From a virus: a stretch of 48,154 nt of DNA. The DNA is taken from the IMG/VR virus record IMGVR_UViG_3300046543_000819, positions 1 through 48,154 of that record, one strand, 5' to 3'. Of the stretch, positions 1 through 48,154 are shown piece after piece (the first letter of the stretch is position 1; each line of letters opens with the position of its first letter). Made by a program: the position numbers and the translations under genes. Under the pieces are notes generated by a model. That model did not search any database and had not been told where the DNA came from. It saw nothing but the letters and a program-made list of their open reading frames with translations.

Positions 1-1090
1 ACGCCTCGCGAAGTTTGGGGATCAGTTCCGACATGCGCTTCTCGGCGTCTTTGGTTGGACGCGAAAGATTCTGCAGCTGCACCCCGGTGCCGGCCCACCT
101 GCCGGTTGCTCCCGCCCCCATGAATACGAACTGATGGCGCAGGCGACCGTCTGCCGCGGCGTTCATGCGCAACGCGTCCAGTTTGTGGACGGATGACTTG
201 GACGTCTGCAGGCGCAGCAATAGGGCTTCACGGCATTCTGGCGTCAGTTCACCCTCGCCGGCCAGCGCGCGCTTGACGAACGCTTTGCCCATGGCATTGA
301 AGATGTAGCCACGTTCCCGTGCCCATGGCAGCAGCTGCGGCACGGAGTTGGGATTCTGCAGGTTGGTGAGTTCGAGGAGACGGCGCTCGAGGCGCGCTCG
401 TTCGATCGCAACCACTTTCGTCGCACCGGCAACCAATTCCATATCCGCCGGCATGCCTCGCTCGTTGATCTTCTGGTCGAGTTCCCACGCACGGCGCTCT
501 GCGGCGGGAAGCATCCAGCGCTTGACCTTATTGTGGATGGTGCGCTCCGCGCGCACGTCCTGGCAGCAGTACCCGCCGAATCGCTCCCACTTGTCCGGGT
601 GCGTCTTCCAGTTGTTCCACGTCGTAGGGATGCGGCCGAAGAGTCCGGAACTGCCGCCGACCTCGACCGGCTCGCAGAACAGTTTGATGAGCTCCTTTCC
701 TTCTGCCATCTTGGCAACTTCATCGCCGATCTGGAGCACTTCGCCCGCATCCTCGAGGCTGCCGGGCAAAGAGATGTAGCGCGCACAGATGGACGGGTCC
801 AGCCATTCCGCGGTTGGGATGTCGCGGCGGAGCACATGACGGTACACCCCGCGCTCGAAGGCCGCGTTCCACGCCAGTTTTTCGACGAACGGATCCTCGA
901 GAGCCTCCGCCAGTTCCGCCGGCATCTCCGGGTGGATGTGTGGCTCCCACAGACGCACGGAGGCATCGTTTACCGCCCACGCCAGCATCAGCACCTCGGT
1001 GCTCGGGTGGGTGAGGTAGTTATAGAGGCCGACTTCGTCGATCATCACTTCCGATCGCGTTTCGAAGTCCTGGTGGAGATGGTCGGTCAC
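1..1090 (-). CDS. Family A DNA polymerase with 3'-5' exonuclease domain (5' part, truncated by window edge)
   Basis: Phage replicative polymerase related to DNA polymerase I. The 363 visible codons start MTDHLHQDFETRSE; D8 and E10 form the exonuclease I motif, a YCCQDVRAE stretch fits exonuclease III, and GATGRWAGTGVQLQNLSRP near residue 340 is the signature that opens the polymerase domain of phage family A enzymes. The palm with the catalytic aspartates lies beyond the edge. I chose GTG at 1090 because it overlaps the stop of the upstream gene (ATGTGA) and has GGAAG a few bases upstream. It closes a leftward operon of small genes. Family assignment is firm; only the C-terminal half is unseen. 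Confidence 0.95.
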   Translation of the reverse strand, partial: MTDHLHQDFETRSEVMIDEVGLYNYLTHPSTEVLMLAWAVNDASVRLWEPHIHPEMPAELAEALEDPFVEKLAWNAAFERGVYRHVLRRDIPTAEWLDPSICARYISLPGSLEDAGEVLQIGDEVAKMAEGKELIKLFCEPVEVGGSSGLFGRIPTTWNNWKTHPDKWERFGGYCCQDVRAERTIHNKVKRWMLPAAERRAWELDQKINERGMPADMELVAGATKVVAIERARLERRLLELTNLQNPNSVPQLLPWARERGYIFNAMGKAFVKRALAGEGELTPECREALLLRLQTSKSSVHKLDALRMNAAADGRLRHQFVFMGAGATGRWAGTGVQLQNLSRPTKDAEKRMSELIPKLREA

Positions 1091-1281
1091 ATTATCTTCC
1101 AAGCGTGTCGGCTGAACCACCAGGCCGCCGTGAGTGCAACTCCTACAGCCAGCGTTACGTACCAAGTCCACCAACCGCCCTCGGTCTCCCACTCGCTCTC
1201 AGGGTCGTCGAGCAGATTGTCGACCCAATTGCCTTCCGGGTCCGTAGCGCGCTGCTCCTCTGTCAATCCGTCTATCTTCAT
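1087..1281 (-). CDS. Small single-pass membrane protein
   Basis: A 64-residue protein with an acidic N-terminal half (residues 1-35) and one hydrophobic segment, about residues 39-55 (WYVTLAVGVALTAAWWF), followed by a short basic tail. AAGGGCC precedes the ATG. Its stop overlaps the GTG of the DNA polymerase, so the two are probably translationally coupled. No family recognised; the topology is compatible with a membrane accessory protein, but function cannot be stated. Confidence 0.7.
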   Translation of the reverse strand: MKIDGLTEEQRATDPEGNWVDNLLDDPESEWETEGGWWTWYVTLAVGVALTAAWWFSRHAWKIM

Positions 1282-1291
1282 GGCTTGGCCC

Positions 1292-1513
1292 TTACCAGTT
1301 CCATCCGAATTTTTCTTTTAAAGAAGCGCCCAGCATCCCGAACAGGAAGCCAAAGATGACGGTAAGAAGAACAATTCCGAGTCCTTCACTACCACGCCAA
1401 AAGAACAGAAACCAGATGGCGCCGACAATCGAGGGGACCACCACTGCTGTAGATACTGCGCATACCAACATACCCAGCAGCACGGTTCCGACCACACTTA
1501 GAAGTTTGCGCAT
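1292..1513 (-). CDS. Small two-pass membrane protein
   Basis: A 73-residue, very hydrophobic protein with two membrane segments (about residues 5-38 and 45-62) and a charged C-terminus. AGAGGACG precedes the ATG, which overlaps the end of the upstream gene by 16 bases. Two-pass size and topology resemble small holins, but nothing in the sequence proves that role and no lysin is adjacent. Confidence 0.7.
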   Translation of the reverse strand: MRKLLSVVGTVLLGMLVCAVSTAVVVPSIVGAIWFLFFWRGSEGLGIVLLTVIFGFLFGMLGASLKEKFGWNW

Positions 1514-1716
1514 TTTACGCGTCCTCTGTCTCCCTCAAAGAACTGTTTCCTTGCCCGGCTCCGCAACTTCGCTCTTCGCGTTCGCTTCGAGTCCGGATGT
1601 GACTTGTAATGCTTGAAGACCTTTTGCAGAGCCTCGATGATCTCTGCCTCAAGAGAGCGTGGATGACGTGTTCGCTCCCAATGTGACCGACGCTTGTTTG
1701 GCTTCCAGTCGAACAT
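1498..1716 (-). CDS. Small basic protein
   Basis: A 72-residue protein rich in Arg and Lys, with an internal helix-like stretch (LEAEIIEALQKVFKHYKSH) and a basic tail, suggestive of nucleic-acid binding. It starts 7 bases after the stop of the upstream zinc-ribbon gene and overlaps the next gene by 16 bases, as expected in a compact leftward operon. No family recognised. Confidence 0.6.
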   Translation of the reverse strand: MFDWKPNKRRSHWERTRHPRSLEAEIIEALQKVFKHYKSHPDSKRTRRAKLRSRARKQFFEGDRGRVKCANF

Positions 1717-1722
1717 GGCCGG

Positions 1723-1917
1723 TCACGCTGCTTTCTTCCCGAACTCCACGCCCGGAGACATCTGCTTTCCGCACACCCCGCAGCGGAGGCAGGCAAAGAT
1801 GCGGCCATCGTTGTATATCGTGCGCGAGGTCTGCACGCTATAGTGATCGCAGAGCACGTTTTGCCTCACCCATGCCCGAAGGCGTCCGGAAACTGGAACT
1901 TCCACAGATTCACTCAC
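1723..1917 (-). CDS. Small zinc-ribbon protein
   Basis: A 64-residue protein with LCDHY, then IFACLRCGVCGKQ, giving a C-x2-H plus C-x2-C-x2-C cluster that could hold zinc. I chose GTG at 1917 rather than an upstream GTG because it overlaps the previous stop (GTGA) and sits 8 bases from AAAGG. A similar pattern, FCRHY...VACMKCGKG, occurs in the 42-residue protein at 11949-12077, suggesting two members of one family. Function unknown. Confidence 0.65.
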   Translation of the reverse strand: MSESVEVPVSGRLRAWVRQNVLCDHYSVQTSRTIYNDGRIFACLRCGVCGKQMSPGVEFGKKAA

Positions 1918-2066
1918 AGAGAGCACCTTTCACGAATCGGTATAGATCCTTTTGGCAAATCTAGAGCGCACTCCAAGCAGAACCATTGCTTGGTGCCCAT
2001 GACGTAGTTGTCTGCAGGGCTGCCACACTTTTCACATTTCGCCTGTTCGGAATCTGGAACGGCCAT
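1914..2066 (-). CDS. Small zinc-ribbon protein
   Basis: A 50-residue protein with two Cys pairs (CEKC near residue 10, CLEC near residue 30), a classic zinc-ribbon spacing. The ATG at 2066 has AAAGGA 7 bases upstream. Its TGA overlaps the GTG of the next gene. No function can be assigned; such microproteins are common in phage early regions. Confidence 0.7.
   Translation of the reverse strand: MAVPDSEQAKCEKCGSPADNYVMGTKQWFCLECALDLPKGSIPIRERCSL
1926..1942 (-). repeat. 17-bp direct repeat carrying a ribosome binding site, copy 1
   Basis: TACCGATTCGTGAAAGG on the minus strand places AAAGG in front of the start at 1917. The identical 17 bases occur at 2074-2090 before the start at 2066. See the matching finding. 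Confidence 0.8.
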
Positions 2067-2073
2067 GATGGTT

Positions 2074-2090
2074 CCTTTCACGAATCGGTA
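2074..2090 (-). repeat. 17-bp direct repeat carrying a ribosome binding site, copy 2
   Basis: Same 17 bases as 1926-1942, again placing AAAGGA directly upstream of a zinc-ribbon gene start (2066). Confidence 0.8.
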
Positions 2091-2094
2091 AAAT

Positions 2095-2715
2095 TTAGCA
2101 GAGCGGGAGTGTAGAAAGTACACGATCCTGATGCAGCATGACGATCCTGGTAGTCTTCTTGGGCGCGATTGGAGGTAACGTTAGAACGGTATTTGTTGTA
2201 ACGCGTTCTTGCGCTCCCAGTTTCTCGCGCAGGATGTTCTTCGCATCCCCACAGCGCCGTACCACGACCATCGGTCCAACGCCCAATTTTTCTGCTGTTT
2301 CGTTCACGCTGTATCCCTCCACCATGCGCAACCAGACAACACGGCGCAGGCGCACAGGCAACTGGTTGATAATCCCCTCCACGGCAACGTGGTCGACCTC
2401 AGAGCGTGTGTCTGCCGGCTCGCGATCCATATCGTCCAGAGACGACGCGTCAGGGGTCTTCGACCGCAGGTGCATCAGCACAAGATTGGTGGTCAGCTTG
2501 TAGAGCCAGGTGGAGAATGTAGACCTGCCATCGAATTGTCTGATTTTTAGATGCAAATGGAAGAAGACATCTTGCGTTAAATCTTCGGCGTCTGCCGGGT
2601 TGCGAAGCATGCCGAGGCAACGGGTGTAAACCTTGGCGCGATGCTGCTTGAGTAGCGCAGCGAATGCTATCTCGTCGCCCTCTTGGGCGCGAGCGATCAG
2701 AATCGACGTTTCCAT
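2095..2715 (-). CDS. ECF-like sigma factor (sigma-70 family, group 4)
   Basis: A 206-residue RNA polymerase sigma factor with only regions 2 and 4. Region 2 spans about residues 14-82, with the typical NPADAEDLTQDVF and TFSTWLYKLTTN motifs. Region 4 spans about residues 113-166, with LPVRLRRVVWLRMVEGYSVNE and a helix-turn-helix (ETAEKLGVG). Some 40 extra residues follow region 4. No anti-sigma gene is adjacent. A phage-coded ECF factor implies that a subset of phage promoters has a non-host specificity; six rightward sites with TCGC-N18-GCATCTAA are the obvious candidates (inference). Only a weak CAGG precedes the ATG. Confidence 0.93.
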   Translation of the reverse strand: METSILIARAQEGDEIAFAALLKQHRAKVYTRCLGMLRNPADAEDLTQDVFFHLHLKIRQFDGRSTFSTWLYKLTTNLVLMHLRSKTPDASSLDDMDREPADTRSEVDHVAVEGIINQLPVRLRRVVWLRMVEGYSVNETAEKLGVGPMVVVRRCGDAKNILREKLGAQERVTTNTVLTLPPIAPKKTTRIVMLHQDRVLSTLPLC

Positions 2716-2854
2716 TTTTCGGGACCTGCAGGAGTGTGGGGTGAGAGGGAAGTTTGTGCAGGCAGGGCGCCCGCGGCGGAGGAGGTAGGCCCGGTGTCTA
2801 TCTAGGTTCCGGGAGTGCTTTCTATCAGGGTTTGTGATCGGCGGCGGGTCATTG

Positions 2855-3061
2855 CTACCGGACCCCCGCGCAAGCTACTTTCGGAAAAATGTCAGATTGA
2901 CATAAAACCCTTCTGCGCTTTGCTGCCTTCTCAATATAAGTCGGCGCGCAGACTGCGAACCAATCGTTGATAGCCTCAGCCAGGAACACTTCAGGAGAGA
3001 CACCGGTTTGTTTTGAGAGAGTCTCGAGACGGGTAATTTGCTGAACGGAGAGTTGAAGCAT
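2855..3061 (-). CDS. Small ribbon-helix-helix-like protein
   Basis: A 68-residue protein whose first 35 residues (LSVQQITRLETLSKQTGV, then SPEVFLAEAINDWF) match the strand-helix-helix layout of CopG/Arc-type repressors; a basic segment AAKRRRV follows. No good Shine-Dalgarno is seen before the ATG. It lies divergently from the 3290 gene across an AT-rich gap and could regulate it, but this is inference. Confidence 0.55.
   Translation of the reverse strand: MLQLSVQQITRLETLSKQTGVSPEVFLAEAINDWFAVCAPTYIEKAAKRRRVLCQSDIFPKVACAGVR
2890..2902. promoter_or_regulatory. 13-bp palindrome TGTCA-N3-TGACA, copy 1
   Basis: On the minus strand this reads TGTCAATCTGACA, identical to 16298-16310. It lies inside the 3' part of the ribbon-helix-helix-like gene. 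A possible repressor site. Confidence 0.4.
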
Positions 3062-3122
3062 TGGGGGGGTTTGGGCCGACCACCTTGTGTGGATTTGATG
3101 AATTGAGAATATGGGTAAAAAG

Positions 3123-3154
3123 TTCTCGTGTCAAGAAATACTCACGGATATTTT
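3123..3154 (+). promoter_or_regulatory. Weak candidate for the TCGC-N18-GCATCTAA promoter class
   Basis: AAAAAGTTCTCG is followed after exactly 18 nt by GATATTTT. The upstream A tract and the spacing match the six better sites listed elsewhere, but the -10 agrees only partly. It would serve the gene at 3290. Confidence 0.25.
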
Positions 3155-3220
3155 AGGACCATTCCCAATACAACAAAAGAGGTAACTACACCTGTTGACC
3201 AAAATGGTAAAAATTATGTT

Positions 3221-3238
3221 GCACATCAACCCATGTGC
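3221..3238. promoter_or_regulatory. Inverted repeat GCACAT-N6-ATGTGC, operator candidate
   Basis: A perfect 6-bp inverted repeat in the AT-rich gap upstream of the 3290 gene. The stretch 3062-3289 holds no convincing gene and probably contains divergent promoters. Confidence 0.35.
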
Positions 3239-3289
3239 TGTGTTATTTTTAGCTCGCCCCACTTTATGAGGAAAGGTAATTGTGAGTCC

Positions 3290-4000
3290 ATGAAGCACAC
3301 AGAGATAGTCGCGGTGGACACGAAAGCGTTGTTCGAGGGGGTCGGGGAACTCGAACCCCGTGAGAAACAGATTCTCGAGCGCGAGGCGAAGGCCCTGCGT
3401 TCCGACATGGTCACGTTCGCTCAGTCGAAGCTCGCCATCGGCGAGCACCTCGCAAAGATCCACGAAATCCTGGAACCGAAGCGCGTGTTTGGCCGGTTTC
3501 TGGACAACCTACGCAGTGGGCTCAGTAAGCGTACGGCATTGAGGTATATCGACGGCTTCCATAACGCCGCGGCGATGTTGCCGGAGCCTGTGCTGCGCGA
3601 GGCAATGGCACGTGGCATGAACATCTTAGGCCACACCGAGGACCGGCCGCTCGGCCGCTACACGCTGGCAGTCAAACGGTTGCCGGCGCCGAAGAGTAAC
3701 AACCCCAAGGTGATCGACGCGTACTTGGAAGAGGTTGCGGAGAAAACACGCGAACTCTACTCGAACGAACTGGAGCGGGACGAGGATGAGCTCGTCAAGG
3801 AAGTGTTTCGATTCTTTGACGCGCGCTTCCAGCGGCTGCCGAACAGCCACAAGACCAGGCGCCGGTTTGTCGAGACCCTCGGGGGGATGATGGTTGCGAG
3901 GTTGGGAGTATCCACACCCCAGACGTTTGAACCGGTAGCGATCGACACTGTAAGAGCGGTACGCGGCCGACCTCGCCACAAAGAACCAGAAGCCGCGTAG
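3290..4000 (+). CDS. DUF3102-like phage protein
   Basis: A 236-residue soluble protein. Residues about 40-90 (FAQSKLAIGEHLAKIHEILE, then FLDNL...SKRTALRYIDGF) resemble the DUF3102 pattern of phage and plasmid proteins, where a helical segment precedes a helix-turn-helix-like SERTAQRYM. The rest is helical and charged, ending in VRGRPRHKEPEAA, an AT-hook-like RGRPR. I chose ATG 3290; AGGAAAGG lies 13 bases upstream, a little far, so a start at 3266 is possible. A role in DNA binding is inferred only. Confidence 0.65.
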   Translation: MKHTEIVAVDTKALFEGVGELEPREKQILEREAKALRSDMVTFAQSKLAIGEHLAKIHEILEPKRVFGRFLDNLRSGLSKRTALRYIDGFHNAAAMLPEPVLREAMARGMNILGHTEDRPLGRYTLAVKRLPAPKSNNPKVIDAYLEEVAEKTRELYSNELERDEDELVKEVFRFFDARFQRLPNSHKTRRRFVETLGGMMVARLGVSTPQTFEPVAIDTVRAVRGRPRHKEPEAA

Positions 4001-4006
4001 AGAAGC

Positions 4007-4026
4007 GGGCGACCTTCGGGTCGCCC
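4007..4026. terminator. Bidirectional terminator hairpin with TTCG loop
   Basis: GGGCGACC-TTCG-GGTCGCCC is a perfect 8-bp stem with the stable UUCG tetraloop. It sits exactly between the convergent genes ending at 4000 and 4026. The following T-rich stretch is poor on the plus strand. Confidence 0.7.
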
Positions 4027-4334
4027 TACTTCTTGGGCGTTTTTGGCCATCGTCGCTTCCTCGCAGCCTCCGCGTTGTGTTTTGCCGTCTCCGCCTTCCG
4101 ATCCGTGCGCGCCTGGCCTCCTTTTCTTCCCCTCTCCGCAGCTTCGCAGCTGGGACATACGAGCGGCCTACCGTGTATAAGGCAAATCGCTGATTGTACA
4201 CATGGTTGTGAGTCGTTCCCGTTTTGGCCTTCGCCCTTTTTTCGCTGTCCCTTTCGCCGCTCCATGACGCCTATCATATCAGCACCACAGATGGTGCATC
4301 CGGGACATTCCGGGAGAACTCCGGGAAGATGCAA
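4026..4334 (-). CDS. Zinc-finger-like basic protein
   Basis: A 102-residue protein with two Cys pairs near the N-terminus (CPGCTIC), then CLIHGRPLVCPSC and a very basic C-terminal third (GRKGGQARTDRKAETAKHNA...RRW). The Cys-His set could form one or two zinc sites; the tail suggests nucleic-acid binding. The start is uncertain: TTG at 4334 is the first possible start after an in-frame stop and keeps the first Cys pair, but no Shine-Dalgarno is visible. Confidence 0.6.
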   Translation of the reverse strand: MHLPGVLPECPGCTICGADMIGVMERRKGQRKKGEGQNGNDSQPCVQSAICLIHGRPLVCPSCEAAERGRKGGQARTDRKAETAKHNAEAARKRRWPKTPKK

Positions 4335-4343
4335 GCAGGGATT

Positions 4344-4379
4344 GGTTAGGTTAGGGTTAGGTAAAGGTAGGGGTTTAGG
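4344..4379. repeat. Degenerate TTAGG-type G-rich tract
   Basis: Seven runs of two to four G separated by TTA, TAAA, TA and TTTA. The plus strand could form a two-layer G-quadruplex. It lies upstream of the 4334 start (minus) and of the 4424 promoter (plus). Confidence 0.6.
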
Positions 4380-4423
4380 ACGTGCGAGAGACTCCCCTCT
4401 TTTTCACGGTCAGAGGGAAAAGT

Positions 4424-4455
4424 TTTCGCATATTCGACTAGTGTGCCGCATCAAA
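4424..4455 (+). promoter_or_regulatory. Promoter of the TTTCGC-N18-GCATCTAA class
   Basis: GGGAAAAGTTTTCGC, then exactly 18 nt, then GCATCAAA. It lies 22 bases before the endonuclease VII gene. Shares the A tract, -35-like TTTCGC and spacing with sites at 4909, 16325, 21827, 28247 and 42299. Possible target of the phage sigma factor (inference). Confidence 0.55.
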
Positions 4456-4477
4456 GCGTTTTGACACCTCAAAGCCC

Positions 4478-4903
4478 ATGACCGGTATCCCGTGCCCATG
4501 CTGCGATCGTTTGCTACCCCTGTCCGCCTTCGATGCGCGCGCAAATCGCCTTCGTGAAAGGTGGCCCCGCTCCTGGAAGGGCCGGAGAGGTGGGAGATGC
4601 AGAGAATGCAAGCGGCGTGGGCCAGATACGGTTGCAAATAGCTACTTTCTCAACGCCTACAGGATGACGCTAGGGCAGCGCAACCGCCTGCTAGAAATAC
4701 AAGAGAACAGATGCTTAATCTGCTTGGAAGAGCACCCCGCCGAGGGGAAAAGATGGCCTGTGGACCACGACCACGACACCGGAAAGATACGCGGGATATT
4801 GTGCCACCACTGCAACTGTCTGCTAGGCTATGCGCGCGAAAGCATACTCACCCTCGAGCGGGCAATAGATTATATCCGGCATTATTCTCCCCATCGTAGG
4901 TAA
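4478..4903 (+). CDS. Recombination endonuclease VII (Holliday-junction resolvase)
   Basis: A 141-residue member of the Endonuclease_7 family (T4 gp49), which resolves branched DNA before packaging. Family hallmarks are present: a zinc site from C79-x2-C82 and C109-x2-C112, and the catalytic DHDHDTG at residues 96-102 followed by IRGILCHHCNCLLG. An extra N-terminal Cys set (CPCC at 6-9, CREC at 41-44) may form a second zinc finger. The start at ATG 4478 lies just downstream of a promoter of the TTTCGC class; the ribosome binding site is weak. Confidence 0.93.
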   Translation: MTGIPCPCCDRLLPLSAFDARANRLRERWPRSWKGRRGGRCRECKRRGPDTVANSYFLNAYRMTLGQRNRLLEIQENRCLICLEEHPAEGKRWPVDHDHDTGKIRGILCHHCNCLLGYARESILTLERAIDYIRHYSPHRR

Positions 4904-4908
4904 AAGAT

Positions 4909-4940
4909 TTTCGCGGATCAGCCACCGAAATTGCATCTTA
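4909..4940 (+). promoter_or_regulatory. Promoter of the TTTCGC-N18-GCATCTAA class
   Basis: TAAAAGATTTTCGC, 18 nt, GCATCTTA. It directly follows the endonuclease VII stop and precedes the small operon starting at 5097. The 156-base leader between them shows no gene. Confidence 0.55.
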
Positions 4941-5096
4941 ACTCACGACACCCCTGACAATTTGCCCCGTTGAAGGCCCGCGGTGAAATGATCTGCGCTC
5001 TGTGGATCACCGCGCGCAACCCTCTCCAGCCTCTGCGCTTTTCATACCGGAAAACTGCGGCCTCGGCTCCGCCGGCCTTCACCAAGGGATCCAAAA

Positions 5097-5294
5097 ATGA
5101 CACGCCAAACGGTTCTATTTTTCGCACTGCTGATCGGATCGCTGCTGATGCTGCGGTTCGCCTGGCACCCTCTGTCCGACCACTTGGCGACCTCTGCGAG
5201 AGGCGAGATCATAATCCGCGGCGTGTGGTGCCATTCCGACGGGTTACGGCAGTGGTGTGATCCTGACCTCGCCGTAGGCGACGTGGTGCGCTAG
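5097..5294 (+). CDS. Small single-pass membrane protein
   Basis: A 65-residue protein with an N-terminal hydrophobic segment (residues 5-20, TVLFFALLIGSLLMLR) and a polar C-terminal part with two Cys (VWCHSDG, WCDPD). It may be a membrane anchor or an uncleaved signal. AAGGGAT lies upstream of the ATG. It is the first of three small rightward genes; the next starts at the following base. Confidence 0.65.
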   Translation: MTRQTVLFFALLIGSLLMLRFAWHPLSDHLATSARGEIIIRGVWCHSDGLRQWCDPDLAVGDVVR

Positions 5295-5483
5295 ATGGCG
5301 ATCTCCCATGGCCAGCGCCTTCGCCGCGAGCTCGTGAAACTGCTCGAGGACAAAGACCTCAAAGCGGCCGAGCGGCTCGAGGCGGCCAAACTGCTCTCCG
5401 ATGTGCTCAAGAGCGGGGTAGGGGAGCGCAAGCGGGGAAAGAAGAAGATTCCGGGCAAGACGTCCGAAAGTTTACTGGGCTAG
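5295..5483 (+). CDS. Small helical protein
   Basis: A 62-residue, charged protein predicted to be one long helix (QRLRRELVKLLEDKDLKAAE, then RLEAAKLLSDVLK) with a basic tail GERKRGKKK. It starts at the base after the upstream stop (TAGATGG), so coupling is likely. Helical, charged and basic at the end, it resembles small phage DNA-packaging or adaptor helices, but no family is recognised. Confidence 0.55.
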   Translation: MAISHGQRLRRELVKLLEDKDLKAAERLEAAKLLSDVLKSGVGERKRGKKKIPGKTSESLLG

Positions 5484-5501
5484 GTTGCACCAGGAGGAAG
5501 C

Positions 5502-5684
5502 ATGAAACGCGAACGCGAAGCAAAGAACGAAGAGCGCAACCCCTCTCCGCAGGTTACTTTCTACGACGGGGATCGCGCACAAGGGAACGCGATGGGATCA
5601 CGCGCCGATCGACAGGGATTCAACAACGGCCGGTATAATGACCGCGCTACGGAACGCGCTTACGATCGGGGATGCGAGCGATAG
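5502..5684 (+). CDS. Small charged protein, unknown
   Basis: A 60-residue, strongly polar and probably disordered protein. A near-perfect Shine-Dalgarno (AGGAGG) sits 6 bases before the ATG, which is the main support for it being real. No motif recognised. Confidence 0.55.
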   Translation: MKREREAKNEERNPSPQVTFYDGDRAQGNAMGSRADRQGFNNGRYNDRATERAYDRGCER

Positions 5685-5715
5685 AAAAACTGTAAGTTCC
5701 AAAGATGTCGTCCAG

Positions 5716-5883
5716 TTACTGCAGCGAACCCATGGCCTCGAATGCGACGAAACGGGCGACCCTTTCCCTGCTGTCCTCGGGGAGTGAGGACCAGATAGTG
5801 ACTATCCTGGCCAACCGTGGCTCCAGGTTTCCATGCTTTCTTTCTGCCTGTAGTCGCTTGTCGTTGCGGCGTATGGTATGCAA
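5716..5883 (-). CDS. Small protein, unknown
   Basis: A 55-residue protein starting at TTG 5883: the perfect ribosome site AAGGAGGA is 9 bases upstream, whereas ORFs starting further upstream begin inside the promoter at 5912-5939. The C-terminal half (RLARIVTIWSSLPEDSRERV) looks helical and resembles C-terminal tails of phage repressor-like proteins; no helix-turn-helix is visible. Function unknown. Confidence 0.55.
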   Translation of the reverse strand: MHTIRRNDKRLQAERKHGNLEPRLARIVTIWSSLPEDSRERVARFVAFEAMGSLQ

Positions 5884-5911
5884 TGGGTGAAATCCTCCTT
5901 GTGATGTCCTG

Positions 5912-5939
5912 ATAATAGCACAACGCCACGTTGTGTCAA
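5912..5939 (-). promoter_or_regulatory. Leftward promoter of the shared TTGACA/TATTAT class
   Basis: TTGACA, 16-nt spacer, TATTAT on the minus strand, preceded by TGC (extended -10). Spacer CAACGTGGCGTTGTGC matches the shared GTGTCATTGTGC core loosely. Drives the gene starting at 5883. Confidence 0.8.
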
Positions 5940-5960
5940 CAGCAAAATGTAATAAATGTG

Positions 5961-5986
5961 CCGTCCAGTTACTGGACGGCCTTTTT
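5961..5986 (+). terminator. Hairpin with T run, overlapping a minus-strand gene end
   Basis: CCGTCCAG-TTA-CTGGACGG followed by CCTTTTT on the plus strand, a good intrinsic terminator for rightward transcripts from 5.1-5.7 kb. Its left arm follows the stop of the minus-strand zinc-finger gene, whose end reads CAGTAACTGGACG; the same words follow the stop of the gene ending at 5716. Confidence 0.55.
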
Positions 5987-6277
5987 ACTGTTCGGATTCT
6001 GCGCGCAGATCGCCTCGTGCTGGCCCGCGCCCATCGCATTCGATGTGAAGCCACACCCGAAGCGGCACGGCACCATGTGGGCGCCACAACGTGGTTTGTG
6101 GGTGCGCATATCGCGGGCGCTGAACATCGCGCCGCACTTGGGGCAGGGAAGTAGCTTCTTTGCCGGCCCGCCGCCATAGAGAGACTGACGCGTACGCGCG
6201 GCGGCCGACAGCAGCAGATCCGCGTGCTCGGGCGGAATCTCTGCCAGCAACTTCTCCCATTGTTCGCGCGTCTTCAC
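5969..6277 (-). CDS. Zinc-finger protein
   Basis: A 102-residue protein with a helical N-terminus (residues 1-35) and two Cys/His clusters: CPKC...H...C around residues 45-64 and CRFGC...H...C around residues 70-91, each able to bind zinc in a C2HC manner. GTG at 6277 overlaps the upstream stop (GTGA) and has AGGAAA upstream. Third gene of an operon starting at 6739. Likely binds nucleic acid or protein; function unknown. Confidence 0.75.
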   Translation of the reverse strand: MKTREQWEKLLAEIPPEHADLLLSAAARTRQSLYGGGPAKKLLPCPKCGAMFSARDMRTHKPRCGAHMVPCRFGCGFTSNAMGAGQHEAICAQNPNSKKAVQ

Positions 6278-6471
6278 TGTTTCCTATCCATCCCCTCTGC
6301 CCTTAGAGCGGCAGCAATCGAATCATATCCCTCGACCCCAGGTCCAGGCCTGCGGCCGATCGGCAGCACAACAAAGACCAGCCCACTGTCATACAGGCGG
6401 GACCACAGTTTGTGAGTGCCGCGCAGGTACTGGCCAGTCTCGAACGACACTTCTGTTATTTCCCAGTCCAT
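6274..6471 (-). CDS. Small phage protein, unknown
   Basis: A 65-residue soluble protein without recognised motif. AGGAGAA lies 5 bases before the ATG, and both ends overlap or abut neighbours (stop GTGA overlap downstream, one-base gap upstream), as expected for a real operon member. Confidence 0.65.
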   Translation of the reverse strand: MDWEITEVSFETGQYLRGTHKLWSRLYDSGLVFVVLPIGRRPGPGVEGYDSIAAALRAEGMDRKQ

Positions 6472-6472
6472 C

Positions 6473-6739
6473 TCACTTCTCCTGGCGGCTGATCTTTCGG
6501 TTGTACTCGTTAACCCGCGCGTGTCTCGCCGGATCCAATTGGCCGCCTACATACAGATCCGCGCGGTCGGGGTACGTTGCGTCATAGAGTGCCAGCCGAT
6601 CATCGTGCGGCATGACCATACGTTTTGGAGTGCGACCCCCACCCATGCAGCACCGGCCCGCAGGCTGCCCACAGTCGGGGCAGCCTGTCGTGTTCATGGT
6701 GTCCGTCCAGCGGAACCCGGTCACGATGTTCGGATCCAT
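6473..6739 (-). CDS. Small Cys-rich protein
   Basis: An 88-residue protein with CPDCGQPAGRCC near residues 20-31, a possible zinc site, and a polar remainder. ATG 6739 is chosen because AGGAGAGGAGG lies just upstream and the longer ORF would begin inside the promoter at 6757-6784. First gene of a three-gene leftward operon. Confidence 0.65.
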   Translation of the reverse strand: MDPNIVTGFRWTDTMNTTGCPDCGQPAGRCCMGGGRTPKRMVMPHDDRLALYDATYPDRADLYVGGQLDPARHARVNEYNRKISRQEK

Positions 6740-6756
6740 CTCGCCTCCTCTCCTGG

Positions 6757-6784
6757 ATAATAGCACGATGACACGACGCGCCAA
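6757..6784 (-). promoter_or_regulatory. Leftward promoter of the shared class, degenerate -35
   Basis: TTGGCG, 16 nt (CGTCGTGTCATCGTGC), TATTAT. The spacer keeps GTGTCATCGTGC while the -35 has drifted and the left half of the palindrome is lost, suggesting the spacer core is under selection. Confidence 0.7.
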
Positions 6785-6792
6785 GTTCGGGT

Positions 6793-7275
6793 TTAGCCGG
6801 CTCTGAACTCACGCCATCCGGTGCCCGTGAATTTGCCGTTAAGTTCATGTTCAATCACACGGCACACATCGTCCGTTATGTCGCGGTATATGCCACCCTC
6901 CTCACACTCATCGTAGATGGTGGAAGCTTTGTGCTCGGGCGCTAGATCTCCATCTTCGGCATAGTCCCCAACGATAGCGATTCGATCGCCGGCCCACCGC
7001 CCGATTGTGCGCGTAGCTATTACGTGATAGTCGATGGGCATAGGACCAGGACTGGCGTTATATTGGGGGAAGGTGCGTTCCGGCCCGTGCCAGTTTTCCT
7101 TCAGGTCCAGATCTCCCCCACCGCGCGCTTCACGTTCAGCAGCTGTGAGGACGACGAGCGCGCGCCCTACACCCGCACTGGCGACCTGCTCCCAAAGCTT
7201 TAGACCAGATGCCAGTTTGTGTGGATCGACAAATTCCTTTTTGTCGAGGTTGACAGGTTTCCAGTATTGACCCAC
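6793..7275 (-). CDS. Conserved phage protein, MGQYWKPVNLDKKE family
   Basis: A 160-residue protein whose start MGQYWKPVNLDKKEFVDPHK is the hallmark of a widespread but uncharacterised family in phages and actinobacteria. It ends with a conserved VIEHELNGKFTGTGWREF. GTG 7275 is chosen because AAGGAG lies 7 bases upstream and the family always starts at this Met-Gly-Gln. Compact globular fold likely; function unknown. Confidence 0.8.
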   Translation of the reverse strand: MGQYWKPVNLDKKEFVDPHKLASGLKLWEQVASAGVGRALVVLTAAEREARGGGDLDLKENWHGPERTFPQYNASPGPMPIDYHVIATRTIGRWAGDRIAIVGDYAEDGDLAPEHKASTIYDECEEGGIYRDITDDVCRVIEHELNGKFTGTGWREFRAG

Positions 7276-7335
7276 TTGGTTACTCCTTCTCCCCGTATGT
7301 TGTCGAGGTAACAAAAGGCTTTGACGGCCGGCGGT

Positions 7336-7662
7336 CTAGCGCAGGTACGTGGTGCCATACCCTGTGACGCCCGATGCTCCGAAGTCCTGCGCGAAGATGT
7401 TGCTGCGTGGATTGCGCTTTTCAGGTCCCTTGTATCCGGCCGGCTTCAGGACGTCGCCCGTTGTCTTGTCGACGAAGCAGTAAGCGGATCCGTGCTCGTC
7501 TCTCCGGCCGTTGTAAGCGGCGACCGCCACCACGCGCACGTACTTCAGTCCCTCCTGGATCTCGAGGACCACCGCCTGGGTGGGTGCGTACTGCCGCATC
7601 CGGTCATCCACCTTGGCCTGGGCTGCCTTGAGAAAGCCCGCGAGTGCTGTCTGAAAGTCCAT
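7336..7662 (-). CDS. Conserved phage protein, unknown
   Basis: A 108-residue protein. The segment AYCFVDKTTGDVLKPAGYKG recurs in many phages, in small proteins of unknown function. ATG 7662 follows GGAGG by 5 bases and lies 18 bases downstream of the -10 of the promoter at 7681-7708. Likely a mixed alpha-beta fold. Confidence 0.75.
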   Translation of the reverse strand: MDFQTALAGFLKAAQAKVDDRMRQYAPTQAVVLEIQEGLKYVRVVAVAAYNGRRDEHGSAYCFVDKTTGDVLKPAGYKGPEKRNPRSNIFAQDFGASGVTGYGTTYLR

Positions 7663-7680
7663 GTTTTCCTCCATGCAGGT

Positions 7681-7708
7681 ATAATAACACAATAACACGA
7701 AGTGTCAA
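7681..7708 (-). promoter_or_regulatory. Leftward promoter of the shared class
   Basis: TTGACA, 16 nt (CTTCGTGTTATTGTGT), TATTAT. GACAC-TTC-GTGTT forms the operator-like inverted repeat overlapping the -35. Drives the gene at 7662. The gap 7709-7821 holds nothing else that I can support. Confidence 0.85.
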
Positions 7709-7821
7709 CTAAAATCTAGGCGGATGCTGTGATCACTTCGCACTTGCTATGAGCACGCAACTCACAGGATTTATGCTGCTGGTCGCCGTCGTTTCCGATA
7801 CGGCCATCCGCGCTAACGGTT

Positions 7822-8094
7822 TTACATGCAGGGAGGCGCTGTGCATGGGTGCTTGCCACACTTATCGCAAACGGATGTCAAGGACCGTCCACAGCAAGCA
7901 CACATAGGCTCCTGTACGGGGGTGTGCTTGCGGCCGAGCTCCTTCTCAGTCAGGTACTCTTTCTCCATCCATCTTCCCTGTGATCCTTCGCGGCGGTTCT
8001 GCGCGTTCACCTTGCCGGCCTGCTGCGGTGTCCAGATCTGCTCTTCTCCGTAGATAATCCCGTCGTACCCCTGGAACACATAAGCTTTTTTCAC
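7822..8094 (-). CDS. Small protein with C-terminal zinc ribbon
   Basis: A 90-residue protein ending in CACCGRSLTSVCDKCGKHPC, a compact zinc-ribbon arrangement. GTG 8094 is chosen: GGAGG precedes it by 8 bases and it is 22 bases downstream of the -10 at 8117. Single-gene unit between two promoters. Function unknown. Confidence 0.7.
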   Translation of the reverse strand: MKKAYVFQGYDGIIYGEEQIWTPQQAGKVNAQNRREGSQGRWMEKEYLTEKELGRKHTPVQEPMCACCGRSLTSVCDKCGKHPCTAPPCM

Positions 8095-8116
8095 TCGCGA
8101 ATCCTCCGATGTGCTA

Positions 8117-8144
8117 AGAATAGCACAATGACACACAGTGTCAA
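8117..8144 (-). promoter_or_regulatory. Leftward promoter of the shared class
   Basis: TTGACA, 16 nt (CTGTGTGTCATTGTGC), TATTCT. Best example of the operator-like palindrome TGACAC-TGT-GTGTCA inside the promoter. Confidence 0.85.
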
Positions 8145-8153
8145 CTAAATAAT

Positions 8154-8172
8154 GCGTCCAGATTCCGGACGC
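8154..8172. repeat. Variant of the intercistronic TCCGGA palindrome
   Basis: GCGTCC-AGATTCC-GGACGC, located directly after a stop codon at 8174 and before the next promoter. Related to five GTCCGGA-A-TCCGGAC copies elsewhere; could act as a terminator or protein site. Confidence 0.5.
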
Positions 8173-8173
8173 G

Positions 8174-8314
8174 CTACCACTCGAGTGTGATACCGAAGAA
8201 CCGAAATGAATGCCGCGGCTGATCCGGCGGAAATGGACTCAGCCAGGGATGGCGCGCGCATACTCCCATGCCGATCTGACAAGTGCACGGTTTGACGGCC
8301 GCCGGCGGGGTCAT
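8174..8314 (-). CDS. Small protein, unknown
   Basis: A 46-residue protein with CTC and GMGVCARH (possible metal site). The ATG overlaps the upstream stop (ATGA), which is the main evidence. Last gene of a five-gene leftward operon. Confidence 0.5.
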   Translation of the reverse strand: MTPPAAVKPCTCQIGMGVCARHPWLSPFPPDQPRHSFRFFGITLEW

Positions 8315-8499
8315 TTTGCAAACCCAGGATGCCCGGCATCCTTCAAGCAATCGCACAGCGCGAGCTCTGTGGGGCAGCCTTCGAAGTTTCCCGCGGTGAA
8401 CCTTACGGCGCGCAGGTGCAAGTATGCTTGGTGAATCGCGCGGATCGCCTTGATTTTGTCGAGGCTTTCCAAGGATGTGCAATAGATCTCTGTGTGCAT
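8311..8499 (-). CDS. Small protein, unknown
   Basis: A 62-residue protein with a helical core and three Cys. ATG 8499 is preceded by AGAGGTG and follows the upstream stop by 11 bases; its own stop overlaps the next start. No family recognised. Confidence 0.6.
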   Translation of the reverse strand: MHTEIYCTSLESLDKIKAIRAIHQAYLHLRAVRFTAGNFEGCPTELALCDCLKDAGHPGFAK

Positions 8500-8510
8500 G
8501 GTGGCACCTC

Positions 8511-8645
8511 TCACTGTGAGTCTCTCCAAACTTGCGCCTGCTTTGCGTCATGCTCCTGGCGTACCAGCCGCGCGCGTTTTGCTCGGCGGGTAGATCTCAC
8601 CAGCATCGAAACCGCAAGGGCTGAGGCTAGAAGCGGACTAAGCAT
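8511..8645 (-). CDS. Small membrane-anchored basic protein
   Basis: A 44-residue protein with an N-terminal hydrophobic segment (MLSPLLASALAVSMLV) then a highly basic stretch (RSTRRAKRARLVRQ). The ATG overlaps the stop region of the upstream gene by 8 bases and fills an otherwise empty 138-base gap in the operon. Function unknown; it could be an inner-membrane peptide. Confidence 0.5.
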   Translation of the reverse strand: MLSPLLASALAVSMLVRSTRRAKRARLVRQEHDAKQAQVWRDSQ

Positions 8646-8946
8646 AGAACCTGGCCCGCGGGTATTCCTTGCGCACCATTTCCTTTGCTTCCTCTCGGCT
8701 CCTGGCGCGGAGGAAGAAGTCGATTTGCCAGTCAACACCGTCCGGGCAGTACGCGCGATACATCACGCCACTCGGGACCCTGCCGCCCCAGTATGCGCCG
8801 CCTTCGTCATAGTCGTAATCGACCATGCGCAGGCGCACCAGATGGAACTTGATGGGCAATTCGCGTGATTCGTCATCGTGCTGATCTGGGCGCCCCATAG
8901 GCGCGCCATACTTGCTCGACACGTTCGACAGCTTAGGTATTGGCAT
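8638..8946 (-). CDS. Conserved phage protein, unknown
   Basis: A 102-residue protein with the phage-typical YDEGGAYWGG segment followed by YRAYCPDG and a C-terminal AKEMVRKEYPRARF helix. Similar small proteins occur in many phages without known function. ATG 8946 lies 4 bases after the upstream stop, with AAGGG nearby. Confidence 0.75.
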   Translation of the reverse strand: MPIPKLSNVSSKYGAPMGRPDQHDDESRELPIKFHLVRLRMVDYDYDEGGAYWGGRVPSGVMYRAYCPDGVDWQIDFFLRARSREEAKEMVRKEYPRARFYA

Positions 8947-8950
8947 TGTC

Positions 8951-9301
8951 TTAGCCCTTGCGCGTGACGCCAGTCCTGGAAAGGAAGGCGTCAGCGTCTG
9001 TTGTCTCTGTTGTGGTGATCGGCTTTCCGTCCGCGTCGAACCCGTGCCACGTTTCGACCACAACACGCATGGACGGGTTAACTGTTACGACGTCCCGGAA
9101 GCTCGACCAGATGTGGCCGGCGGCTGATTTTAGCGTCCGAAACTCTCCTGCGCCCGAGCCTCCGTCCTGGTCATTCTCAATCCAGACGCTGTACCTCGTG
9201 GTCTTCAGGTATTCATACTTACGGACCACAAACCAGCTGTGGGCGGCCGTGTGCTCGATGCTGGCCTTCCGTTTAGCCGTGATCTCGGCCAGGTTGCGCA
9301 T
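8951..9301 (-). CDS. Small phage protein, unknown
   Basis: A 116-residue soluble protein with an alternating pattern suggesting beta strands (WFVVRKYEYLKTTRYSVWIE). AAAGAG lies 7 bases before the ATG. First gene of the operon running down to 8174. No promoter of the shared class precedes it; the upstream gap holds an inverted-repeat element instead. Confidence 0.65.
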   Translation of the reverse strand: MRNLAEITAKRKASIEHTAAHSWFVVRKYEYLKTTRYSVWIENDQDGGSGAGEFRTLKSAAGHIWSSFRDVVTVNPSMRVVVETWHGFDADGKPITTTETTDADAFLSRTGVTRKG

Positions 9302-9555
9302 TGCTTTGCTCTTTTCTGCCGTTTATAGACTGGCGACCTGTCTGTTAGCTGTTAACTCCTATGGATGCATAGGTGCTCCACCTTTACCGCCTGCTATACG
9401 CGGCGTTGGAAGCGCAAGGGCTAGCCATCATAGCTAAGGCCGTGATGGTGTTGTGCTTGTTCTATGCATCCATAGCAGCAAACCGCGCTGCCCTTACTTA
9501 GTAAGCAATTGAGATAAACTTGGCTGCCCTAATACCAACCAAGCATGCTGAAGCA
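9302..9555. other. Intergenic stretch with nested inverted repeats (structured RNA candidate)
   Basis: No gene is visible on either strand. CTATGGATGCATAG at 9359-9372 and its exact reverse complement at 9462-9475 form a 14-bp stem enclosing 89 nt, with an inner stem CCATCA (9425-9430)/TGATGG (9443-9448). A palindrome CTTAC-TTA-GTAAG follows at about 9494-9506. The element sits in the 5' region of the operon starting at 9301, so it may be a leader, a small RNA or a protein-binding cruciform. Confidence 0.55.
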
Positions 9556-9756
9556 TTAACTCCCCACGGCCAGACCAGCCGCCTGCATGCCGGCAATCAG
9601 GTCGTCAGCGTATCTCCACTCAACACATAGCGCGTTCCCGAACCACTGCCAGGACTCGGTGTCGGTGTTCTCCTGGATCCAGTCCTTCGCTTGCTGTGTT
9701 TCAGGAATCACGCGCACTATGGATCCTTGGTTGTCGATTGTCACGTCTCGTGCCAT
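9556..9756 (-). CDS. Conserved small phage protein, unknown
   Basis: A 66-residue protein of a common phage type: short N-terminal strands, an ...QAKDWIQENTD helix and a final YADDLIAGMQAAGL helix. ATG 9756 has GGAGGAGG 7 bases upstream and directly follows the upstream stop. Function unknown. Confidence 0.75.
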   Translation of the reverse strand: MARDVTIDNQGSIVRVIPETQQAKDWIQENTDTESWQWFGNALCVEWRYADDLIAGMQAAGLAVGS

Positions 9757-9758
9757 TT

Positions 9759-9974
9759 TTAGTCCTCCTCCCTCTCGAGGGAGCCCGCGTGTACTTGGTA
9801 GCCCTGGCGAGGAGCGATGCGAAGCTCTCCGCAATCAGGCAAGTCTTGGCACGCTCTCAGATACTCTTCGTCAGAGAGCCCCAGTTCGTCCGACCCTATG
9901 GACTGTTGGCCATAAAAGAACCACTTACCACTGGGCTGTTTCTGCTGAATTATGGTCGTGTACCTGATAATCAT
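9759..9974 (-). CDS. Small phage protein, unknown
   Basis: A 71-residue protein (MIIRYTTIIQQKQPSGKWFF) with an N-terminal strand-like part and an acidic C-terminus. ATG 9974 is chosen, downstream of GAGGGGGA and of the promoter at 10003-10030; the longer ORF would begin inside the promoter. First gene of a two-gene unit. Confidence 0.7.
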   Translation of the reverse strand: MIIRYTTIIQQKQPSGKWFFYGQQSIGSDELGLSDEEYLRACQDLPDCGELRIAPRQGYQVHAGSLEREED

Positions 9975-10002
9975 TTTTGGTCTGATCCCCCTCGATGTGT
10001 CA

Positions 10003-10030
10003 AGAATAACACAATAACACATAGTGTCAA
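10003..10030 (-). promoter_or_regulatory. Leftward promoter of the shared class
   Basis: TTGACA, 16 nt (CTATGTGTTATTGTGT), TATTCT; GACAC-TAT-GTGTT inverted repeat. Drives the unit starting at 9974. Confidence 0.85.
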
Positions 10031-10049
10031 TACAATTCTGCTACAACTT

Positions 10050-10379
10050 TCAGCCGATCTCCTGATCTATCGTGCCGTGTTCGGTGTGGTACTCCTCGAC
10101 GCTGTCGAAGTGCGCCTCGACCGCATCCGCAAATAACCCGCGGTTATGCCGGCGGTGCTCGTCGCGGAGCCAGATTGTAAAGGCTTCGCGCCAGTCGTTT
10201 ATGATCTCGCGATGCGTGCTGCCATCACATCCGAGCTCGGCCGCATCGTGGCAACGATTCGCGCGGTCGGGGTCGTTTATAAAATCGTCGCTACTGGCGC
10301 CCCAGACGTTTTGCACATGCTCGGATCTGATGAAGGCATCCACGAATGCCTTGATTCTCTTTTGCGATGCTGGCGTCAT
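10050..10379 (-). CDS. Small acidic phage protein, unknown
   Basis: A 109-residue soluble helical protein. ATG 10379 overlaps the stop of the upstream zinc-binding gene (ATGA), with GGGAG upstream. Asp, Glu and His are frequent in the C-terminal half (HRRHNRGLFADAVEAHFD), but no catalytic pattern is recognised. Confidence 0.65.
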   Translation of the reverse strand: MTPASQKRIKAFVDAFIRSEHVQNVWGASSDDFINDPDRANRCHDAAELGCDGSTHREIINDWREAFTIWLRDEHRRHNRGLFADAVEAHFDSVEEYHTEHGTIDQEIG

Positions 10380-10552
10380 TTCGTCGGCTCCCATCCGCAG
10401 TTGAGGCAGCCTCCGCCGAAGTTGACATGGTGCGCCGTGCACGGTGTTGCAAGCTTGCGCGCGGCCGCATGCTCGGCGTGGGTGCGTGGCCAGTTCGAGT
10501 AAGGGTAAGGAGGCTCCAGCCCATTGCCGTTGCATGTCCAGCAGCGGATCAC
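10376..10552 (-). CDS. Small zinc-binding protein
   Basis: A 58-residue protein with CWTCNGNG at residues 4-11 and CLNCGWEP near the C-terminus: two C-x2-C pairs, a zinc-ribbon layout, with HH in between. GTG 10552 is inferred; AAGGAA lies 13 bases upstream. Its stop overlaps the next start. It explains the long N-terminal extension otherwise given to the downstream gene, which is a frame artefact. Confidence 0.6.
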   Translation of the reverse strand: MIRCWTCNGNGLEPPYPYSNWPRTHAEHAAARKLATPCTAHHVNFGGGCLNCGWEPTK

Positions 10553-10571
10553 TTCATGACGGTGTTCCTTT

Positions 10572-10586
10572 GTCCGGAATCCGGAC
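10572..10586. repeat. Intercistronic palindrome GTCCGGAATCCGGAC
   Basis: Perfect 7-bp arms around one A, 3 bases past the stop at 10589 and just before the next operon gene. Same word at 12122, 13290 and 31075; variants at 8154 and 13603. Confidence 0.8.
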
Positions 10587-10588
10587 GC

Positions 10589-10780
10589 TTAGACTGCAAA
10601 GGTGAGCTCACGCCACGCGCGCGAGTATTGGAAGGCCAGCTGCGCAGAATATGCGGCGGCTCCGCTGAATCCGCGCGCTATGTAGCCCAGTGAATCCTCG
10701 GCGTACTTATTGGCATAGGCCAGGGTGGCAACGCGCACATCCAAAAGGGTCTGATCGGTGAGTGTGAGTGTCTGAGTCAT
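10589..10780 (-). CDS. Small phage protein, unknown
   Basis: A 63-residue protein, mainly helical and Ala-rich (VRVATLAYANKYAEDSLGYI). ATG 10780 follows GGGAGG and lies downstream of the promoter at 10809-10836. No family recognised. Confidence 0.65.
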   Translation of the reverse strand: MTQTLTLTDQTLLDVRVATLAYANKYAEDSLGYIARGFSGAAAYSAQLAFQYSRAWRELTFAV

Positions 10781-10808
10781 TCGCCCTGCCTCCCGTGCTG
10801 ATGTATTG

Positions 10809-10836
10809 AGAATAACACAATGACACACGGTGTCAA
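10809..10836 (-). promoter_or_regulatory. Leftward promoter of the shared class
   Basis: TTGACA, 16 nt (CCGTGTGTCATTGTGT), TATTCT; TGACAC-CGT-GTGTCA palindrome. Lies immediately next to the tandem repeat array that starts at 10873. Confidence 0.85.
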
Positions 10837-10872
10837 CTAAAATGTGTTGCAACTTTCGCGCTACCCTCGGCC

Positions 10873-11149
10873 GATCTCGAAATGCATCGCAAGGAATCCA
10901 CAACCCCCGTGGATGTCAATTTGCATCGCAAGGAATCTGGATCCGCGCGGCCGATCTCAAAACGCGTCGCAATGAATAGTGCGCACGAGCCAGGATCTCG
11001 AAATGAGCCGGCGGCATTCTGGATGTGCGGCCGATCTCGAAATGAGCCGGCGGCATTCTGGATCAAAATAGGATCTCGAAATGAGCCAGGGGCATTCTGG
11101 ATCCAGATAGGATCTCGAAATGGACCGGCGGCATTTTGGGAAAATGTCA
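10873..11149. repeat. Tandem array A, seven units of about 39 bp
   Basis: Units begin at 10873, 10912, 10953, 10994, 11033, 11072 and 11111 (steps 39, 41, 41, 39, 39, 39). The last four share GATCTCGAAATG and GGCATTCTGGAT (GGCATTTTGGGA in the last), followed by about 8 variable bases; the first three are degenerate. Both strands stay open through the array because the period is a multiple of three, but I do not call a gene. Possible replication or partition iterons. Confidence 0.85.
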
Positions 11150-11167
11150 TTCTGTCATTCCTCGAGT

Positions 11168-11271
11168 CAGAGACAGGAGATCGGCGCCGGCATAGGCGGC
11201 TGGATCCAGAGACAGGAGATCGGCGCCGGCATAGGCGGCTGGATCCAGAGACAGGAGATCGGCGCCGGCAT
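11168..11271. repeat. Tandem array B, 2.7 units of 39 bp
   Basis: CAGAGACAGGAGATCGGCG begins at 11168, 11207 and 11246 with identical units. A different sequence from array A but exactly the same 39-bp period. GGCGCC and GCCGGC palindromes occur in each unit. The array ends at the stop of the gene at 11273. Confidence 0.9.
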
Positions 11272-11272
11272 C

Positions 11273-11506
11273 TCATTTGACTAGATGCTTTAGCGCTGAA
11301 TCGAAGTGGTAATCGTTTGCGTACGCGTAAACGACATCACAAAGGAACCGCAGACCATCACGGCCGGTTGCATGCCAGTAATCCCAGCGTACGCGTTTAT
11401 CAGAGAATGAGGGATTCTCCGCCATGTATTGCGCCACAGGTACGCGCGCAAGAATCGGCGCCAATAGCGCGCGCATGGTCTCTAGATGCTCGGCCGTTAT
11501 CTTCAT
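11273..11506 (-). CDS. Conserved small phage protein, unknown
   Basis: A 77-residue protein; MKITAEHLETMRALLAPIL at the start and RWDYWHATG...YANDYHFDSALKHLVK at the end match a small family seen in phages and proteobacteria, function unknown. AGAGGG precedes the ATG at 11506. The stop abuts array B. Confidence 0.75.
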   Translation of the reverse strand: MKITAEHLETMRALLAPILARVPVAQYMAENPSFSDKRVRWDYWHATGRDGLRFLCDVVYAYANDYHFDSALKHLVK

Positions 11507-11561
11507 TTGGTTTCCCTCTTTTCTCGAGCCGATCGGCGCGCCGGCCGGCCGTCTTGATTCG

Positions 11562-11882
11562 TTAGAGTGTGGGGAATTGCATCCCAGCTTTGTAACCGTG
11601 CTTTGTATAAAATGCCTTAATAGGCACAATGGCGCGGTTCACCTCAGCATCTGTTGGCGCCGGTAGACGCGGGAATGCTCCCATTCCAGCGAACATGTGA
11701 CCATGTACCAGTGTCATAAGCCGATCGGCCGCGGCGGCCGGCCGTTTCCAGTATGGCCAACCATCACTGTGTGCGTTCACCTCATCCCGGAATGCTCCCA
11801 AGAATCGCGACGCTTTGCCTAAGACAGCATGCGACGCAAATCGATCTATTGCATTGTCAATTTCTGCCTCATTCATCCACAT
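11562..11882 (-). CDS. Small phage protein, unknown
   Basis: A 106-residue soluble protein, helical, with AAADRLMTLVHGHMF and DAEVNRAIVPIKAFY helices. ATG 11882 has AAGGAA 8 bases upstream; a second in-frame ATG lies two codons on. No family recognised. The 55-base gap below it is packed with palindromic restriction-type sites. Confidence 0.65.
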   Translation of the reverse strand: MWMNEAEIDNAIDRFASHAVLGKASRFLGAFRDEVNAHSDGWPYWKRPAAAADRLMTLVHGHMFAGMGAFPRLPAPTDAEVNRAIVPIKAFYTKHGYKAGMQFPTL

Positions 11883-11948
11883 ATGCCGTTTTCCTTCCTA
11901 GTAGATACAGGCATGCCCTTAGGGTGCGAGTGGGAATGCCTTTACCTG

Positions 11949-12077
11949 CTAACCCGTGATGATTCCGGCCGAGCCTTTACCGCACTTCATACATGCGACA
12001 TACAAGACGCGGCCGTCTGTGCGCGTGATGTCGTAGTGTCTGCAGAATGTTCGCTCGAGCATCCTGATAATGAACAT
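11949..12077 (-). CDS. Zinc-binding microprotein
   Basis: A 42-residue protein: FCRHYDITRTDGRVLYVACM followed by KCGKGSAG. The pattern C-x2-H-Y ... DGR ... C-x2-C matches the protein at 1723-1917, so the two are probably homologous. ATG 12077 is preceded by AAAGGG. Function unknown. Confidence 0.6.
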   Translation of the reverse strand: MFIIRMLERTFCRHYDITRTDGRVLYVACMKCGKGSAGIITG

Positions 12078-12121
12078 GGGTTACCCTTTCATGCTGGCGC
12101 CGATCGGCGCCGGCCGTTAGT

Positions 12122-12136
12122 GTCCGGAATCCGGAC
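12122..12136. repeat. Intercistronic palindrome GTCCGGAATCCGGAC
   Basis: Same perfect palindrome as at 10572, here in the 79-base gap between the stop at 12157 and the start at 12077. Confidence 0.8.
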
Positions 12137-12156
12137 GATTCGCTCGGCTGGGGCCG

Positions 12157-12741
12157 TTAGTTTGCTCGGCCGCGGATATTGATCCACAATGCCGCTTGTA
12201 ACTCGGCCGGCGCGATACCGGCCGTTATTGCTGCAATTTGGTACGCCTGTGTGATGTCCTGATACATGAGCTCGCGTATAGCCTCAGGCGCATCCGGATG
12301 TGCAACCTTAGACGCCCATGTGTCGACGGTGACCGCGTCTAGATCTCCGCAGATATTGCGATAAAACGCGTTGACCTTAGGACCACCTAACACCGATTCC
12401 GGCGCTTCGCCTTGCGCGATACGCCATGCTTTGTCAACGTTGCGGCCGAGTATGCCGCGCACCTCGGGGAATGGTAATCCTGTGTCGAATGCCTCAGCCA
12501 CTGCGCGCGCGGCCACCATGTTTCGTGACCAGTGAACGCGAGGAGATAAAGCAGCGATAATACCGGCGCCGCGCTTTAGATCTCCCGGGGAGATCTCACG
12601 CGCAAGGTTGCGTGCCTTTACATACCACGCGCGGCCGTCTGTGAGCTCGGCCGGAGTGACAGTTTGCCATCGCGTGAGAATGTTTGCAGTGTACTTGCGC
12701 ACGTTACGCGCGCGCTTTTTCTTGCGTTCAATCCGAGTCAT
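12157..12741 (-). CDS. Conserved phage protein (glycosylase-like helical fold suspected)
   Basis: A 194-residue protein of a family widespread in actinophages and other phages (possibly DUF7178; from memory). Conserved segments are IIAALSPRVHWSRNM, LGRNVDKAWRIAQGE, LGGPKVNAFYRNICGD and AVTVDTWA. The order GPKVxxFYxN then a conserved VTVDTW recalls the helix-hairpin-helix DNA-glycosylase layout, where an Asp follows the hairpin; this is inference. AAGGGC precedes the ATG. Confidence 0.75.
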   Translation of the reverse strand: MTRIERKKKRARNVRKYTANILTRWQTVTPAELTDGRAWYVKARNLAREISPGDLKRGAGIIAALSPRVHWSRNMVAARAVAEAFDTGLPFPEVRGILGRNVDKAWRIAQGEAPESVLGGPKVNAFYRNICGDLDAVTVDTWASKVAHPDAPEAIRELMYQDITQAYQIAAITAGIAPAELQAALWINIRGRAN

Positions 12742-12779
12742 TTTGGTTTAGCCCTTTTAAAATGTTGGGTTTAGTAAAC

Positions 12780-12814
12780 ACGGGCATGCCCTAGTACCGC
12801 TCGAGCATGCCCGT
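12780..12814 (-). terminator. Hairpin with 10-bp stem
   Basis: ACGGGCATGC and GCATGCCCGT form a perfect 10-bp stem with a 15-nt loop, 6 bases past the stop at 12820. On the minus strand a short GTGTTT follows, so it may be a weak leftward terminator. Confidence 0.5.
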
Positions 12815-12819
12815 ATCTG

Positions 12820-13269
12820 CTAGACCGTGCCAGTTTGCAGATATTGCGCCATGAATTCGTACTGATTCTCAGGAAACGCGCCGTACTTCATGAAGTATTG
12901 CGCCTGAGCGTTTACCTCAGCATCGATGATGCGAGAGTAGCGCGCAATTTCGGCCGGAGTCAGAGTGGGAATGAGCTCGATCATAATCCGCTTCATTTCC
13001 TCAGCTGCAGCTGCTTCGCCAGTGGGGGAAAAATCGGCATCGATCGTAACGTGTGCGTAATCGTGCCATGCGCGAAAGAGCCAATTGAGAGATGCCGAGC
13101 CGAAAATCGTGCCGAGTGAATTACCGACGTTGATTTTCAGATGTCCTGTGGCTTCCCAGTCACGTTTCATTGCGGCGTAATCGGGGTATTGATCGGCAGT
13201 CAGAGTGTGAGGAACGCGGCCGCCAATGTACTTCACAATTGCGTTGAAACCTTTGTCGAGGATAGGCAC
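12820..13269 (-). CDS. Phage protein with WHDYAH motif, unknown
   Basis: A 149-residue protein. FRAWHDYAHV in the middle contains closely spaced His/Asp that could bind metal, and the C-terminal half is helical with DAEVNAQAQYFMKYG. GTG 13269 is chosen because AGGAGA lies 8 bases upstream; longer ORFs run through the upstream gene. Second gene after the promoter at 13515. Confidence 0.65.
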   Translation of the reverse strand: MPILDKGFNAIVKYIGGRVPHTLTADQYPDYAAMKRDWEATGHLKINVGNSLGTIFGSASLNWLFRAWHDYAHVTIDADFSPTGEAAAAEEMKRIMIELIPTLTPAEIARYSRIIDAEVNAQAQYFMKYGAFPENQYEFMAQYLQTGTV

Positions 13270-13289
13270 GATATTTTCTCCTGTGTTTT

Positions 13290-13304
13290 GTCCGGAATCC
13301 GGAC
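13290..13304. repeat. Intercistronic palindrome GTCCGGAATCCGGAC
   Basis: Located 3 bases past the stop at 13307, between two genes of one leftward unit. Confidence 0.8.
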
Positions 13305-13306
13305 GG

Positions 13307-13507
13307 TTAACGGTATTCGACGGTGATTCCGTCGACGCATCCGACGGCCGGCGCACAGATTGCAGTTGGCCGTACCTGTAATGTCTGCAGTTCAATCGGT
13401 GACAGTTCCATCGGCTGGATGGTCGCAAGGTATGCCGCTCCGAATACTCCGGCCGGAATCGCCAGTGTTATCGCCAGAGCTCCGATGACTGCCCTAATGT
13501 TTTCCAT
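13307..13507 (-). CDS. Small membrane or secreted protein, possibly leaderless
   Basis: A 66-residue protein with one hydrophobic segment (residues 5-25, RAVIGALAITLAIPAGVFGA) and a polar C-terminal part with two Cys (ICAPAVGC) that could form a disulfide outside the cell. ATG 13507 lies only 7 bases downstream of the -10 TAATAT at 13515-13520, and no ribosome site is present, so the transcript probably starts at or next to the ATG. Confidence 0.65.
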   Translation of the reverse strand: MENIRAVIGALAITLAIPAGVFGAAYLATIQPMELSPIELQTLQVRPTAICAPAVGCVDGITVEYR

Positions 13508-13514
13508 GGGTTTG

Positions 13515-13542
13515 ATATTAGCACAATGAAACATCGTGTCAA
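13515..13542 (-). promoter_or_regulatory. Leftward promoter of the shared class
   Basis: TTGACA, 16 nt (CGATGTTTCATTGTGC), TAATAT. The only copy without a leader between the -10 and a ribosome site; it starts the leftward block. Confidence 0.8.
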
Positions 13543-13555
13543 TAGATCCACGCAA

Positions 13556-13905
13556 ATATTCTTACAACTTTTCGGGAGCACTATCAGACGCCACAGTAGG
13601 CCGTCCGTATTCCGGACACTCTAGAGGCACCATTACCGGCCGCCACAGGCACAGGTATGCCCGATCGGCTGGAAATAATGCCGAATAACCGTAAGGGTTT
13701 TTGCGTCTAAACACTTAGACGCGGATTGCTGGCAGGATATCCGGCCGGTTTTATACCCCGAATGTGGCACTCAGGCGCCGGCCGCCGCTCACACTGGATC
13801 CAGTCGGCCGCCAAACACACGACCGCGCGCCACTCACTACACACTGCGGAATGCAGTACTCCCACACATAAGGCAATAGAAGGATAGGAACGTACCAGTG
13901 AGCAC
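13556..13905. other. Intergenic divergence region
   Basis: No supported gene. It holds a variant palindrome GTCCGTATTCCGGAC at 13603-13617 and a hairpin GCGTCTAA/TTAGACGC at 13703-13722 with a 4-nt loop. The right part presumably carries the promoter for the HNH gene, but no clear consensus is visible. Confidence 0.5.
13603..13617. repeat. Variant of the intercistronic palindrome
   Basis: GTCCGTATTCCGGAC differs at one base of the left arm from the canonical 15-mer. Here it is upstream of the leftward block rather than between genes. Confidence 0.6.
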
Positions 13906-14331
13906 GTGTACGCGCCTATATACGTGGTAGGGACGCGGCCGAGCTCACACTTTGTCCGATGGTTTCGGGGTCATGGGTTACATGGCACTGTGCCATTCTC
14001 ACGACGAAACGTATTGAAAAGCGTATTAAAGCAGGCAGTGTTAGACGGATCACCGTCGAAACGTATAGCCAAAAACGCACAAATAGACGGATTGACGATG
14101 AAATCAAGGGATTATAGAGCCGTTTGGCTGCAGGCACATCCGTACGTAGACGCCACGTGGCTTGACGCGAAGATAAAAGAGGGTTTCAACCTTCACCACG
14201 TCGACGGCAATCGCCAGAACAACACTCCAGACAATCTGCTGCTGATATTTGGGCCGGATCACCATCGCTTGCACAAACTGGAACGCAAGATACACCGTCT
14301 ACTCGAGACCGTTCGCCAGTTGGCTTCGTGA
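13906..14331 (+). CDS. HNH endonuclease-like protein
   Basis: A protein of up to 141 residues with the HNH core FNLHHVDGNRQNNTPDNLLLI (H97, H98, N110) and DHHRLH (119-123), a fold that cuts DNA using one metal. The N-terminal part contains SPSKRIAKNAQIDGLTMKS, like the NUMOD or helix-turn-helix segments of homing nucleases. GTG 13906 has GGATAGGAA rather far upstream; ATG 14098 is an alternative. It may be a free-standing homing endonuclease or a packaging-associated HNH. Confidence 0.8.
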   Translation: MYAPIYVVGTRPSSHFVRWFRGHGLHGTVPFSRRNVLKSVLKQAVLDGSPSKRIAKNAQIDGLTMKSRDYRAVWLQAHPYVDATWLDAKIKEGFNLHHVDGNRQNNTPDNLLLIFGPDHHRLHKLERKIHRLLETVRQLAS

Positions 14332-14336
14332 AACTG

Positions 14337-14357
14337 GGTAGAGTACATGACTCTACC
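14337..14357 (+). terminator. Hairpin after the HNH gene
   Basis: GGTAGAGT-ACATG-ACTCTACC is a perfect 8-bp stem 5 bases past the stop. No T run follows, so it may be a processing or weak termination site. Confidence 0.5.
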
Positions 14358-14624
14358 AACTGCAAACGTTGCAAACAAAGGACTAAGCCCTTGCACGTTT
14401 CTACCGTCCCCCTTGCCAGTGGCAATTCCGAGCCGATCGGCTCGAGCGTACCCCGCGGCCGGCGGCCGGCGGCCGATCTGGCCAGCTGAGGCGGCCGGCG
14501 GAGCCGGCGGGGAGGGCGGGGATCCTATTTTTGGCTTGCCAGGGGGGCCGGGTCTGTCCCCTCGACGGTCCTCAGACGGTAGCTCGTGGCCTAGCAAACC
14601 CACCCACCCTTTAGGAGGCAGCCC
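14358..14624. other. GC-rich intergenic stretch
   Basis: No convincing gene. It holds three copies of GGCCGGC at about 14457-14476, several palindromic hexamers (CGATCG, CTCGAG, GGATCC), and ends with AGGAGG before the next start. The plus-strand ORF through it has low-complexity composition and no ribosome site. Confidence 0.5.
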
Positions 14625-14848
14625 ATGACACCAGACGAGAAGTACGGAACGAGTACATCCGGTTTTGTGAGGACGCCGATCGTGGCCAAGGCAGCCCACA
14701 CTTGCCTTGGGACTACTGGGTTGCGAACGTGTTGATCCCCCGTGTGATCCGTGAGCACGACGAAGAGATCGATCTGGCAGAACGAGGTCGACCACCAGGC
14801 CGTGCCGAGCGCGCGGATAAAGAACGCAGGGACCGCGGCTACTACTGA
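14625..14848 (+). CDS. Small acidic-basic phage protein with an apparent -1 frameshift
   Basis: AGGAGG is placed ideally before ATG 14625 (MTPDEKYG), but the convincing protein (NEYIRFCEDADRGQGSPH, PWDYWVANVLIPRVI, REHDEEIDLAERGRPPGRAE, ending RRDRGYY) lies in the -1 frame, which has no start codon. The shift must occur before 14648. It could be a single-base sequence error, a real mutation or programmed frameshifting; no classic slippery heptamer is seen. About 73 residues; a charged small protein upstream of other late genes. Function unknown. Confidence 0.55.
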
Positions 14849-14854
14849 GGACCC

Positions 14855-15049
14855 ATGAGCGAACGAAACGACCGAATCCCACTCAAGGGCGGAGACGAAC
14901 AAGACGCCCTGACCATACGGCGGCGTCGATTCTACGGCCCGACAGCAGGTGTCGTGCGCAAACTCAAGCAATCGTACAACCGGCGCCGGAGACGGGAAGT
15001 CCGGAAAGAAATCGCTGCTATCACCGAGGGACCCAACGGCGCACTCTGA
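14855..15049 (+). CDS. Small basic phage protein
   Basis: A 64-residue basic protein (MSERNDRIPLKGGDEQDALT..., GVVRKLKQSYNRRRRREVRK) of a type found in many phages, often near nuclease or head genes. GAGGAC precedes the ATG. Probably binds nucleic acid; function not known. Confidence 0.75.
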   Translation: MSERNDRIPLKGGDEQDALTIRRRRFYGPTAGVVRKLKQSYNRRRRREVRKEIAAITEGPNGAL

Positions 15050-15155
15050 CACCCCCGGTACCAACCCGACCCCGCCTCACCGCGACACCCCCGAGTCCGG
15101 TTCCATCCACCGCAAATAAAAAACCAAGGCCCCGACTCCACTCCAGAAGGTTCCA

Positions 15156-15623
15156 ATGAAATATCGCATCACCCTCGCTCTCGTCCTCGTCGCCACCGCG
15201 TTCTTCGCTTTCGCCCAAACCCGCAAGACATCGCCCTCCGTTCGCGTCGGTAATCTCGCCGCGCCGAAGGCCGCCGTCTCGACCACGTCCTCCGGGTTCA
15301 CCACGTTCTTCTTCGACTGGCAGTACACCGCAAACCTGCCCGCCTGCGTCTCGACCAACACCGCCTGCTACGACGGGTTCATCCTGACCAACACCACCCT
15401 CGGCAAAGTGGTCGGGACCCAGACCGCCATCGGCCCGGGGAGCCTTTCCTACAACTACAGCCCGGTAGGCGGCGTCCCTTATGGAACCTCAGCGTTCAGT
15501 CTGGTAGCGCACGGATTCGACGCCAACGGTGCCGAGCTCACATCCGCGCCGGCGACCGTATCCATCACCGTCCCTGTCACGTCTCTGAACGGTCCGACGA
15601 ACCTGCAAGGCACAAAGCAGTGA
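15156..15623 (+). CDS. Secreted beta-sandwich protein
   Basis: A 155-residue protein with a clear Sec signal peptide (MKYRITLALVLVATAFFAFA, cleavage before QTRK). The mature part is Thr/Ser-rich with two Cys (PACVSTNTACYDGF) and reads like a fibronectin type III fold. GAAGG lies upstream of the ATG. Its stop overlaps the start of a lipoprotein gene with a similar domain. A phage protein destined for the periplasm or outside is unusual; it may act on the envelope or in superinfection exclusion (inference). Confidence 0.75.
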   Translation: MKYRITLALVLVATAFFAFAQTRKTSPSVRVGNLAAPKAAVSTTSSGFTTFFFDWQYTANLPACVSTNTACYDGFILTNTTLGKVVGTQTAIGPGSLSYNYSPVGGVPYGTSAFSLVAHGFDANGAELTSAPATVSITVPVTSLNGPTNLQGTKQ

Positions 15624-15949
15624 ACCGCTGGCTCATCACAACCGCTCTGCTGTTCGGTCTGGTGGGCTGCGGCACGAACTCGGATACTCCCCCTCCGGTC
15701 GTGCACAAACTGCTCATCACCTGGGACGACGGGGACACCGGTCGGCCAGTCTGTGGCAACCCCGTCGATTGCAAGTCTGGATACACCGTCCACGACAAAA
15801 CGACCGGCAAGACCGCGGACGTTCCGATCGGCACCCTCGAGTACATGGCGCCGACTGACCTCGACACCTACGAGGTCCGCACCAACGGTTACGACAACCA
15901 GGGGCAGCCAATCAGTTCGCCGTACAAGCCAGTCCCACCTGCGCAATAA
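15620..15949 (+). CDS. Lipoprotein with fibronectin-like domain
   Basis: A 109-residue protein whose start LITTALLFGLVGCG is a lipoprotein signal with lipobox LVGC (Cys17), so it is probably lipid-anchored. The mature part (LLITWDDGDTGRPVC...SGYTVHDKTTGK...YEVRTNGYDNQGQP) looks like one fibronectin III domain with a Cys pair, similar in layout to the preceding secreted protein. GTG start overlaps the previous stop (GTGA). Phage lipoproteins often block superinfection; here that is inference. Confidence 0.75.
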   Translation: MNRWLITTALLFGLVGCGTNSDTPPPVVHKLLITWDDGDTGRPVCGNPVDCKSGYTVHDKTTGKTADVPIGTLEYMAPTDLDTYEVRTNGYDNQGQPISSPYKPVPPAQ

Positions 15950-15982
15950 AAATCGAGCACCCCGCCCGGAGTCACTGAACAA

Positions 15983-16294
15983 ATGCCTGCTTCCCACCCT
16001 AGCCTGCGCCGTATGCTCCGGCGGATCAACCGTGTGTTCTTCAACAACGAACTGCCGGATCTGCCAATCTATTACGAGCCGACCGATGACGCTATCCTGC
16101 TAACGCACACGATCGATGCAGTGCCGACCCGCATCACCGTGGACCCGGCGCTGAAGGGGTACAACCGGATCATAAAGCTGTACCTGGCGCACGAGATGAT
16201 CCACGTCAAGCACCCGAAGATCGGACACGGGAAAAGGTTCGACGCCGAGATCCAACGGCTCTGCAAAATCCCTGCGTACCGCAAGCTGCTCTGA
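15983..16294 (+). CDS. SprT-like zinc metallopeptidase
   Basis: A 103-residue protein with HEMIHVKHPKIGHGKRF at residues 70-86: HExxH plus a third His (H82), the SprT/wss zinc-peptidase signature. The N-terminal helix INRVFFNNELPD is also typical of the family. Such domains occur in phages and in DNA-protein crosslink repair proteins; the substrate here is unknown. Active-site Glu71 is intact. Confidence 0.85.
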   Translation: MPASHPSLRRMLRRINRVFFNNELPDLPIYYEPTDDAILLTHTIDAVPTRITVDPALKGYNRIIKLYLAHEMIHVKHPKIGHGKRFDAEIQRLCKIPAYRKLL

Positions 16295-16297
16295 AAA

Positions 16298-16310
16298 TGT
16301 CAATCTGACA
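16298..16310. promoter_or_regulatory. 13-bp palindrome TGTCA-N3-TGACA, copy 2
   Basis: TGTCAATCTGACA, identical to the minus-strand word at 2890-2902. It lies 15 bases upstream of the promoter at 16325, where a regulator could bind. Confidence 0.45.
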
Positions 16311-16324
16311 AAGACTTGCGAGAT

Positions 16325-16356
16325 TTCCGAAGATGTCTTCCCGAAAACGCATCTAA
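16325..16356 (+). promoter_or_regulatory. Promoter of the TTTCGC-N18-GCATCTAA class
   Basis: TTCCGA, 18 nt, GCATCTAA (GTAA follows as at 28279). Perfect -10, weaker -35. It opens the late region and is followed within 8 bases by a tRNA-like gene. Confidence 0.55.
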
Positions 16357-16363
16357 GTAAATG

Positions 16364-16446
16364 CGGGGAGTAGCTCAATAGGTCCAGAGCACAGGAAGCG
16401 ATCGCCTCGAACCCTGAAGATTCCGGTTCGACTCCGGGCTTCCCGC
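16364..16446 (+). tRNA. tRNA-like cloverleaf with a 17-nt anticodon loop
   Basis: Acceptor CGGGGAG/CTTCCCG, TA, D stem GCTC/GAGC, T arm TCCGG-TTCGACT-CCGGG and a 5-nt variable loop are all in canonical places. The anticodon stem is CAGG/CCTG, but it encloses 17 nt (16396-16412) instead of about 9, including the palindrome GCGATCGC. If CTCGAAC is the true loop, the anticodon would be CGA (Ser). No CCA is encoded. It may be a defective, intron-bearing or decoy tRNA. Confidence 0.65.
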
Positions 16447-16462
16447 CTTTTAAGGAGTTGTT

Positions 16463-16597
16463 ATGCGCAAAGAAACGTACATCAAGACGCAGGACGGAGC
16501 CGAAGGCATCGCAGGCGGTGGTGGTATTACCGTCAACGATCCGACCACGATCAACCCGCAGAAGATCAATCCGTACAAGGTCAACGTTCGAGTTTGA
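16463..16597 (+). CDS. Small protein, unknown
   Basis: A 44-residue protein (MRKETYIKTQDGAEGIAGGG) with a Gly-rich centre and repeats of N-P-x-x-I/V-N. AAGGAG precedes the ATG by 6 bases, strong support. Sits between the tRNA-like gene and a structured stretch. Confidence 0.6.
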   Translation: MRKETYIKTQDGAEGIAGGGGITVNDPTTINPQKINPYKVNVRV

Positions 16598-16600
16598 CTA

Positions 16601-16680
16601 GGAGCGCGCAACCGCGCGCCCGATAGGTGAAAGTCCTTGCAGTGCCCCGTCATAGCCGGTGGCTAACCCCCAGGAGACAG
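16601..16680 (+). ncRNA. Structured RNA candidate
   Basis: GCGCG-CAAC-CGCGC hairpin followed by GATAGGTGAAAGTCC, words that recall the 5' part of group II introns, though no intron body or reverse transcriptase is present. It ends at a Shine-Dalgarno (AGGAGA) for the next gene, so it may be a 5' leader structure instead. Confidence 0.35.
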
Positions 16681-16681
16681 C

Positions 16682-16831
16682 ATGTCGTTCAAATCCGTGC
16701 AGTCCAAGATTGCGAAGAAGGAAGGCGTTTCGAGCAAAGCAGCCGGCGCCATCCTCGCCAGCGCGACCCGAAAGGCGTCACCCGCGGCGAAAGCGAAGAA
16801 CCCGAAACTTAAGAAAGTAAAAGGGAAGTAA
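16682..16831 (+). CDS. Small basic phage protein
   Basis: A 49-residue Lys/Ala-rich protein (MSFKSVQSKIAKKEGVSSKA, ...ILASATRKASPAAKAKNP). Small proteins of this kind are frequent in phage late regions and probably bind nucleic acid. AGGAGA precedes the ATG. Confidence 0.7.
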   Translation: MSFKSVQSKIAKKEGVSSKAAGAILASATRKASPAAKAKNPKLKKVKGK

Positions 16832-16833
16832 GC

Positions 16834-17043
16834 GTGTTCCGCCCTGGCATGGAACCCGTGCCGCCTCCGCAGAAGACAAGGTGCCTCTACCTTGCACGCG
16901 TCAACAACATTCCAGTAGCGCGATGCACAGACGCAGCCGTCCCCGGCGATTTCTATTGCGCACTTCACTTGGAAGCGCGGCGAGCGGAAAAAGAAGCCCG
17001 GAGGCAGGCGCGCTACAAACCCAAGAAGTGGTGGCAGTTCTGA
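16834..17043 (+). CDS. Small Cys-His protein
   Basis: A 69-residue protein with RCLYLARVNN...ARCTDAAVPGDFYCALHLE: three Cys and a His spaced like a zinc-binding treble, then a charged helix and WWQF end. GTG 16834 follows AAGGGAAG. Function unknown. Confidence 0.65.
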   Translation: MFRPGMEPVPPPQKTRCLYLARVNNIPVARCTDAAVPGDFYCALHLEARRAEKEARRQARYKPKKWWQF

Positions 17044-17301
17044 TCTTTGCGGAATAGGAACGAGTAGTACCCGTCACCCGCCGTCGAGGGGTTCGGTGGT
17101 ACCCGGTCTGCAAAACCGAAACCACCTAAAACATTTGCGGGCGGTGTGGTCAGACACACAGTCGATCGACCAGGCTAAAACTGGTGCAATCCTGGCGTTT
17201 GCAAGAGGACAGGTAGGCTCTGTCACGGCGGCACTGTGCCGGGCTTGGCCCCGGCCCCGCAAAGCAAGATGTGCCTCCCGGCGTAGCAGCAAAACTCTGT
17301 A
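17044..17301 (+). other. Hairpin-rich non-coding stretch, with tRNA-Cys-like arm
   Basis: CGGT-CTGCAAA-ACCG at 17107-17121 is a perfect anticodon arm for tRNA-Cys (GCA), nested in GGTGGT/ACCACC, but no T arm of normal sequence follows. Further hairpins: GTGTG/CACAC, ACCAG/CTGGT and CGGCA/TGCCG. A plus-strand ORF runs through it, without ribosome site or protein-like composition. I read this as a degraded tRNA cluster or a structured RNA. Confidence 0.4.
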
Positions 17302-19209
17302 ATGCCAGATCCGAAAAAACAAAGACGAAACCCGATGATGGGCAACGCACCTGCCCGCAGATATGATCCACGTGGATCGGCTGCTGGCCCCGGATCGCTA
17401 AATGGCGTTCCCGCTTTCGCGCGTCAGATTGTTGATTGGTCGAAGGTCAAAGAGAGACCCGCTCCACCCGACGGAGATGAGATCGCATCCGTAGACAGCG
17501 ATCAGCCCACAACCATTCGCGTGAGCCATCCGGATGCTTTCACTCCAGCCCTTCGAGGGCACGAGTCTACGCACGTTGCTCAGATGGAGCGCACGGACGG
17601 TGTTTGGCCCGGGCTGGACATTCAGAGCGACAACACCATAGCACCCAAGGATTATGACTACGGCGGAATGCCGGGTCTGCGCGCCGCGCGCGCCGCTGGC
17701 AAGACGATGGCGAACTTCAACCGTGAGCAGCAAGCAAGCATGGTGGAAGACTACATTCGCCAGTCCCGCATATTCGAGAACCTCGCGAAAAAAGGGAAAC
17801 TCGAACCAGGTGATCTGAAGGAATACCAAAAGATTCAAGACACGTACCACCCGTTCGTCAAGCAGCTTTTGCCGCAGCCCGAAGGGGATGAAATAAACAC
17901 GCATCCAGACGCACCTGGCCTTCCTTCTGCAGATACCCCCGGACTGGGGATGATGAAACCAGATCCTCTATTGGGTGGCGCTCCGATCGCTACGGAACAC
18001 CCTCATAAGGCAGCACAGCAGAATCCTCTGTCCTATGATGTCGGGCCTCTCGCAGGTACCAGAATTTCCGGTTTGCTAGAGCGCGGGAATATCGACGTCA
18101 ATCACCGCCCCCTGATTCACAATGCCGATGGTACGCACAGCACCATCGACTCCATGACAGTGCCGATCGGGAAGGACGGAAAATCCCGGCAGTGGGGCTC
18201 CCCGGACATCGCTGGATACGCTCTGGTCCCCTCTATAGCGGACGGCCGTTTTCTTACGCCAGACGGTAAAATACCCGACGCGAAAAACAAAGATGCACAG
18301 CAACAATTAGAAGACGCTGCGACCGCCTATTACAACAAGACCGGCCAGCACCTGGGTATTTTCAAGACCGACAAAGACGCCGACAAGTACGCAAACCAAA
18401 CACATGCGTTTGTTCCGGATGGAACGTCTCGAAAGGTCTACCACCCTTCATACGAAGGCGAAAGCAATATCCCCGAAGAACCCCAGCAGAAAGTCACACC
18501 CGAACCCGACTGGGACGACAACGACTACAAAGCACACGGCATGACGCCGCCTGCAAAAGGAAAAAAGGTGGCAGACACCAATACCGCTCCCGACGGGCGC
18601 AGCGCACACGACCGTCTTCACGAGATCGCGAGCCGCGCTCTTTCGTCGTTGCCGGAACAATTGCAGCGGCATCTGACGAGCGACAACGTCAACTTCGGTC
18701 ACGGCGATCTCGAGGACACTTACAACACTGGCCGTCCGGATTACGCCGGCGTGGTGAAGGGTGACCCGCACACCATCATGTTCGACTCGCGCACTCCGCT
18801 GGACGATCACACTGTCCAGCAGCTGGTCGCGCACGAGGGCATGCACATCATCCAGCACAACCTCCCGCCGGAGATCGCGGCCAAGATTCCTGCCGACGAC
18901 CCGAAGGACCCGTACAACTACGGCGGCGCGGCCGGACTGATGCACCTCCGTCAGCAGGGTGGCAACATCCTCTCCCTCCCGCGCGAGAAGCAGTCGGCCG
19001 TCATTCAGTATTACGTCTCGCAACGCCCACACGTCACCGGCCAGGCAGCCGCGGATCTTGACCACGCGTACAAGCCGTTTCTAGATGATCTCGATCATCT
19101 TCCGCAGAGCCAGATACAGCCGACGGCACCGAGCGATAACAGCGGAACCATCGATACAACGCCGCGCGCGCCAACACCGCCGCCGGATGCGTACAGCACA
19201 GGTCAGTAA
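17302..19209 (+). CDS. Large protein with two zincin-like domains
   Basis: A 635-residue protein with a duplicated metallopeptidase-like domain. Copy 1: HESTH at 87-91, then DYDYGGMPGLRAARAAGK and a helix REQQASMVEDYIRQ. Copy 2: HEGMH at 511-515, then DPYNYGGAAGLMHLRQQGG and REKQSAVIQYYVSQ. HExxH is the zinc signature; the third ligand is not certain. Between them lies a Pro/Gly-rich linker and a domain of about 100 residues (GSPDIAGYALVPSIADG). It precedes the terminase, so a virion-associated peptidase or injected protein is possible (inference). Confidence 0.75.
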   Translation: MPDPKKQRRNPMMGNAPARRYDPRGSAAGPGSLNGVPAFARQIVDWSKVKERPAPPDGDEIASVDSDQPTTIRVSHPDAFTPALRGHESTHVAQMERTDGVWPGLDIQSDNTIAPKDYDYGGMPGLRAARAAGKTMANFNREQQASMVEDYIRQSRIFENLAKKGKLEPGDLKEYQKIQDTYHPFVKQLLPQPEGDEINTHPDAPGLPSADTPGLGMMKPDPLLGGAPIATEHPHKAAQQNPLSYDVGPLAGTRISGLLERGNIDVNHRPLIHNADGTHSTIDSMTVPIGKDGKSRQWGSPDIAGYALVPSIADGRFLTPDGKIPDAKNKDAQQQLEDAATAYYNKTGQHLGIFKTDKDADKYANQTHAFVPDGTSRKVYHPSYEGESNIPEEPQQKVTPEPDWDDNDYKAHGMTPPAKGKKVADTNTAPDGRSAHDRLHEIASRALSSLPEQLQRHLTSDNVNFGHGDLEDTYNTGRPDYAGVVKGDPHTIMFDSRTPLDDHTVQQLVAHEGMHIIQHNLPPEIAAKIPADDPKDPYNYGGAAGLMHLRQQGGNILSLPREKQSAVIQYYVSQRPHVTGQAAADLDHAYKPFLDDLDHLPQSQIQPTAPSDNSGTIDTTPRAPTPPPDAYSTGQ

Positions 19210-19231
19210 CAAAGTTCAGAAGGAGTAACAA

Positions 19232-19546
19232 ATGAGCAAGGTCACTGGATCCCGCGCCGTGCGCGCCATGGGTTCCGAAAAAAAGGAAAAAGGAAAGTCC
19301 TCCAAGAAGAGCAAGATTCATCGCATGGAGATCCGGCACGCGGCCAGCGGCGGATACATCGTAACCCACCACCAGAAGCCTGCGGCCGATTCGATGCTGG
19401 GTGGCGCGCAGGAACCGGAAGAGCATGCCGTTCCGGACGTTGCCGCGCTGCAGCAGCACGTTGCCGCCAACATGGGCGATGGCGCACCAGCGCCAGCCGC
19501 GCCACCGGCAGAAGCCGCGCCTGCGCAGGGTATGCCGGGTCAGTAA
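19232..19546 (+). CDS. Small phage protein upstream of terminase
   Basis: A 104-residue protein: a basic N-terminus, then IHRMEIRHAASGGYIVTHHQ, a segment seen in small phage proteins near terminases, and a Pro/Ala-rich disordered tail. GAAGGAG precedes the ATG. Function unknown. Confidence 0.7.
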   Translation: MSKVTGSRAVRAMGSEKKEKGKSSKKSKIHRMEIRHAASGGYIVTHHQKPAADSMLGGAQEPEEHAVPDVAALQQHVAANMGDGAPAPAAPPAEAAPAQGMPGQ

Positions 19547-19597
19547 TCCAGTTTTAAGTTTGCCGTGGTCGGCGTGCCAAGTACCGGCGGCAATTTT

Positions 19598-19674
19598 GCA
19601 GCGGTAGCTCAGTTGGATAGAGCAGCAGGCGGGATCCCCGCAGGTATGCGCCGGTTCGAGTCCGGCCCGCTGCA
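19598..19674 (+). tRNA. tRNA with non-canonical anticodon loop
   Basis: Acceptor GCAGCGG/CCGCTGC, TA, D stem GCTC/GAGC with AGTTGGATA loop, T arm GCCGG-TTCGAGT-CCGGC: a good cloverleaf of 77 nt. The anticodon arm GCAGG-CGGGATC-CCCGC has one mismatch and lacks U33; read literally the anticodon is GGA (Ser), but tRNA-Ser should have a long variable arm. CCA is not encoded. Identity is left open. Confidence 0.7.
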
Positions 19675-19702
19675 AAGAAGTTTTGAACAAAGCGAGGGGA
19701 AG

Positions 19703-19870
19703 ATGGAAGGCAATTCCGCACACCCAGTAACAGCAGACCTGTTTTCCAAGAAGCGTCCCGATCCAGCCGTTTGCGCGCTGGAGGTAGATGAAGTCAAGTG
19801 CGCATCCCCCGGGTGCACCGGGCCATTCAACTGCGAGAAACGTAAGGACCAGTGGGATTCCAAGACCTAG
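19703..19870 (+). CDS. Small Cys-containing protein
   Basis: A 55-residue protein with VKCASPGCTGPFNCEKRK, three Cys that could bind metal. GAGGGGAAG precedes the ATG at 19703; the end overlaps the terminase start by 19 bases. A small terminase subunit is not otherwise visible here, but this is too short and Cys-rich to claim that role. Confidence 0.55.
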   Translation: MEGNSAHPVTADLFSKKRPDPAVCALEVDEVKCASPGCTGPFNCEKRKDQWDSKT

Positions 19871-21819
19871 CGGAGACGTACGGCGGGGATCAGCAGATCC
19901 CCAACGACATCCTTTACGGATGGCTCAACGCCAATCGCGAGGATCTAGCTAACGAGGCGAAGCTCGGGATAGATCGTATCCCCACGTCCCGCCTCGGGAA
20001 AGAAGTACGCCGCCGTGCGAAGGCCGATCTGGTCTTCCTCGCGGCGTTTTTCCTTTGGGAGACGAACCCCTTCAGCGAAGGCGGCACGCTCCCGATCTCG
20101 GAATCGCGTATCACTGAGGAGAGCCACGGCGTCATCTGCCGTGACTTCTTCATCCAGAAAGACGACAGCAAGAAGGTCCTCGACCAGGACCCGAAGACAA
20201 AGACGCGCATCATCCTATGGCCCCGCGGCGGCATGAAGTCGACCATCGACTTGTGTGACGCGGTGCAGTGGGTGCTGAACTTCCCGATGATCCGAATCTG
20301 GTTCATCACAGCGGCCGACGATCTCGCCACCGGTCTGCTCGAGGAGTTCAAAGGCCACTGGATCATCAAACCGGATGCGCCGACGCTGATGAATCTCTTC
20401 TTCCCCGAATACTGCGTGGAAGAGAAGAGCATGGGCAACGAGTTCGAGTTCTGGTGCCCCATCTTCCTGGCGAAGAAGATCAAGCGTAAAGAGCCGACGG
20501 TCTTCGCGTCCTCTGTCACATCGACATCGTCAGGCTGGCACTTCGAGATCATCAAAGGCGACGACGTAGCCTCTGACCGTAACTCGGACAACGAGGATAT
20601 GTGCCGGAAGGTGACGAAGGCATTCAACCTGCGTAAAAAAACGCTGGTGCGCCGCGGATACATCGATCTCGTCGGTACGCGCTACCACGACGTCGACCTC
20701 TACGGAACGGCGATCGAGCAGAGCTCCATCGGAGATCTCACGGAGCAGCGTGGCCAGAACTGGATCATGCGTGAGAACGCAGGGCTGCAGACGCGCATCC
20801 TGGTGGCGAGGGCCATCGAGATCAAATCTGAAGTTGTGGAAAGGCTAGAGAAGGAGAACCAACCGCTCACCTATACCAACGCAGGCAAAGATGGATGCAC
20901 CCTGCTGCTGCCGCACTACATGGAGTACTCGGATCTGTGCCGTCAGTACGCCGAAGACGAGGCGATGTTCGAAGGGCAGCTGAACCAGAACCCGCGGCCC
21001 GCTTCGGATCTGACGTTCGATCGACCAACGCTTCTGAAACACACGCTCCCGATTCAGAACATGCCGCAGCGCGGACCCATCACCCAGGTGTGGGACTTCG
21101 CCTTCTCGAAAAAGAAAGGCCGCGACTACTGCACCGGCTCCTCTGTGATGTGGGGTGAGAAGGGTCAGATGTACGTGCACGATCTCGTGCGAGACCGCTT
21201 CAAGCCGGACGGGTTGGCAGCCGCCGTGGTTGACTTCGCCGCGAAGTGGCGCCCGCAGAAGGTAGCCATCGAGAACGCCGCTGGCTCTAATTTTCTTGAG
21301 CCGGAGATCATGCGCTGTGCATACAAGACCGGCATTCCCGAAGTCATCGACGTCTGCAGACGGATTGACTGGTTCGCCCCTGACAATCAGAAGGATGCCA
21401 AGCGCGTGCGTATGGCGGCGCTACAGCCGTGGCTGGTCAACGACATGCTCTGGTTCGCCGCGTACCTGCCACACCTCAACACCCTCTACGATGAGTTCGA
21501 GCGTTGCCTGGTAGATCACCATCACGACGACATTCCGGACGTCATCGCGCAACACCCGCGGTACCAGCCGGCGATGACCATCATCCGACAGGATGTCCCG
21601 CTGTCGCAGCTACCGAGCATCGACCCGAACTATAACCTCCTCTACGGATCCTGGCTCACGGAGGACGAAACACCGGCTGACGCCTTCGGGCGCCTAGGCA
21701 TGGGACAGCCGGTGACGATGTTCGATCAGGCGATGGCGGCCGAACCGGAGTACACCATGGAAGCCGAAACCCCGATGCCCGGCATGCCTGGGATTTTGGG
21801 CGGCGGGATGTGGGGCTAA
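19852..21819 (+). CDS. terL: Terminase large subunit
   Basis: A 655-residue DNA-packaging motor. ATPase domain: WPRGGMKST at residues 123-131 is the Walker A motif. Nuclease domain: VWDFAFSKKKGRDY with D415, then acidic HHHDDIPDVI (D559, D560, D563), which completes an RNase-H-like metal site. GTG 19852 overlaps the previous gene; the ribosome site is weak, so a slightly different start is possible. Placed directly upstream of the holin-like, portal and capsid genes. Confidence 0.95.
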   Translation: MGFQDLAETYGGDQQIPNDILYGWLNANREDLANEAKLGIDRIPTSRLGKEVRRRAKADLVFLAAFFLWETNPFSEGGTLPISESRITEESHGVICRDFFIQKDDSKKVLDQDPKTKTRIILWPRGGMKSTIDLCDAVQWVLNFPMIRIWFITAADDLATGLLEEFKGHWIIKPDAPTLMNLFFPEYCVEEKSMGNEFEFWCPIFLAKKIKRKEPTVFASSVTSTSSGWHFEIIKGDDVASDRNSDNEDMCRKVTKAFNLRKKTLVRRGYIDLVGTRYHDVDLYGTAIEQSSIGDLTEQRGQNWIMRENAGLQTRILVARAIEIKSEVVERLEKENQPLTYTNAGKDGCTLLLPHYMEYSDLCRQYAEDEAMFEGQLNQNPRPASDLTFDRPTLLKHTLPIQNMPQRGPITQVWDFAFSKKKGRDYCTGSSVMWGEKGQMYVHDLVRDRFKPDGLAAAVVDFAAKWRPQKVAIENAAGSNFLEPEIMRCAYKTGIPEVIDVCRRIDWFAPDNQKDAKRVRMAALQPWLVNDMLWFAAYLPHLNTLYDEFERCLVDHHHDDIPDVIAQHPRYQPAMTIIRQDVPLSQLPSIDPNYNLLYGSWLTEDETPADAFGRLGMGQPVTMFDQAMAAEPEYTMEAETPMPGMPGILGGGMWG

Positions 21820-21826
21820 GAAAAAT

Positions 21827-21858
21827 TGTCGCATATTTTCTTAACGAACTGCATCTAA
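21827..21858 (+). promoter_or_regulatory. Promoter of the TTTCGC-N18-GCATCTAA class
   Basis: AGAAAAATTGTCGC, 18 nt, GCATCTAA, just after the terminase stop. Drives the holin-like to capsid segment. Confidence 0.6.
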
Positions 21859-21902
21859 CCTTTTGAACGCCTCTCTAGGTCCATCGGATCGAGGCGACCC
21901 CA

Positions 21903-21945
21903 GACAACTTGGCGCCGGACCTCCACGATACCCGGGCGAGTTGTC
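21903..21945 (+). other. Leader hairpin
   Basis: GACAACT and AGTTGTC form a 7-bp stem enclosing 29 nt in the 5' leader of the gene at 21971. A possible translational control element. Confidence 0.45.
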
Positions 21946-21970
21946 AACCCTTCCTGAATCAGTTCCTACT

Positions 21971-22174
21971 GTGGCCCTACGTCAAGAAATATTTGAGCGC
22001 GTCTTCCTCAACTGGAAGTCGACAGTTCGCGGCACCCTTACCGTGGTGCTCGTCCTCTGCGGTGTGCTTTCCGCACAGGGTGTGACCCTCGGCCATGCCG
22101 GTACGGGAACTGTTGTCACGCTGATTGCTGCCCTCGCCCTTGCGCTTGAAGGAATGCTCCGGAAGGACAAGTAA
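21971..22174 (+). CDS. Holin-like membrane protein
   Basis: A 67-residue protein: amphipathic start (MALRQEIFERVFLNWKS), then two hydrophobic segments (TLTVVLVLCGVLSA and TVVTLIAALALALEGM) and a charged end KDK. Size and topology fit small holins. GTG 21971 is preferred because the upstream frame is a structured leader, but no ribosome site is clear. Neighbours are terminase and portal, not a lysin. Confidence 0.6.
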   Translation: MALRQEIFERVFLNWKSTVRGTLTVVLVLCGVLSAQGVTLGHAGTGTVVTLIAALALALEGMLRKDK

Positions 22175-22217
22175 TCCCACCCGTTTCCGCGCCGCCCGGC
22201 GCATGAAGGATCAATCA

Positions 22218-22670
22218 ATGTCCGTTTTCTCCTCCATCAAGGCTGTGTTGGTCGGTATCGAATCCAGCGCCGCGAAGTTTGCGACCGCCTTCGAGAAGCT
22301 TTTCAAGAAGGCACCGAGTGTTATTCAGGCTGTATCGAACTTCACCGGTGAAGCGGCTCCCATCATCATCGCGGCAGTAGCCATTGCCGATCCGGTTGCC
22401 GAACCCGAAGTTGCCGCCGCACTGGCTGTCGCCGAGACAGGTCTGGCTGCGATCGAAGCATCCGCGCAGGCCGCGAACAGCGGTCAGTCGTTGCTCGCCA
22501 ACCTCCAGAACTTCGCCGCCACGGTGCCCGCTCTGTTGTCCGGACTGGCGATCAAGAATCCGCAGACTCAGAAAGCAGTCGAGAAGATCGTAGCGCTCAT
22601 CACGGGCGAAGCGAAGGTTCTTCTGCCGGTGGTCGAAGCCGCAGTCAAGCAACTCTCAGCCAGCAAGTAA
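22218..22670 (+). CDS. Ala-rich helical protein, unknown
   Basis: A 150-residue protein, very rich in Ala and Val, with long amphipathic helices (PIIIAAVAIADPVAEPEVAA). AAGGAT precedes the ATG. Might be a small virion or membrane-interacting protein; no family recognised. Confidence 0.6.
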   Translation: MSVFSSIKAVLVGIESSAAKFATAFEKLFKKAPSVIQAVSNFTGEAAPIIIAAVAIADPVAEPEVAAALAVAETGLAAIEASAQAANSGQSLLANLQNFAATVPALLSGLAIKNPQTQKAVEKIVALITGEAKVLLPVVEAAVKQLSASK

Positions 22671-22693
22671 CAGACCTCCTCCCCACAACACGG

Positions 22694-22722
22694 CCGGTTC
22701 CTCTGCGTTTCGCACGAACCGG
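22694..22722 (+). terminator. Intercistronic hairpin
   Basis: CCGGTTC and GAACCGG form a 7-bp stem with a 15-nt loop, followed by TTCTCCCTC. May reduce read-through before the portal gene. Confidence 0.4.
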
Positions 22723-22753
22723 TTCTCCCTCATAAGGACCCGGAAGCCTCTTC

Positions 22754-24829
22754 GTGCTGCTCGAGCAGACAGTCTCCAACCCGCAAGCACCCATAACCGA
22801 GTCCGAAGCGAAGAAATTCGTCCGCACTGGACAGTGGGATGACGACCCGGCCCTGCGCCTGGTCGTGCAGGACGCTGATCGCGCGGAAAACTTCGAGAAG
22901 TCCAAGCAGTTTGTGATGGGGTGGACGGTTGCCTCGGCCCTCTATCAGTCCCCGTACCAACAGCGCTTCTGGGAAGGCACCCAGGTAGAGCGCGCGAGCG
23001 TCCCCTTCTACACACTGGCCACCGCCGTCAACGGTCTGGTTCCACAGATCCTGAACGGGCTGTTCTACGAAACTCCTCCTTTCCTCGTACAGGAAAGGCC
23101 CGGCACAACCGCGCAAGCCGCGCGCGCGTGGTCCGCAGTCCTCGCCTTCCAGCTTGAGGACATCGGCTTCCGGGAAGAGTGCCGCCTCGGTATCCATCAG
23201 GCCGCTCTGTACGGCACCGCGATCTGGAAGTACGGCTGGGAGTCGTACACCCAAGAGCGTAAGGTCTACGCCCTGAAGGCGCAGCCACTCAATGTCCAGA
23301 ATCCGGTACCCGGCAGCGCGCCGGTCCAGATTCAGAGCGACGACATCGAGGAAGAGATCATCGAGGAGATCGTCGACCGCCCGGTCTTCGAACACCTCAC
23401 CAATCTGGGTCACGTTCTTGTTGACCCGAAGTTGGACCGGCCGGACATCAGCAAGGCTAGGTTCGTCGTCCATCGCAAGTCGATGACGTTCGACGACCTG
23501 GACAAACTTCGCGACCGTCCCGGCTTCGAAATACCGTCGCGCGAAGAGCTCATCATGCTCTTCTTCCCTCCGCGGGAATTGCCGCCGGAAGGCACTGACC
23601 AAGTCATACCAGATGCACTCGGTGGACTCGGCGCGCGCGCTGAAGACAGATTCGACGACGACGTATTCGACCCCTTCTCGCAACCCCTTGAAGTGCTCGA
23701 GCGCTGGGACAAAGATCGCGTTATCTGCGTCCTCCAGCGGAAGTTGGTCATCTGCAACGATGACAACCCCTACGGCGCAGTTCCGTTCCTCTCCGTAAAC
23801 TGGTGGGACGTACCCGAATCGTTCTGGGGCTTAGGCCTCGGCAAGTTGGTTGGTTCAGAGCAGCGGTTACAGCAGGGAATCACCTGCACCTGGCTAGACC
23901 AGGCCGCCCTGAACCTCAACGGCGTCTTCGTCCGCGTGAAAGGCAAGTCAGTCCCCACGCAGTCGATCCGCATCGCGCCCGGGCGCATCATCGACGTCGA
24001 CTCCAAAGATGACTTCACGCCTCTAGGACGCACTCCGGCAGTTCCTGAAGCCGGCATGCAGATTCAGATGTCGCAGTCGCGCACGGACCTCGTAGCAGGC
24101 ACCGACGCAGGTGTGACAGGCGCAGCAGGCGCATCGGGACACTCCAATCTCGCCCGATCCTCTGCCGGTGCTCAAATGCTCGGCGCCGGGTCCAGTAACC
24201 GGACAGGCGACTTCGTCGAGAAATTCTCGACCCAGGTTTTACTCCGCTTCCTGTACGCGGTGATGCAGATGAACCGGGCACTACTGCCGGTATCCACTCT
24301 GCGCTACATCCTGAACGAAGAACTGCAGAACGCATTCCTCCAGGATGAACAGAACGGCGGAGTCGTATCACTGCTGAATGCGCGCATGCGCTTCACCATC
24401 TCCGCCGGTGCCAAGATGCAGGCACGCCGCGCGATGGCGCAGTCGCTGCCGATCCTGACGCAGTTCCTCTCTACGCCGGCTGTTCACGAAGGACTGGCCG
24501 CGCAGCAGAAGAAGGTAGACATCTCTGAAGTGCTCCGGATGTTCTGGGAGGTCAACGAGTGGAAGAACTACTCGGATGTGATCGTCCCGATGACGCCGCA
24601 GGAGATTCAGCAGATGCAACAGAACTCCCCCTCCGCGATCGCGCAGATCAAGGCGCAGACCGCTCAGGCTTTACAGAACCAGGCCTTCGACCGTAAGGAA
24701 CAACTGGCCGACGAAGAGAATTACAGCCGCGCTGGCCGCGAAGTTCTAAGGCACGTCGTTGCAGTCGCAGCCACCCCGGAAGCCGTCACTGGCGAACCCG
24801 GCGGAGTAGGGTTCGGGAGCAACATCTAA
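22754..24829 (+). CDS. Portal protein
   Basis: A 691-residue portal of podovirus type, forming the DNA channel at the capsid vertex. Fits: position after terminase, size, an N-terminal alpha-helical part, SALYQSPYQQRFWEGTQVER, a central GLGLGKLVGSEQRLQQG, and a Gln/Ala-rich C-terminal barrel (SPSAIAQIKAQTAQAL). Starts at GTG 22754 with GGAAG upstream. The following gene starts at the base after its stop. Confidence 0.9.
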   Translation: MLLEQTVSNPQAPITESEAKKFVRTGQWDDDPALRLVVQDADRAENFEKSKQFVMGWTVASALYQSPYQQRFWEGTQVERASVPFYTLATAVNGLVPQILNGLFYETPPFLVQERPGTTAQAARAWSAVLAFQLEDIGFREECRLGIHQAALYGTAIWKYGWESYTQERKVYALKAQPLNVQNPVPGSAPVQIQSDDIEEEIIEEIVDRPVFEHLTNLGHVLVDPKLDRPDISKARFVVHRKSMTFDDLDKLRDRPGFEIPSREELIMLFFPPRELPPEGTDQVIPDALGGLGARAEDRFDDDVFDPFSQPLEVLERWDKDRVICVLQRKLVICNDDNPYGAVPFLSVNWWDVPESFWGLGLGKLVGSEQRLQQGITCTWLDQAALNLNGVFVRVKGKSVPTQSIRIAPGRIIDVDSKDDFTPLGRTPAVPEAGMQIQMSQSRTDLVAGTDAGVTGAAGASGHSNLARSSAGAQMLGAGSSNRTGDFVEKFSTQVLLRFLYAVMQMNRALLPVSTLRYILNEELQNAFLQDEQNGGVVSLLNARMRFTISAGAKMQARRAMAQSLPILTQFLSTPAVHEGLAAQQKKVDISEVLRMFWEVNEWKNYSDVIVPMTPQEIQQMQQNSPSAIAQIKAQTAQALQNQAFDRKEQLADEENYSRAGREVLRHVVAVAATPEAVTGEPGGVGFGSNI

Positions 24830-24943
24830 ATGGCTGCGCGAAAGAGAATCTGCGAACGCTGCGGGTCCTCCTTCCTCCGGCCCGGCAATCACCCCGATGA
24901 ATACACCTGTCTGGCCTGTGGCCATGAAGGCGAGGACGAGTGA
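24830..24943 (+). CDS. Zinc-ribbon microprotein
   Basis: A 37-residue protein (MAARKRICERCGSSFL...YTCLACGHEGE) with two C-x2-C pairs forming a zinc ribbon. The ATG follows the portal stop directly (TAAATG) and the stop overlaps the next start. Function unknown. Confidence 0.7.
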   Translation: MAARKRICERCGSSFLRPGNHPDEYTCLACGHEGEDE

Positions 24944-25314
24944 TCGCGCAAGCAGATGAGTTGATCTACAAGGTCAACAGCCTCACCGGCAAGGAAATGT
25001 CGGAAGAGGAAGCGAACGAGATTCGGATGTACATGGTGGGCCGCGAGCTCGCACACATCGTGGATCTGCCAGGCTGGCAAGTAGCCCTCGAAATGCTGGC
25101 CGGGTACGCGAACAAAGCAAGCGAAGACCTGATCCGCATGGCGCCAGGTGACCCCCGGGTCCCCAACACACACGCCGCAGCATCAGCGCTGGCCGACCTT
25201 TACCGCAAGTTCATTCAAGACGTAGCAAACGCTGTCGAGATGTCAGACAAGGCTCCTGATCTTGTGCGGGTGGCATACACCCGACTCTCGCCGGCACCCC
25301 CAGAGATGTCCTAA
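24940..25314 (+). CDS. Helical phage protein between portal and scaffold
   Basis: A 124-residue all-helical acidic protein (MSEEEANEIRMYMVGRELAH). GTG overlaps the upstream stop (GTGA). Position suggests a head assembly factor, but no family is recognised. Confidence 0.7.
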   Translation: MIAQADELIYKVNSLTGKEMSEEEANEIRMYMVGRELAHIVDLPGWQVALEMLAGYANKASEDLIRMAPGDPRVPNTHAAASALADLYRKFIQDVANAVEMSDKAPDLVRVAYTRLSPAPPEMS

Positions 25315-25356
25315 TCCGCAGCACTCACCCGTCCCGTTGGATTAACGAGAGGAACA

Positions 25357-26559
25357 ATGTTAAACACCGCAGCGAATACCCCTGTCGTCGAACAGGATCC
25401 CTGGAAAGACGAATTTACCCACACCCTGCAGCTTGAAACCGCCGAAGAGCGTGTTGCCAGCCTCCAGAAGATTGCCGACGAAGAGCAGTTTTCAACACCC
25501 GCCGGCCTGATGCCGGAAGTCGTTCGGACGGAACAGTCCGACGAAGAGTTCGATGAGGACGAAGAGGATGTTCCTCCGGCCGCGCCAGTCGCCGCCGTAC
25601 CAGCACCGGCAGAACCTGCCGAACCGGTGGTCTCCCATTTTGAAGACGGCTCCTCTTTCACCGTCTCCCGCGACAAGAAGGGCTGGTCCGGAGTTCTTGA
25701 TACCGGCATCCCCGGCGCGACAGTAGAGAAGTTCTACGGCGCGACCAAAGAAGAGATGTATCAGAAGCTGGCGCACGCCAAGGTGCACGCCACGCGCAAG
25801 ATCCGCGAGCAGAACCGGATCATCAAACTGGGTAAGCCCGGTGCCGCCGCGGCGCCAGCGCAGCCCATAGCCCGCACCCAGGTGCGAGCACTCACCGCCG
25901 AAGAGTCGTTCGAACTCCGGACGAAACTCGAAGCAGACCCAGCCGCCGCGCTGGATGAATACTTCCGCATGCGCACCGGTGTTGACCTTGACACGCTGGT
26001 GCAGAAGGCACAGGCCGGCGAGGCCGCCCGAGACGAGATGGTTCTCGGTGATGTAGCTGCCGCCTTTGTCGCAAAGAACCCGACCTACTATGCGATCCCG
26101 TCCAATTTCTGGACGATCGTCGGGTATCTCGCGAAGAACAACTTGAACGAAACACTGAACGAAGAGAACAAGCAGGCGCTGTTGGCCCAACTTGTCCGGA
26201 GCAGCCAGTGGACGGTCGAAAACATTGAGGACGCGTTTGAGGATTTGACGGAGAGCGGATTGCTCGAAACCAAGCCAGCGGCCCCAGCCAGAACAGCAGA
26301 GCCGGTAGCACCGGCCCCAACCCCAGCACCTGCAGCACAAGCCGTACCCGCCACCCCTGCGCCGCCCATTAGCGAGCGTGAGGTGCGCCGGACCCGGCAG
26401 CCGCGAGCGGGCTTCGGTATCCGAGAGCGCGAGTCCACACCTGCGACTCCCCCGGCTGCCACACAGCCGCTCCCAGTCACCAACTTCGACAATCTCACGG
26501 ACGCGCAAATCAGCGAATTGCTGACGAACGTACGGCGGGAAGTGCGCGGTAGTCGGTAG
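25357..26559 (+). CDS. Scaffolding protein (probable)
   Basis: A 400-residue, acidic and low-complexity protein immediately upstream of the major capsid gene, the classic scaffold position. Residues about 50-90 and 305-335 are Pro/Ala-rich and disordered, the middle is helical (REQNRIIKLGKPG, TAEESFELRTKLEADPAAAL). AGAGGAA precedes the ATG. Assignment rests on context and composition. Confidence 0.8.
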   Translation: MLNTAANTPVVEQDPWKDEFTHTLQLETAEERVASLQKIADEEQFSTPAGLMPEVVRTEQSDEEFDEDEEDVPPAAPVAAVPAPAEPAEPVVSHFEDGSSFTVSRDKKGWSGVLDTGIPGATVEKFYGATKEEMYQKLAHAKVHATRKIREQNRIIKLGKPGAAAAPAQPIARTQVRALTAEESFELRTKLEADPAAALDEYFRMRTGVDLDTLVQKAQAGEAARDEMVLGDVAAAFVAKNPTYYAIPSNFWTIVGYLAKNNLNETLNEENKQALLAQLVRSSQWTVENIEDAFEDLTESGLLETKPAAPARTAEPVAPAPTPAPAAQAVPATPAPPISEREVRRTRQPRAGFGIRERESTPATPPAATQPLPVTNFDNLTDAQISELLTNVRREVRGSR

Positions 26560-26597
26560 CGCAACGCCATCTCTTCAAAGAATCAGGCACCACTTCC

Positions 26598-27584
26598 ATG
26601 AGCTATAACCCAGCGTCAATCACAGTTGCCAATGGCAACCTTCCCAACCTGCTCGCGACCTACTACGAGCGCCAGGCCATTCCGAACCTGAAGGCGCGCA
26701 CGCCCTTCATGTCCATGGCGAAGCAGAAGCCGCTTCCCCTGAACTCCGGCCACAACATCCAGTTCTACACCTACGCTCTTCTGGGTGCGAACACCACGCA
26801 GTCTGCAGAAGGCACTGTCGGTTCGCCGATCTCCGAGTCTTCGACCAGCATCAACGCGACCATTGGTCAGTATGCTGACTTCATCAATAGCTCCGATCTG
26901 TCCCTGGCGGTTGCGATTGACGAAGGTGGCCTGCTCAACAACCTCGCGACGGAACTGAACTACCGCCTCGCGCTGACCATGAACACGCTGGTTCAGATGA
27001 CCTCTGACGCAGCTGTTGCAGTGGACAACCGCGTGAACATCATCATCCCCCACGGCTCCTTCCTGACCGCGAACACCGTTCGCTCGGCAGTGCAGAACCT
27101 GGTCGGTGTCGATGCCCGCCCGATGCTCCCCAACGGTTCCATGGGCGGCATTATCCACCCCACGGTGGTTCGCGATGTCCTGAATGACCAGAGCAACAAC
27201 GGTCTGTCCGACATCTTGAAGCGTAGTGACTCTGGCGCTGCCAAGCTGCTCGGCCCTCTGGACATCGATGAGCCTATCGAGTTTGCCGGTGTGAAGTTCA
27301 AGCAGACCACGACCACACCCACGGTTCAGATTGGTGGAAACACCAACTACAACACCTACATCTACGGTGAGGACGCCCTGTTCAGCGTGTTCCTCGGCAA
27401 GTCCGCAGATGGCGGCAAGAACTACAAGCTGATGATCCAGGAAGCGCCGGCCAACGGTTCCGTTGCCGACCCGACCCGTGCGATCGGCGGCTGGGTTGCC
27501 TACAACGTGAAGTGGACCTCCACTCTGCGTCCGGGCAGCACCATGACGCTCCGCCGGATCCAGTCCGAGACCAGCGCCAGCTAG
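26598..27584 (+). CDS. Major capsid protein, N4-gp56-like
   Basis: A 328-residue protein of the N4-gp56 major capsid family (HK97 fold): LLATYYERQAIPNLKARTPF at the start, TIGQYADFINSSDLSLAVAI, LNYRLALTMNTLVQM and LPNGSMGGIIHPTVVRDV in the middle. Length and order match the family. Followed by a hairpin terminator and a second structural gene. Confidence 0.93.
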   Translation: MSYNPASITVANGNLPNLLATYYERQAIPNLKARTPFMSMAKQKPLPLNSGHNIQFYTYALLGANTTQSAEGTVGSPISESSTSINATIGQYADFINSSDLSLAVAIDEGGLLNNLATELNYRLALTMNTLVQMTSDAAVAVDNRVNIIIPHGSFLTANTVRSAVQNLVGVDARPMLPNGSMGGIIHPTVVRDVLNDQSNNGLSDILKRSDSGAAKLLGPLDIDEPIEFAGVKFKQTTTTPTVQIGGNTNYNTYIYGEDALFSVFLGKSADGGKNYKLMIQEAPANGSVADPTRAIGGWVAYNVKWTSTLRPGSTMTLRRIQSETSAS

Positions 27585-27602
27585 TCGTCGCCCCAAAAAC
27601 AA

Positions 27603-27645
27603 GTGCGCCGGGTCCCTTCATAGGCTCGGCGCACTGCTCTCATTT
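27603..27645 (+). terminator. Terminator-like hairpin after the capsid gene
   Basis: GTGCGCCG and CGGCGCAC form a perfect 8-bp stem with 16-nt loop, followed by a T-rich stretch ending in TTTT. Probably partial, tuning expression of the next gene. Confidence 0.65.
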
Positions 27646-27680
27646 TGAGAACAATCGTTCTCACCAAGGAAACTTCTTTC

Positions 27681-28190
27681 ATGGCAAACAACAACACAAT
27701 CGCTTTTGTTTCCGCACCTTCGCAGGTCATCAACGCGACCACCGAAACCCTCCTCGGCCCCGCCGGGAGCCCGTTGACGGTTGGTCTGTCGAACAACGCG
27801 AATTTCAACGCGAAACCCTTCCTTGTCCGCCTCCGCGGAACAGCGGCGGGTGGCACGACCACAACCCTGCAGTTCAAGCTCTATCTGGCCTCTGCATCTA
27901 CGATCGGCACCAGCACGGCTGTGGCGGCGTTCACCGCTGCTGCCCAAGTTGGAGCGGCCGGTGGCAACTTCGACGTGTCTGCCTCCTTTATCTGGGACTC
28001 TGTTTCCCAGGCACTGGTCGGCACGGTTGCTGGTCAGACCGTCGGCACGATCACTGCCTACGCTGTCGCCACAGGCGCAACAGGTGTGACTTCGGTCAAC
28101 GCTCTTGATTTCGTCGCATCGGCGAAGTTCAGCGCCGCGAACGCGACCAACCAGGTCACGGTCACCGAGTTCGTCATCGACCAGGCGTAA
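27681..28190 (+). CDS. Capsid decoration or accessory protein (probable)
   Basis: A 169-residue, Ala/Thr-rich beta protein (MANNNTIAFVSAPSQVINAT). The composition and the place straight after the major capsid gene suggest a head decoration protein. ATG 27681 has AAGGAAA upstream; the longer ORF begins in the hairpin region. Confidence 0.7.
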   Translation: MANNNTIAFVSAPSQVINATTETLLGPAGSPLTVGLSNNANFNAKPFLVRLRGTAAGGTTTTLQFKLYLASASTIGTSTAVAAFTAAAQVGAAGGNFDVSASFIWDSVSQALVGTVAGQTVGTITAYAVATGATGVTSVNALDFVASAKFSAANATNQVTVTEFVIDQA

Positions 28191-28210
28191 TCACAACCCA
28201 TCACCACAAG

Positions 28211-28234
28211 GGCTGCTCTGCGGGGCAGCCTTTT
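28211..28234 (+). terminator. Intrinsic terminator
   Basis: GGCTGC and GCAGCC (with flanking G-C) close an 8-nt loop, followed by TTTTGT. Ends the capsid unit. Confidence 0.75.
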
Positions 28235-28246
28235 GTGCTGAGAAAT

Positions 28247-28278
28247 AGGCGAAGGATTTCAACGGCTTTCGCATCTAA
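28247..28278 (+). promoter_or_regulatory. Promoter of the TTTCGC-N18-GCATCTAA class
   Basis: AGGCGA, 18 nt, GCATCTAA, immediately after the terminator and before the tRNA block. The -35 is the weakest of the six. Confidence 0.5.
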
Positions 28279-28282
28279 GTAA

Positions 28283-28554
28283 GTAGCAAGGCGAAAGCCT
28301 TACCTGCTGGACTTCGTGGGCTTCGGCCTCCCCCGGCAGGGTTACGATACATAGTGTGCCCTCCTGACCCTCTGCTCTTCAACGCCATGCACGGCGTGAG
28401 CATGTTCGGAGAGTCTCCCATCCTCCGGAAACGGTGCAAACGCCCAGAGTATGCGCAGGAGAGACCCAGACACCATGGGAAACGGCTGTGAAGCAGCCGG
28501 GGTTTTCTGAACCCGAAGCGTGTGGCAGCCGGAGAGACGGCCACTTTTCACTGC
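28283..28554 (+). ncRNA. Structured non-coding RNA candidate upstream of tRNAs
   Basis: No gene is plausible here. Consecutive stems: AAGGC-GAAA-GCCTT (GNRA loop, 28288-28301), CCTGC/GCAGG around 28305-28340, ACGCC/GGCGT, CGGCTG/CAGCCG, GGGTT/AACCC and GTGGC/GCCAC. It contains GGAGAGACCCAGA at 28458-28470, repeated exactly at 42493-42505 in the other leader. The tRNA pair follows without a gap. Confidence 0.55.
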
Positions 28555-28630
28555 GTTGGTGTGGTCTAGCGGCTACGATGCTCGTCTCCAAAACGATGAG
28601 ACCCAGGTTCGAGTCCTGGCACCTTCGCCA
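28555..28630 (+). tRNA. tRNA-Trp (CCA)
   Basis: Anticodon loop CTCCAAA (anticodon CCA), T arm CCAGG-TTCGAGT-CCTGG, 5-nt variable loop and an encoded 3' CCA. The acceptor GTTGGTG/CACCTTC has two T-T mismatches at its second and third pairs, the D stem only three pairs. 76 nt. Confidence 0.85.
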
Positions 28631-28637
28631 AGTTTGA

Positions 28638-28713
28638 TGAGAGATAGCTCAATCGGTAGAGCTCGCGGCTGTTAACCGCGTGGTTGCAGGTTCGATCCCT
28701 GCTCTCTCAGCCA
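28638..28713 (+). tRNA. tRNA-Asn (GTT)
   Basis: Acceptor TGAGAGA/TCTCTCA, D stem GCTC/GAGC, anticodon arm CGCGG-CTGTTAA-CCGCG (GTT), T arm GCAGG-TTCGATC-CCTGC, encoded CCA. Fully canonical. Confidence 0.95.
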
Positions 28714-29006
28714 CAACCCAGCCCCGCCTCTTCACAATGCGCCTATCGGGCTGGCACCTTTCGACGGCGATCCCGTCTCAGACCTGCGTTCACGCGGGTC
28801 CTTTCCGCCACGAAACCTGTACCCGCTCCTTCGATCCCCGGCGACCTTGCCCGGAAGTCGAGGTGAGATTGCTCACGGTTCGTGCACCCAGACCCAACTC
28901 AGCGGCCGCGCCCATCATAGCGGAGCCGAAGAGGCCGGCGAGGGGCACGGGGCAAACCTGAGCAAAACCGGACGCCGGAGGGTTTCGCGGCACCTTTATC
29001 CAGATT
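28714..29006 (+). other. Gap between tRNA-Asn and the muramidase gene
   Basis: No gene that I can support. A 32-codon plus-strand frame beginning GTGAGATTGCTC near 28863 has a moderate GGAAG upstream and could encode a tiny basic peptide; the other frames look like chance. GTGAG-ATT-GCTCAC is a small hairpin-prone spot. Confidence 0.4.
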
Positions 29007-29525
29007 ATGGACGCAAAGTCCGCCCTCCTCTCCATCCTCGACGGCCCTTGGCCAGTTCTCACCCCTGCGGATTTGGATAGCCTGATCGAGCGGTTCTTCC
29101 AAGCATTCCAGCCGGCCAACGTAGACGCGCGCCGACTGCTCATCGCGATGGCGATGAACGAATCCTCCGGCGGCAAGAACTGTCTGCCGCGGCACGAGCC
29201 TGCGTACTGCACCGGCGCTTACTCGAAGGCACCGCAGGTCGTGCACCTTACCGGCCTCTACGGACACAACGCGCACTGCTCCTTCGGACCCTGGCAGATC
29301 CTGCTCGTCAACTGCCCGGATGGGACCAACCCCGAAGACCTACACGAAGCGGACGCATGCGCGCGAGTCACCGCCGACTTCATGGCGCGACTGAACGTGC
29401 ACAAGAAACCTCAGAGTGTTGCCGAGTGGGGCCAGATTTGGAATGGCGGCCACATCGGCGCTGACAACCCCGGAGTTCGCGCCTACGTCGCGCACCTCCA
29501 ACAGAACTACGACAAAGCGCGCTAG
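29007..29525 (+). CDS. Virion lytic transglycosylase / lysozyme-like protein
   Basis: A 172-residue muramidase-like protein: LLIAMAMNESSGG with E52 as likely catalytic acid, then CSFGPWQILLVNC at residues 91-103, the second conserved block of SLT/goose lysozyme-type domains, and NVHKKPQSVAEWGQIWNGG. It could act as a tail-associated lysin during entry or as the endolysin; no signal peptide is visible. The ATG has little ribosome site. Confidence 0.8.
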   Translation: MDAKSALLSILDGPWPVLTPADLDSLIERFFQAFQPANVDARRLLIAMAMNESSGGKNCLPRHEPAYCTGAYSKAPQVVHLTGLYGHNAHCSFGPWQILLVNCPDGTNPEDLHEADACARVTADFMARLNVHKKPQSVAEWGQIWNGGHIGADNPGVRAYVAHLQQNYDKAR

Positions 29526-29541
29526 TCGCGCAGGAGAGTAC

Positions 29542-29814
29542 ATGGCTTTTACGCGTGAACAGACCCAGCAGGAGTTCGGCGGCATGAATAACGCCCACCT
29601 CGCTGACACGATTATGAACCCCGCGTTCGACGCAGACGCGCGCCGCTACGGCGTGGAGATGCTGATCGATCGCAAGGCCACCGAGGCAAACCGCCCCTTG
29701 TTCCGCCTCCTGGTGTCGAGCATCACTGCGGAGCGCGCGGCAGCCGCCGCAAAGGCAGCCCAAGAAGCAGAAGCATCCCAAGCCGCCGAGACCCAGCCAT
29801 CCTCCGCCGACTAA
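29542..29814 (+). CDS. Small helical protein, unknown
   Basis: A 90-residue helical protein (MAFTREQTQQEFGGMNNAHL) with an Ala/Glu-rich coiled C-terminus. GCAGGAGAG precedes the ATG at 29542, so the longer upstream frame is a shadow. Function unknown. Confidence 0.65.
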   Translation: MAFTREQTQQEFGGMNNAHLADTIMNPAFDADARRYGVEMLIDRKATEANRPLFRLLVSSITAERAAAAAKAAQEAEASQAAETQPSSAD

Positions 29815-29854
29815 TTTTTCACGACCTCTCGCTTTTCACTGAAGGAGACGCGCC

Positions 29855-30538
29855 TTGCATAGCCTGACTGCCCCGGAGAACTCCATCAACCGGAGGCTCG
29901 CCGAATCTGATGAGGTGCTCGGGAAAGAGTGCTCCACCTGCCTCCGCGCCCTCGAGTTCAATATGTTCCGCCTGGACTCCTCGAAGCGCGACGGCCGCGC
30001 ACTCCAGTGCACCATCTGCGAATCGCAGCCACGCCTGTCCACGCAAGAGCATGTTTCGCGCCTCACCGAGATGAACAACAACTCGGAGGGCACCAAGCGC
30101 CAGCGCCGGCAGGACCAGGACGAGTACAAGAACGACGTAGCGCGCATCGGGCACCCGATGACGCACACCGAGTTTCTCGGCAAGGTCACGAAACTGACGG
30201 ACGCTCTGTACTTCGAGCAGGGAAGAGTGGAAGGTGACCTCGCTCTCTACCGCGTCTACGGACGGCCGCAGGAGCACTTAGAGGGCAAGCAGTTTCGCTA
30301 CATCGGATACTGCCCGACCGGCTACATGCCGGAGTTCTCACTCTGGGAGTTCGATGAAGTTCGCGACATCCTCATCCGCGAGAAACTGCGCGGCTGGCGC
30401 ACGGTTCTGCTGAACCTCATCAAGCACCAGATTCTGACCGAAGCACAGGTCAATGAACATTTCGGCGTCCCGACCACCCAGGCCGGGTTCATCTACCGCC
30501 GCGAACTATGGCGCATGCGCAACCGCAAAAACGGGTAG
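29855..30538 (+). CDS. Phage protein with zinc-ribbon domain
   Basis: A 227-residue protein. CSTCLRALEFNMFRLDSSKR followed by DGRALQCTIC (residues 26-55) is a C-x2-C/C-x2-C ribbon seen in phage proteins of unknown role. The C-terminal half is helical with LGEWRTVLLNLIKHQILTEA-like segments. TTG 29855 has GAAGGAG 6 bases upstream. Confidence 0.7.
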   Translation: MHSLTAPENSINRRLAESDEVLGKECSTCLRALEFNMFRLDSSKRDGRALQCTICESQPRLSTQEHVSRLTEMNNNSEGTKRQRRQDQDEYKNDVARIGHPMTHTEFLGKVTKLTDALYFEQGRVEGDLALYRVYGRPQEHLEGKQFRYIGYCPTGYMPEFSLWEFDEVRDILIREKLRGWRTVLLNLIKHQILTEAQVNEHFGVPTTQAGFIYRRELWRMRNRKNG

Positions 30539-30593
30539 GCGCAGCGAGCAGCAAAACATCCCGAGTGGCCCGGATTGGCCAAGGAGAATGACT

Positions 30594-31067
30594 GTGGCAA
30601 AACCCCAAGAAACAAACGAACAGCCGGTTGCGACCGGTGAGTTGAAGATCAGCGCGAACGATCTGCAGGCGATTCTGGCGGCTGTATCGCAGCAGAATGC
30701 AGAGCAGATGAAAGGCGTGATCGAAGCGATCAAGGCGCCTTACCGCGACAAGAACCAGGACGCCATCGACGCGCAGTTCCGCGAGATGGATCGCCTCTCC
30801 GACGAGATGAAGCGCGCCGGAATCAAGGCGGAGCAGGCAGAGTGCGAGCACTTTCAGGGTTCGAGCAAACTGTCCTCGTTCACCGGCCCACTGTCGTCCA
30901 TCGTGAAGCACCAGCTGGATTCCGGTGAGCTCATTGGTATCTGCACCAACTGCCAGGCGATGTTCCGTCCGGGCGATCCGGAGTACCGGAAGCAGATCAA
31001 CCGCAAGAGTGGCAACAGCATGTCCAAGGCTGGCCAGCGCTTCAACTCTGCCGTCTCTGTCCGGTAG
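30594..31067 (+). CDS. Phage protein, possibly head-associated
   Basis: A 157-residue protein with a helical part (DLQAILAAVSQQNAEQMKGV) and C-terminal CEHFQGSSKLSSFT...GICTNCQAMFRPGDP containing two Cys plus Cys-His (possible zinc). GTG 30594 is preferred: AAGGAG is 7 bases away, while the ATG at 30588 is too close to it. Function unknown. Confidence 0.65.
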   Translation: MAKPQETNEQPVATGELKISANDLQAILAAVSQQNAEQMKGVIEAIKAPYRDKNQDAIDAQFREMDRLSDEMKRAGIKAEQAECEHFQGSSKLSSFTGPLSSIVKHQLDSGELIGICTNCQAMFRPGDPEYRKQINRKSGNSMSKAGQRFNSAVSVR

Positions 31068-31074
31068 TTCTTTC

Positions 31075-31089
31075 GTCCGGAATCCGGAC
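31075..31089. repeat. Intercistronic palindrome GTCCGGAATCCGGAC in the late region
   Basis: Exactly the same 15-mer found three times in the leftward accessory region (with G before and CG after). Here it lies between two rightward structural genes, 7 bases past the stop at 31067, flanked by CTTTCG/CGAAAG. Confidence 0.8.
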
Positions 31090-31103
31090 GCTCTCGAAAG
31101 TTC

Positions 31104-31829
31104 ATGCCCTCTACCATTCAATTAAGCCGAACCATCGGCCTCGCGCAGAATTTCGTTCGCAACGCACCGTTGACGATCGGAACTGCGAATGATCCGGCGC
31201 TGTCGAACGCGGACTGGGTACTCCAGTTCATGCTCGCGGCGCCGTTTGCTTGGCCCTGGAACCGCAATAGCGGAACGTTCACCTGCATCGTCAGTCCGGC
31301 GACGCAGGACTACGCCGTTAGCGTGCCTGATTTCGGATGGCTCGAGCGCGCCACGATTCAGGACCTCACAGAGAGTACGAACCCGACCAAAGAAATGACG
31401 GTTAGGTTGTCGATTAGCCAGGACCAGGTCATCGGCCAGCCAGCATTCATCGCTCCGATCTATGACGACGGGGCAGGGAACATCACCTTCCGCCTGTTCC
31501 CGACTCCCGACAAGCCGTACGTTGTCACCTTCGACTATCAGGCGGCCGCGCCGCTTTTCACCGGAACTACTTCTAAGTGGGCTCCGGTTCCGGATCGCCT
31601 CTCTTATCTCTACAACCAAGGGTTCCTCGCGAAGACCTACGAATACCTCGGAGACGACCGCTTCCCGATCGCCATGCAGTTGTTCCTGCGCCAGGTGATC
31701 GCCGCCAATCAGGGTCTCGACGAAACCCAGACCAACCTCTTCCTCGCTGACCGAATGAACTCCGCGCGCGAAACGCAAGAGACCCTCGGCAATGCAGTGT
31801 CCGGCCGCCAAGGCCGCGGCATGTTCTAG
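31104..31829 (+). CDS. Head-tail adaptor-like protein, copy 1
   Basis: A 241-residue protein. Residues 30-85 (NADWVLQFMLAAPFAWPWNR, ...ATQDYAVSVPDFGWLERATIQD) share spacing with the 41223 gene product (LANDIIQKIFAQGMDWKFNR, ...QQDYLTQVTNLGWMESCYRVD). The C-terminal half is helical (DRLSYLYNQGFLAKTYEYLG). I read it as an adaptor or connector between portal and tail, on context; a direct family match is not certain. Confidence 0.6.
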   Translation: MPSTIQLSRTIGLAQNFVRNAPLTIGTANDPALSNADWVLQFMLAAPFAWPWNRNSGTFTCIVSPATQDYAVSVPDFGWLERATIQDLTESTNPTKEMTVRLSISQDQVIGQPAFIAPIYDDGAGNITFRLFPTPDKPYVVTFDYQAAAPLFTGTTSKWAPVPDRLSYLYNQGFLAKTYEYLGDDRFPIAMQLFLRQVIAANQGLDETQTNLFLADRMNSARETQETLGNAVSGRQGRGMF

Positions 31830-31839
31830 GAGCAACATT

Positions 31840-34800
31840 TTGATTCGCGTTCCCCGCATACTCACATCCCTGTTCACTTTTTGCGCGCTCGCTGCATCGG
31901 CATTCGCCGCGCAGGGGTCGCAGCGTATTTCGACAGTGGTCGCCAACGTCGGCAGCAACGCGCGCGTTCTCGCCAACGCGCAGATCACGGTCTGCTCTTA
32001 CAACGCGAGCAACCCGACTTGCACCACTCCTGTGATTGTGTACCAGGACCCCTTGATGACCGTGCCCTATGCGTTTACGTTCCGCGCAGATGGCAACGGC
32101 AACTACAGTTATTGGGCCGCAGCAGGGAATTACGTAGAGAAGGTGTGTGCGACGGGCGCGCAGTGTCAGACGCGTGTCATAACCCTGGGAGGTAGCGGCA
32201 GCGGCGGTGGCGGGACTCCCGCGGGGCCGTCTTTTGCGATCCAGTTCGCGAACAACGGCGTAACTGCATTCCAGGCCGACGGCGATTTTACGATCGACCC
32301 GACGAACCACATTTTGAATACGTCGGCCGGCAATTACATCGTCGGTGCTGCGAACAGCATGCCCCGCAAGGTATTCGACCCGATGGACACCAACCGCCTA
32401 GGCGGACTTGCGGCGGCACTCGCTGGTACGTCTGGACACACCCCCACGGAGGTTATCCAGGCCACGCTCGATTATGCGGAGTGTCAGACGTTTCCAGGTT
32501 CTTGGAGCAAAGTCCTTCTCCCCTCCGGATTGAACATCCCTATTAGCCAGATTCTGGTATGGACCCATCAAGAGCTGTCTGGTGAGAGCGAAAGTGTTCA
32601 CCCGTTTTTAGGGCACAACGACAACACGAAAGCCATGATTATGTTGCATGGTGCGGCTGACACCGTCACCTGCCCCAATCTAGGTCCTACCCCTGTCACT
32701 CCGGGCGCACCCGGCAACGTGGTGATTAAGAACATCGGCATTGGTGGTATGAACGTCAGCACCAGTAACGATATAGGCATTCGGTTAGAAGGTACTGACG
32801 GCTTCCAATGCGTCGGCTGCCTGGTTCAGAACATCTCGGGAGGAGCCAGCTTCGGAGGGCAGGGCATCCTTCTTCTCGGCGTCAGCGATAAGGCCAAGGA
32901 TTTGGGGTATGAAGACGCGCAAATATCTGGATGCCTCGCCTATACCAACGGTGTAGAGCCGATCTCCCACTCTCCAACCGGACAATGCGGAGCGGTTGAG
33001 GATGATGTATTAGATGGCGAATTAGATAACGTCTATTCTTCAGACGGTGCCGGGTTTCTTGGTGGCCCCACCGTTCGTGGTCCCGGCGCCTGCTATCCCA
33101 ACTGCGCGGGCTTTGTATTTGGCGGAAATAACGGATACGCAAATGGTGTGTTCTCGCAGATATCAGATATCGGCGCGATCCTTGGCGGCACCAACGTGCG
33201 ATTCCACAACTACCGCATCGACGGAACCTCTAAGGAAGGTGTGCGCCTGAGTGGTGGAAGCAACATCCTGGAGGAATTCCACGTCACCGCCCCTTGCACT
33301 TCAATATCCCTACAAGCCAATTACAACTCAGGCGTGGCAACCGGGTGCTTCGGTTTATTTACCGGAACCGGCTCAGGCATCAACGCCGGAAATTCTTTTA
33401 CAGATATCCACATAAACCTGAACGGGGGAATCCTTGGGCAGTCCTTTGCTCAGGCGCAGTTCCGGGATGGAGTGTCGTTCAACGCGGCTCCGAATCATTA
33501 CGACTTTCTTGGGATAAACGTTAATCCCAACAATACCGGACCAAATGACTGGCCTCTCTTCACCAACGTGGGCATCGCTCCCAGCACTCCTCCGGTTGTT
33601 GCTTATAGCCCCAACCTCGTAGGAACGCTCACCGCAGCGCAGGGAACGGCCAATATTAGCGGAGTAAGCATGCTGGAGATCAATACCAGCACCCCTCTTA
33701 CTCACGTTGTCGGAGGAATCCCCGGGCAGATTGTAACCATCTACGCTAACTTTGGCGGCCCCGGCACTGCCACTATCAATCACAACCCCAGCGGCACTGG
33801 GGGTGGGATCATTACATGCTCCAAGCAGCCAACAACCGTGTCAGTGACGAATGGAGCAATCTTCCAATACTCCGTCAACAACTTGGTGGAGCTTGGATGC
33901 GATACGCAACTCGATCACTCTTGGATCAACTGGTTTGGAAACCCCACACCCTCCGCCCCTAGCTTCATCGACTTCTACGGGAACATTCAGGCCAGGAAAA
34001 GCCCGGCGCAATTCGCCCCGGATTTCACAAATCTTCATGGTTCTACTACAAGCGGTTCCGCCTGCTTCGTGCTGGAATCAGTATTCTCGGATGGTTCCCA
34101 CGTCGTTTCTCCACAGGCGTGTACCAGTGTGAATTTAGCGGCGCTGACTCCGGGAGGCATATTCGCTTCCGACTTACCGCAGGCCGCCGCGTTCAATATG
34201 TATTTGGTATCGAACACGCAGGCCAACGGTGTTCCTCTTGGCAAGTTCGGGGCGGGCTCTTTTCAGGGCGGCAGTACCTTTTACTGGGATGGCCCCACGA
34301 CCATAGCCGCAGGAGGTAATGGAACCGTAGTAGCAGCCGGTGACAACAACACCGGAGAATACTGGGCAGTAAACGGTGTGCTTCTATCCACCTCCGGAAC
34401 TCAGCCCACATGCGGTGCTGAATACCAAGGGTTGCAGTGGATCGTACGTAACGCCACAACCGGCGACGTGTACCAAATCTGCCAGCAGCAGGCGGGCGGA
34501 TCGTTTGCATGGTCGTCCCCCGGTGGCGGCGGACCCGCAACGATAATCGCCAGTTCAGAGACTGTTACCTTCTCAGCCACGCCGACGTTCGCCACGACCA
34601 CGCGAGCCAGCATCATCACGCTCACCGGCAACATCACCAGCTTCACGCTGGCAGCCGCCGCAGATGGGCAGGAAAAGACACTCACATTCTGCCAGAACGG
34701 AACCGGCAGTTTCACTGTTGCGCCACCTACAAACGTCCACGGATTTATGACCGTAGGAACCACGGCTTCCAAGTGCAACTCGCAGCACTATACCTACTCC

Positions 34801-34851
34801 GTCGGACAATCTGCGTGGCTGGCCGACTCTTCAGGTGTCATTAATGAATAG
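31840..34851 (+). CDS. Secreted tailspike-like protein (beta-helix region)
   Basis: A 1003-residue protein starting with a Sec signal peptide: MIRVPRILTSLFTFCALAAS ending AFA before AQG. TTG 31840 is chosen because TAGGAGC is 7-8 bases upstream and the signal then starts correctly. Next is a small beta domain with Cys pairs (CSYNASNPTC), a GSGSGGGG linker, a long repeat-rich beta-helix-like centre (residues ~150-520) and a C-terminal domain found in similar proteins (TFCQNGTGSFTVAPP). Tailspikes are normally made without signal peptides, so export is unusual. Confidence 0.75.
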   Translation: MIRVPRILTSLFTFCALAASAFAAQGSQRISTVVANVGSNARVLANAQITVCSYNASNPTCTTPVIVYQDPLMTVPYAFTFRADGNGNYSYWAAAGNYVEKVCATGAQCQTRVITLGGSGSGGGGTPAGPSFAIQFANNGVTAFQADGDFTIDPTNHILNTSAGNYIVGAANSMPRKVFDPMDTNRLGGLAAALAGTSGHTPTEVIQATLDYAECQTFPGSWSKVLLPSGLNIPISQILVWTHQELSGESESVHPFLGHNDNTKAMIMLHGAADTVTCPNLGPTPVTPGAPGNVVIKNIGIGGMNVSTSNDIGIRLEGTDGFQCVGCLVQNISGGASFGGQGILLLGVSDKAKDLGYEDAQISGCLAYTNGVEPISHSPTGQCGAVEDDVLDGELDNVYSSDGAGFLGGPTVRGPGACYPNCAGFVFGGNNGYANGVFSQISDIGAILGGTNVRFHNYRIDGTSKEGVRLSGGSNILEEFHVTAPCTSISLQANYNSGVATGCFGLFTGTGSGINAGNSFTDIHINLNGGILGQSFAQAQFRDGVSFNAAPNHYDFLGINVNPNNTGPNDWPLFTNVGIAPSTPPVVAYSPNLVGTLTAAQGTANISGVSMLEINTSTPLTHVVGGIPGQIVTIYANFGGPGTATINHNPSGTGGGIITCSKQPTTVSVTNGAIFQYSVNNLVELGCDTQLDHSWINWFGNPTPSAPSFIDFYGNIQARKSPAQFAPDFTNLHGSTTSGSACFVLESVFSDGSHVVSPQACTSVNLAALTPGGIFASDLPQAAAFNMYLVSNTQANGVPLGKFGAGSFQGGSTFYWDGPTTIAAGGNGTVVAAGDNNTGEYWAVNGVLLSTSGTQPTCGAEYQGLQWIVRNATTGDVYQICQQQAGGSFAWSSPGGGGPATIIASSETVTFSATPTFATTTRASIITLTGNITSFTLAAAADGQEKTLTFCQNGTGSFTVAPPTNVHGFMTVGTTASKCNSQHYTYSVGQSAWLADSSGVINE

Positions 34852-35773
34852 GTTCCGGCGGCTGTTTTCAGTCTCGCTGCTGCTCTTGCTTCCCTGCATC
34901 GCCATGGGGCAGGCAGGCACTGGTGTTCCGGATCAAACGGCAGCGCACTTCCCCAGCCCGGTGCTGTACTGCGTCCCCGCCGCCAGCGCTACCGGCGGCA
35001 CGGGAGCGATGGTCTGCTCGGCCATATCGGACGACGGAAACTTCACGTATGACACAGAGCCGCTCAAGATGTCGAGCCCGGTCTATCTCCTGCCGACAAA
35101 CGTAGCGACGTCCTCCGCGAATTACGTCTCCAACGCTACTCAGTACGTGATGAGTTACTTCAACGCTGGGGGCGCCGCAGTTAACACTGGTTGGACGGTA
35201 TACGGGTGGGTAGGCACCGGGACTACTCCCGCCACTGATCTCGATTTCTATGGCCCTCCGGATCTCCCCAGCGATGCCATCCTGTATGCCATAAATGGCG
35301 GCATCTCTGCTACCGCCATCCAGAATTACAACTCCCCGAAATTCAAGGTCCGCGGTGCATGCTGGAACGGTTCCACCTCGCTGCTCGCTGATTGGAACTG
35401 GCAGGAGATCGAAGGCACCGGCGCGAACCCAACAGAGACGCTGCTGTTCACACATAACGGTTGCACCGGTGTGGCGATTGTAGAGGTACCCGGAATCAAG
35501 ACGGACGGTACTGCGTACATCGGTACAGGCACCGCATCGAACACAGACGTCACCGGCGAACTCTCGTTCTCCTCCGCCACCACGAACACATACACCCTCG
35601 CCAACCTGTCCACCAGCCACCCCGAGTGCTGGATACGCCCGCAGTTCAACTACGGCACCACAGCCTTCTGGCCGACCTTCACCGGGGGCGGGGCTTCCCC
35701 GTGGGTTATGACGATCAATTTCTCCGCAGCTGTCACCGGTAACGTGAGTTTTGGATGTCTCTTCAGAAACTAA
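34844..35773 (+). CDS. Secreted beta-sandwich protein
   Basis: A 309-residue protein with a Sec signal (MNRFRRLFSVSLLLLLPCIA, then MGQA). The mature part is Thr/Gly-rich beta with few charged residues. ATG 34844 overlaps the previous gene by 8 bases and has CAGG upstream. It overlaps the next gene by 19 bases. No family recognised; a polysaccharide-binding or fibre role is inferred. Confidence 0.7.
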   Translation: MNRFRRLFSVSLLLLLPCIAMGQAGTGVPDQTAAHFPSPVLYCVPAASATGGTGAMVCSAISDDGNFTYDTEPLKMSSPVYLLPTNVATSSANYVSNATQYVMSYFNAGGAAVNTGWTVYGWVGTGTTPATDLDFYGPPDLPSDAILYAINGGISATAIQNYNSPKFKVRGACWNGSTSLLADWNWQEIEGTGANPTETLLFTHNGCTGVAIVEVPGIKTDGTAYIGTGTASNTDVTGELSFSSATTNTYTLANLSTSHPECWIRPQFNYGTTAFWPTFTGGGASPWVMTINFSAAVTGNVSFGCLFRN

Positions 35774-36963
35774 TAGCGATCCTCCTCGCTATATTTTTTC
35801 CATTTTCCCTTACAGCACAGACGACACTCAAAGGCGTGACCGTGCGCGGTCTCTCCGTAGGGGTGACGCAGTCTGGGCCGCCGCCGACCAGCGGGTTCAG
35901 CTTCTTGCCTGCGGGAGGAACGTACACATCGGCGCAGAACGTAAGCGTCACGTACACGCCAACCGGAGCCGGGCAGGACATCTTTTACACGACAGACGGA
36001 TCGACGCCGGATGCTGCTTCAAAGTTGTTGCAGACAGGCTCTACCATTCCGGTCTCCGTAAGCACGGTCATCAATGCGCTTGTGTATCGCGTAGGCAGTG
36101 TCCGGCAGGACACGCAGTTGACCCAAGGGTTGTGGAAGGTATGCACACCGAAGGGTGGAGGCCCTGGAACACCAACTTCTGCGCTGTGCGGAGGCGTAGG
36201 TTCGACGCAGCCTACCGGCTGGAACATCCTCTGGAACACTACAGTCGGTGGGGTCAGCGGACTTGAGTCGATCAGCCTATCCGGCAACGGTGTCCAGATT
36301 CTGGTCACGCTCGGCGGCTCCGGTTGCGACGACTGCACCGAGATCACGATGGACAAGTGGATCAAACCGCTTGACGCCGACACCGCTACACAGAACCACG
36401 AACATGATGTTTGGCACAACGATGCCACGCGCAACCGGCTGCACATGGGCGGATTCCAATGCAACCAGCAGAGCGGCAACCCCGCGCAACTCGGCGGGTT
36501 GTCGGGCAAACAATGGCAGTTCGACAATGAACAGGGCGGCGATGGACCGGGCGGCGTGTCATGGGTCAATACCAACGTCAACGACAAGTGCCCTCTCTCG
36601 ACCTCACTGTGGACACACCTGCGGGTTCATCTCTCGTTTTCGGTTGGCGACGACGGCTGCGGCGACGGGCACACACCGTCCGTACATGGCGGTCTAGGCT
36701 GCACAAGATACGACTGGTTCGAAGTAGGCACTGCGATCAGTCCAAACAACGGCGCGACGATGGCGCATTACAACCTGGCCACGACAGCCCCCTGGAACAC
36801 GCTCGAGAACGATGCGAAGGGCTGGGGCTCTGGTTGTGCTGACCAAGACCAGGAAGATCTCTTCCCCGGCAGCATCAAGACCGGCGGCGTGCTCATCGCA
36901 CACAACAACGTGACCTGCGGCTACGGAACGATCGCAACCGGCTCCGCGACATACAGCTTCTGA
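35755..36963 (+). CDS. Secreted protein with chitobiase C-terminal-like domain
   Basis: A 402-residue protein with signal peptide (MSLQKLIAILLAIFFPFSLT, cleavage after TAQ). Residues about 45-115 (PAGGTYTSAQNVSVTYTPTG, then IFYTTDGSTPDAASKL) match the CHB_HEX_C-type domain common in secreted glycan-binding proteins. The C-terminal 250 residues resemble a concanavalin-like sandwich with Trp and Cys-rich loops (GSGCDDCTEITMDKW). Likely binds polysaccharide; no catalytic residues can be named. Confidence 0.7.
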   Translation: MSLQKLIAILLAIFFPFSLTAQTTLKGVTVRGLSVGVTQSGPPPTSGFSFLPAGGTYTSAQNVSVTYTPTGAGQDIFYTTDGSTPDAASKLLQTGSTIPVSVSTVINALVYRVGSVRQDTQLTQGLWKVCTPKGGGPGTPTSALCGGVGSTQPTGWNILWNTTVGGVSGLESISLSGNGVQILVTLGGSGCDDCTEITMDKWIKPLDADTATQNHEHDVWHNDATRNRLHMGGFQCNQQSGNPAQLGGLSGKQWQFDNEQGGDGPGGVSWVNTNVNDKCPLSTSLWTHLRVHLSFSVGDDGCGDGHTPSVHGGLGCTRYDWFEVGTAISPNNGATMAHYNLATTAPWNTLENDAKGWGSGCADQDQEDLFPGSIKTGGVLIAHNNVTCGYGTIATGSATYSF

Positions 36964-36991
36964 TTCCTCTTCTTTCAAGAAGGACAACACC

Positions 36992-37435
36992 ATGAAACGA
37001 ATACTGCTTGTGCTGGCGTGTCTCGCTGCACTCGTCTCTGTACCAGCCAAGGCGCAGATCTCTCTTCCATCTACTCTCTGGCACTATACGTGGCCGGCGG
37101 CGACCTCTACAGGGCAGGTGGGCCAGTACATCGTATTGGCTTCCCCGCTGCAGTCTGGCGGCCCGACTCTCTCCTACACGGTTGACGCGTACGTCACTGG
37201 CACTCTGCCGACGACCTGCACGTTCGAGGTGCAGTCGAGTCCTGATGGTGTCGTCTGGAACACAGGCGCGGCAAGCCTCAGTGGAGACACGTCGTGTGCA
37301 TCCGCCTCGGCGGTAACGGTCTCCTTCGCCTTCAAGCCAGTCGCTTATATCCGGATCAACGTCATGGCACTGTCAGGCGGCGATGGAACAACCCAGGTTC
37401 ACTTCTTCTACACGCGTGCTATCGATGGTAAGTAA
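36992..37435 (+). CDS. Small secreted beta protein
   Basis: A 147-residue protein with signal peptide (MKRILLVLACLAALVSVPAK, cleavage before AQIS) and a single beta-sandwich (CTFEVQSSPDGVVWNTGAAS). AAGGAC precedes the ATG. A member of the secreted block; function unknown. Confidence 0.7.
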   Translation: MKRILLVLACLAALVSVPAKAQISLPSTLWHYTWPAATSTGQVGQYIVLASPLQSGGPTLSYTVDAYVTGTLPTTCTFEVQSSPDGVVWNTGAASLSGDTSCASASAVTVSFAFKPVAYIRINVMALSGGDGTTQVHFFYTRAIDGK

Positions 37436-39182
37436 GCAGGCTGCGGCACTCGCGCTCGCGCTTTCCCTAGTCGGGTTTGCGCGCGCGCAGTCGTCTGTCG
37501 TCGGCGTCCCCAATGCTTCGTATAGTCAGGGCTCTTCGGGGAGTGTGCTTCGTCCGGTTCCGGACAAACTGCGGGAGACTGTCAGTGTCACGGACTTCGG
37601 AGCCGATCCCACCGGTACGAATGACTCAACTGCCGCGGTAAACGCTGCGATCGTGTGGACGGGAACCAACCCATCCCCCACAGGCATGACCGGCGGCACG
37701 ATCTACTTCCCCTGCGGTCGGTACAAGGTCAATCCTGCAGTCTCCTTCCTGCCCTACTCCGGAACTGTGGTTCGCGGCGGTGGCAAGAACTGCACGTTCA
37801 TTCAATACACGGGGAGCGCGACGAACCCTGTGTGGGACGTCAACTCGTTCAATAACGGAACGAGAGGCCTGAACATCGAGTTCCGCGATCTGACCATGCT
37901 GGGCAACAACACCACGGCCGGGTCCGTATGCTTCCACTTCGGCACGCCTGACAATTCCACGGGCAAGGTGCAAAACATTACCTTTGTCAACGTCAAGGTG
38001 ACGCAGTGCGGCCACTCGGTTCAGTTGGATGACGTTTGGAACTTCACCACCTGGAACTCGCAATTCATCTACAACCTGGGTGACGGACTGAGGCTCACCG
38101 ATCCGGATGCAATCACCGGTGTCTATCTTCACACCACGCGCATAGGCAACAACGGTGGGCACGGTATCGACAACGTCGGTGCCGGAGTCGTTACGCAGTT
38201 GGAGCAATTTGGGGGCGAAGACACCTACAACGCTACCGGCGATGTTGTCACCGGACTAGCGCGCGACTGGGCATTTTACGGCGTCTGGTTCGAAGACCTG
38301 AACGCGGGTTCGGCGCAGAACGCCATTGATGTCACCGGGGCGCAGGGTGTGCTGGTAGACGACGGACACTTCAACTTCCCGCTCAACTCCGTCTTCGCCT
38401 CGGCGCCAGTCTCTTACATCACGGTAAGGAACTCTGCCACATCGAACGGACAGACCGCTATGGTCAACGTGCCGGCTGGCTCAACGAATATCACCTATTC
38501 GGAGAACAACAGGTCCAACGTGACTTCTACGGCAGGACCGAATACGGCGCAGTACACCGTCGGTTGCCCCGGCACATCTGACTTGGCGATTTCGACAGGC
38601 GCGGGCCTGGCCGTCAACGCGTGCTCCGGTAACAACATCGTGGCCTTCGGGTCTGCCGGAGCGCTCGAAGGGTACATCACCAACGTCGGCAACTTCAACA
38701 TCAAGGGCATCGTCAGCCTGACCGGTTCGGCCTTCGGTCTGTACTCGACAGGCGGTTCTTCGACCAGCCCATCCATCACACGCAACACCGCTGATGCCAT
38801 CGCGGCGATGGTCTTCAATCAGGCCAACGGCAGTTCTTCCGGGGACGAGGCCGACTTCCAGTTCGGCGGTGTCAATCAGGTCGGCTTCACAGTCGGCGGA
38901 TACACCTACCACCGGATCGGTGCGGCGGTTGCATCCGCGGCCACGGTCACCCCGACAGCGCCGACGAATCACATGACAGGCACGGTAAGCGTATCGACCA
39001 TCAGTGTGCCGACTGGCTGTACCTTGTCCACCGCTTCCGGTTGCGAATGGCGCGTGATTCCAGATGCTGCCGTGCCCTTCGTCACCGGCGGAAACATCGC
39101 GGTAGCAACAACAGGTGTCGTCAGCAAACTCCTGATCTGGACCTACGACCCAACACAGGCCAAGTGGTACCCGAGCTACTAA
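37425..39182 (+). CDS. Secreted tailspike-like protein with pectate-lyase-type beta-helix
   Basis: A 585-residue protein: Sec signal (MVSKQAAALALALSLVGFAR, cleavage before AQSS), then the Pectate_lyase_3-type start SVTDFGADPTGTNDSTAAVN and a right-handed beta-helix with repeated N, G and T turns. Such domains in phages are capsule or exopolysaccharide depolymerases or binders. The ATG at 37425 overlaps the previous stop region. Export by Sec would be unusual for a virion tailspike. Confidence 0.8.
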   Translation: MVSKQAAALALALSLVGFARAQSSVVGVPNASYSQGSSGSVLRPVPDKLRETVSVTDFGADPTGTNDSTAAVNAAIVWTGTNPSPTGMTGGTIYFPCGRYKVNPAVSFLPYSGTVVRGGGKNCTFIQYTGSATNPVWDVNSFNNGTRGLNIEFRDLTMLGNNTTAGSVCFHFGTPDNSTGKVQNITFVNVKVTQCGHSVQLDDVWNFTTWNSQFIYNLGDGLRLTDPDAITGVYLHTTRIGNNGGHGIDNVGAGVVTQLEQFGGEDTYNATGDVVTGLARDWAFYGVWFEDLNAGSAQNAIDVTGAQGVLVDDGHFNFPLNSVFASAPVSYITVRNSATSNGQTAMVNVPAGSTNITYSENNRSNVTSTAGPNTAQYTVGCPGTSDLAISTGAGLAVNACSGNNIVAFGSAGALEGYITNVGNFNIKGIVSLTGSAFGLYSTGGSSTSPSITRNTADAIAAMVFNQANGSSSGDEADFQFGGVNQVGFTVGGYTYHRIGAAVASAATVTPTAPTNHMTGTVSVSTISVPTGCTLSTASGCEWRVIPDAAVPFVTGGNIAVATTGVVSKLLIWTYDPTQAKWYPSY

Positions 39183-39211
39183 GTTCGAATTTCTCTCCTC
39201 TGGAATCCCCA

Positions 39212-41197
39212 ATGAAATTAACTAAAATCGCAGGCGCACTTACGCTGCTCATTGCTCTGGTCGCACGCGCGCAGTCTCCGGTAATTGGCCCAACTTTTGG
39301 TGGCGGAAGTCCAGGAGCATCACTTCCCACTGCTACTGCCGCTGGACAGGCCCCTGTATCCACCGGCCCGGGAACAACGTATACCGCTCAACCAGTACCT
39401 CCGGGCGGCGGCGTGTGGCAGAGGGAAGGCACAATCATCTCCCCGTCGGCGTCCGAGGAATACAACGCATCAGAGCCGACACTTCTCTATGAGGGATCAC
39501 CGCAAATCGCGGCGTTTTCCGGGCTCACGAATGTTTGGAAAATGTGGTGGAACTGTGGCTATCTGACTACGGGCCTGTGCTACGCCGAATCTAGTGACGC
39601 TGAAAACTGGGTACGCTGGCCTTCGGGATCCGGCGCGGTTATCGCGAGAGCAAACCCCGGCCCGGCACATGGCTACGTCTTCCATTACAACGGAACCTAT
39701 TACTACTATGCCGGCAACGGCGCGGCGTCTTCGACGCAGATCAATATGTACACGTCGACCAACGGCGTGAGTTGGACGCTCGTCCACTCCGCAGTCTTGA
39801 CGCTCGGCTCGGGCACATGGGACAGCAATCAATTCGGCAACGTCTTCATCATTCCATCGGCGGGCACTTGGCAGATGATGTATGAGGCTTATGGCGCGGC
39901 ATTCTCAAACGGTGTCTTCTGGATGGGCGTCGCTACCTCGGCCGACCAGGGCGTCACATGGGTAAAGAGCGGCAGCAACCCGGTACTCAAAGGACCAAGC
40001 AACGGAGAAGCCGGAGGGCCGGAAATCCATCAGGTCGGCAGCACCTATTACGTTTGGTTTACCTGCAACGGAACCGCGAATCAGTTCACGCCGACCGACA
40101 TATGCAGAGCACACTCAACCAACTTCACCACCTGGACGTTAGACAATGGCGGCACTCCGGTGATGACTCGCGCGACCCAGGATGAGGGTGTCGGCGGCGC
40201 CCCGGGCGCTCCCGGCCAGATCGCCGATCCCTCGATGGTGCAGGTAGGGAACACGATTTACATGGCCTATGACGGCGTGCTCGCGCAGAACGGCACATCG
40301 CCGGATGCGTTTCACCTCAAGCTAGCGACGGCACCGTACACGTTCACGCAGCTCGTGCAAACCAATGAAGGCAACGCCACTAACTACCACGCGAACGGTT
40401 CATTTGAGAATCTGAATCTATTCCCCTGCTTTTACTACGATTACAACTCCGCCAACATCCGTGTCCCGTGCGGGACGACTGGCGTGCTTAACTTCGGCGC
40501 GCTCCAAATGTTGGGGAATGCGCCGACCGTCGGATTCAACTACAACATGTGGTTCAACGGGGCGAGCAACATCTACACGGCGAATGGCGCATCGGCGACG
40601 GGCTATCTCGATCTGACTGGCGGTGTTTATCACTTCTGGGTTGGTCCGGTTGGTACGGCTGGCGGGGTTTCGGCGTTGAGCGAGATTTACAACGCGACAT
40701 CTGCTGGAATGAACTTCATCTCCCCGACAACATTTAACTCAACGCAGTTCATAAAGCCCGCAGGGGGTCTCCCCGCAATTACGATCAGTCAACCGGGAGC
40801 GACCACCTACTCGCAGATGGGGTTCGGCGGGACGTTGACCACTCCGGTGTGGCAGTATGGAGCGGGCAATCCGTCTGAAACCGCGCTTGGTGTGGCGAAT
40901 AAATTATTCTTCTATAACGTTGGAAGCACGTCGGTAGCCGCATCTATTGATGCTTCCAACAATTTTGAAATAGGTATGACGGGGGTGCTACCGGGAACAT
41001 TTAGCAAAAAGTTCCAGGTAGGCACCAGCGGGCAGTTCAACGTGGACTCTAGCGGCAACACCACTACTCCAAGCATCACCGGCCCGGCTACGGCACCATC
41101 GGGCGCATGCTCAACCGCTGGTCAGTGGGTGTTCTCCCAGGACGGACACGCAACGTTCTGCCCAAGCGCAGGTGGCACTTGGGCCACGAAGATATAG
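39212..41197 (+). CDS. Secreted beta-propeller, glycoside-hydrolase-like protein
   Basis: A 661-residue protein with signal peptide (MKLTKIAGALTLLIALVARA before QSPV). Residues about 70-400 form repeated blades (EPTLLYEG, VFHYNGTYYYYAG, WDSNQFGNVFII, GGPEIHQVGSTYYVWF, IADPSMVQVGNTIYMAYDG) as in five-bladed propellers of the GH43/GH32 type. The C-terminal domain (GACSTAGQWVFSQDGHATFC) recurs in related proteins. Catalytic acids cannot be fixed with certainty. Likely acts on host glycans. Confidence 0.7.
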   Translation: MKLTKIAGALTLLIALVARAQSPVIGPTFGGGSPGASLPTATAAGQAPVSTGPGTTYTAQPVPPGGGVWQREGTIISPSASEEYNASEPTLLYEGSPQIAAFSGLTNVWKMWWNCGYLTTGLCYAESSDAENWVRWPSGSGAVIARANPGPAHGYVFHYNGTYYYYAGNGAASSTQINMYTSTNGVSWTLVHSAVLTLGSGTWDSNQFGNVFIIPSAGTWQMMYEAYGAAFSNGVFWMGVATSADQGVTWVKSGSNPVLKGPSNGEAGGPEIHQVGSTYYVWFTCNGTANQFTPTDICRAHSTNFTTWTLDNGGTPVMTRATQDEGVGGAPGAPGQIADPSMVQVGNTIYMAYDGVLAQNGTSPDAFHLKLATAPYTFTQLVQTNEGNATNYHANGSFENLNLFPCFYYDYNSANIRVPCGTTGVLNFGALQMLGNAPTVGFNYNMWFNGASNIYTANGASATGYLDLTGGVYHFWVGPVGTAGGVSALSEIYNATSAGMNFISPTTFNSTQFIKPAGGLPAITISQPGATTYSQMGFGGTLTTPVWQYGAGNPSETALGVANKLFFYNVGSTSVAASIDASNNFEIGMTGVLPGTFSKKFQVGTSGQFNVDSSGNTTTPSITGPATAPSGACSTAGQWVFSQDGHATFCPSAGGTWATKI

Positions 41198-41222
41198 TTC
41201 TTTTTGTTCAGGAAAAAGTCTA

Positions 41223-42290
41223 ATGCCTATTCTTAGCACCACAAATAACAGCATCCAGTTGCAGAAGATCGCCAACTTTCTGCGTACGTATCCTGAACTT
41301 ACCCCCGTCCTTGGCGTCGGCGGCTTCTCTCAGGAGCCGATCGTCACGCTGGCGAACGACATCATCCAGAAGATCTTCGCGCAGGGGATGGATTGGAAGT
41401 TCAATCGCGCGTACGTTCCCCCGTTCCTTACCGTGGCTCTGCAGCAGGACTACCTGACGCAGGTGACGAATCTCGGGTGGATGGAAAGCTGCTATCGCGT
41501 TGACATCAACAACAACGTGAACAACGGCAATCGCGCCGCGAAACCGACGTACCCGGTCGAGGTTGGCCGGGACCTGATGCCGGTTGCCGGTGCAGGAACT
41601 TCCGTCGCGATCAGTTGGCTCCCCAACTCGCTCGCGCGCCTCGGCACCTGGCAGCCCAACACCGTCTACGGTTGTGGCTATGGACAGGCGCAGACGCCGA
41701 ACACTCCGATCCAGCAGTTCATGGACGTGAACGGCAACCTGCTCTACATCGACTCGACGGTGCTCGGGATTGACGACACCAGCCCGGGGTACAACGGGAC
41801 GCCGATCACGCTTCCCGCGAACAGCCCCTATGGCACGAGCGGGTCCACACAGCCCGCCGCCGATCCGCTGTCACCCGCGGGCACCTTGGTTCAGGACGGG
41901 TCCGTAATCTGGACAGTGGCAGACCCGAACGGCTACGCCATGCGCCTCAGCCCGCTGCCGGCACAGTCCGCGATCTGCTGGCTGTTCCACCCGGTGATCC
42001 AGAACGCTCCGCCAGTTTTCCACACCCTGCAGGACGTCATTGCCCCGCTGCCGAACGATATGTCGTACCTGCTGCGCGACGGTCTGCGCGCCGCGCTCTA
42101 TGACCACGCCGGGCTGCCGCGCGCGGCCACCGCGTACGCGAAGTGGGAGGAGATGCTGATGACCGCGCTCCGGTCTGCGGATCGCGAGACGGACGAGGCT
42201 ATCTTCTACCCCTCCAGCAGCCTGATGGCCGGTCCCGGCGGCGGGTACATCAACCTCGGCCCCGCAAACCCTTATGGCTTCGGCTGGTAG
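41223..42290 (+). CDS. Head-tail adaptor-like protein, copy 2, with inserted module
   Basis: A 355-residue protein. The N-terminal region resembles the 31104 product (see there). Residues about 142-235 carry a WQPNTVY ... VNGNLLYIDST ... GSTQPAA ... DGSVIWTV module that also occurs in the large tail protein at 42744. AGGAAAAA precedes the ATG. The C-terminal helical part ends with FYPSSSLMAGPGGGYINLGP. Probably a connector protein. Confidence 0.6.
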   Translation: MPILSTTNNSIQLQKIANFLRTYPELTPVLGVGGFSQEPIVTLANDIIQKIFAQGMDWKFNRAYVPPFLTVALQQDYLTQVTNLGWMESCYRVDINNNVNNGNRAAKPTYPVEVGRDLMPVAGAGTSVAISWLPNSLARLGTWQPNTVYGCGYGQAQTPNTPIQQFMDVNGNLLYIDSTVLGIDDTSPGYNGTPITLPANSPYGTSGSTQPAADPLSPAGTLVQDGSVIWTVADPNGYAMRLSPLPAQSAICWLFHPVIQNAPPVFHTLQDVIAPLPNDMSYLLRDGLRAALYDHAGLPRAATAYAKWEEMLMTALRSADRETDEAIFYPSSSLMAGPGGGYINLGPANPYGFGW

Positions 42291-42298
42291 GGAAAAAT

Positions 42299-42330
42299 AC
42301 TCGCGTTTTTCACCCCCGAAACGCATCTAA
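42299..42330 (+). promoter_or_regulatory. Promoter of the TTTCGC-N18-GCATCTAA class
   Basis: GGAAAAATACTCGC, 18 nt, GCATCTAA, 8 bases after the adaptor gene. It drives the leader and the last tail operon. Confidence 0.6.
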
Positions 42331-42332
42331 TA

Positions 42333-42368
42333 GGGTAGGCGTGTGCTTGTGCGCCTGCCCTTTCTTTT
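42333..42368 (+). terminator. Strong intrinsic terminator overlapping a transcription start
   Basis: GGGTAGGCG and CGCCTGCCC-type arms form a 9-bp stem (one G-T pair) with a 10-nt loop, then TTTCTTTT. The 5' arm begins 2 bases past the -10 of the promoter at 42299, so RNA starting here would miss part of the stem. Confidence 0.8.
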
Positions 42369-42743
42369 CGATAGTGCGGTGTTGCTCCCCTAGTTGCGCG
42401 CTAGACTGGCGTTGCCTGAGAGTGGGATACATGCAACATCGTCGCCGACACCTGGCGCGCTTGTTTCATCGTACGTAGTGGTGTGACGGCGGGGAGAGAC
42501 CCAGAACTGAGTGTTGCGGGTATCGAATCCCGCTGATGGCCATAAAGCAAAGTAGCCCTGGAGCGCGTATCCAACCGACGCTCTAAGTTGGCCTGACAGC
42601 CGGGAAAGACCGGTTCCCTTTGTTTTCTGCTCCCTGCGGTGGTTGTAAGTAACCGGTGGTAGAGCGGAGCCGACACCTGGCTGGCCTTTCTAGATAAGGC
42701 CGAGTGGTGTGACTGCCGATGAGAGTTCGGCACCCCTCCCAAA
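42369..42743 (+). ncRNA. Long structured leader RNA with H-type pseudoknot
   Basis: About 375 nt without a supported gene. GAGCG (42561-42565)/CGCTC (42579-42583) encloses CCAAC (42571-42575), which can pair with GTTGG (42587-42591): a clear H-type pseudoknot. Other stems are GTTGC/GCAAC, GCGGG/CCCGC around TATCGAAT, CCGGTT/AACCGG and TGCCGA/TCGGCA near the end. It shares GGAGAGACCCAGA with the leader at 28.4 kb. The distance to the next start is long for a simple leader. Confidence 0.6.
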
Positions 42744-45700
42744 ATGAGCAATGCACTTCAACTGGCCGGCGCCCAGTCGCGGCACGCCTCCCGTTTCGCG
42801 CCGATCTACAACGCGCGCTTCGCGACCGGTATCTGGACGCAGCGCAACCCGCTGCGCGACGCCGCGAGCACGCGCATGGAAGAGAAGTTCTACGGCCCGC
42901 GCGGAGACGCGTTCATTAACGGTCGGAACATCGAGCTCTCGAACCGGCTGACGCCGGTACGCCGCCCCGGGCTTTCGGTCTACAACTCGTCCAGTTTTAA
43001 CTCCGTCGATTTCTTCTATGAGAGTCGGCTGTTCAACGCGCAGACCGAAGTCATCAAGGTGCTGGCCGACCAGGCCGACGGCCTCTACGACGCGACCGGG
43101 TCCAACAAGATTCAGGTGTGGGCGAAGAGTCCGGGAGCCGGACAAACCTACCTGCAAAACGTGGCGAACTGCATGTTCTTCGCCAACGGTGTCGATCAGA
43201 AGAAGCAGCAGAACTCGCTGCTGACGTGGACGGCGAACACCAACCTCAGCATCAACTCGACCCAGACCTTCCTGGTCGGCACGTCGGGGTTTATCCAGCA
43301 GTTGATTGCGTGCGTACTCACCGTTACCCGCGTCACCGTGGTGAACCAGGTCCTCACCATCAACTGCGCAACGAACCTGACGAACACGATACAGGCCAAC
43401 CTGCAGATCCAGTTCAGCGGCCTCACCGCGGCGCCGTGGCTCAATGGCCAGGTAGTCAACGTGACTTCCGTCTCTGGTACCTCGTTCACCGCGACGTTCA
43501 CGAACAACTTTACCCACCCAAACACCGTCGTGAACGACTCCGGTCGCGCGCAGGTGTTGAACGGCGGCAACCCTACAACCGGATCGGTTCTCCCTTCCTT
43601 CAGTAGCACGTTGCTGGGTCAGACACTCGACGGCACAGCGCTGTGGGTGAATCGCGGAACCCCAATCCAGAACTGGGGCATCGCGGCACCAACGAACCTG
43701 CCCACCATCGTGCACGGCGGCCAAGCAGACGCGTGGCAGCCGAATACTTTTTACGCCAACAACCCGGTCATCGTGGACCCGAACGGCAACCTGCAGAAGG
43801 TAACGACTGCTGGTTTCAGCGGATCCGCCGCACCAGGTTGGGCTACGTCCGTTGGCGGTACTACGACCGACGGCTCTGCAATATGGACGATGATTCAGAC
43901 TGCCGCGTCCCTGGTGTGGCAGCCGCACACGCATTACGCCAGCGGACACTTCCTGATCGGTACAGCGGGCGGCGTGCAGTGCCTCTTCCAGCTTGAGGGC
44001 TTTACCGGCGTCAAGATCTCCGGCGCGGTGAACTCCTACCTCTACAACTCCCCGCACAGTGGTGCGGTGGGGTGTGTCGTTCTCACCTACCCAACGGCTC
44101 TCGGCAGCGCGATAGATACAGCCACCGGCAACAGTTTCCTCTTCAACCCTCCAGCGAACCCGAACCAGAAGCCGGTGCAGTGGGCAACGCTGAACGGGGC
44201 CGGTGAGACCACAGGGTACGTAGTCCCGTATCCGTCGATCACGGAGAACTACTGCCAGATCCTTCTGGCGAATCTCGAGTTCCCGGCCGCCGGACAATAC
44301 ACCGTCCAGTTGACGCACCAAGATGGTTTGATCTGGGGCATGGGTGGTGGCATCGAAGCGGTGAGTGGGCTGGTGACGAATCCGATCGGCCAGACCGGGA
44401 CGCCAGCGAACAACTACCCCATCTTCGCGTCCACGAACCTCAGCGGAACGAACGTCGACACCGCGGTGATTAACGTGCCTGCGGCAGGGACGTACCCCAT
44501 CGAAGTCGCTTGGGATTACTGGTACCACTCTGGACAGACGCTGCAGATCAAGGTCAACGGGAACGACATCATCCCCGACCCGGCAGAGAGCGGTACGACC
44601 CAACCGATCTGGCCGACGTGGACGACCAGCAACGCACCGAGTTACCCCACGGTCTCTGAATCGCAGGGCGCGCTCGCCTGGACGAATATCGGGCCGGTGT
44701 CCGATTACTCGTGGATAGGGCTGACGAATTACATCACGACCGCGACCATCATCGATTCGAACAACTACATTCAGGGTCCATACGAAGCGGGAAAGTCGGG
44801 TACGACTCAGCCTAGCTTCAACACGACAATCAACAGCACGACCGCCGACAATCCGAACCTGCTGTGGATCAACCAGGGCCAGGCTTCGGCCGCACCCACT
44901 GGCACACTGACCACCGTCGACGGCGGATGGCAGTATTGTGCCGCGCTGGTCAACACACTCGACGACACCGTTTCGAACGCCGGACCCGTTACAGCATCTA
45001 CCGGCAATTTCCGCGCGTCCACTGGCGTTAAGGTCAGCGGCGGTATTCCGACCAACTACGATCCTCAGTGCGACTATGTGGCCATTTTCCGGACACAGGA
45101 CGGTGGCGCAACCTTCTATCTGATCCCCGGTCCCGGGAACACGCCGTATACAGTCCCGATTCAGCAGTACATTGCGAACGGATACACCGACACCACGACG
45201 GATCGCAACCTCAACATCCTGCTTCAGGCGCCGCTCGCCGGCGAGAACACTCCGCCGCAGACCGGTGTCATCAATCTGGTCTACCACCTCTCGCGCATCT
45301 TCGTGTCGCTCGGCAACACTGTTTACTGGTCGACCGGCCCGGACACGCCGATAGGGAACGGCACCAACGGATTCTCACCGCTGAACTTCGCGACCTTCCC
45401 CTCGTCCGTGAAGCGCATGGTGCCGACGGCGATCGGTCTGCTGGTCTTCACCGTCTCCGACATCTACCTTATCCAGGGGAGCGGCACACCCGGCAATCCC
45501 ATTTTTCCGGTGCCGTACGCGCAAGGCATAGGACTGCTCTCGTACAACGCGCTGGCTGTCAGCGGAACGATCATCTATCTGTTCACGTCGGACAAGCAAC
45601 TACTCTCGCTCGACCCCGGCGCGTCCGGCGCGTCCGAAGTAGGATTCCCCATCGGCGACCAACTCCAAGGATGGGACCCGACTCAGGTCTACGTCACCTG

Positions 45701-46298
45701 GCACGTATCTGGAAGCCAGGACAAGGCTCTGTACATCGCGAACGGTGGCACCGCATGGTACCGGCTCTGCACGACCCCCGCACCTGAAACCGGAATGATG
45801 TGGAGTCCGATCGCGGCGATCGAAGGCAACTGCAAGGCAGTGCAATCCATCGAGGTCACGCCCGGTGTGCACAAACTCCTCGTAGGCCCCCTCGGCGCGG
45901 GTCCGATATTGCAGCGCGACTACTCAGTTTTCACGGACAACGGCATCGCATACCCAGCCTACGGAATCATCGGCTCCCTGGTGCTGGCGCAACCGGGTCA
46001 GGTGGCCGAACTCGGGTTTGTCACTTTCGACGCATCAAGGATAGGCACCGCGCCGACGATCAGCGTACTGCTTGACGAGATCTCAGGCGATTTCCAGGAT
46101 CTCCTCAGCCCTGCACACGACCCGCCACAGCTTCCGCCCAGCCTAACTCTCTACGCACAGCGTATGTACTTCTCGACGACACAGGCTCCGGCTATCTGCC
46201 GCCACATGCAGGTCCAGTTCACATGGCCAGCGGAAGCCTTCGCAAACGAGTTGCTGAGTCTGACCATCTACGGTGGCTTTGCTCAGGAAACAGCCTAA
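42744..46298 (+). CDS. Large tail protein (nozzle/stabilisation-like)
   Basis: A 1184-residue protein. The N-terminal part (RNIELSNRLTPVRRPGLSVYNSS, FNSVDFFYESRLFNAQTEVI) and the beta-rich C-terminal part (LIFTVSDIYLIQGSG-like blades, SPIAAIEGNCKAVQSIEV) fit podovirus tail proteins that plug the tail tube. At residues about 330-380 lies a WQPNTFY...PNGNLQKV...SAAPGW...DGSAIWT module shared with the 41223 product, with partial copies nearby at 391 (WQPHTHY). The ATG has a poor ribosome site. Confidence 0.7.
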   Translation: MSNALQLAGAQSRHASRFAPIYNARFATGIWTQRNPLRDAASTRMEEKFYGPRGDAFINGRNIELSNRLTPVRRPGLSVYNSSSFNSVDFFYESRLFNAQTEVIKVLADQADGLYDATGSNKIQVWAKSPGAGQTYLQNVANCMFFANGVDQKKQQNSLLTWTANTNLSINSTQTFLVGTSGFIQQLIACVLTVTRVTVVNQVLTINCATNLTNTIQANLQIQFSGLTAAPWLNGQVVNVTSVSGTSFTATFTNNFTHPNTVVNDSGRAQVLNGGNPTTGSVLPSFSSTLLGQTLDGTALWVNRGTPIQNWGIAAPTNLPTIVHGGQADAWQPNTFYANNPVIVDPNGNLQKVTTAGFSGSAAPGWATSVGGTTTDGSAIWTMIQTAASLVWQPHTHYASGHFLIGTAGGVQCLFQLEGFTGVKISGAVNSYLYNSPHSGAVGCVVLTYPTALGSAIDTATGNSFLFNPPANPNQKPVQWATLNGAGETTGYVVPYPSITENYCQILLANLEFPAAGQYTVQLTHQDGLIWGMGGGIEAVSGLVTNPIGQTGTPANNYPIFASTNLSGTNVDTAVINVPAAGTYPIEVAWDYWYHSGQTLQIKVNGNDIIPDPAESGTTQPIWPTWTTSNAPSYPTVSESQGALAWTNIGPVSDYSWIGLTNYITTATIIDSNNYIQGPYEAGKSGTTQPSFNTTINSTTADNPNLLWINQGQASAAPTGTLTTVDGGWQYCAALVNTLDDTVSNAGPVTASTGNFRASTGVKVSGGIPTNYDPQCDYVAIFRTQDGGATFYLIPGPGNTPYTVPIQQYIANGYTDTTTDRNLNILLQAPLAGENTPPQTGVINLVYHLSRIFVSLGNTVYWSTGPDTPIGNGTNGFSPLNFATFPSSVKRMVPTAIGLLVFTVSDIYLIQGSGTPGNPIFPVPYAQGIGLLSYNALAVSGTIIYLFTSDKQLLSLDPGASGASEVGFPIGDQLQGWDPTQVYVTWHVSGSQDKALYIANGGTAWYRLCTTPAPETGMMWSPIAAIEGNCKAVQSIEVTPGVHKLLVGPLGAGPILQRDYSVFTDNGIAYPAYGIIGSLVLAQPGQVAELGFVTFDASRIGTAPTISVLLDEISGDFQDLLSPAHDPPQLPPSLTLYAQRMYFSTTQAPAICRHMQVQFTWPAEAFANELLSLTIYGGFAQETA

Positions 46299-47005
46299 TG
46301 TCTACACTTGAGCAGGCCACGTCCCGCAGCATAGAAGAACTTGGGTACACGCCAGCCTCACCGACGCCGGCCCCGCTTTCTCGGCCTCAACTGCCGGAGC
46401 CAACGCACCTCACGTTCATGCGTTGCCCGTTGCCGCCGATCGCCGCCACTCCGGACTCTCTGCGGCAGTTCCACATGCCCGGGATTCCGCAGATGCGCAT
46501 CATCCCTCCCGCGCAGAACACGAACACCAGCGGATCGACGACCAGCACTAGCAGCACGGTCGTCATAGGATCTGGCAGGGCGAGCTCCAGCGGTTCGACC
46601 ACCGTCATCAACACGCAGTCGCTGAAGAACGCCTCTGTGACGACGCCGACACTGAGCCGGGGCCAGTCCACGCAGGTGTCTATCCCGATGGCGACTGTTT
46701 TCGCGCTCATCGGTGTATCCGTGAACAACCCGGCGCGCGTCCGCCTCTACTCGAAGAAAGCGTCGCAGACTGCCGACGTCAACCGCCCCACGACTGCGCC
46801 AGTCATCATCGGCAGCGAGAATGGCATCATCGCCGATTTCCTGCTGGTGGCGAACACCGAACTTACCTGGACGTGCTCACCGGCGGTAGTCGGCTTCAAC
46901 GACGACAACCCGCGCGCCAGCACTTGCTACGTGACGGTCACGAACCCAAACCCCACGAGTTCCGTTTTCACCGTCTCCTTCACCTTCGCACCCATCGTCG
47001 CCTAA
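46298..47005 (+). CDS. Tail protein, unknown
   Basis: A 235-residue protein: a Pro-rich, disordered N-terminal 80 residues, Ser/Thr/Gly-rich linkers (SGSTTSTSS), and a C-terminal beta-sandwich (VFALIGVSVNNPARVRLYSK). The ATG overlaps the previous stop (TAATG) and CAGGAAAC is upstream. Likely a tail component. Confidence 0.65.
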   Translation: MSTLEQATSRSIEELGYTPASPTPAPLSRPQLPEPTHLTFMRCPLPPIAATPDSLRQFHMPGIPQMRIIPPAQNTNTSGSTTSTSSTVVIGSGRASSSGSTTVINTQSLKNASVTTPTLSRGQSTQVSIPMATVFALIGVSVNNPARVRLYSKKASQTADVNRPTTAPVIIGSENGIIADFLLVANTELTWTCSPAVVGFNDDNPRASTCYVTVTNPNPTSSVFTVSFTFAPIVA

Positions 47006-47787
47006 TGCCCCAACTCTACCCGCAGCCAGTCTCGAGCACGCAAGGCGTCACTATCCGCGCCGGTGCCGGCCTGTTCGGGGGAGGGTTGGTCGCGCTCGGC
47101 CAGAGCACGACGCTGAGTACGGAGAATGTGAGACAGCAGTACACGATGACTCCCGCCGCCGACGGAGTCACAGGCTCTTTCACCATTCAGGGTCCGATCC
47201 CTTCCGGCTACGTGGATGTCTTCGTCGGTGGACAGTTGCAGCAACCCAGCGCGTACACGCGCGCCGGCGCGCAGCTGCTCTTTCAGGATCCACCCACTTC
47301 CGGCGCCACGATGGCGGCTGTCTACGCTTCGCCGGACACGCGTCAGCAGTACACGCTGTCCCCGGCCGCAAACGGAACGAACACCACGTTTACTTTCCCG
47401 AGCGACCTCCCGAACGCGGTATACGTCGACATCTATGACGCCTCCGGCAACATGCTGACCGCCGGCACGGACTACACACTCAACCTCATATCCGGAAACT
47501 GGACAGTGGTCTTCGCGACTGCTCCGGCCGCTGCGGCCACGCCGATCGCGGTGTTTATGCCGACCACCCCGGATGATCGCAACCAGTACGCACTCGCACC
47601 GGAGGCAGACGGAGCAACGACGCGATTCCGGATCATCGGCGGCGCGCCGACTGGAGACGTGGATGTCTTCGCGGGTGGGTTGTTTCAGGTGGCGAGCGAT
47701 GCAGAACTGAACATGGTGGCGGGCACGTGGGTGATCGATTTCACTGCGGCCCCGGCACCCGGCACGACGCTGTTGGTGGTGTTCTAA
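47005..47787 (+). CDS. Tail protein with three beta repeats
   Basis: A 260-residue protein with three repeats of about 75-80 residues, each starting with a QYT/QYA pattern (QQYTMTPAADG, QQYTLSPAANG, NQYALAPEADG) and passing through a VDVF/VDIY strand (GYVDVFVGG, VYVDIYDASG, GDVDVFAGG). Such repeats are typical of fibre or adhesin-like tail proteins. The ATG overlaps the previous stop (TAATG). Confidence 0.75.
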   Translation: MPQLYPQPVSSTQGVTIRAGAGLFGGGLVALGQSTTLSTENVRQQYTMTPAADGVTGSFTIQGPIPSGYVDVFVGGQLQQPSAYTRAGAQLLFQDPPTSGATMAAVYASPDTRQQYTLSPAANGTNTTFTFPSDLPNAVYVDIYDASGNMLTAGTDYTLNLISGNWTVVFATAPAAAATPIAVFMPTTPDDRNQYALAPEADGATTRFRIIGGAPTGDVDVFAGGLFQVASDAELNMVAGTWVIDFTAAPAPGTTLLVVF

Positions 47788-47788
47788 T

Positions 47789-48154
47789 ATGGCACCAAAG
47801 ATACTTACGCCGAACACGGCAATGGGCGCTTCCGGCCCCGGCCACGCACCAGGGTTTGTGCCCGACCCAGGATCAACCGCCGGCACGTCCCGGTTTCTCT
47901 GCGAGAACGCCACGTTCGCCCAGCCGTCCGCTTCTGGCGTGACCAACGCCGCAGACGTGACCGCCGCCAACACCTTCGGCCCCGTCCAGGCGTTCACGAA
48001 TGGGTTCATTGTGGGCGCGGCAGGCGCCGAAGGCGCCATGCAGTTCACCGCGGGCACGCTTCAGTTCGGGGCCATCATCGGGGCAACGAGCATAATCGAG
48101 GTCTTTCAGATTTCGGGAGGGCGTGCCAATGTTGGGATAAACAGCTCAACCACG
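47789..48154 (+). CDS. Tail fibre-like protein, 5' part
   Basis: At least 122 codons, open at the right edge. Gly/Ala-rich beta composition (MAPKILTPNTAMGASGPGHA) like fibre proteins; no signal peptide, unlike the 31.8-41.2 kb block. Starts 2 bases past the previous stop. Confidence 0.6.
   Translation, partial: MAPKILTPNTAMGASGPGHAPGFVPDPGSTAGTSRFLCENATFAQPSASGVTNAADVTAANTFGPVQAFTNGFIVGAAGAEGAMQFTAGTLQFGAIIGATSIIEVFQISGGRANVGINSSTT

Follow-up and report, generated by a model that had tools for sequence, protein, structure and literature searches.

Six consecutive tail-module genes with predicted Sec signals in an Acidobacteriota-infecting podovirus-like phage

The viral record IMGVR_UViG_3300046543_000819 from IMG/VR, analysed here over its whole length of 48,154 nucleotides (the window), carries six plus-strand genes, P0001 to P0006, that lie between two adaptor genes in the tail module, upstream of the gene for a tail hub-like protein (Table 1). 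Terminase, portal and major capsid genes are also present and identify a tailed phage. The order of terminase, portal, capsid, both adaptors, tail hub and the next gene is shared with Tunturi_3, a cultured podovirus of Acidobacteriota, and the phage is an Acidobacteriota-infecting, podovirus-like one. A near-identity DNA search among phage records gave no match to the window. Adaptor 1 is homologous to Tunturi_3 gp13 (30% identity to the gp13 region, with profile matches across relatives). A first-pass annotation had described the two bracketing genes as related, and their profiles do cross-match. It had also placed six genes between them; open reading frames were found at all six positions, starting with TTG behind AGGAG at 31840 and with ATG at 34844, 35755, 36992, 37425 and 39212.

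Table 1. Features of the block and its borders in the window (signals by the rule described in the text; Cys, mature cysteines).
Feature	Position	Strand	Remarks
Head-tail adaptor 1	31104..31829	+	SU10 adaptor family, Pfam PF24175 (4.9e-08); left border of block
P0001, predicted exported tailspike-like, 1003 aa	31840..34851	+	TTG start, AGGAG ribosome site; 22 Cys
P0001 predicted Sec signal	31840..31908	+	Signal rule
P0001 N-domain (NDOM)	31909..32259	+	Conserved in exported proteins of other phages; transthyretin/CnaB-like predicted fold
P0001 C-terminal domain	34456..34848	+	Homologues in relatives are tail-module proteins of ~135 aa without signal
P0002, predicted exported, 309 aa	34844..35773	+	Signal 34844-34909; 6 Cys
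P0002 tail-fibre repeat domain	35288..35596	+	Homologous to gp15, the signal-less tail fibre of Tunturi_3, and to fibres of L051/L076; additional Cys pair
P0003, predicted exported, 402 aa	35755..36963	+	Signal 35755-35817; 10 Cys
P0003 chitobiase C-terminal-type domain	35908-36093	+	Pfam 5e-11
P0004, predicted exported small beta protein, 147 aa	36992..37435	+	Signal 36992-37054; 2 Cys
P0005, predicted exported pectate-lyase-fold tailspike-like, 585 aa	37425..39182	+	Signal 37425-37487; 8 Cys
P0006, predicted exported, 661 aa	39212..41197	+	Signal 39212-39271; 8 Cys
P0006 weak GH43/GH32 similarity	39677-39976	+	Sub-threshold
P0006 C-terminal domain	41072..41194	+	68% identity over 41 aa to C-terminus of exported gp12 of Tunturi_1/2
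Adaptor 2	41223..42290	+	Related to adaptor 1; Tunturi_3 gp12 homologue; right border of block
Tail hub-like structural protein	42744..46298	+	49.5% identity to Tunturi_3 gp19

All six products had been credited with a Sec signal peptide. By a signal rule written for this analysis, which uses charge, an uncharged hydrophobic core, a small-x-small site and the ribosome site, the six do lie above the threshold. The rule was calibrated on E. coli proteins, of which it picked out 7/7 of the exported and 0/29 of the cytoplasmic ones; among adaptor and tail (core) proteins of related phages it called 1 of 163, the single case being a spurious upstream start. Six signal-bearing genes out of six is far beyond chance expectation. 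Each N-terminus has the build of a Sec/SPI signal, with a basic n-region, a hydrophobic core and a small-x-small site within ~15-40 residues, usually with Q next. The predicted signals and the residues that follow cleavage are LIRVPRILTSLFTFCALAASAFA before AQG in P0001, MNRFRRLFSVSLLLLLPCIAMG before QAG in P0002, MSLQKLIAILLAIFFPFSLTA before QTT in P0003, MKRILLVLACLAALVSVPAKA before QIS in P0004, MVSKQAAALALALSLVGFARA before QSS in P0005 and MKLTKIAGALTLLIALVARA before QSP in P0006. A cleavage-type motif followed by Q is found in 56 of 61 cases. False positives of the rule were removed by hand, namely capsid proteins of L095, L105, L110 and L113 with hydrophobic extensions and the adaptor of L079, and gene 6 of L073 was added to the signal-bearing set by eye.

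A pectate-lyase-type domain had been noted in the block, and P0005 has one, with matches to Pfam PF12708 (2.6e-11), to tail spike and pre-neck appendage families in PHROG and to 7chu, a putative pectin lyase in the PDB (6e-06). The propeller proposed for P0006 rests on sub-threshold GH43/GH32 matches, and a PDB search with this protein gave no match. The idea of glycan-active folds is supported for P0005; it is suggestive for P0003, through the chitobiase C-terminal-type domain, and weak for P0006. Sequence searches with P0003 found no match in the PDB and none in phages. P0004 has a cysteine pair that is invariant in six phages; fold matches of this protein were discarded because its structure model is too uncertain (pLDDT 61).

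Tail fibres are normally made and attached inside the cell cytoplasm, and the first-pass annotation had accordingly set tail proteins and secreted proteins against each other. In that form the contrast is not supported by the block. Homology to tail fibre or tailspike proteins that lack signals is found for P0002, for the C-terminal domain of P0001 (whose ~135-aa signal-less homologues are encoded downstream in relatives) and for P0005; when such homologues were looked for with P0003, P0004 and P0006, none were found. Since three of the six share domains with signal-less tail fibre or tailspike proteins, they are best read as tail-fibre proteins that have gained (or kept) export signals. Judged from their sequences, the proteins of the block are tail-fibre or tailspike derived.

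In three families of exported proteins, most of the homology lies within the first 100-200 residues and the remainder is swapped, which is the plan of receptor-binding proteins, a conserved N-terminal attachment domain with exchangeable distal parts; of the window's proteins, these families take in P0001 only. The N-domain of P0001, NDOM, also occurs in signal-less proteins of 171-173 aa in L081 and L044/L087, encoded directly upstream of exported paralogues, and a second N-domain, NYVYLD, is common to exported proteins and signal-less proteins of 178-204 aa. The predicted fold of NDOM matches phage tailspike N-domains in a viral structure library (best E 5.6e-06). This is a common beta-sandwich, however, and secreted CnaB and carboxypeptidase domains match it equally well or better; the model scores Z 7.4 against the P22 head-binding domain and 9.7 against unrelated chains. 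Compared as profiles, NDOM and the Tunturi gp15-type N-domain (A9) showed no relationship. A tblastn search of phage records with the P0001 N-domain and with L044 proteins gave no match, and few matches came out when exported relatives were scanned against PHROG.

A check had been proposed, namely whether the signals persist in homologues from related phages. They do, despite sequence drift. In L002, with a tail hub 72% identical to that of the window, all four genes in the slot are signal-bearing, the orthologue of P0001 among them; the sequences have drifted and the features are kept. For a wider survey the tail hub-like protein served as anchor, and its profile gave 76 loci, which together with earlier loci form 62 clusters at 90% tail-hub identity. 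Signals are carried by 27 of the 47 large slot proteins (at least 250 aa), spread over 13 of the 62 clusters when counted strictly in the slot; in other clusters large signal-bearing proteins lie just upstream or downstream of it. Tunturi_3-type relatives hold cysteine-poor fibres without signal in the same place, and in L071 and L077 large signal-less fibres coexist with exported ones. Cultured Acidobacteriota phages have such genes too. The plaque-forming podovirus Tunturi_2 has signals on gp12, gp13, gp14, gp16 and gp17, all in one gene run, with 20, 10, 20, 1 and 34 mature cysteines, respectively; gp13 is annotated as 'tail fiber' and gp14 as 'pectin lyase'. In the siphovirus Tunturi_4, gp113 and gp114 are signal-bearing, with 8 and 20 mature cysteines. 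In the paper on the isolates (PMC11924767), neither signal peptides nor mass spectrometry come up in the main text.

The cysteines give evidence on export that does not come from the signals themselves. In domain-matched alignments of three domain families, positions at which exported copies have paired cysteines are occupied by other residues in the homologues without signal. These compare P0002 with five signal-less repeats, the C-terminal domain of P0001 with four signal-less proteins (Cys951 and Cys979 occur only in the exported copies), and GYHR-type N-domains of four exported proteins with those of two signal-less paralogues. In one exported copy both cysteines of a pair have been lost together, and the NYVYLD domain follows a similar trend. 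Paired cysteines, as expected in an oxidising extracytoplasmic environment, are also reflected in the counts. Mature cysteine numbers of P0001 to P0006 are all even. Among non-redundant proteins with at least two mature cysteines, collapsed at 60% identity, the number is even in 43 of 49 signal-bearing proteins (binomial p=6e-8) and in 147 of 262 signal-less ones (Fisher p=1e-5), p-values that are indicative since relatedness remains after the collapse. At lengths of at least 300 aa the figures are 32/36 and 60/115. Median cysteine content is 1.86% in signal-bearing slot proteins, 0.76% in signal-less slot proteins (p=1.4e-5) and 0.65% in core proteins. Because cysteine pairs are gained in exported copies and mature counts are even, export of the signal-bearing proteins is very likely real.

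How such proteins might serve the phage can be put together as follows. Proteins of tail-fibre or tailspike type would pass through the host Sec system, the signal would be cleaved after a small-x-Ala site and before Gln, and disulfides formed in the periplasm would stabilise them, so that the distal parts, which recognise the host or degrade glycans, are produced outside the cytoplasm. At lysis, when periplasm and cytoplasm mix, they could dock onto virions via the conserved N-domain. We favour this sequence of Sec export, periplasmic disulfides and docking at lysis and give it about an even chance. In many relatives an upstream signal-less stub could provide the virion-side half: a short gene product of fibre-like composition, in several unrelated forms, is often encoded immediately upstream of an exported gene. 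A more specific version would be a fibre in two parts: a cytosolic stub would be assembled with the virion, and the distal part, exported by Sec and held by disulfides, would fold in the periplasm and be added to the particle at lysis; this is a tentative proposal, which we place somewhat short of an even chance. The stub gene is absent in the window, L002, L060 and L085, where the first exported gene directly follows adaptor 1. Among the large proteins of fibre-like composition in Tunturi_2 and in five metagenomic records, all but the tail hub have a signal at their start (three G005 proteins in this survey were judged by eye), and for this reason few other large receptor-binding candidates are left. 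The conserved N-domain with swapped remainder, the gene order around the stubs and the exported large fibres favour docking to virions. Points against it are the lack of a stub in the window, the large signal-less fibres found beside exported ones in L071 and L077, the existence of short signal-less fibres, and the predicted NDOM fold, which fits unrelated secreted beta-sandwiches no less well.

Export could also have another end. Tail-fibre domains may have been taken up by proteins that leave through Sec and never become part of a virion. As free effectors, these would attach to or cleave exopolysaccharide or surface glycans of the infected host and so aid release, diffusion or the exclusion of competing phages. 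Signals and cysteine pairs agree with this, as do the pectate-lyase, chitobiase-C, Kelch and GH43-like folds with several different enzymes per phage, and in lambda the signal-bearing membrane protein Lom is encoded beside tail fibre genes (PMC12309495). The retention of the N-domain while the rest is swapped, and its sharing with signal-less stubs, suggest docking instead, and a set of purely free effectors would leave the plaque-forming Tunturi_2 with few other large receptor-binding candidates. Short signal-less fibre-like proteins of 165-262 aa are present, and these could be the actual receptor-binding proteins. Free effectors are a strong rival to docking, though we hold them to be less likely than not and somewhat less likely than docking.

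Two further explanations do away with export or with the link to tails. A hydrophobic N-terminus is not by itself a mark of export in these phages, since the major capsid proteins of some relatives have a hydrophobic N-terminal extension as well, and the six genes are located among tail genes; the products might be ordinary tail proteins assembled in the cytoplasm, whose uncleaved N-terminal segment acts as an anchor in, or inserts into, the tail or a membrane. The frequent cleavage-type motif with Q, the drift of signal sequences with composition kept, and the even cysteine counts and domain-matched cysteine gains, which indicate an oxidising compartment, make this very unlikely. It is most improbable, too, that the block consists of secreted carbohydrate-active enzymes acquired from Acidobacteriota as auxiliary metabolic genes, with an incidental position in the tail module. 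The folds do resemble bacterial secreted enzymes and the AQ-cleavage signal type is of ordinary bacterial form, but the domains match signal-less phage tail fibres, the position is syntenic across many phages, and a pattern scan for NDOM over many bacterial and archaeal genomes, of limited sensitivity, found no relative. Genome scans with the tail protein and NDOM likewise found no relatives, and therefore no prophage or chromosomal host link.

What would be new here is an export route for tail-fibre proteins. The literature searched contained no description of Sec signals on fibres of tailed phages, which, as the search covered open-access sources only, is weak evidence. To our knowledge, there is no precedent for extracytoplasmic completion of a tailed-phage tail. 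If export is true, it would point either to a new way of assembling tails or to phage effectors of a new, secreted class, and docking, if true, would make it the former. This bears on host recognition by such soil phages and on the annotation of genes now labelled tail fiber, pectin lyase or hypothetical, as well as on soil viromes, where signal-bearing polysaccharide-degrading genes are read as metabolic cargo. Cultured isolates make a direct test possible.

Several known systems resemble the block in part. P22-type tailspikes have no signal, and both their synthesis and their assembly take place in the cytoplasm; they share with the block a conserved N-domain and variable C-terminal parts including a beta-helix, although the fold match of the P22 head-binding domain to NDOM is no better than that to unrelated beta-sandwiches. 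The gp15 tail fibre of the Tunturiibacter phage Tunturi_3 (PP885686.1) and podovirus tail fibres more generally are alike in their location between adaptors and tail hub, in the repeat domain shared with P0002 and in fibre-like composition; gp15 lacks a signal and has one cysteine, against a signal and six mature cysteines in P0002. In the cultured Tunturiibacter phages Tunturi_1/2 (PP887698.1, PP885685.1), gp12-gp17 form a similar run of large, cysteine-rich, signal-bearing genes in the tail region, and the C-terminus of gp12 is homologous to that of P0006; the middle domains differ from those in the window, and the annotations of these genes read tail fiber, pectin lyase, virion structural or hypothetical. 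Lambda Lom comes closest as a precedent, since it too bears a signal and has its gene among those for tail fibres, but Lom is described as an outer-membrane beta-barrel and is not derived from a fibre, unlike the proteins of the block (PMC12309495).

Large proteins that bear an export signal, or seem to bear one, are found among the related phages, in the records behind two of the loci. In one of these records (G005) the likely start of a very long, cysteine-containing open frame, MKRFFVLILALAFCGRVQPQ, looks like an export signal, judging from its sequence, and the same gene run includes other signal-bearing genes.

In some relatives (loci L089, L092, L095, L096, L104, L105, L110, L111, L112, L113, L118 and L119), the homologue of the major capsid protein is lengthened by an N-terminal extension of ~45 residues that includes a hydrophobic, membrane-like segment. 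The capsid gene of these loci lies upstream of the adaptors. Compared with these extended homologues, the extension is missing in the capsid protein of the window and in Tunturi_3 gp6.

Putative GIY-YIG-like homing endonuclease genes, recognised by sequence inspection, adjoin adaptor or tail hub genes in L007 and L090, and four tRNA genes are predicted in the window.

Positions of features in the window and in related phages
Feature	Record	Position	Strand	Detail
Open frame	G005 (behind L010)	26268-34313	minus	2681 aa, 93 cysteines
Signal-bearing protein	G004 (behind L009)	13729-18840		1703 aa, 67 cysteines
gp79	Tunturi_2 PP885685.1	54009-55208	minus	annotated "tail protein"
Putative homing endonuclease	L007	11106-11963		
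Putative homing endonuclease	L090			gene between the adaptors (slot), 296 aa
Predicted tRNA Ser(cga)	window	16364-16447		
Predicted tRNA Ser(gga)	window	19597-19675		
Predicted tRNA Trp(cca)	window	28555-28630		
Predicted tRNA Asn(gtt)	window	28638-28713		

In the cultured Tunturiibacter phage Tunturi_2, the N-terminus of gp79, MNTKILLLSLLLTGCATG, resembles a lipoprotein signal despite the annotation of this protein.
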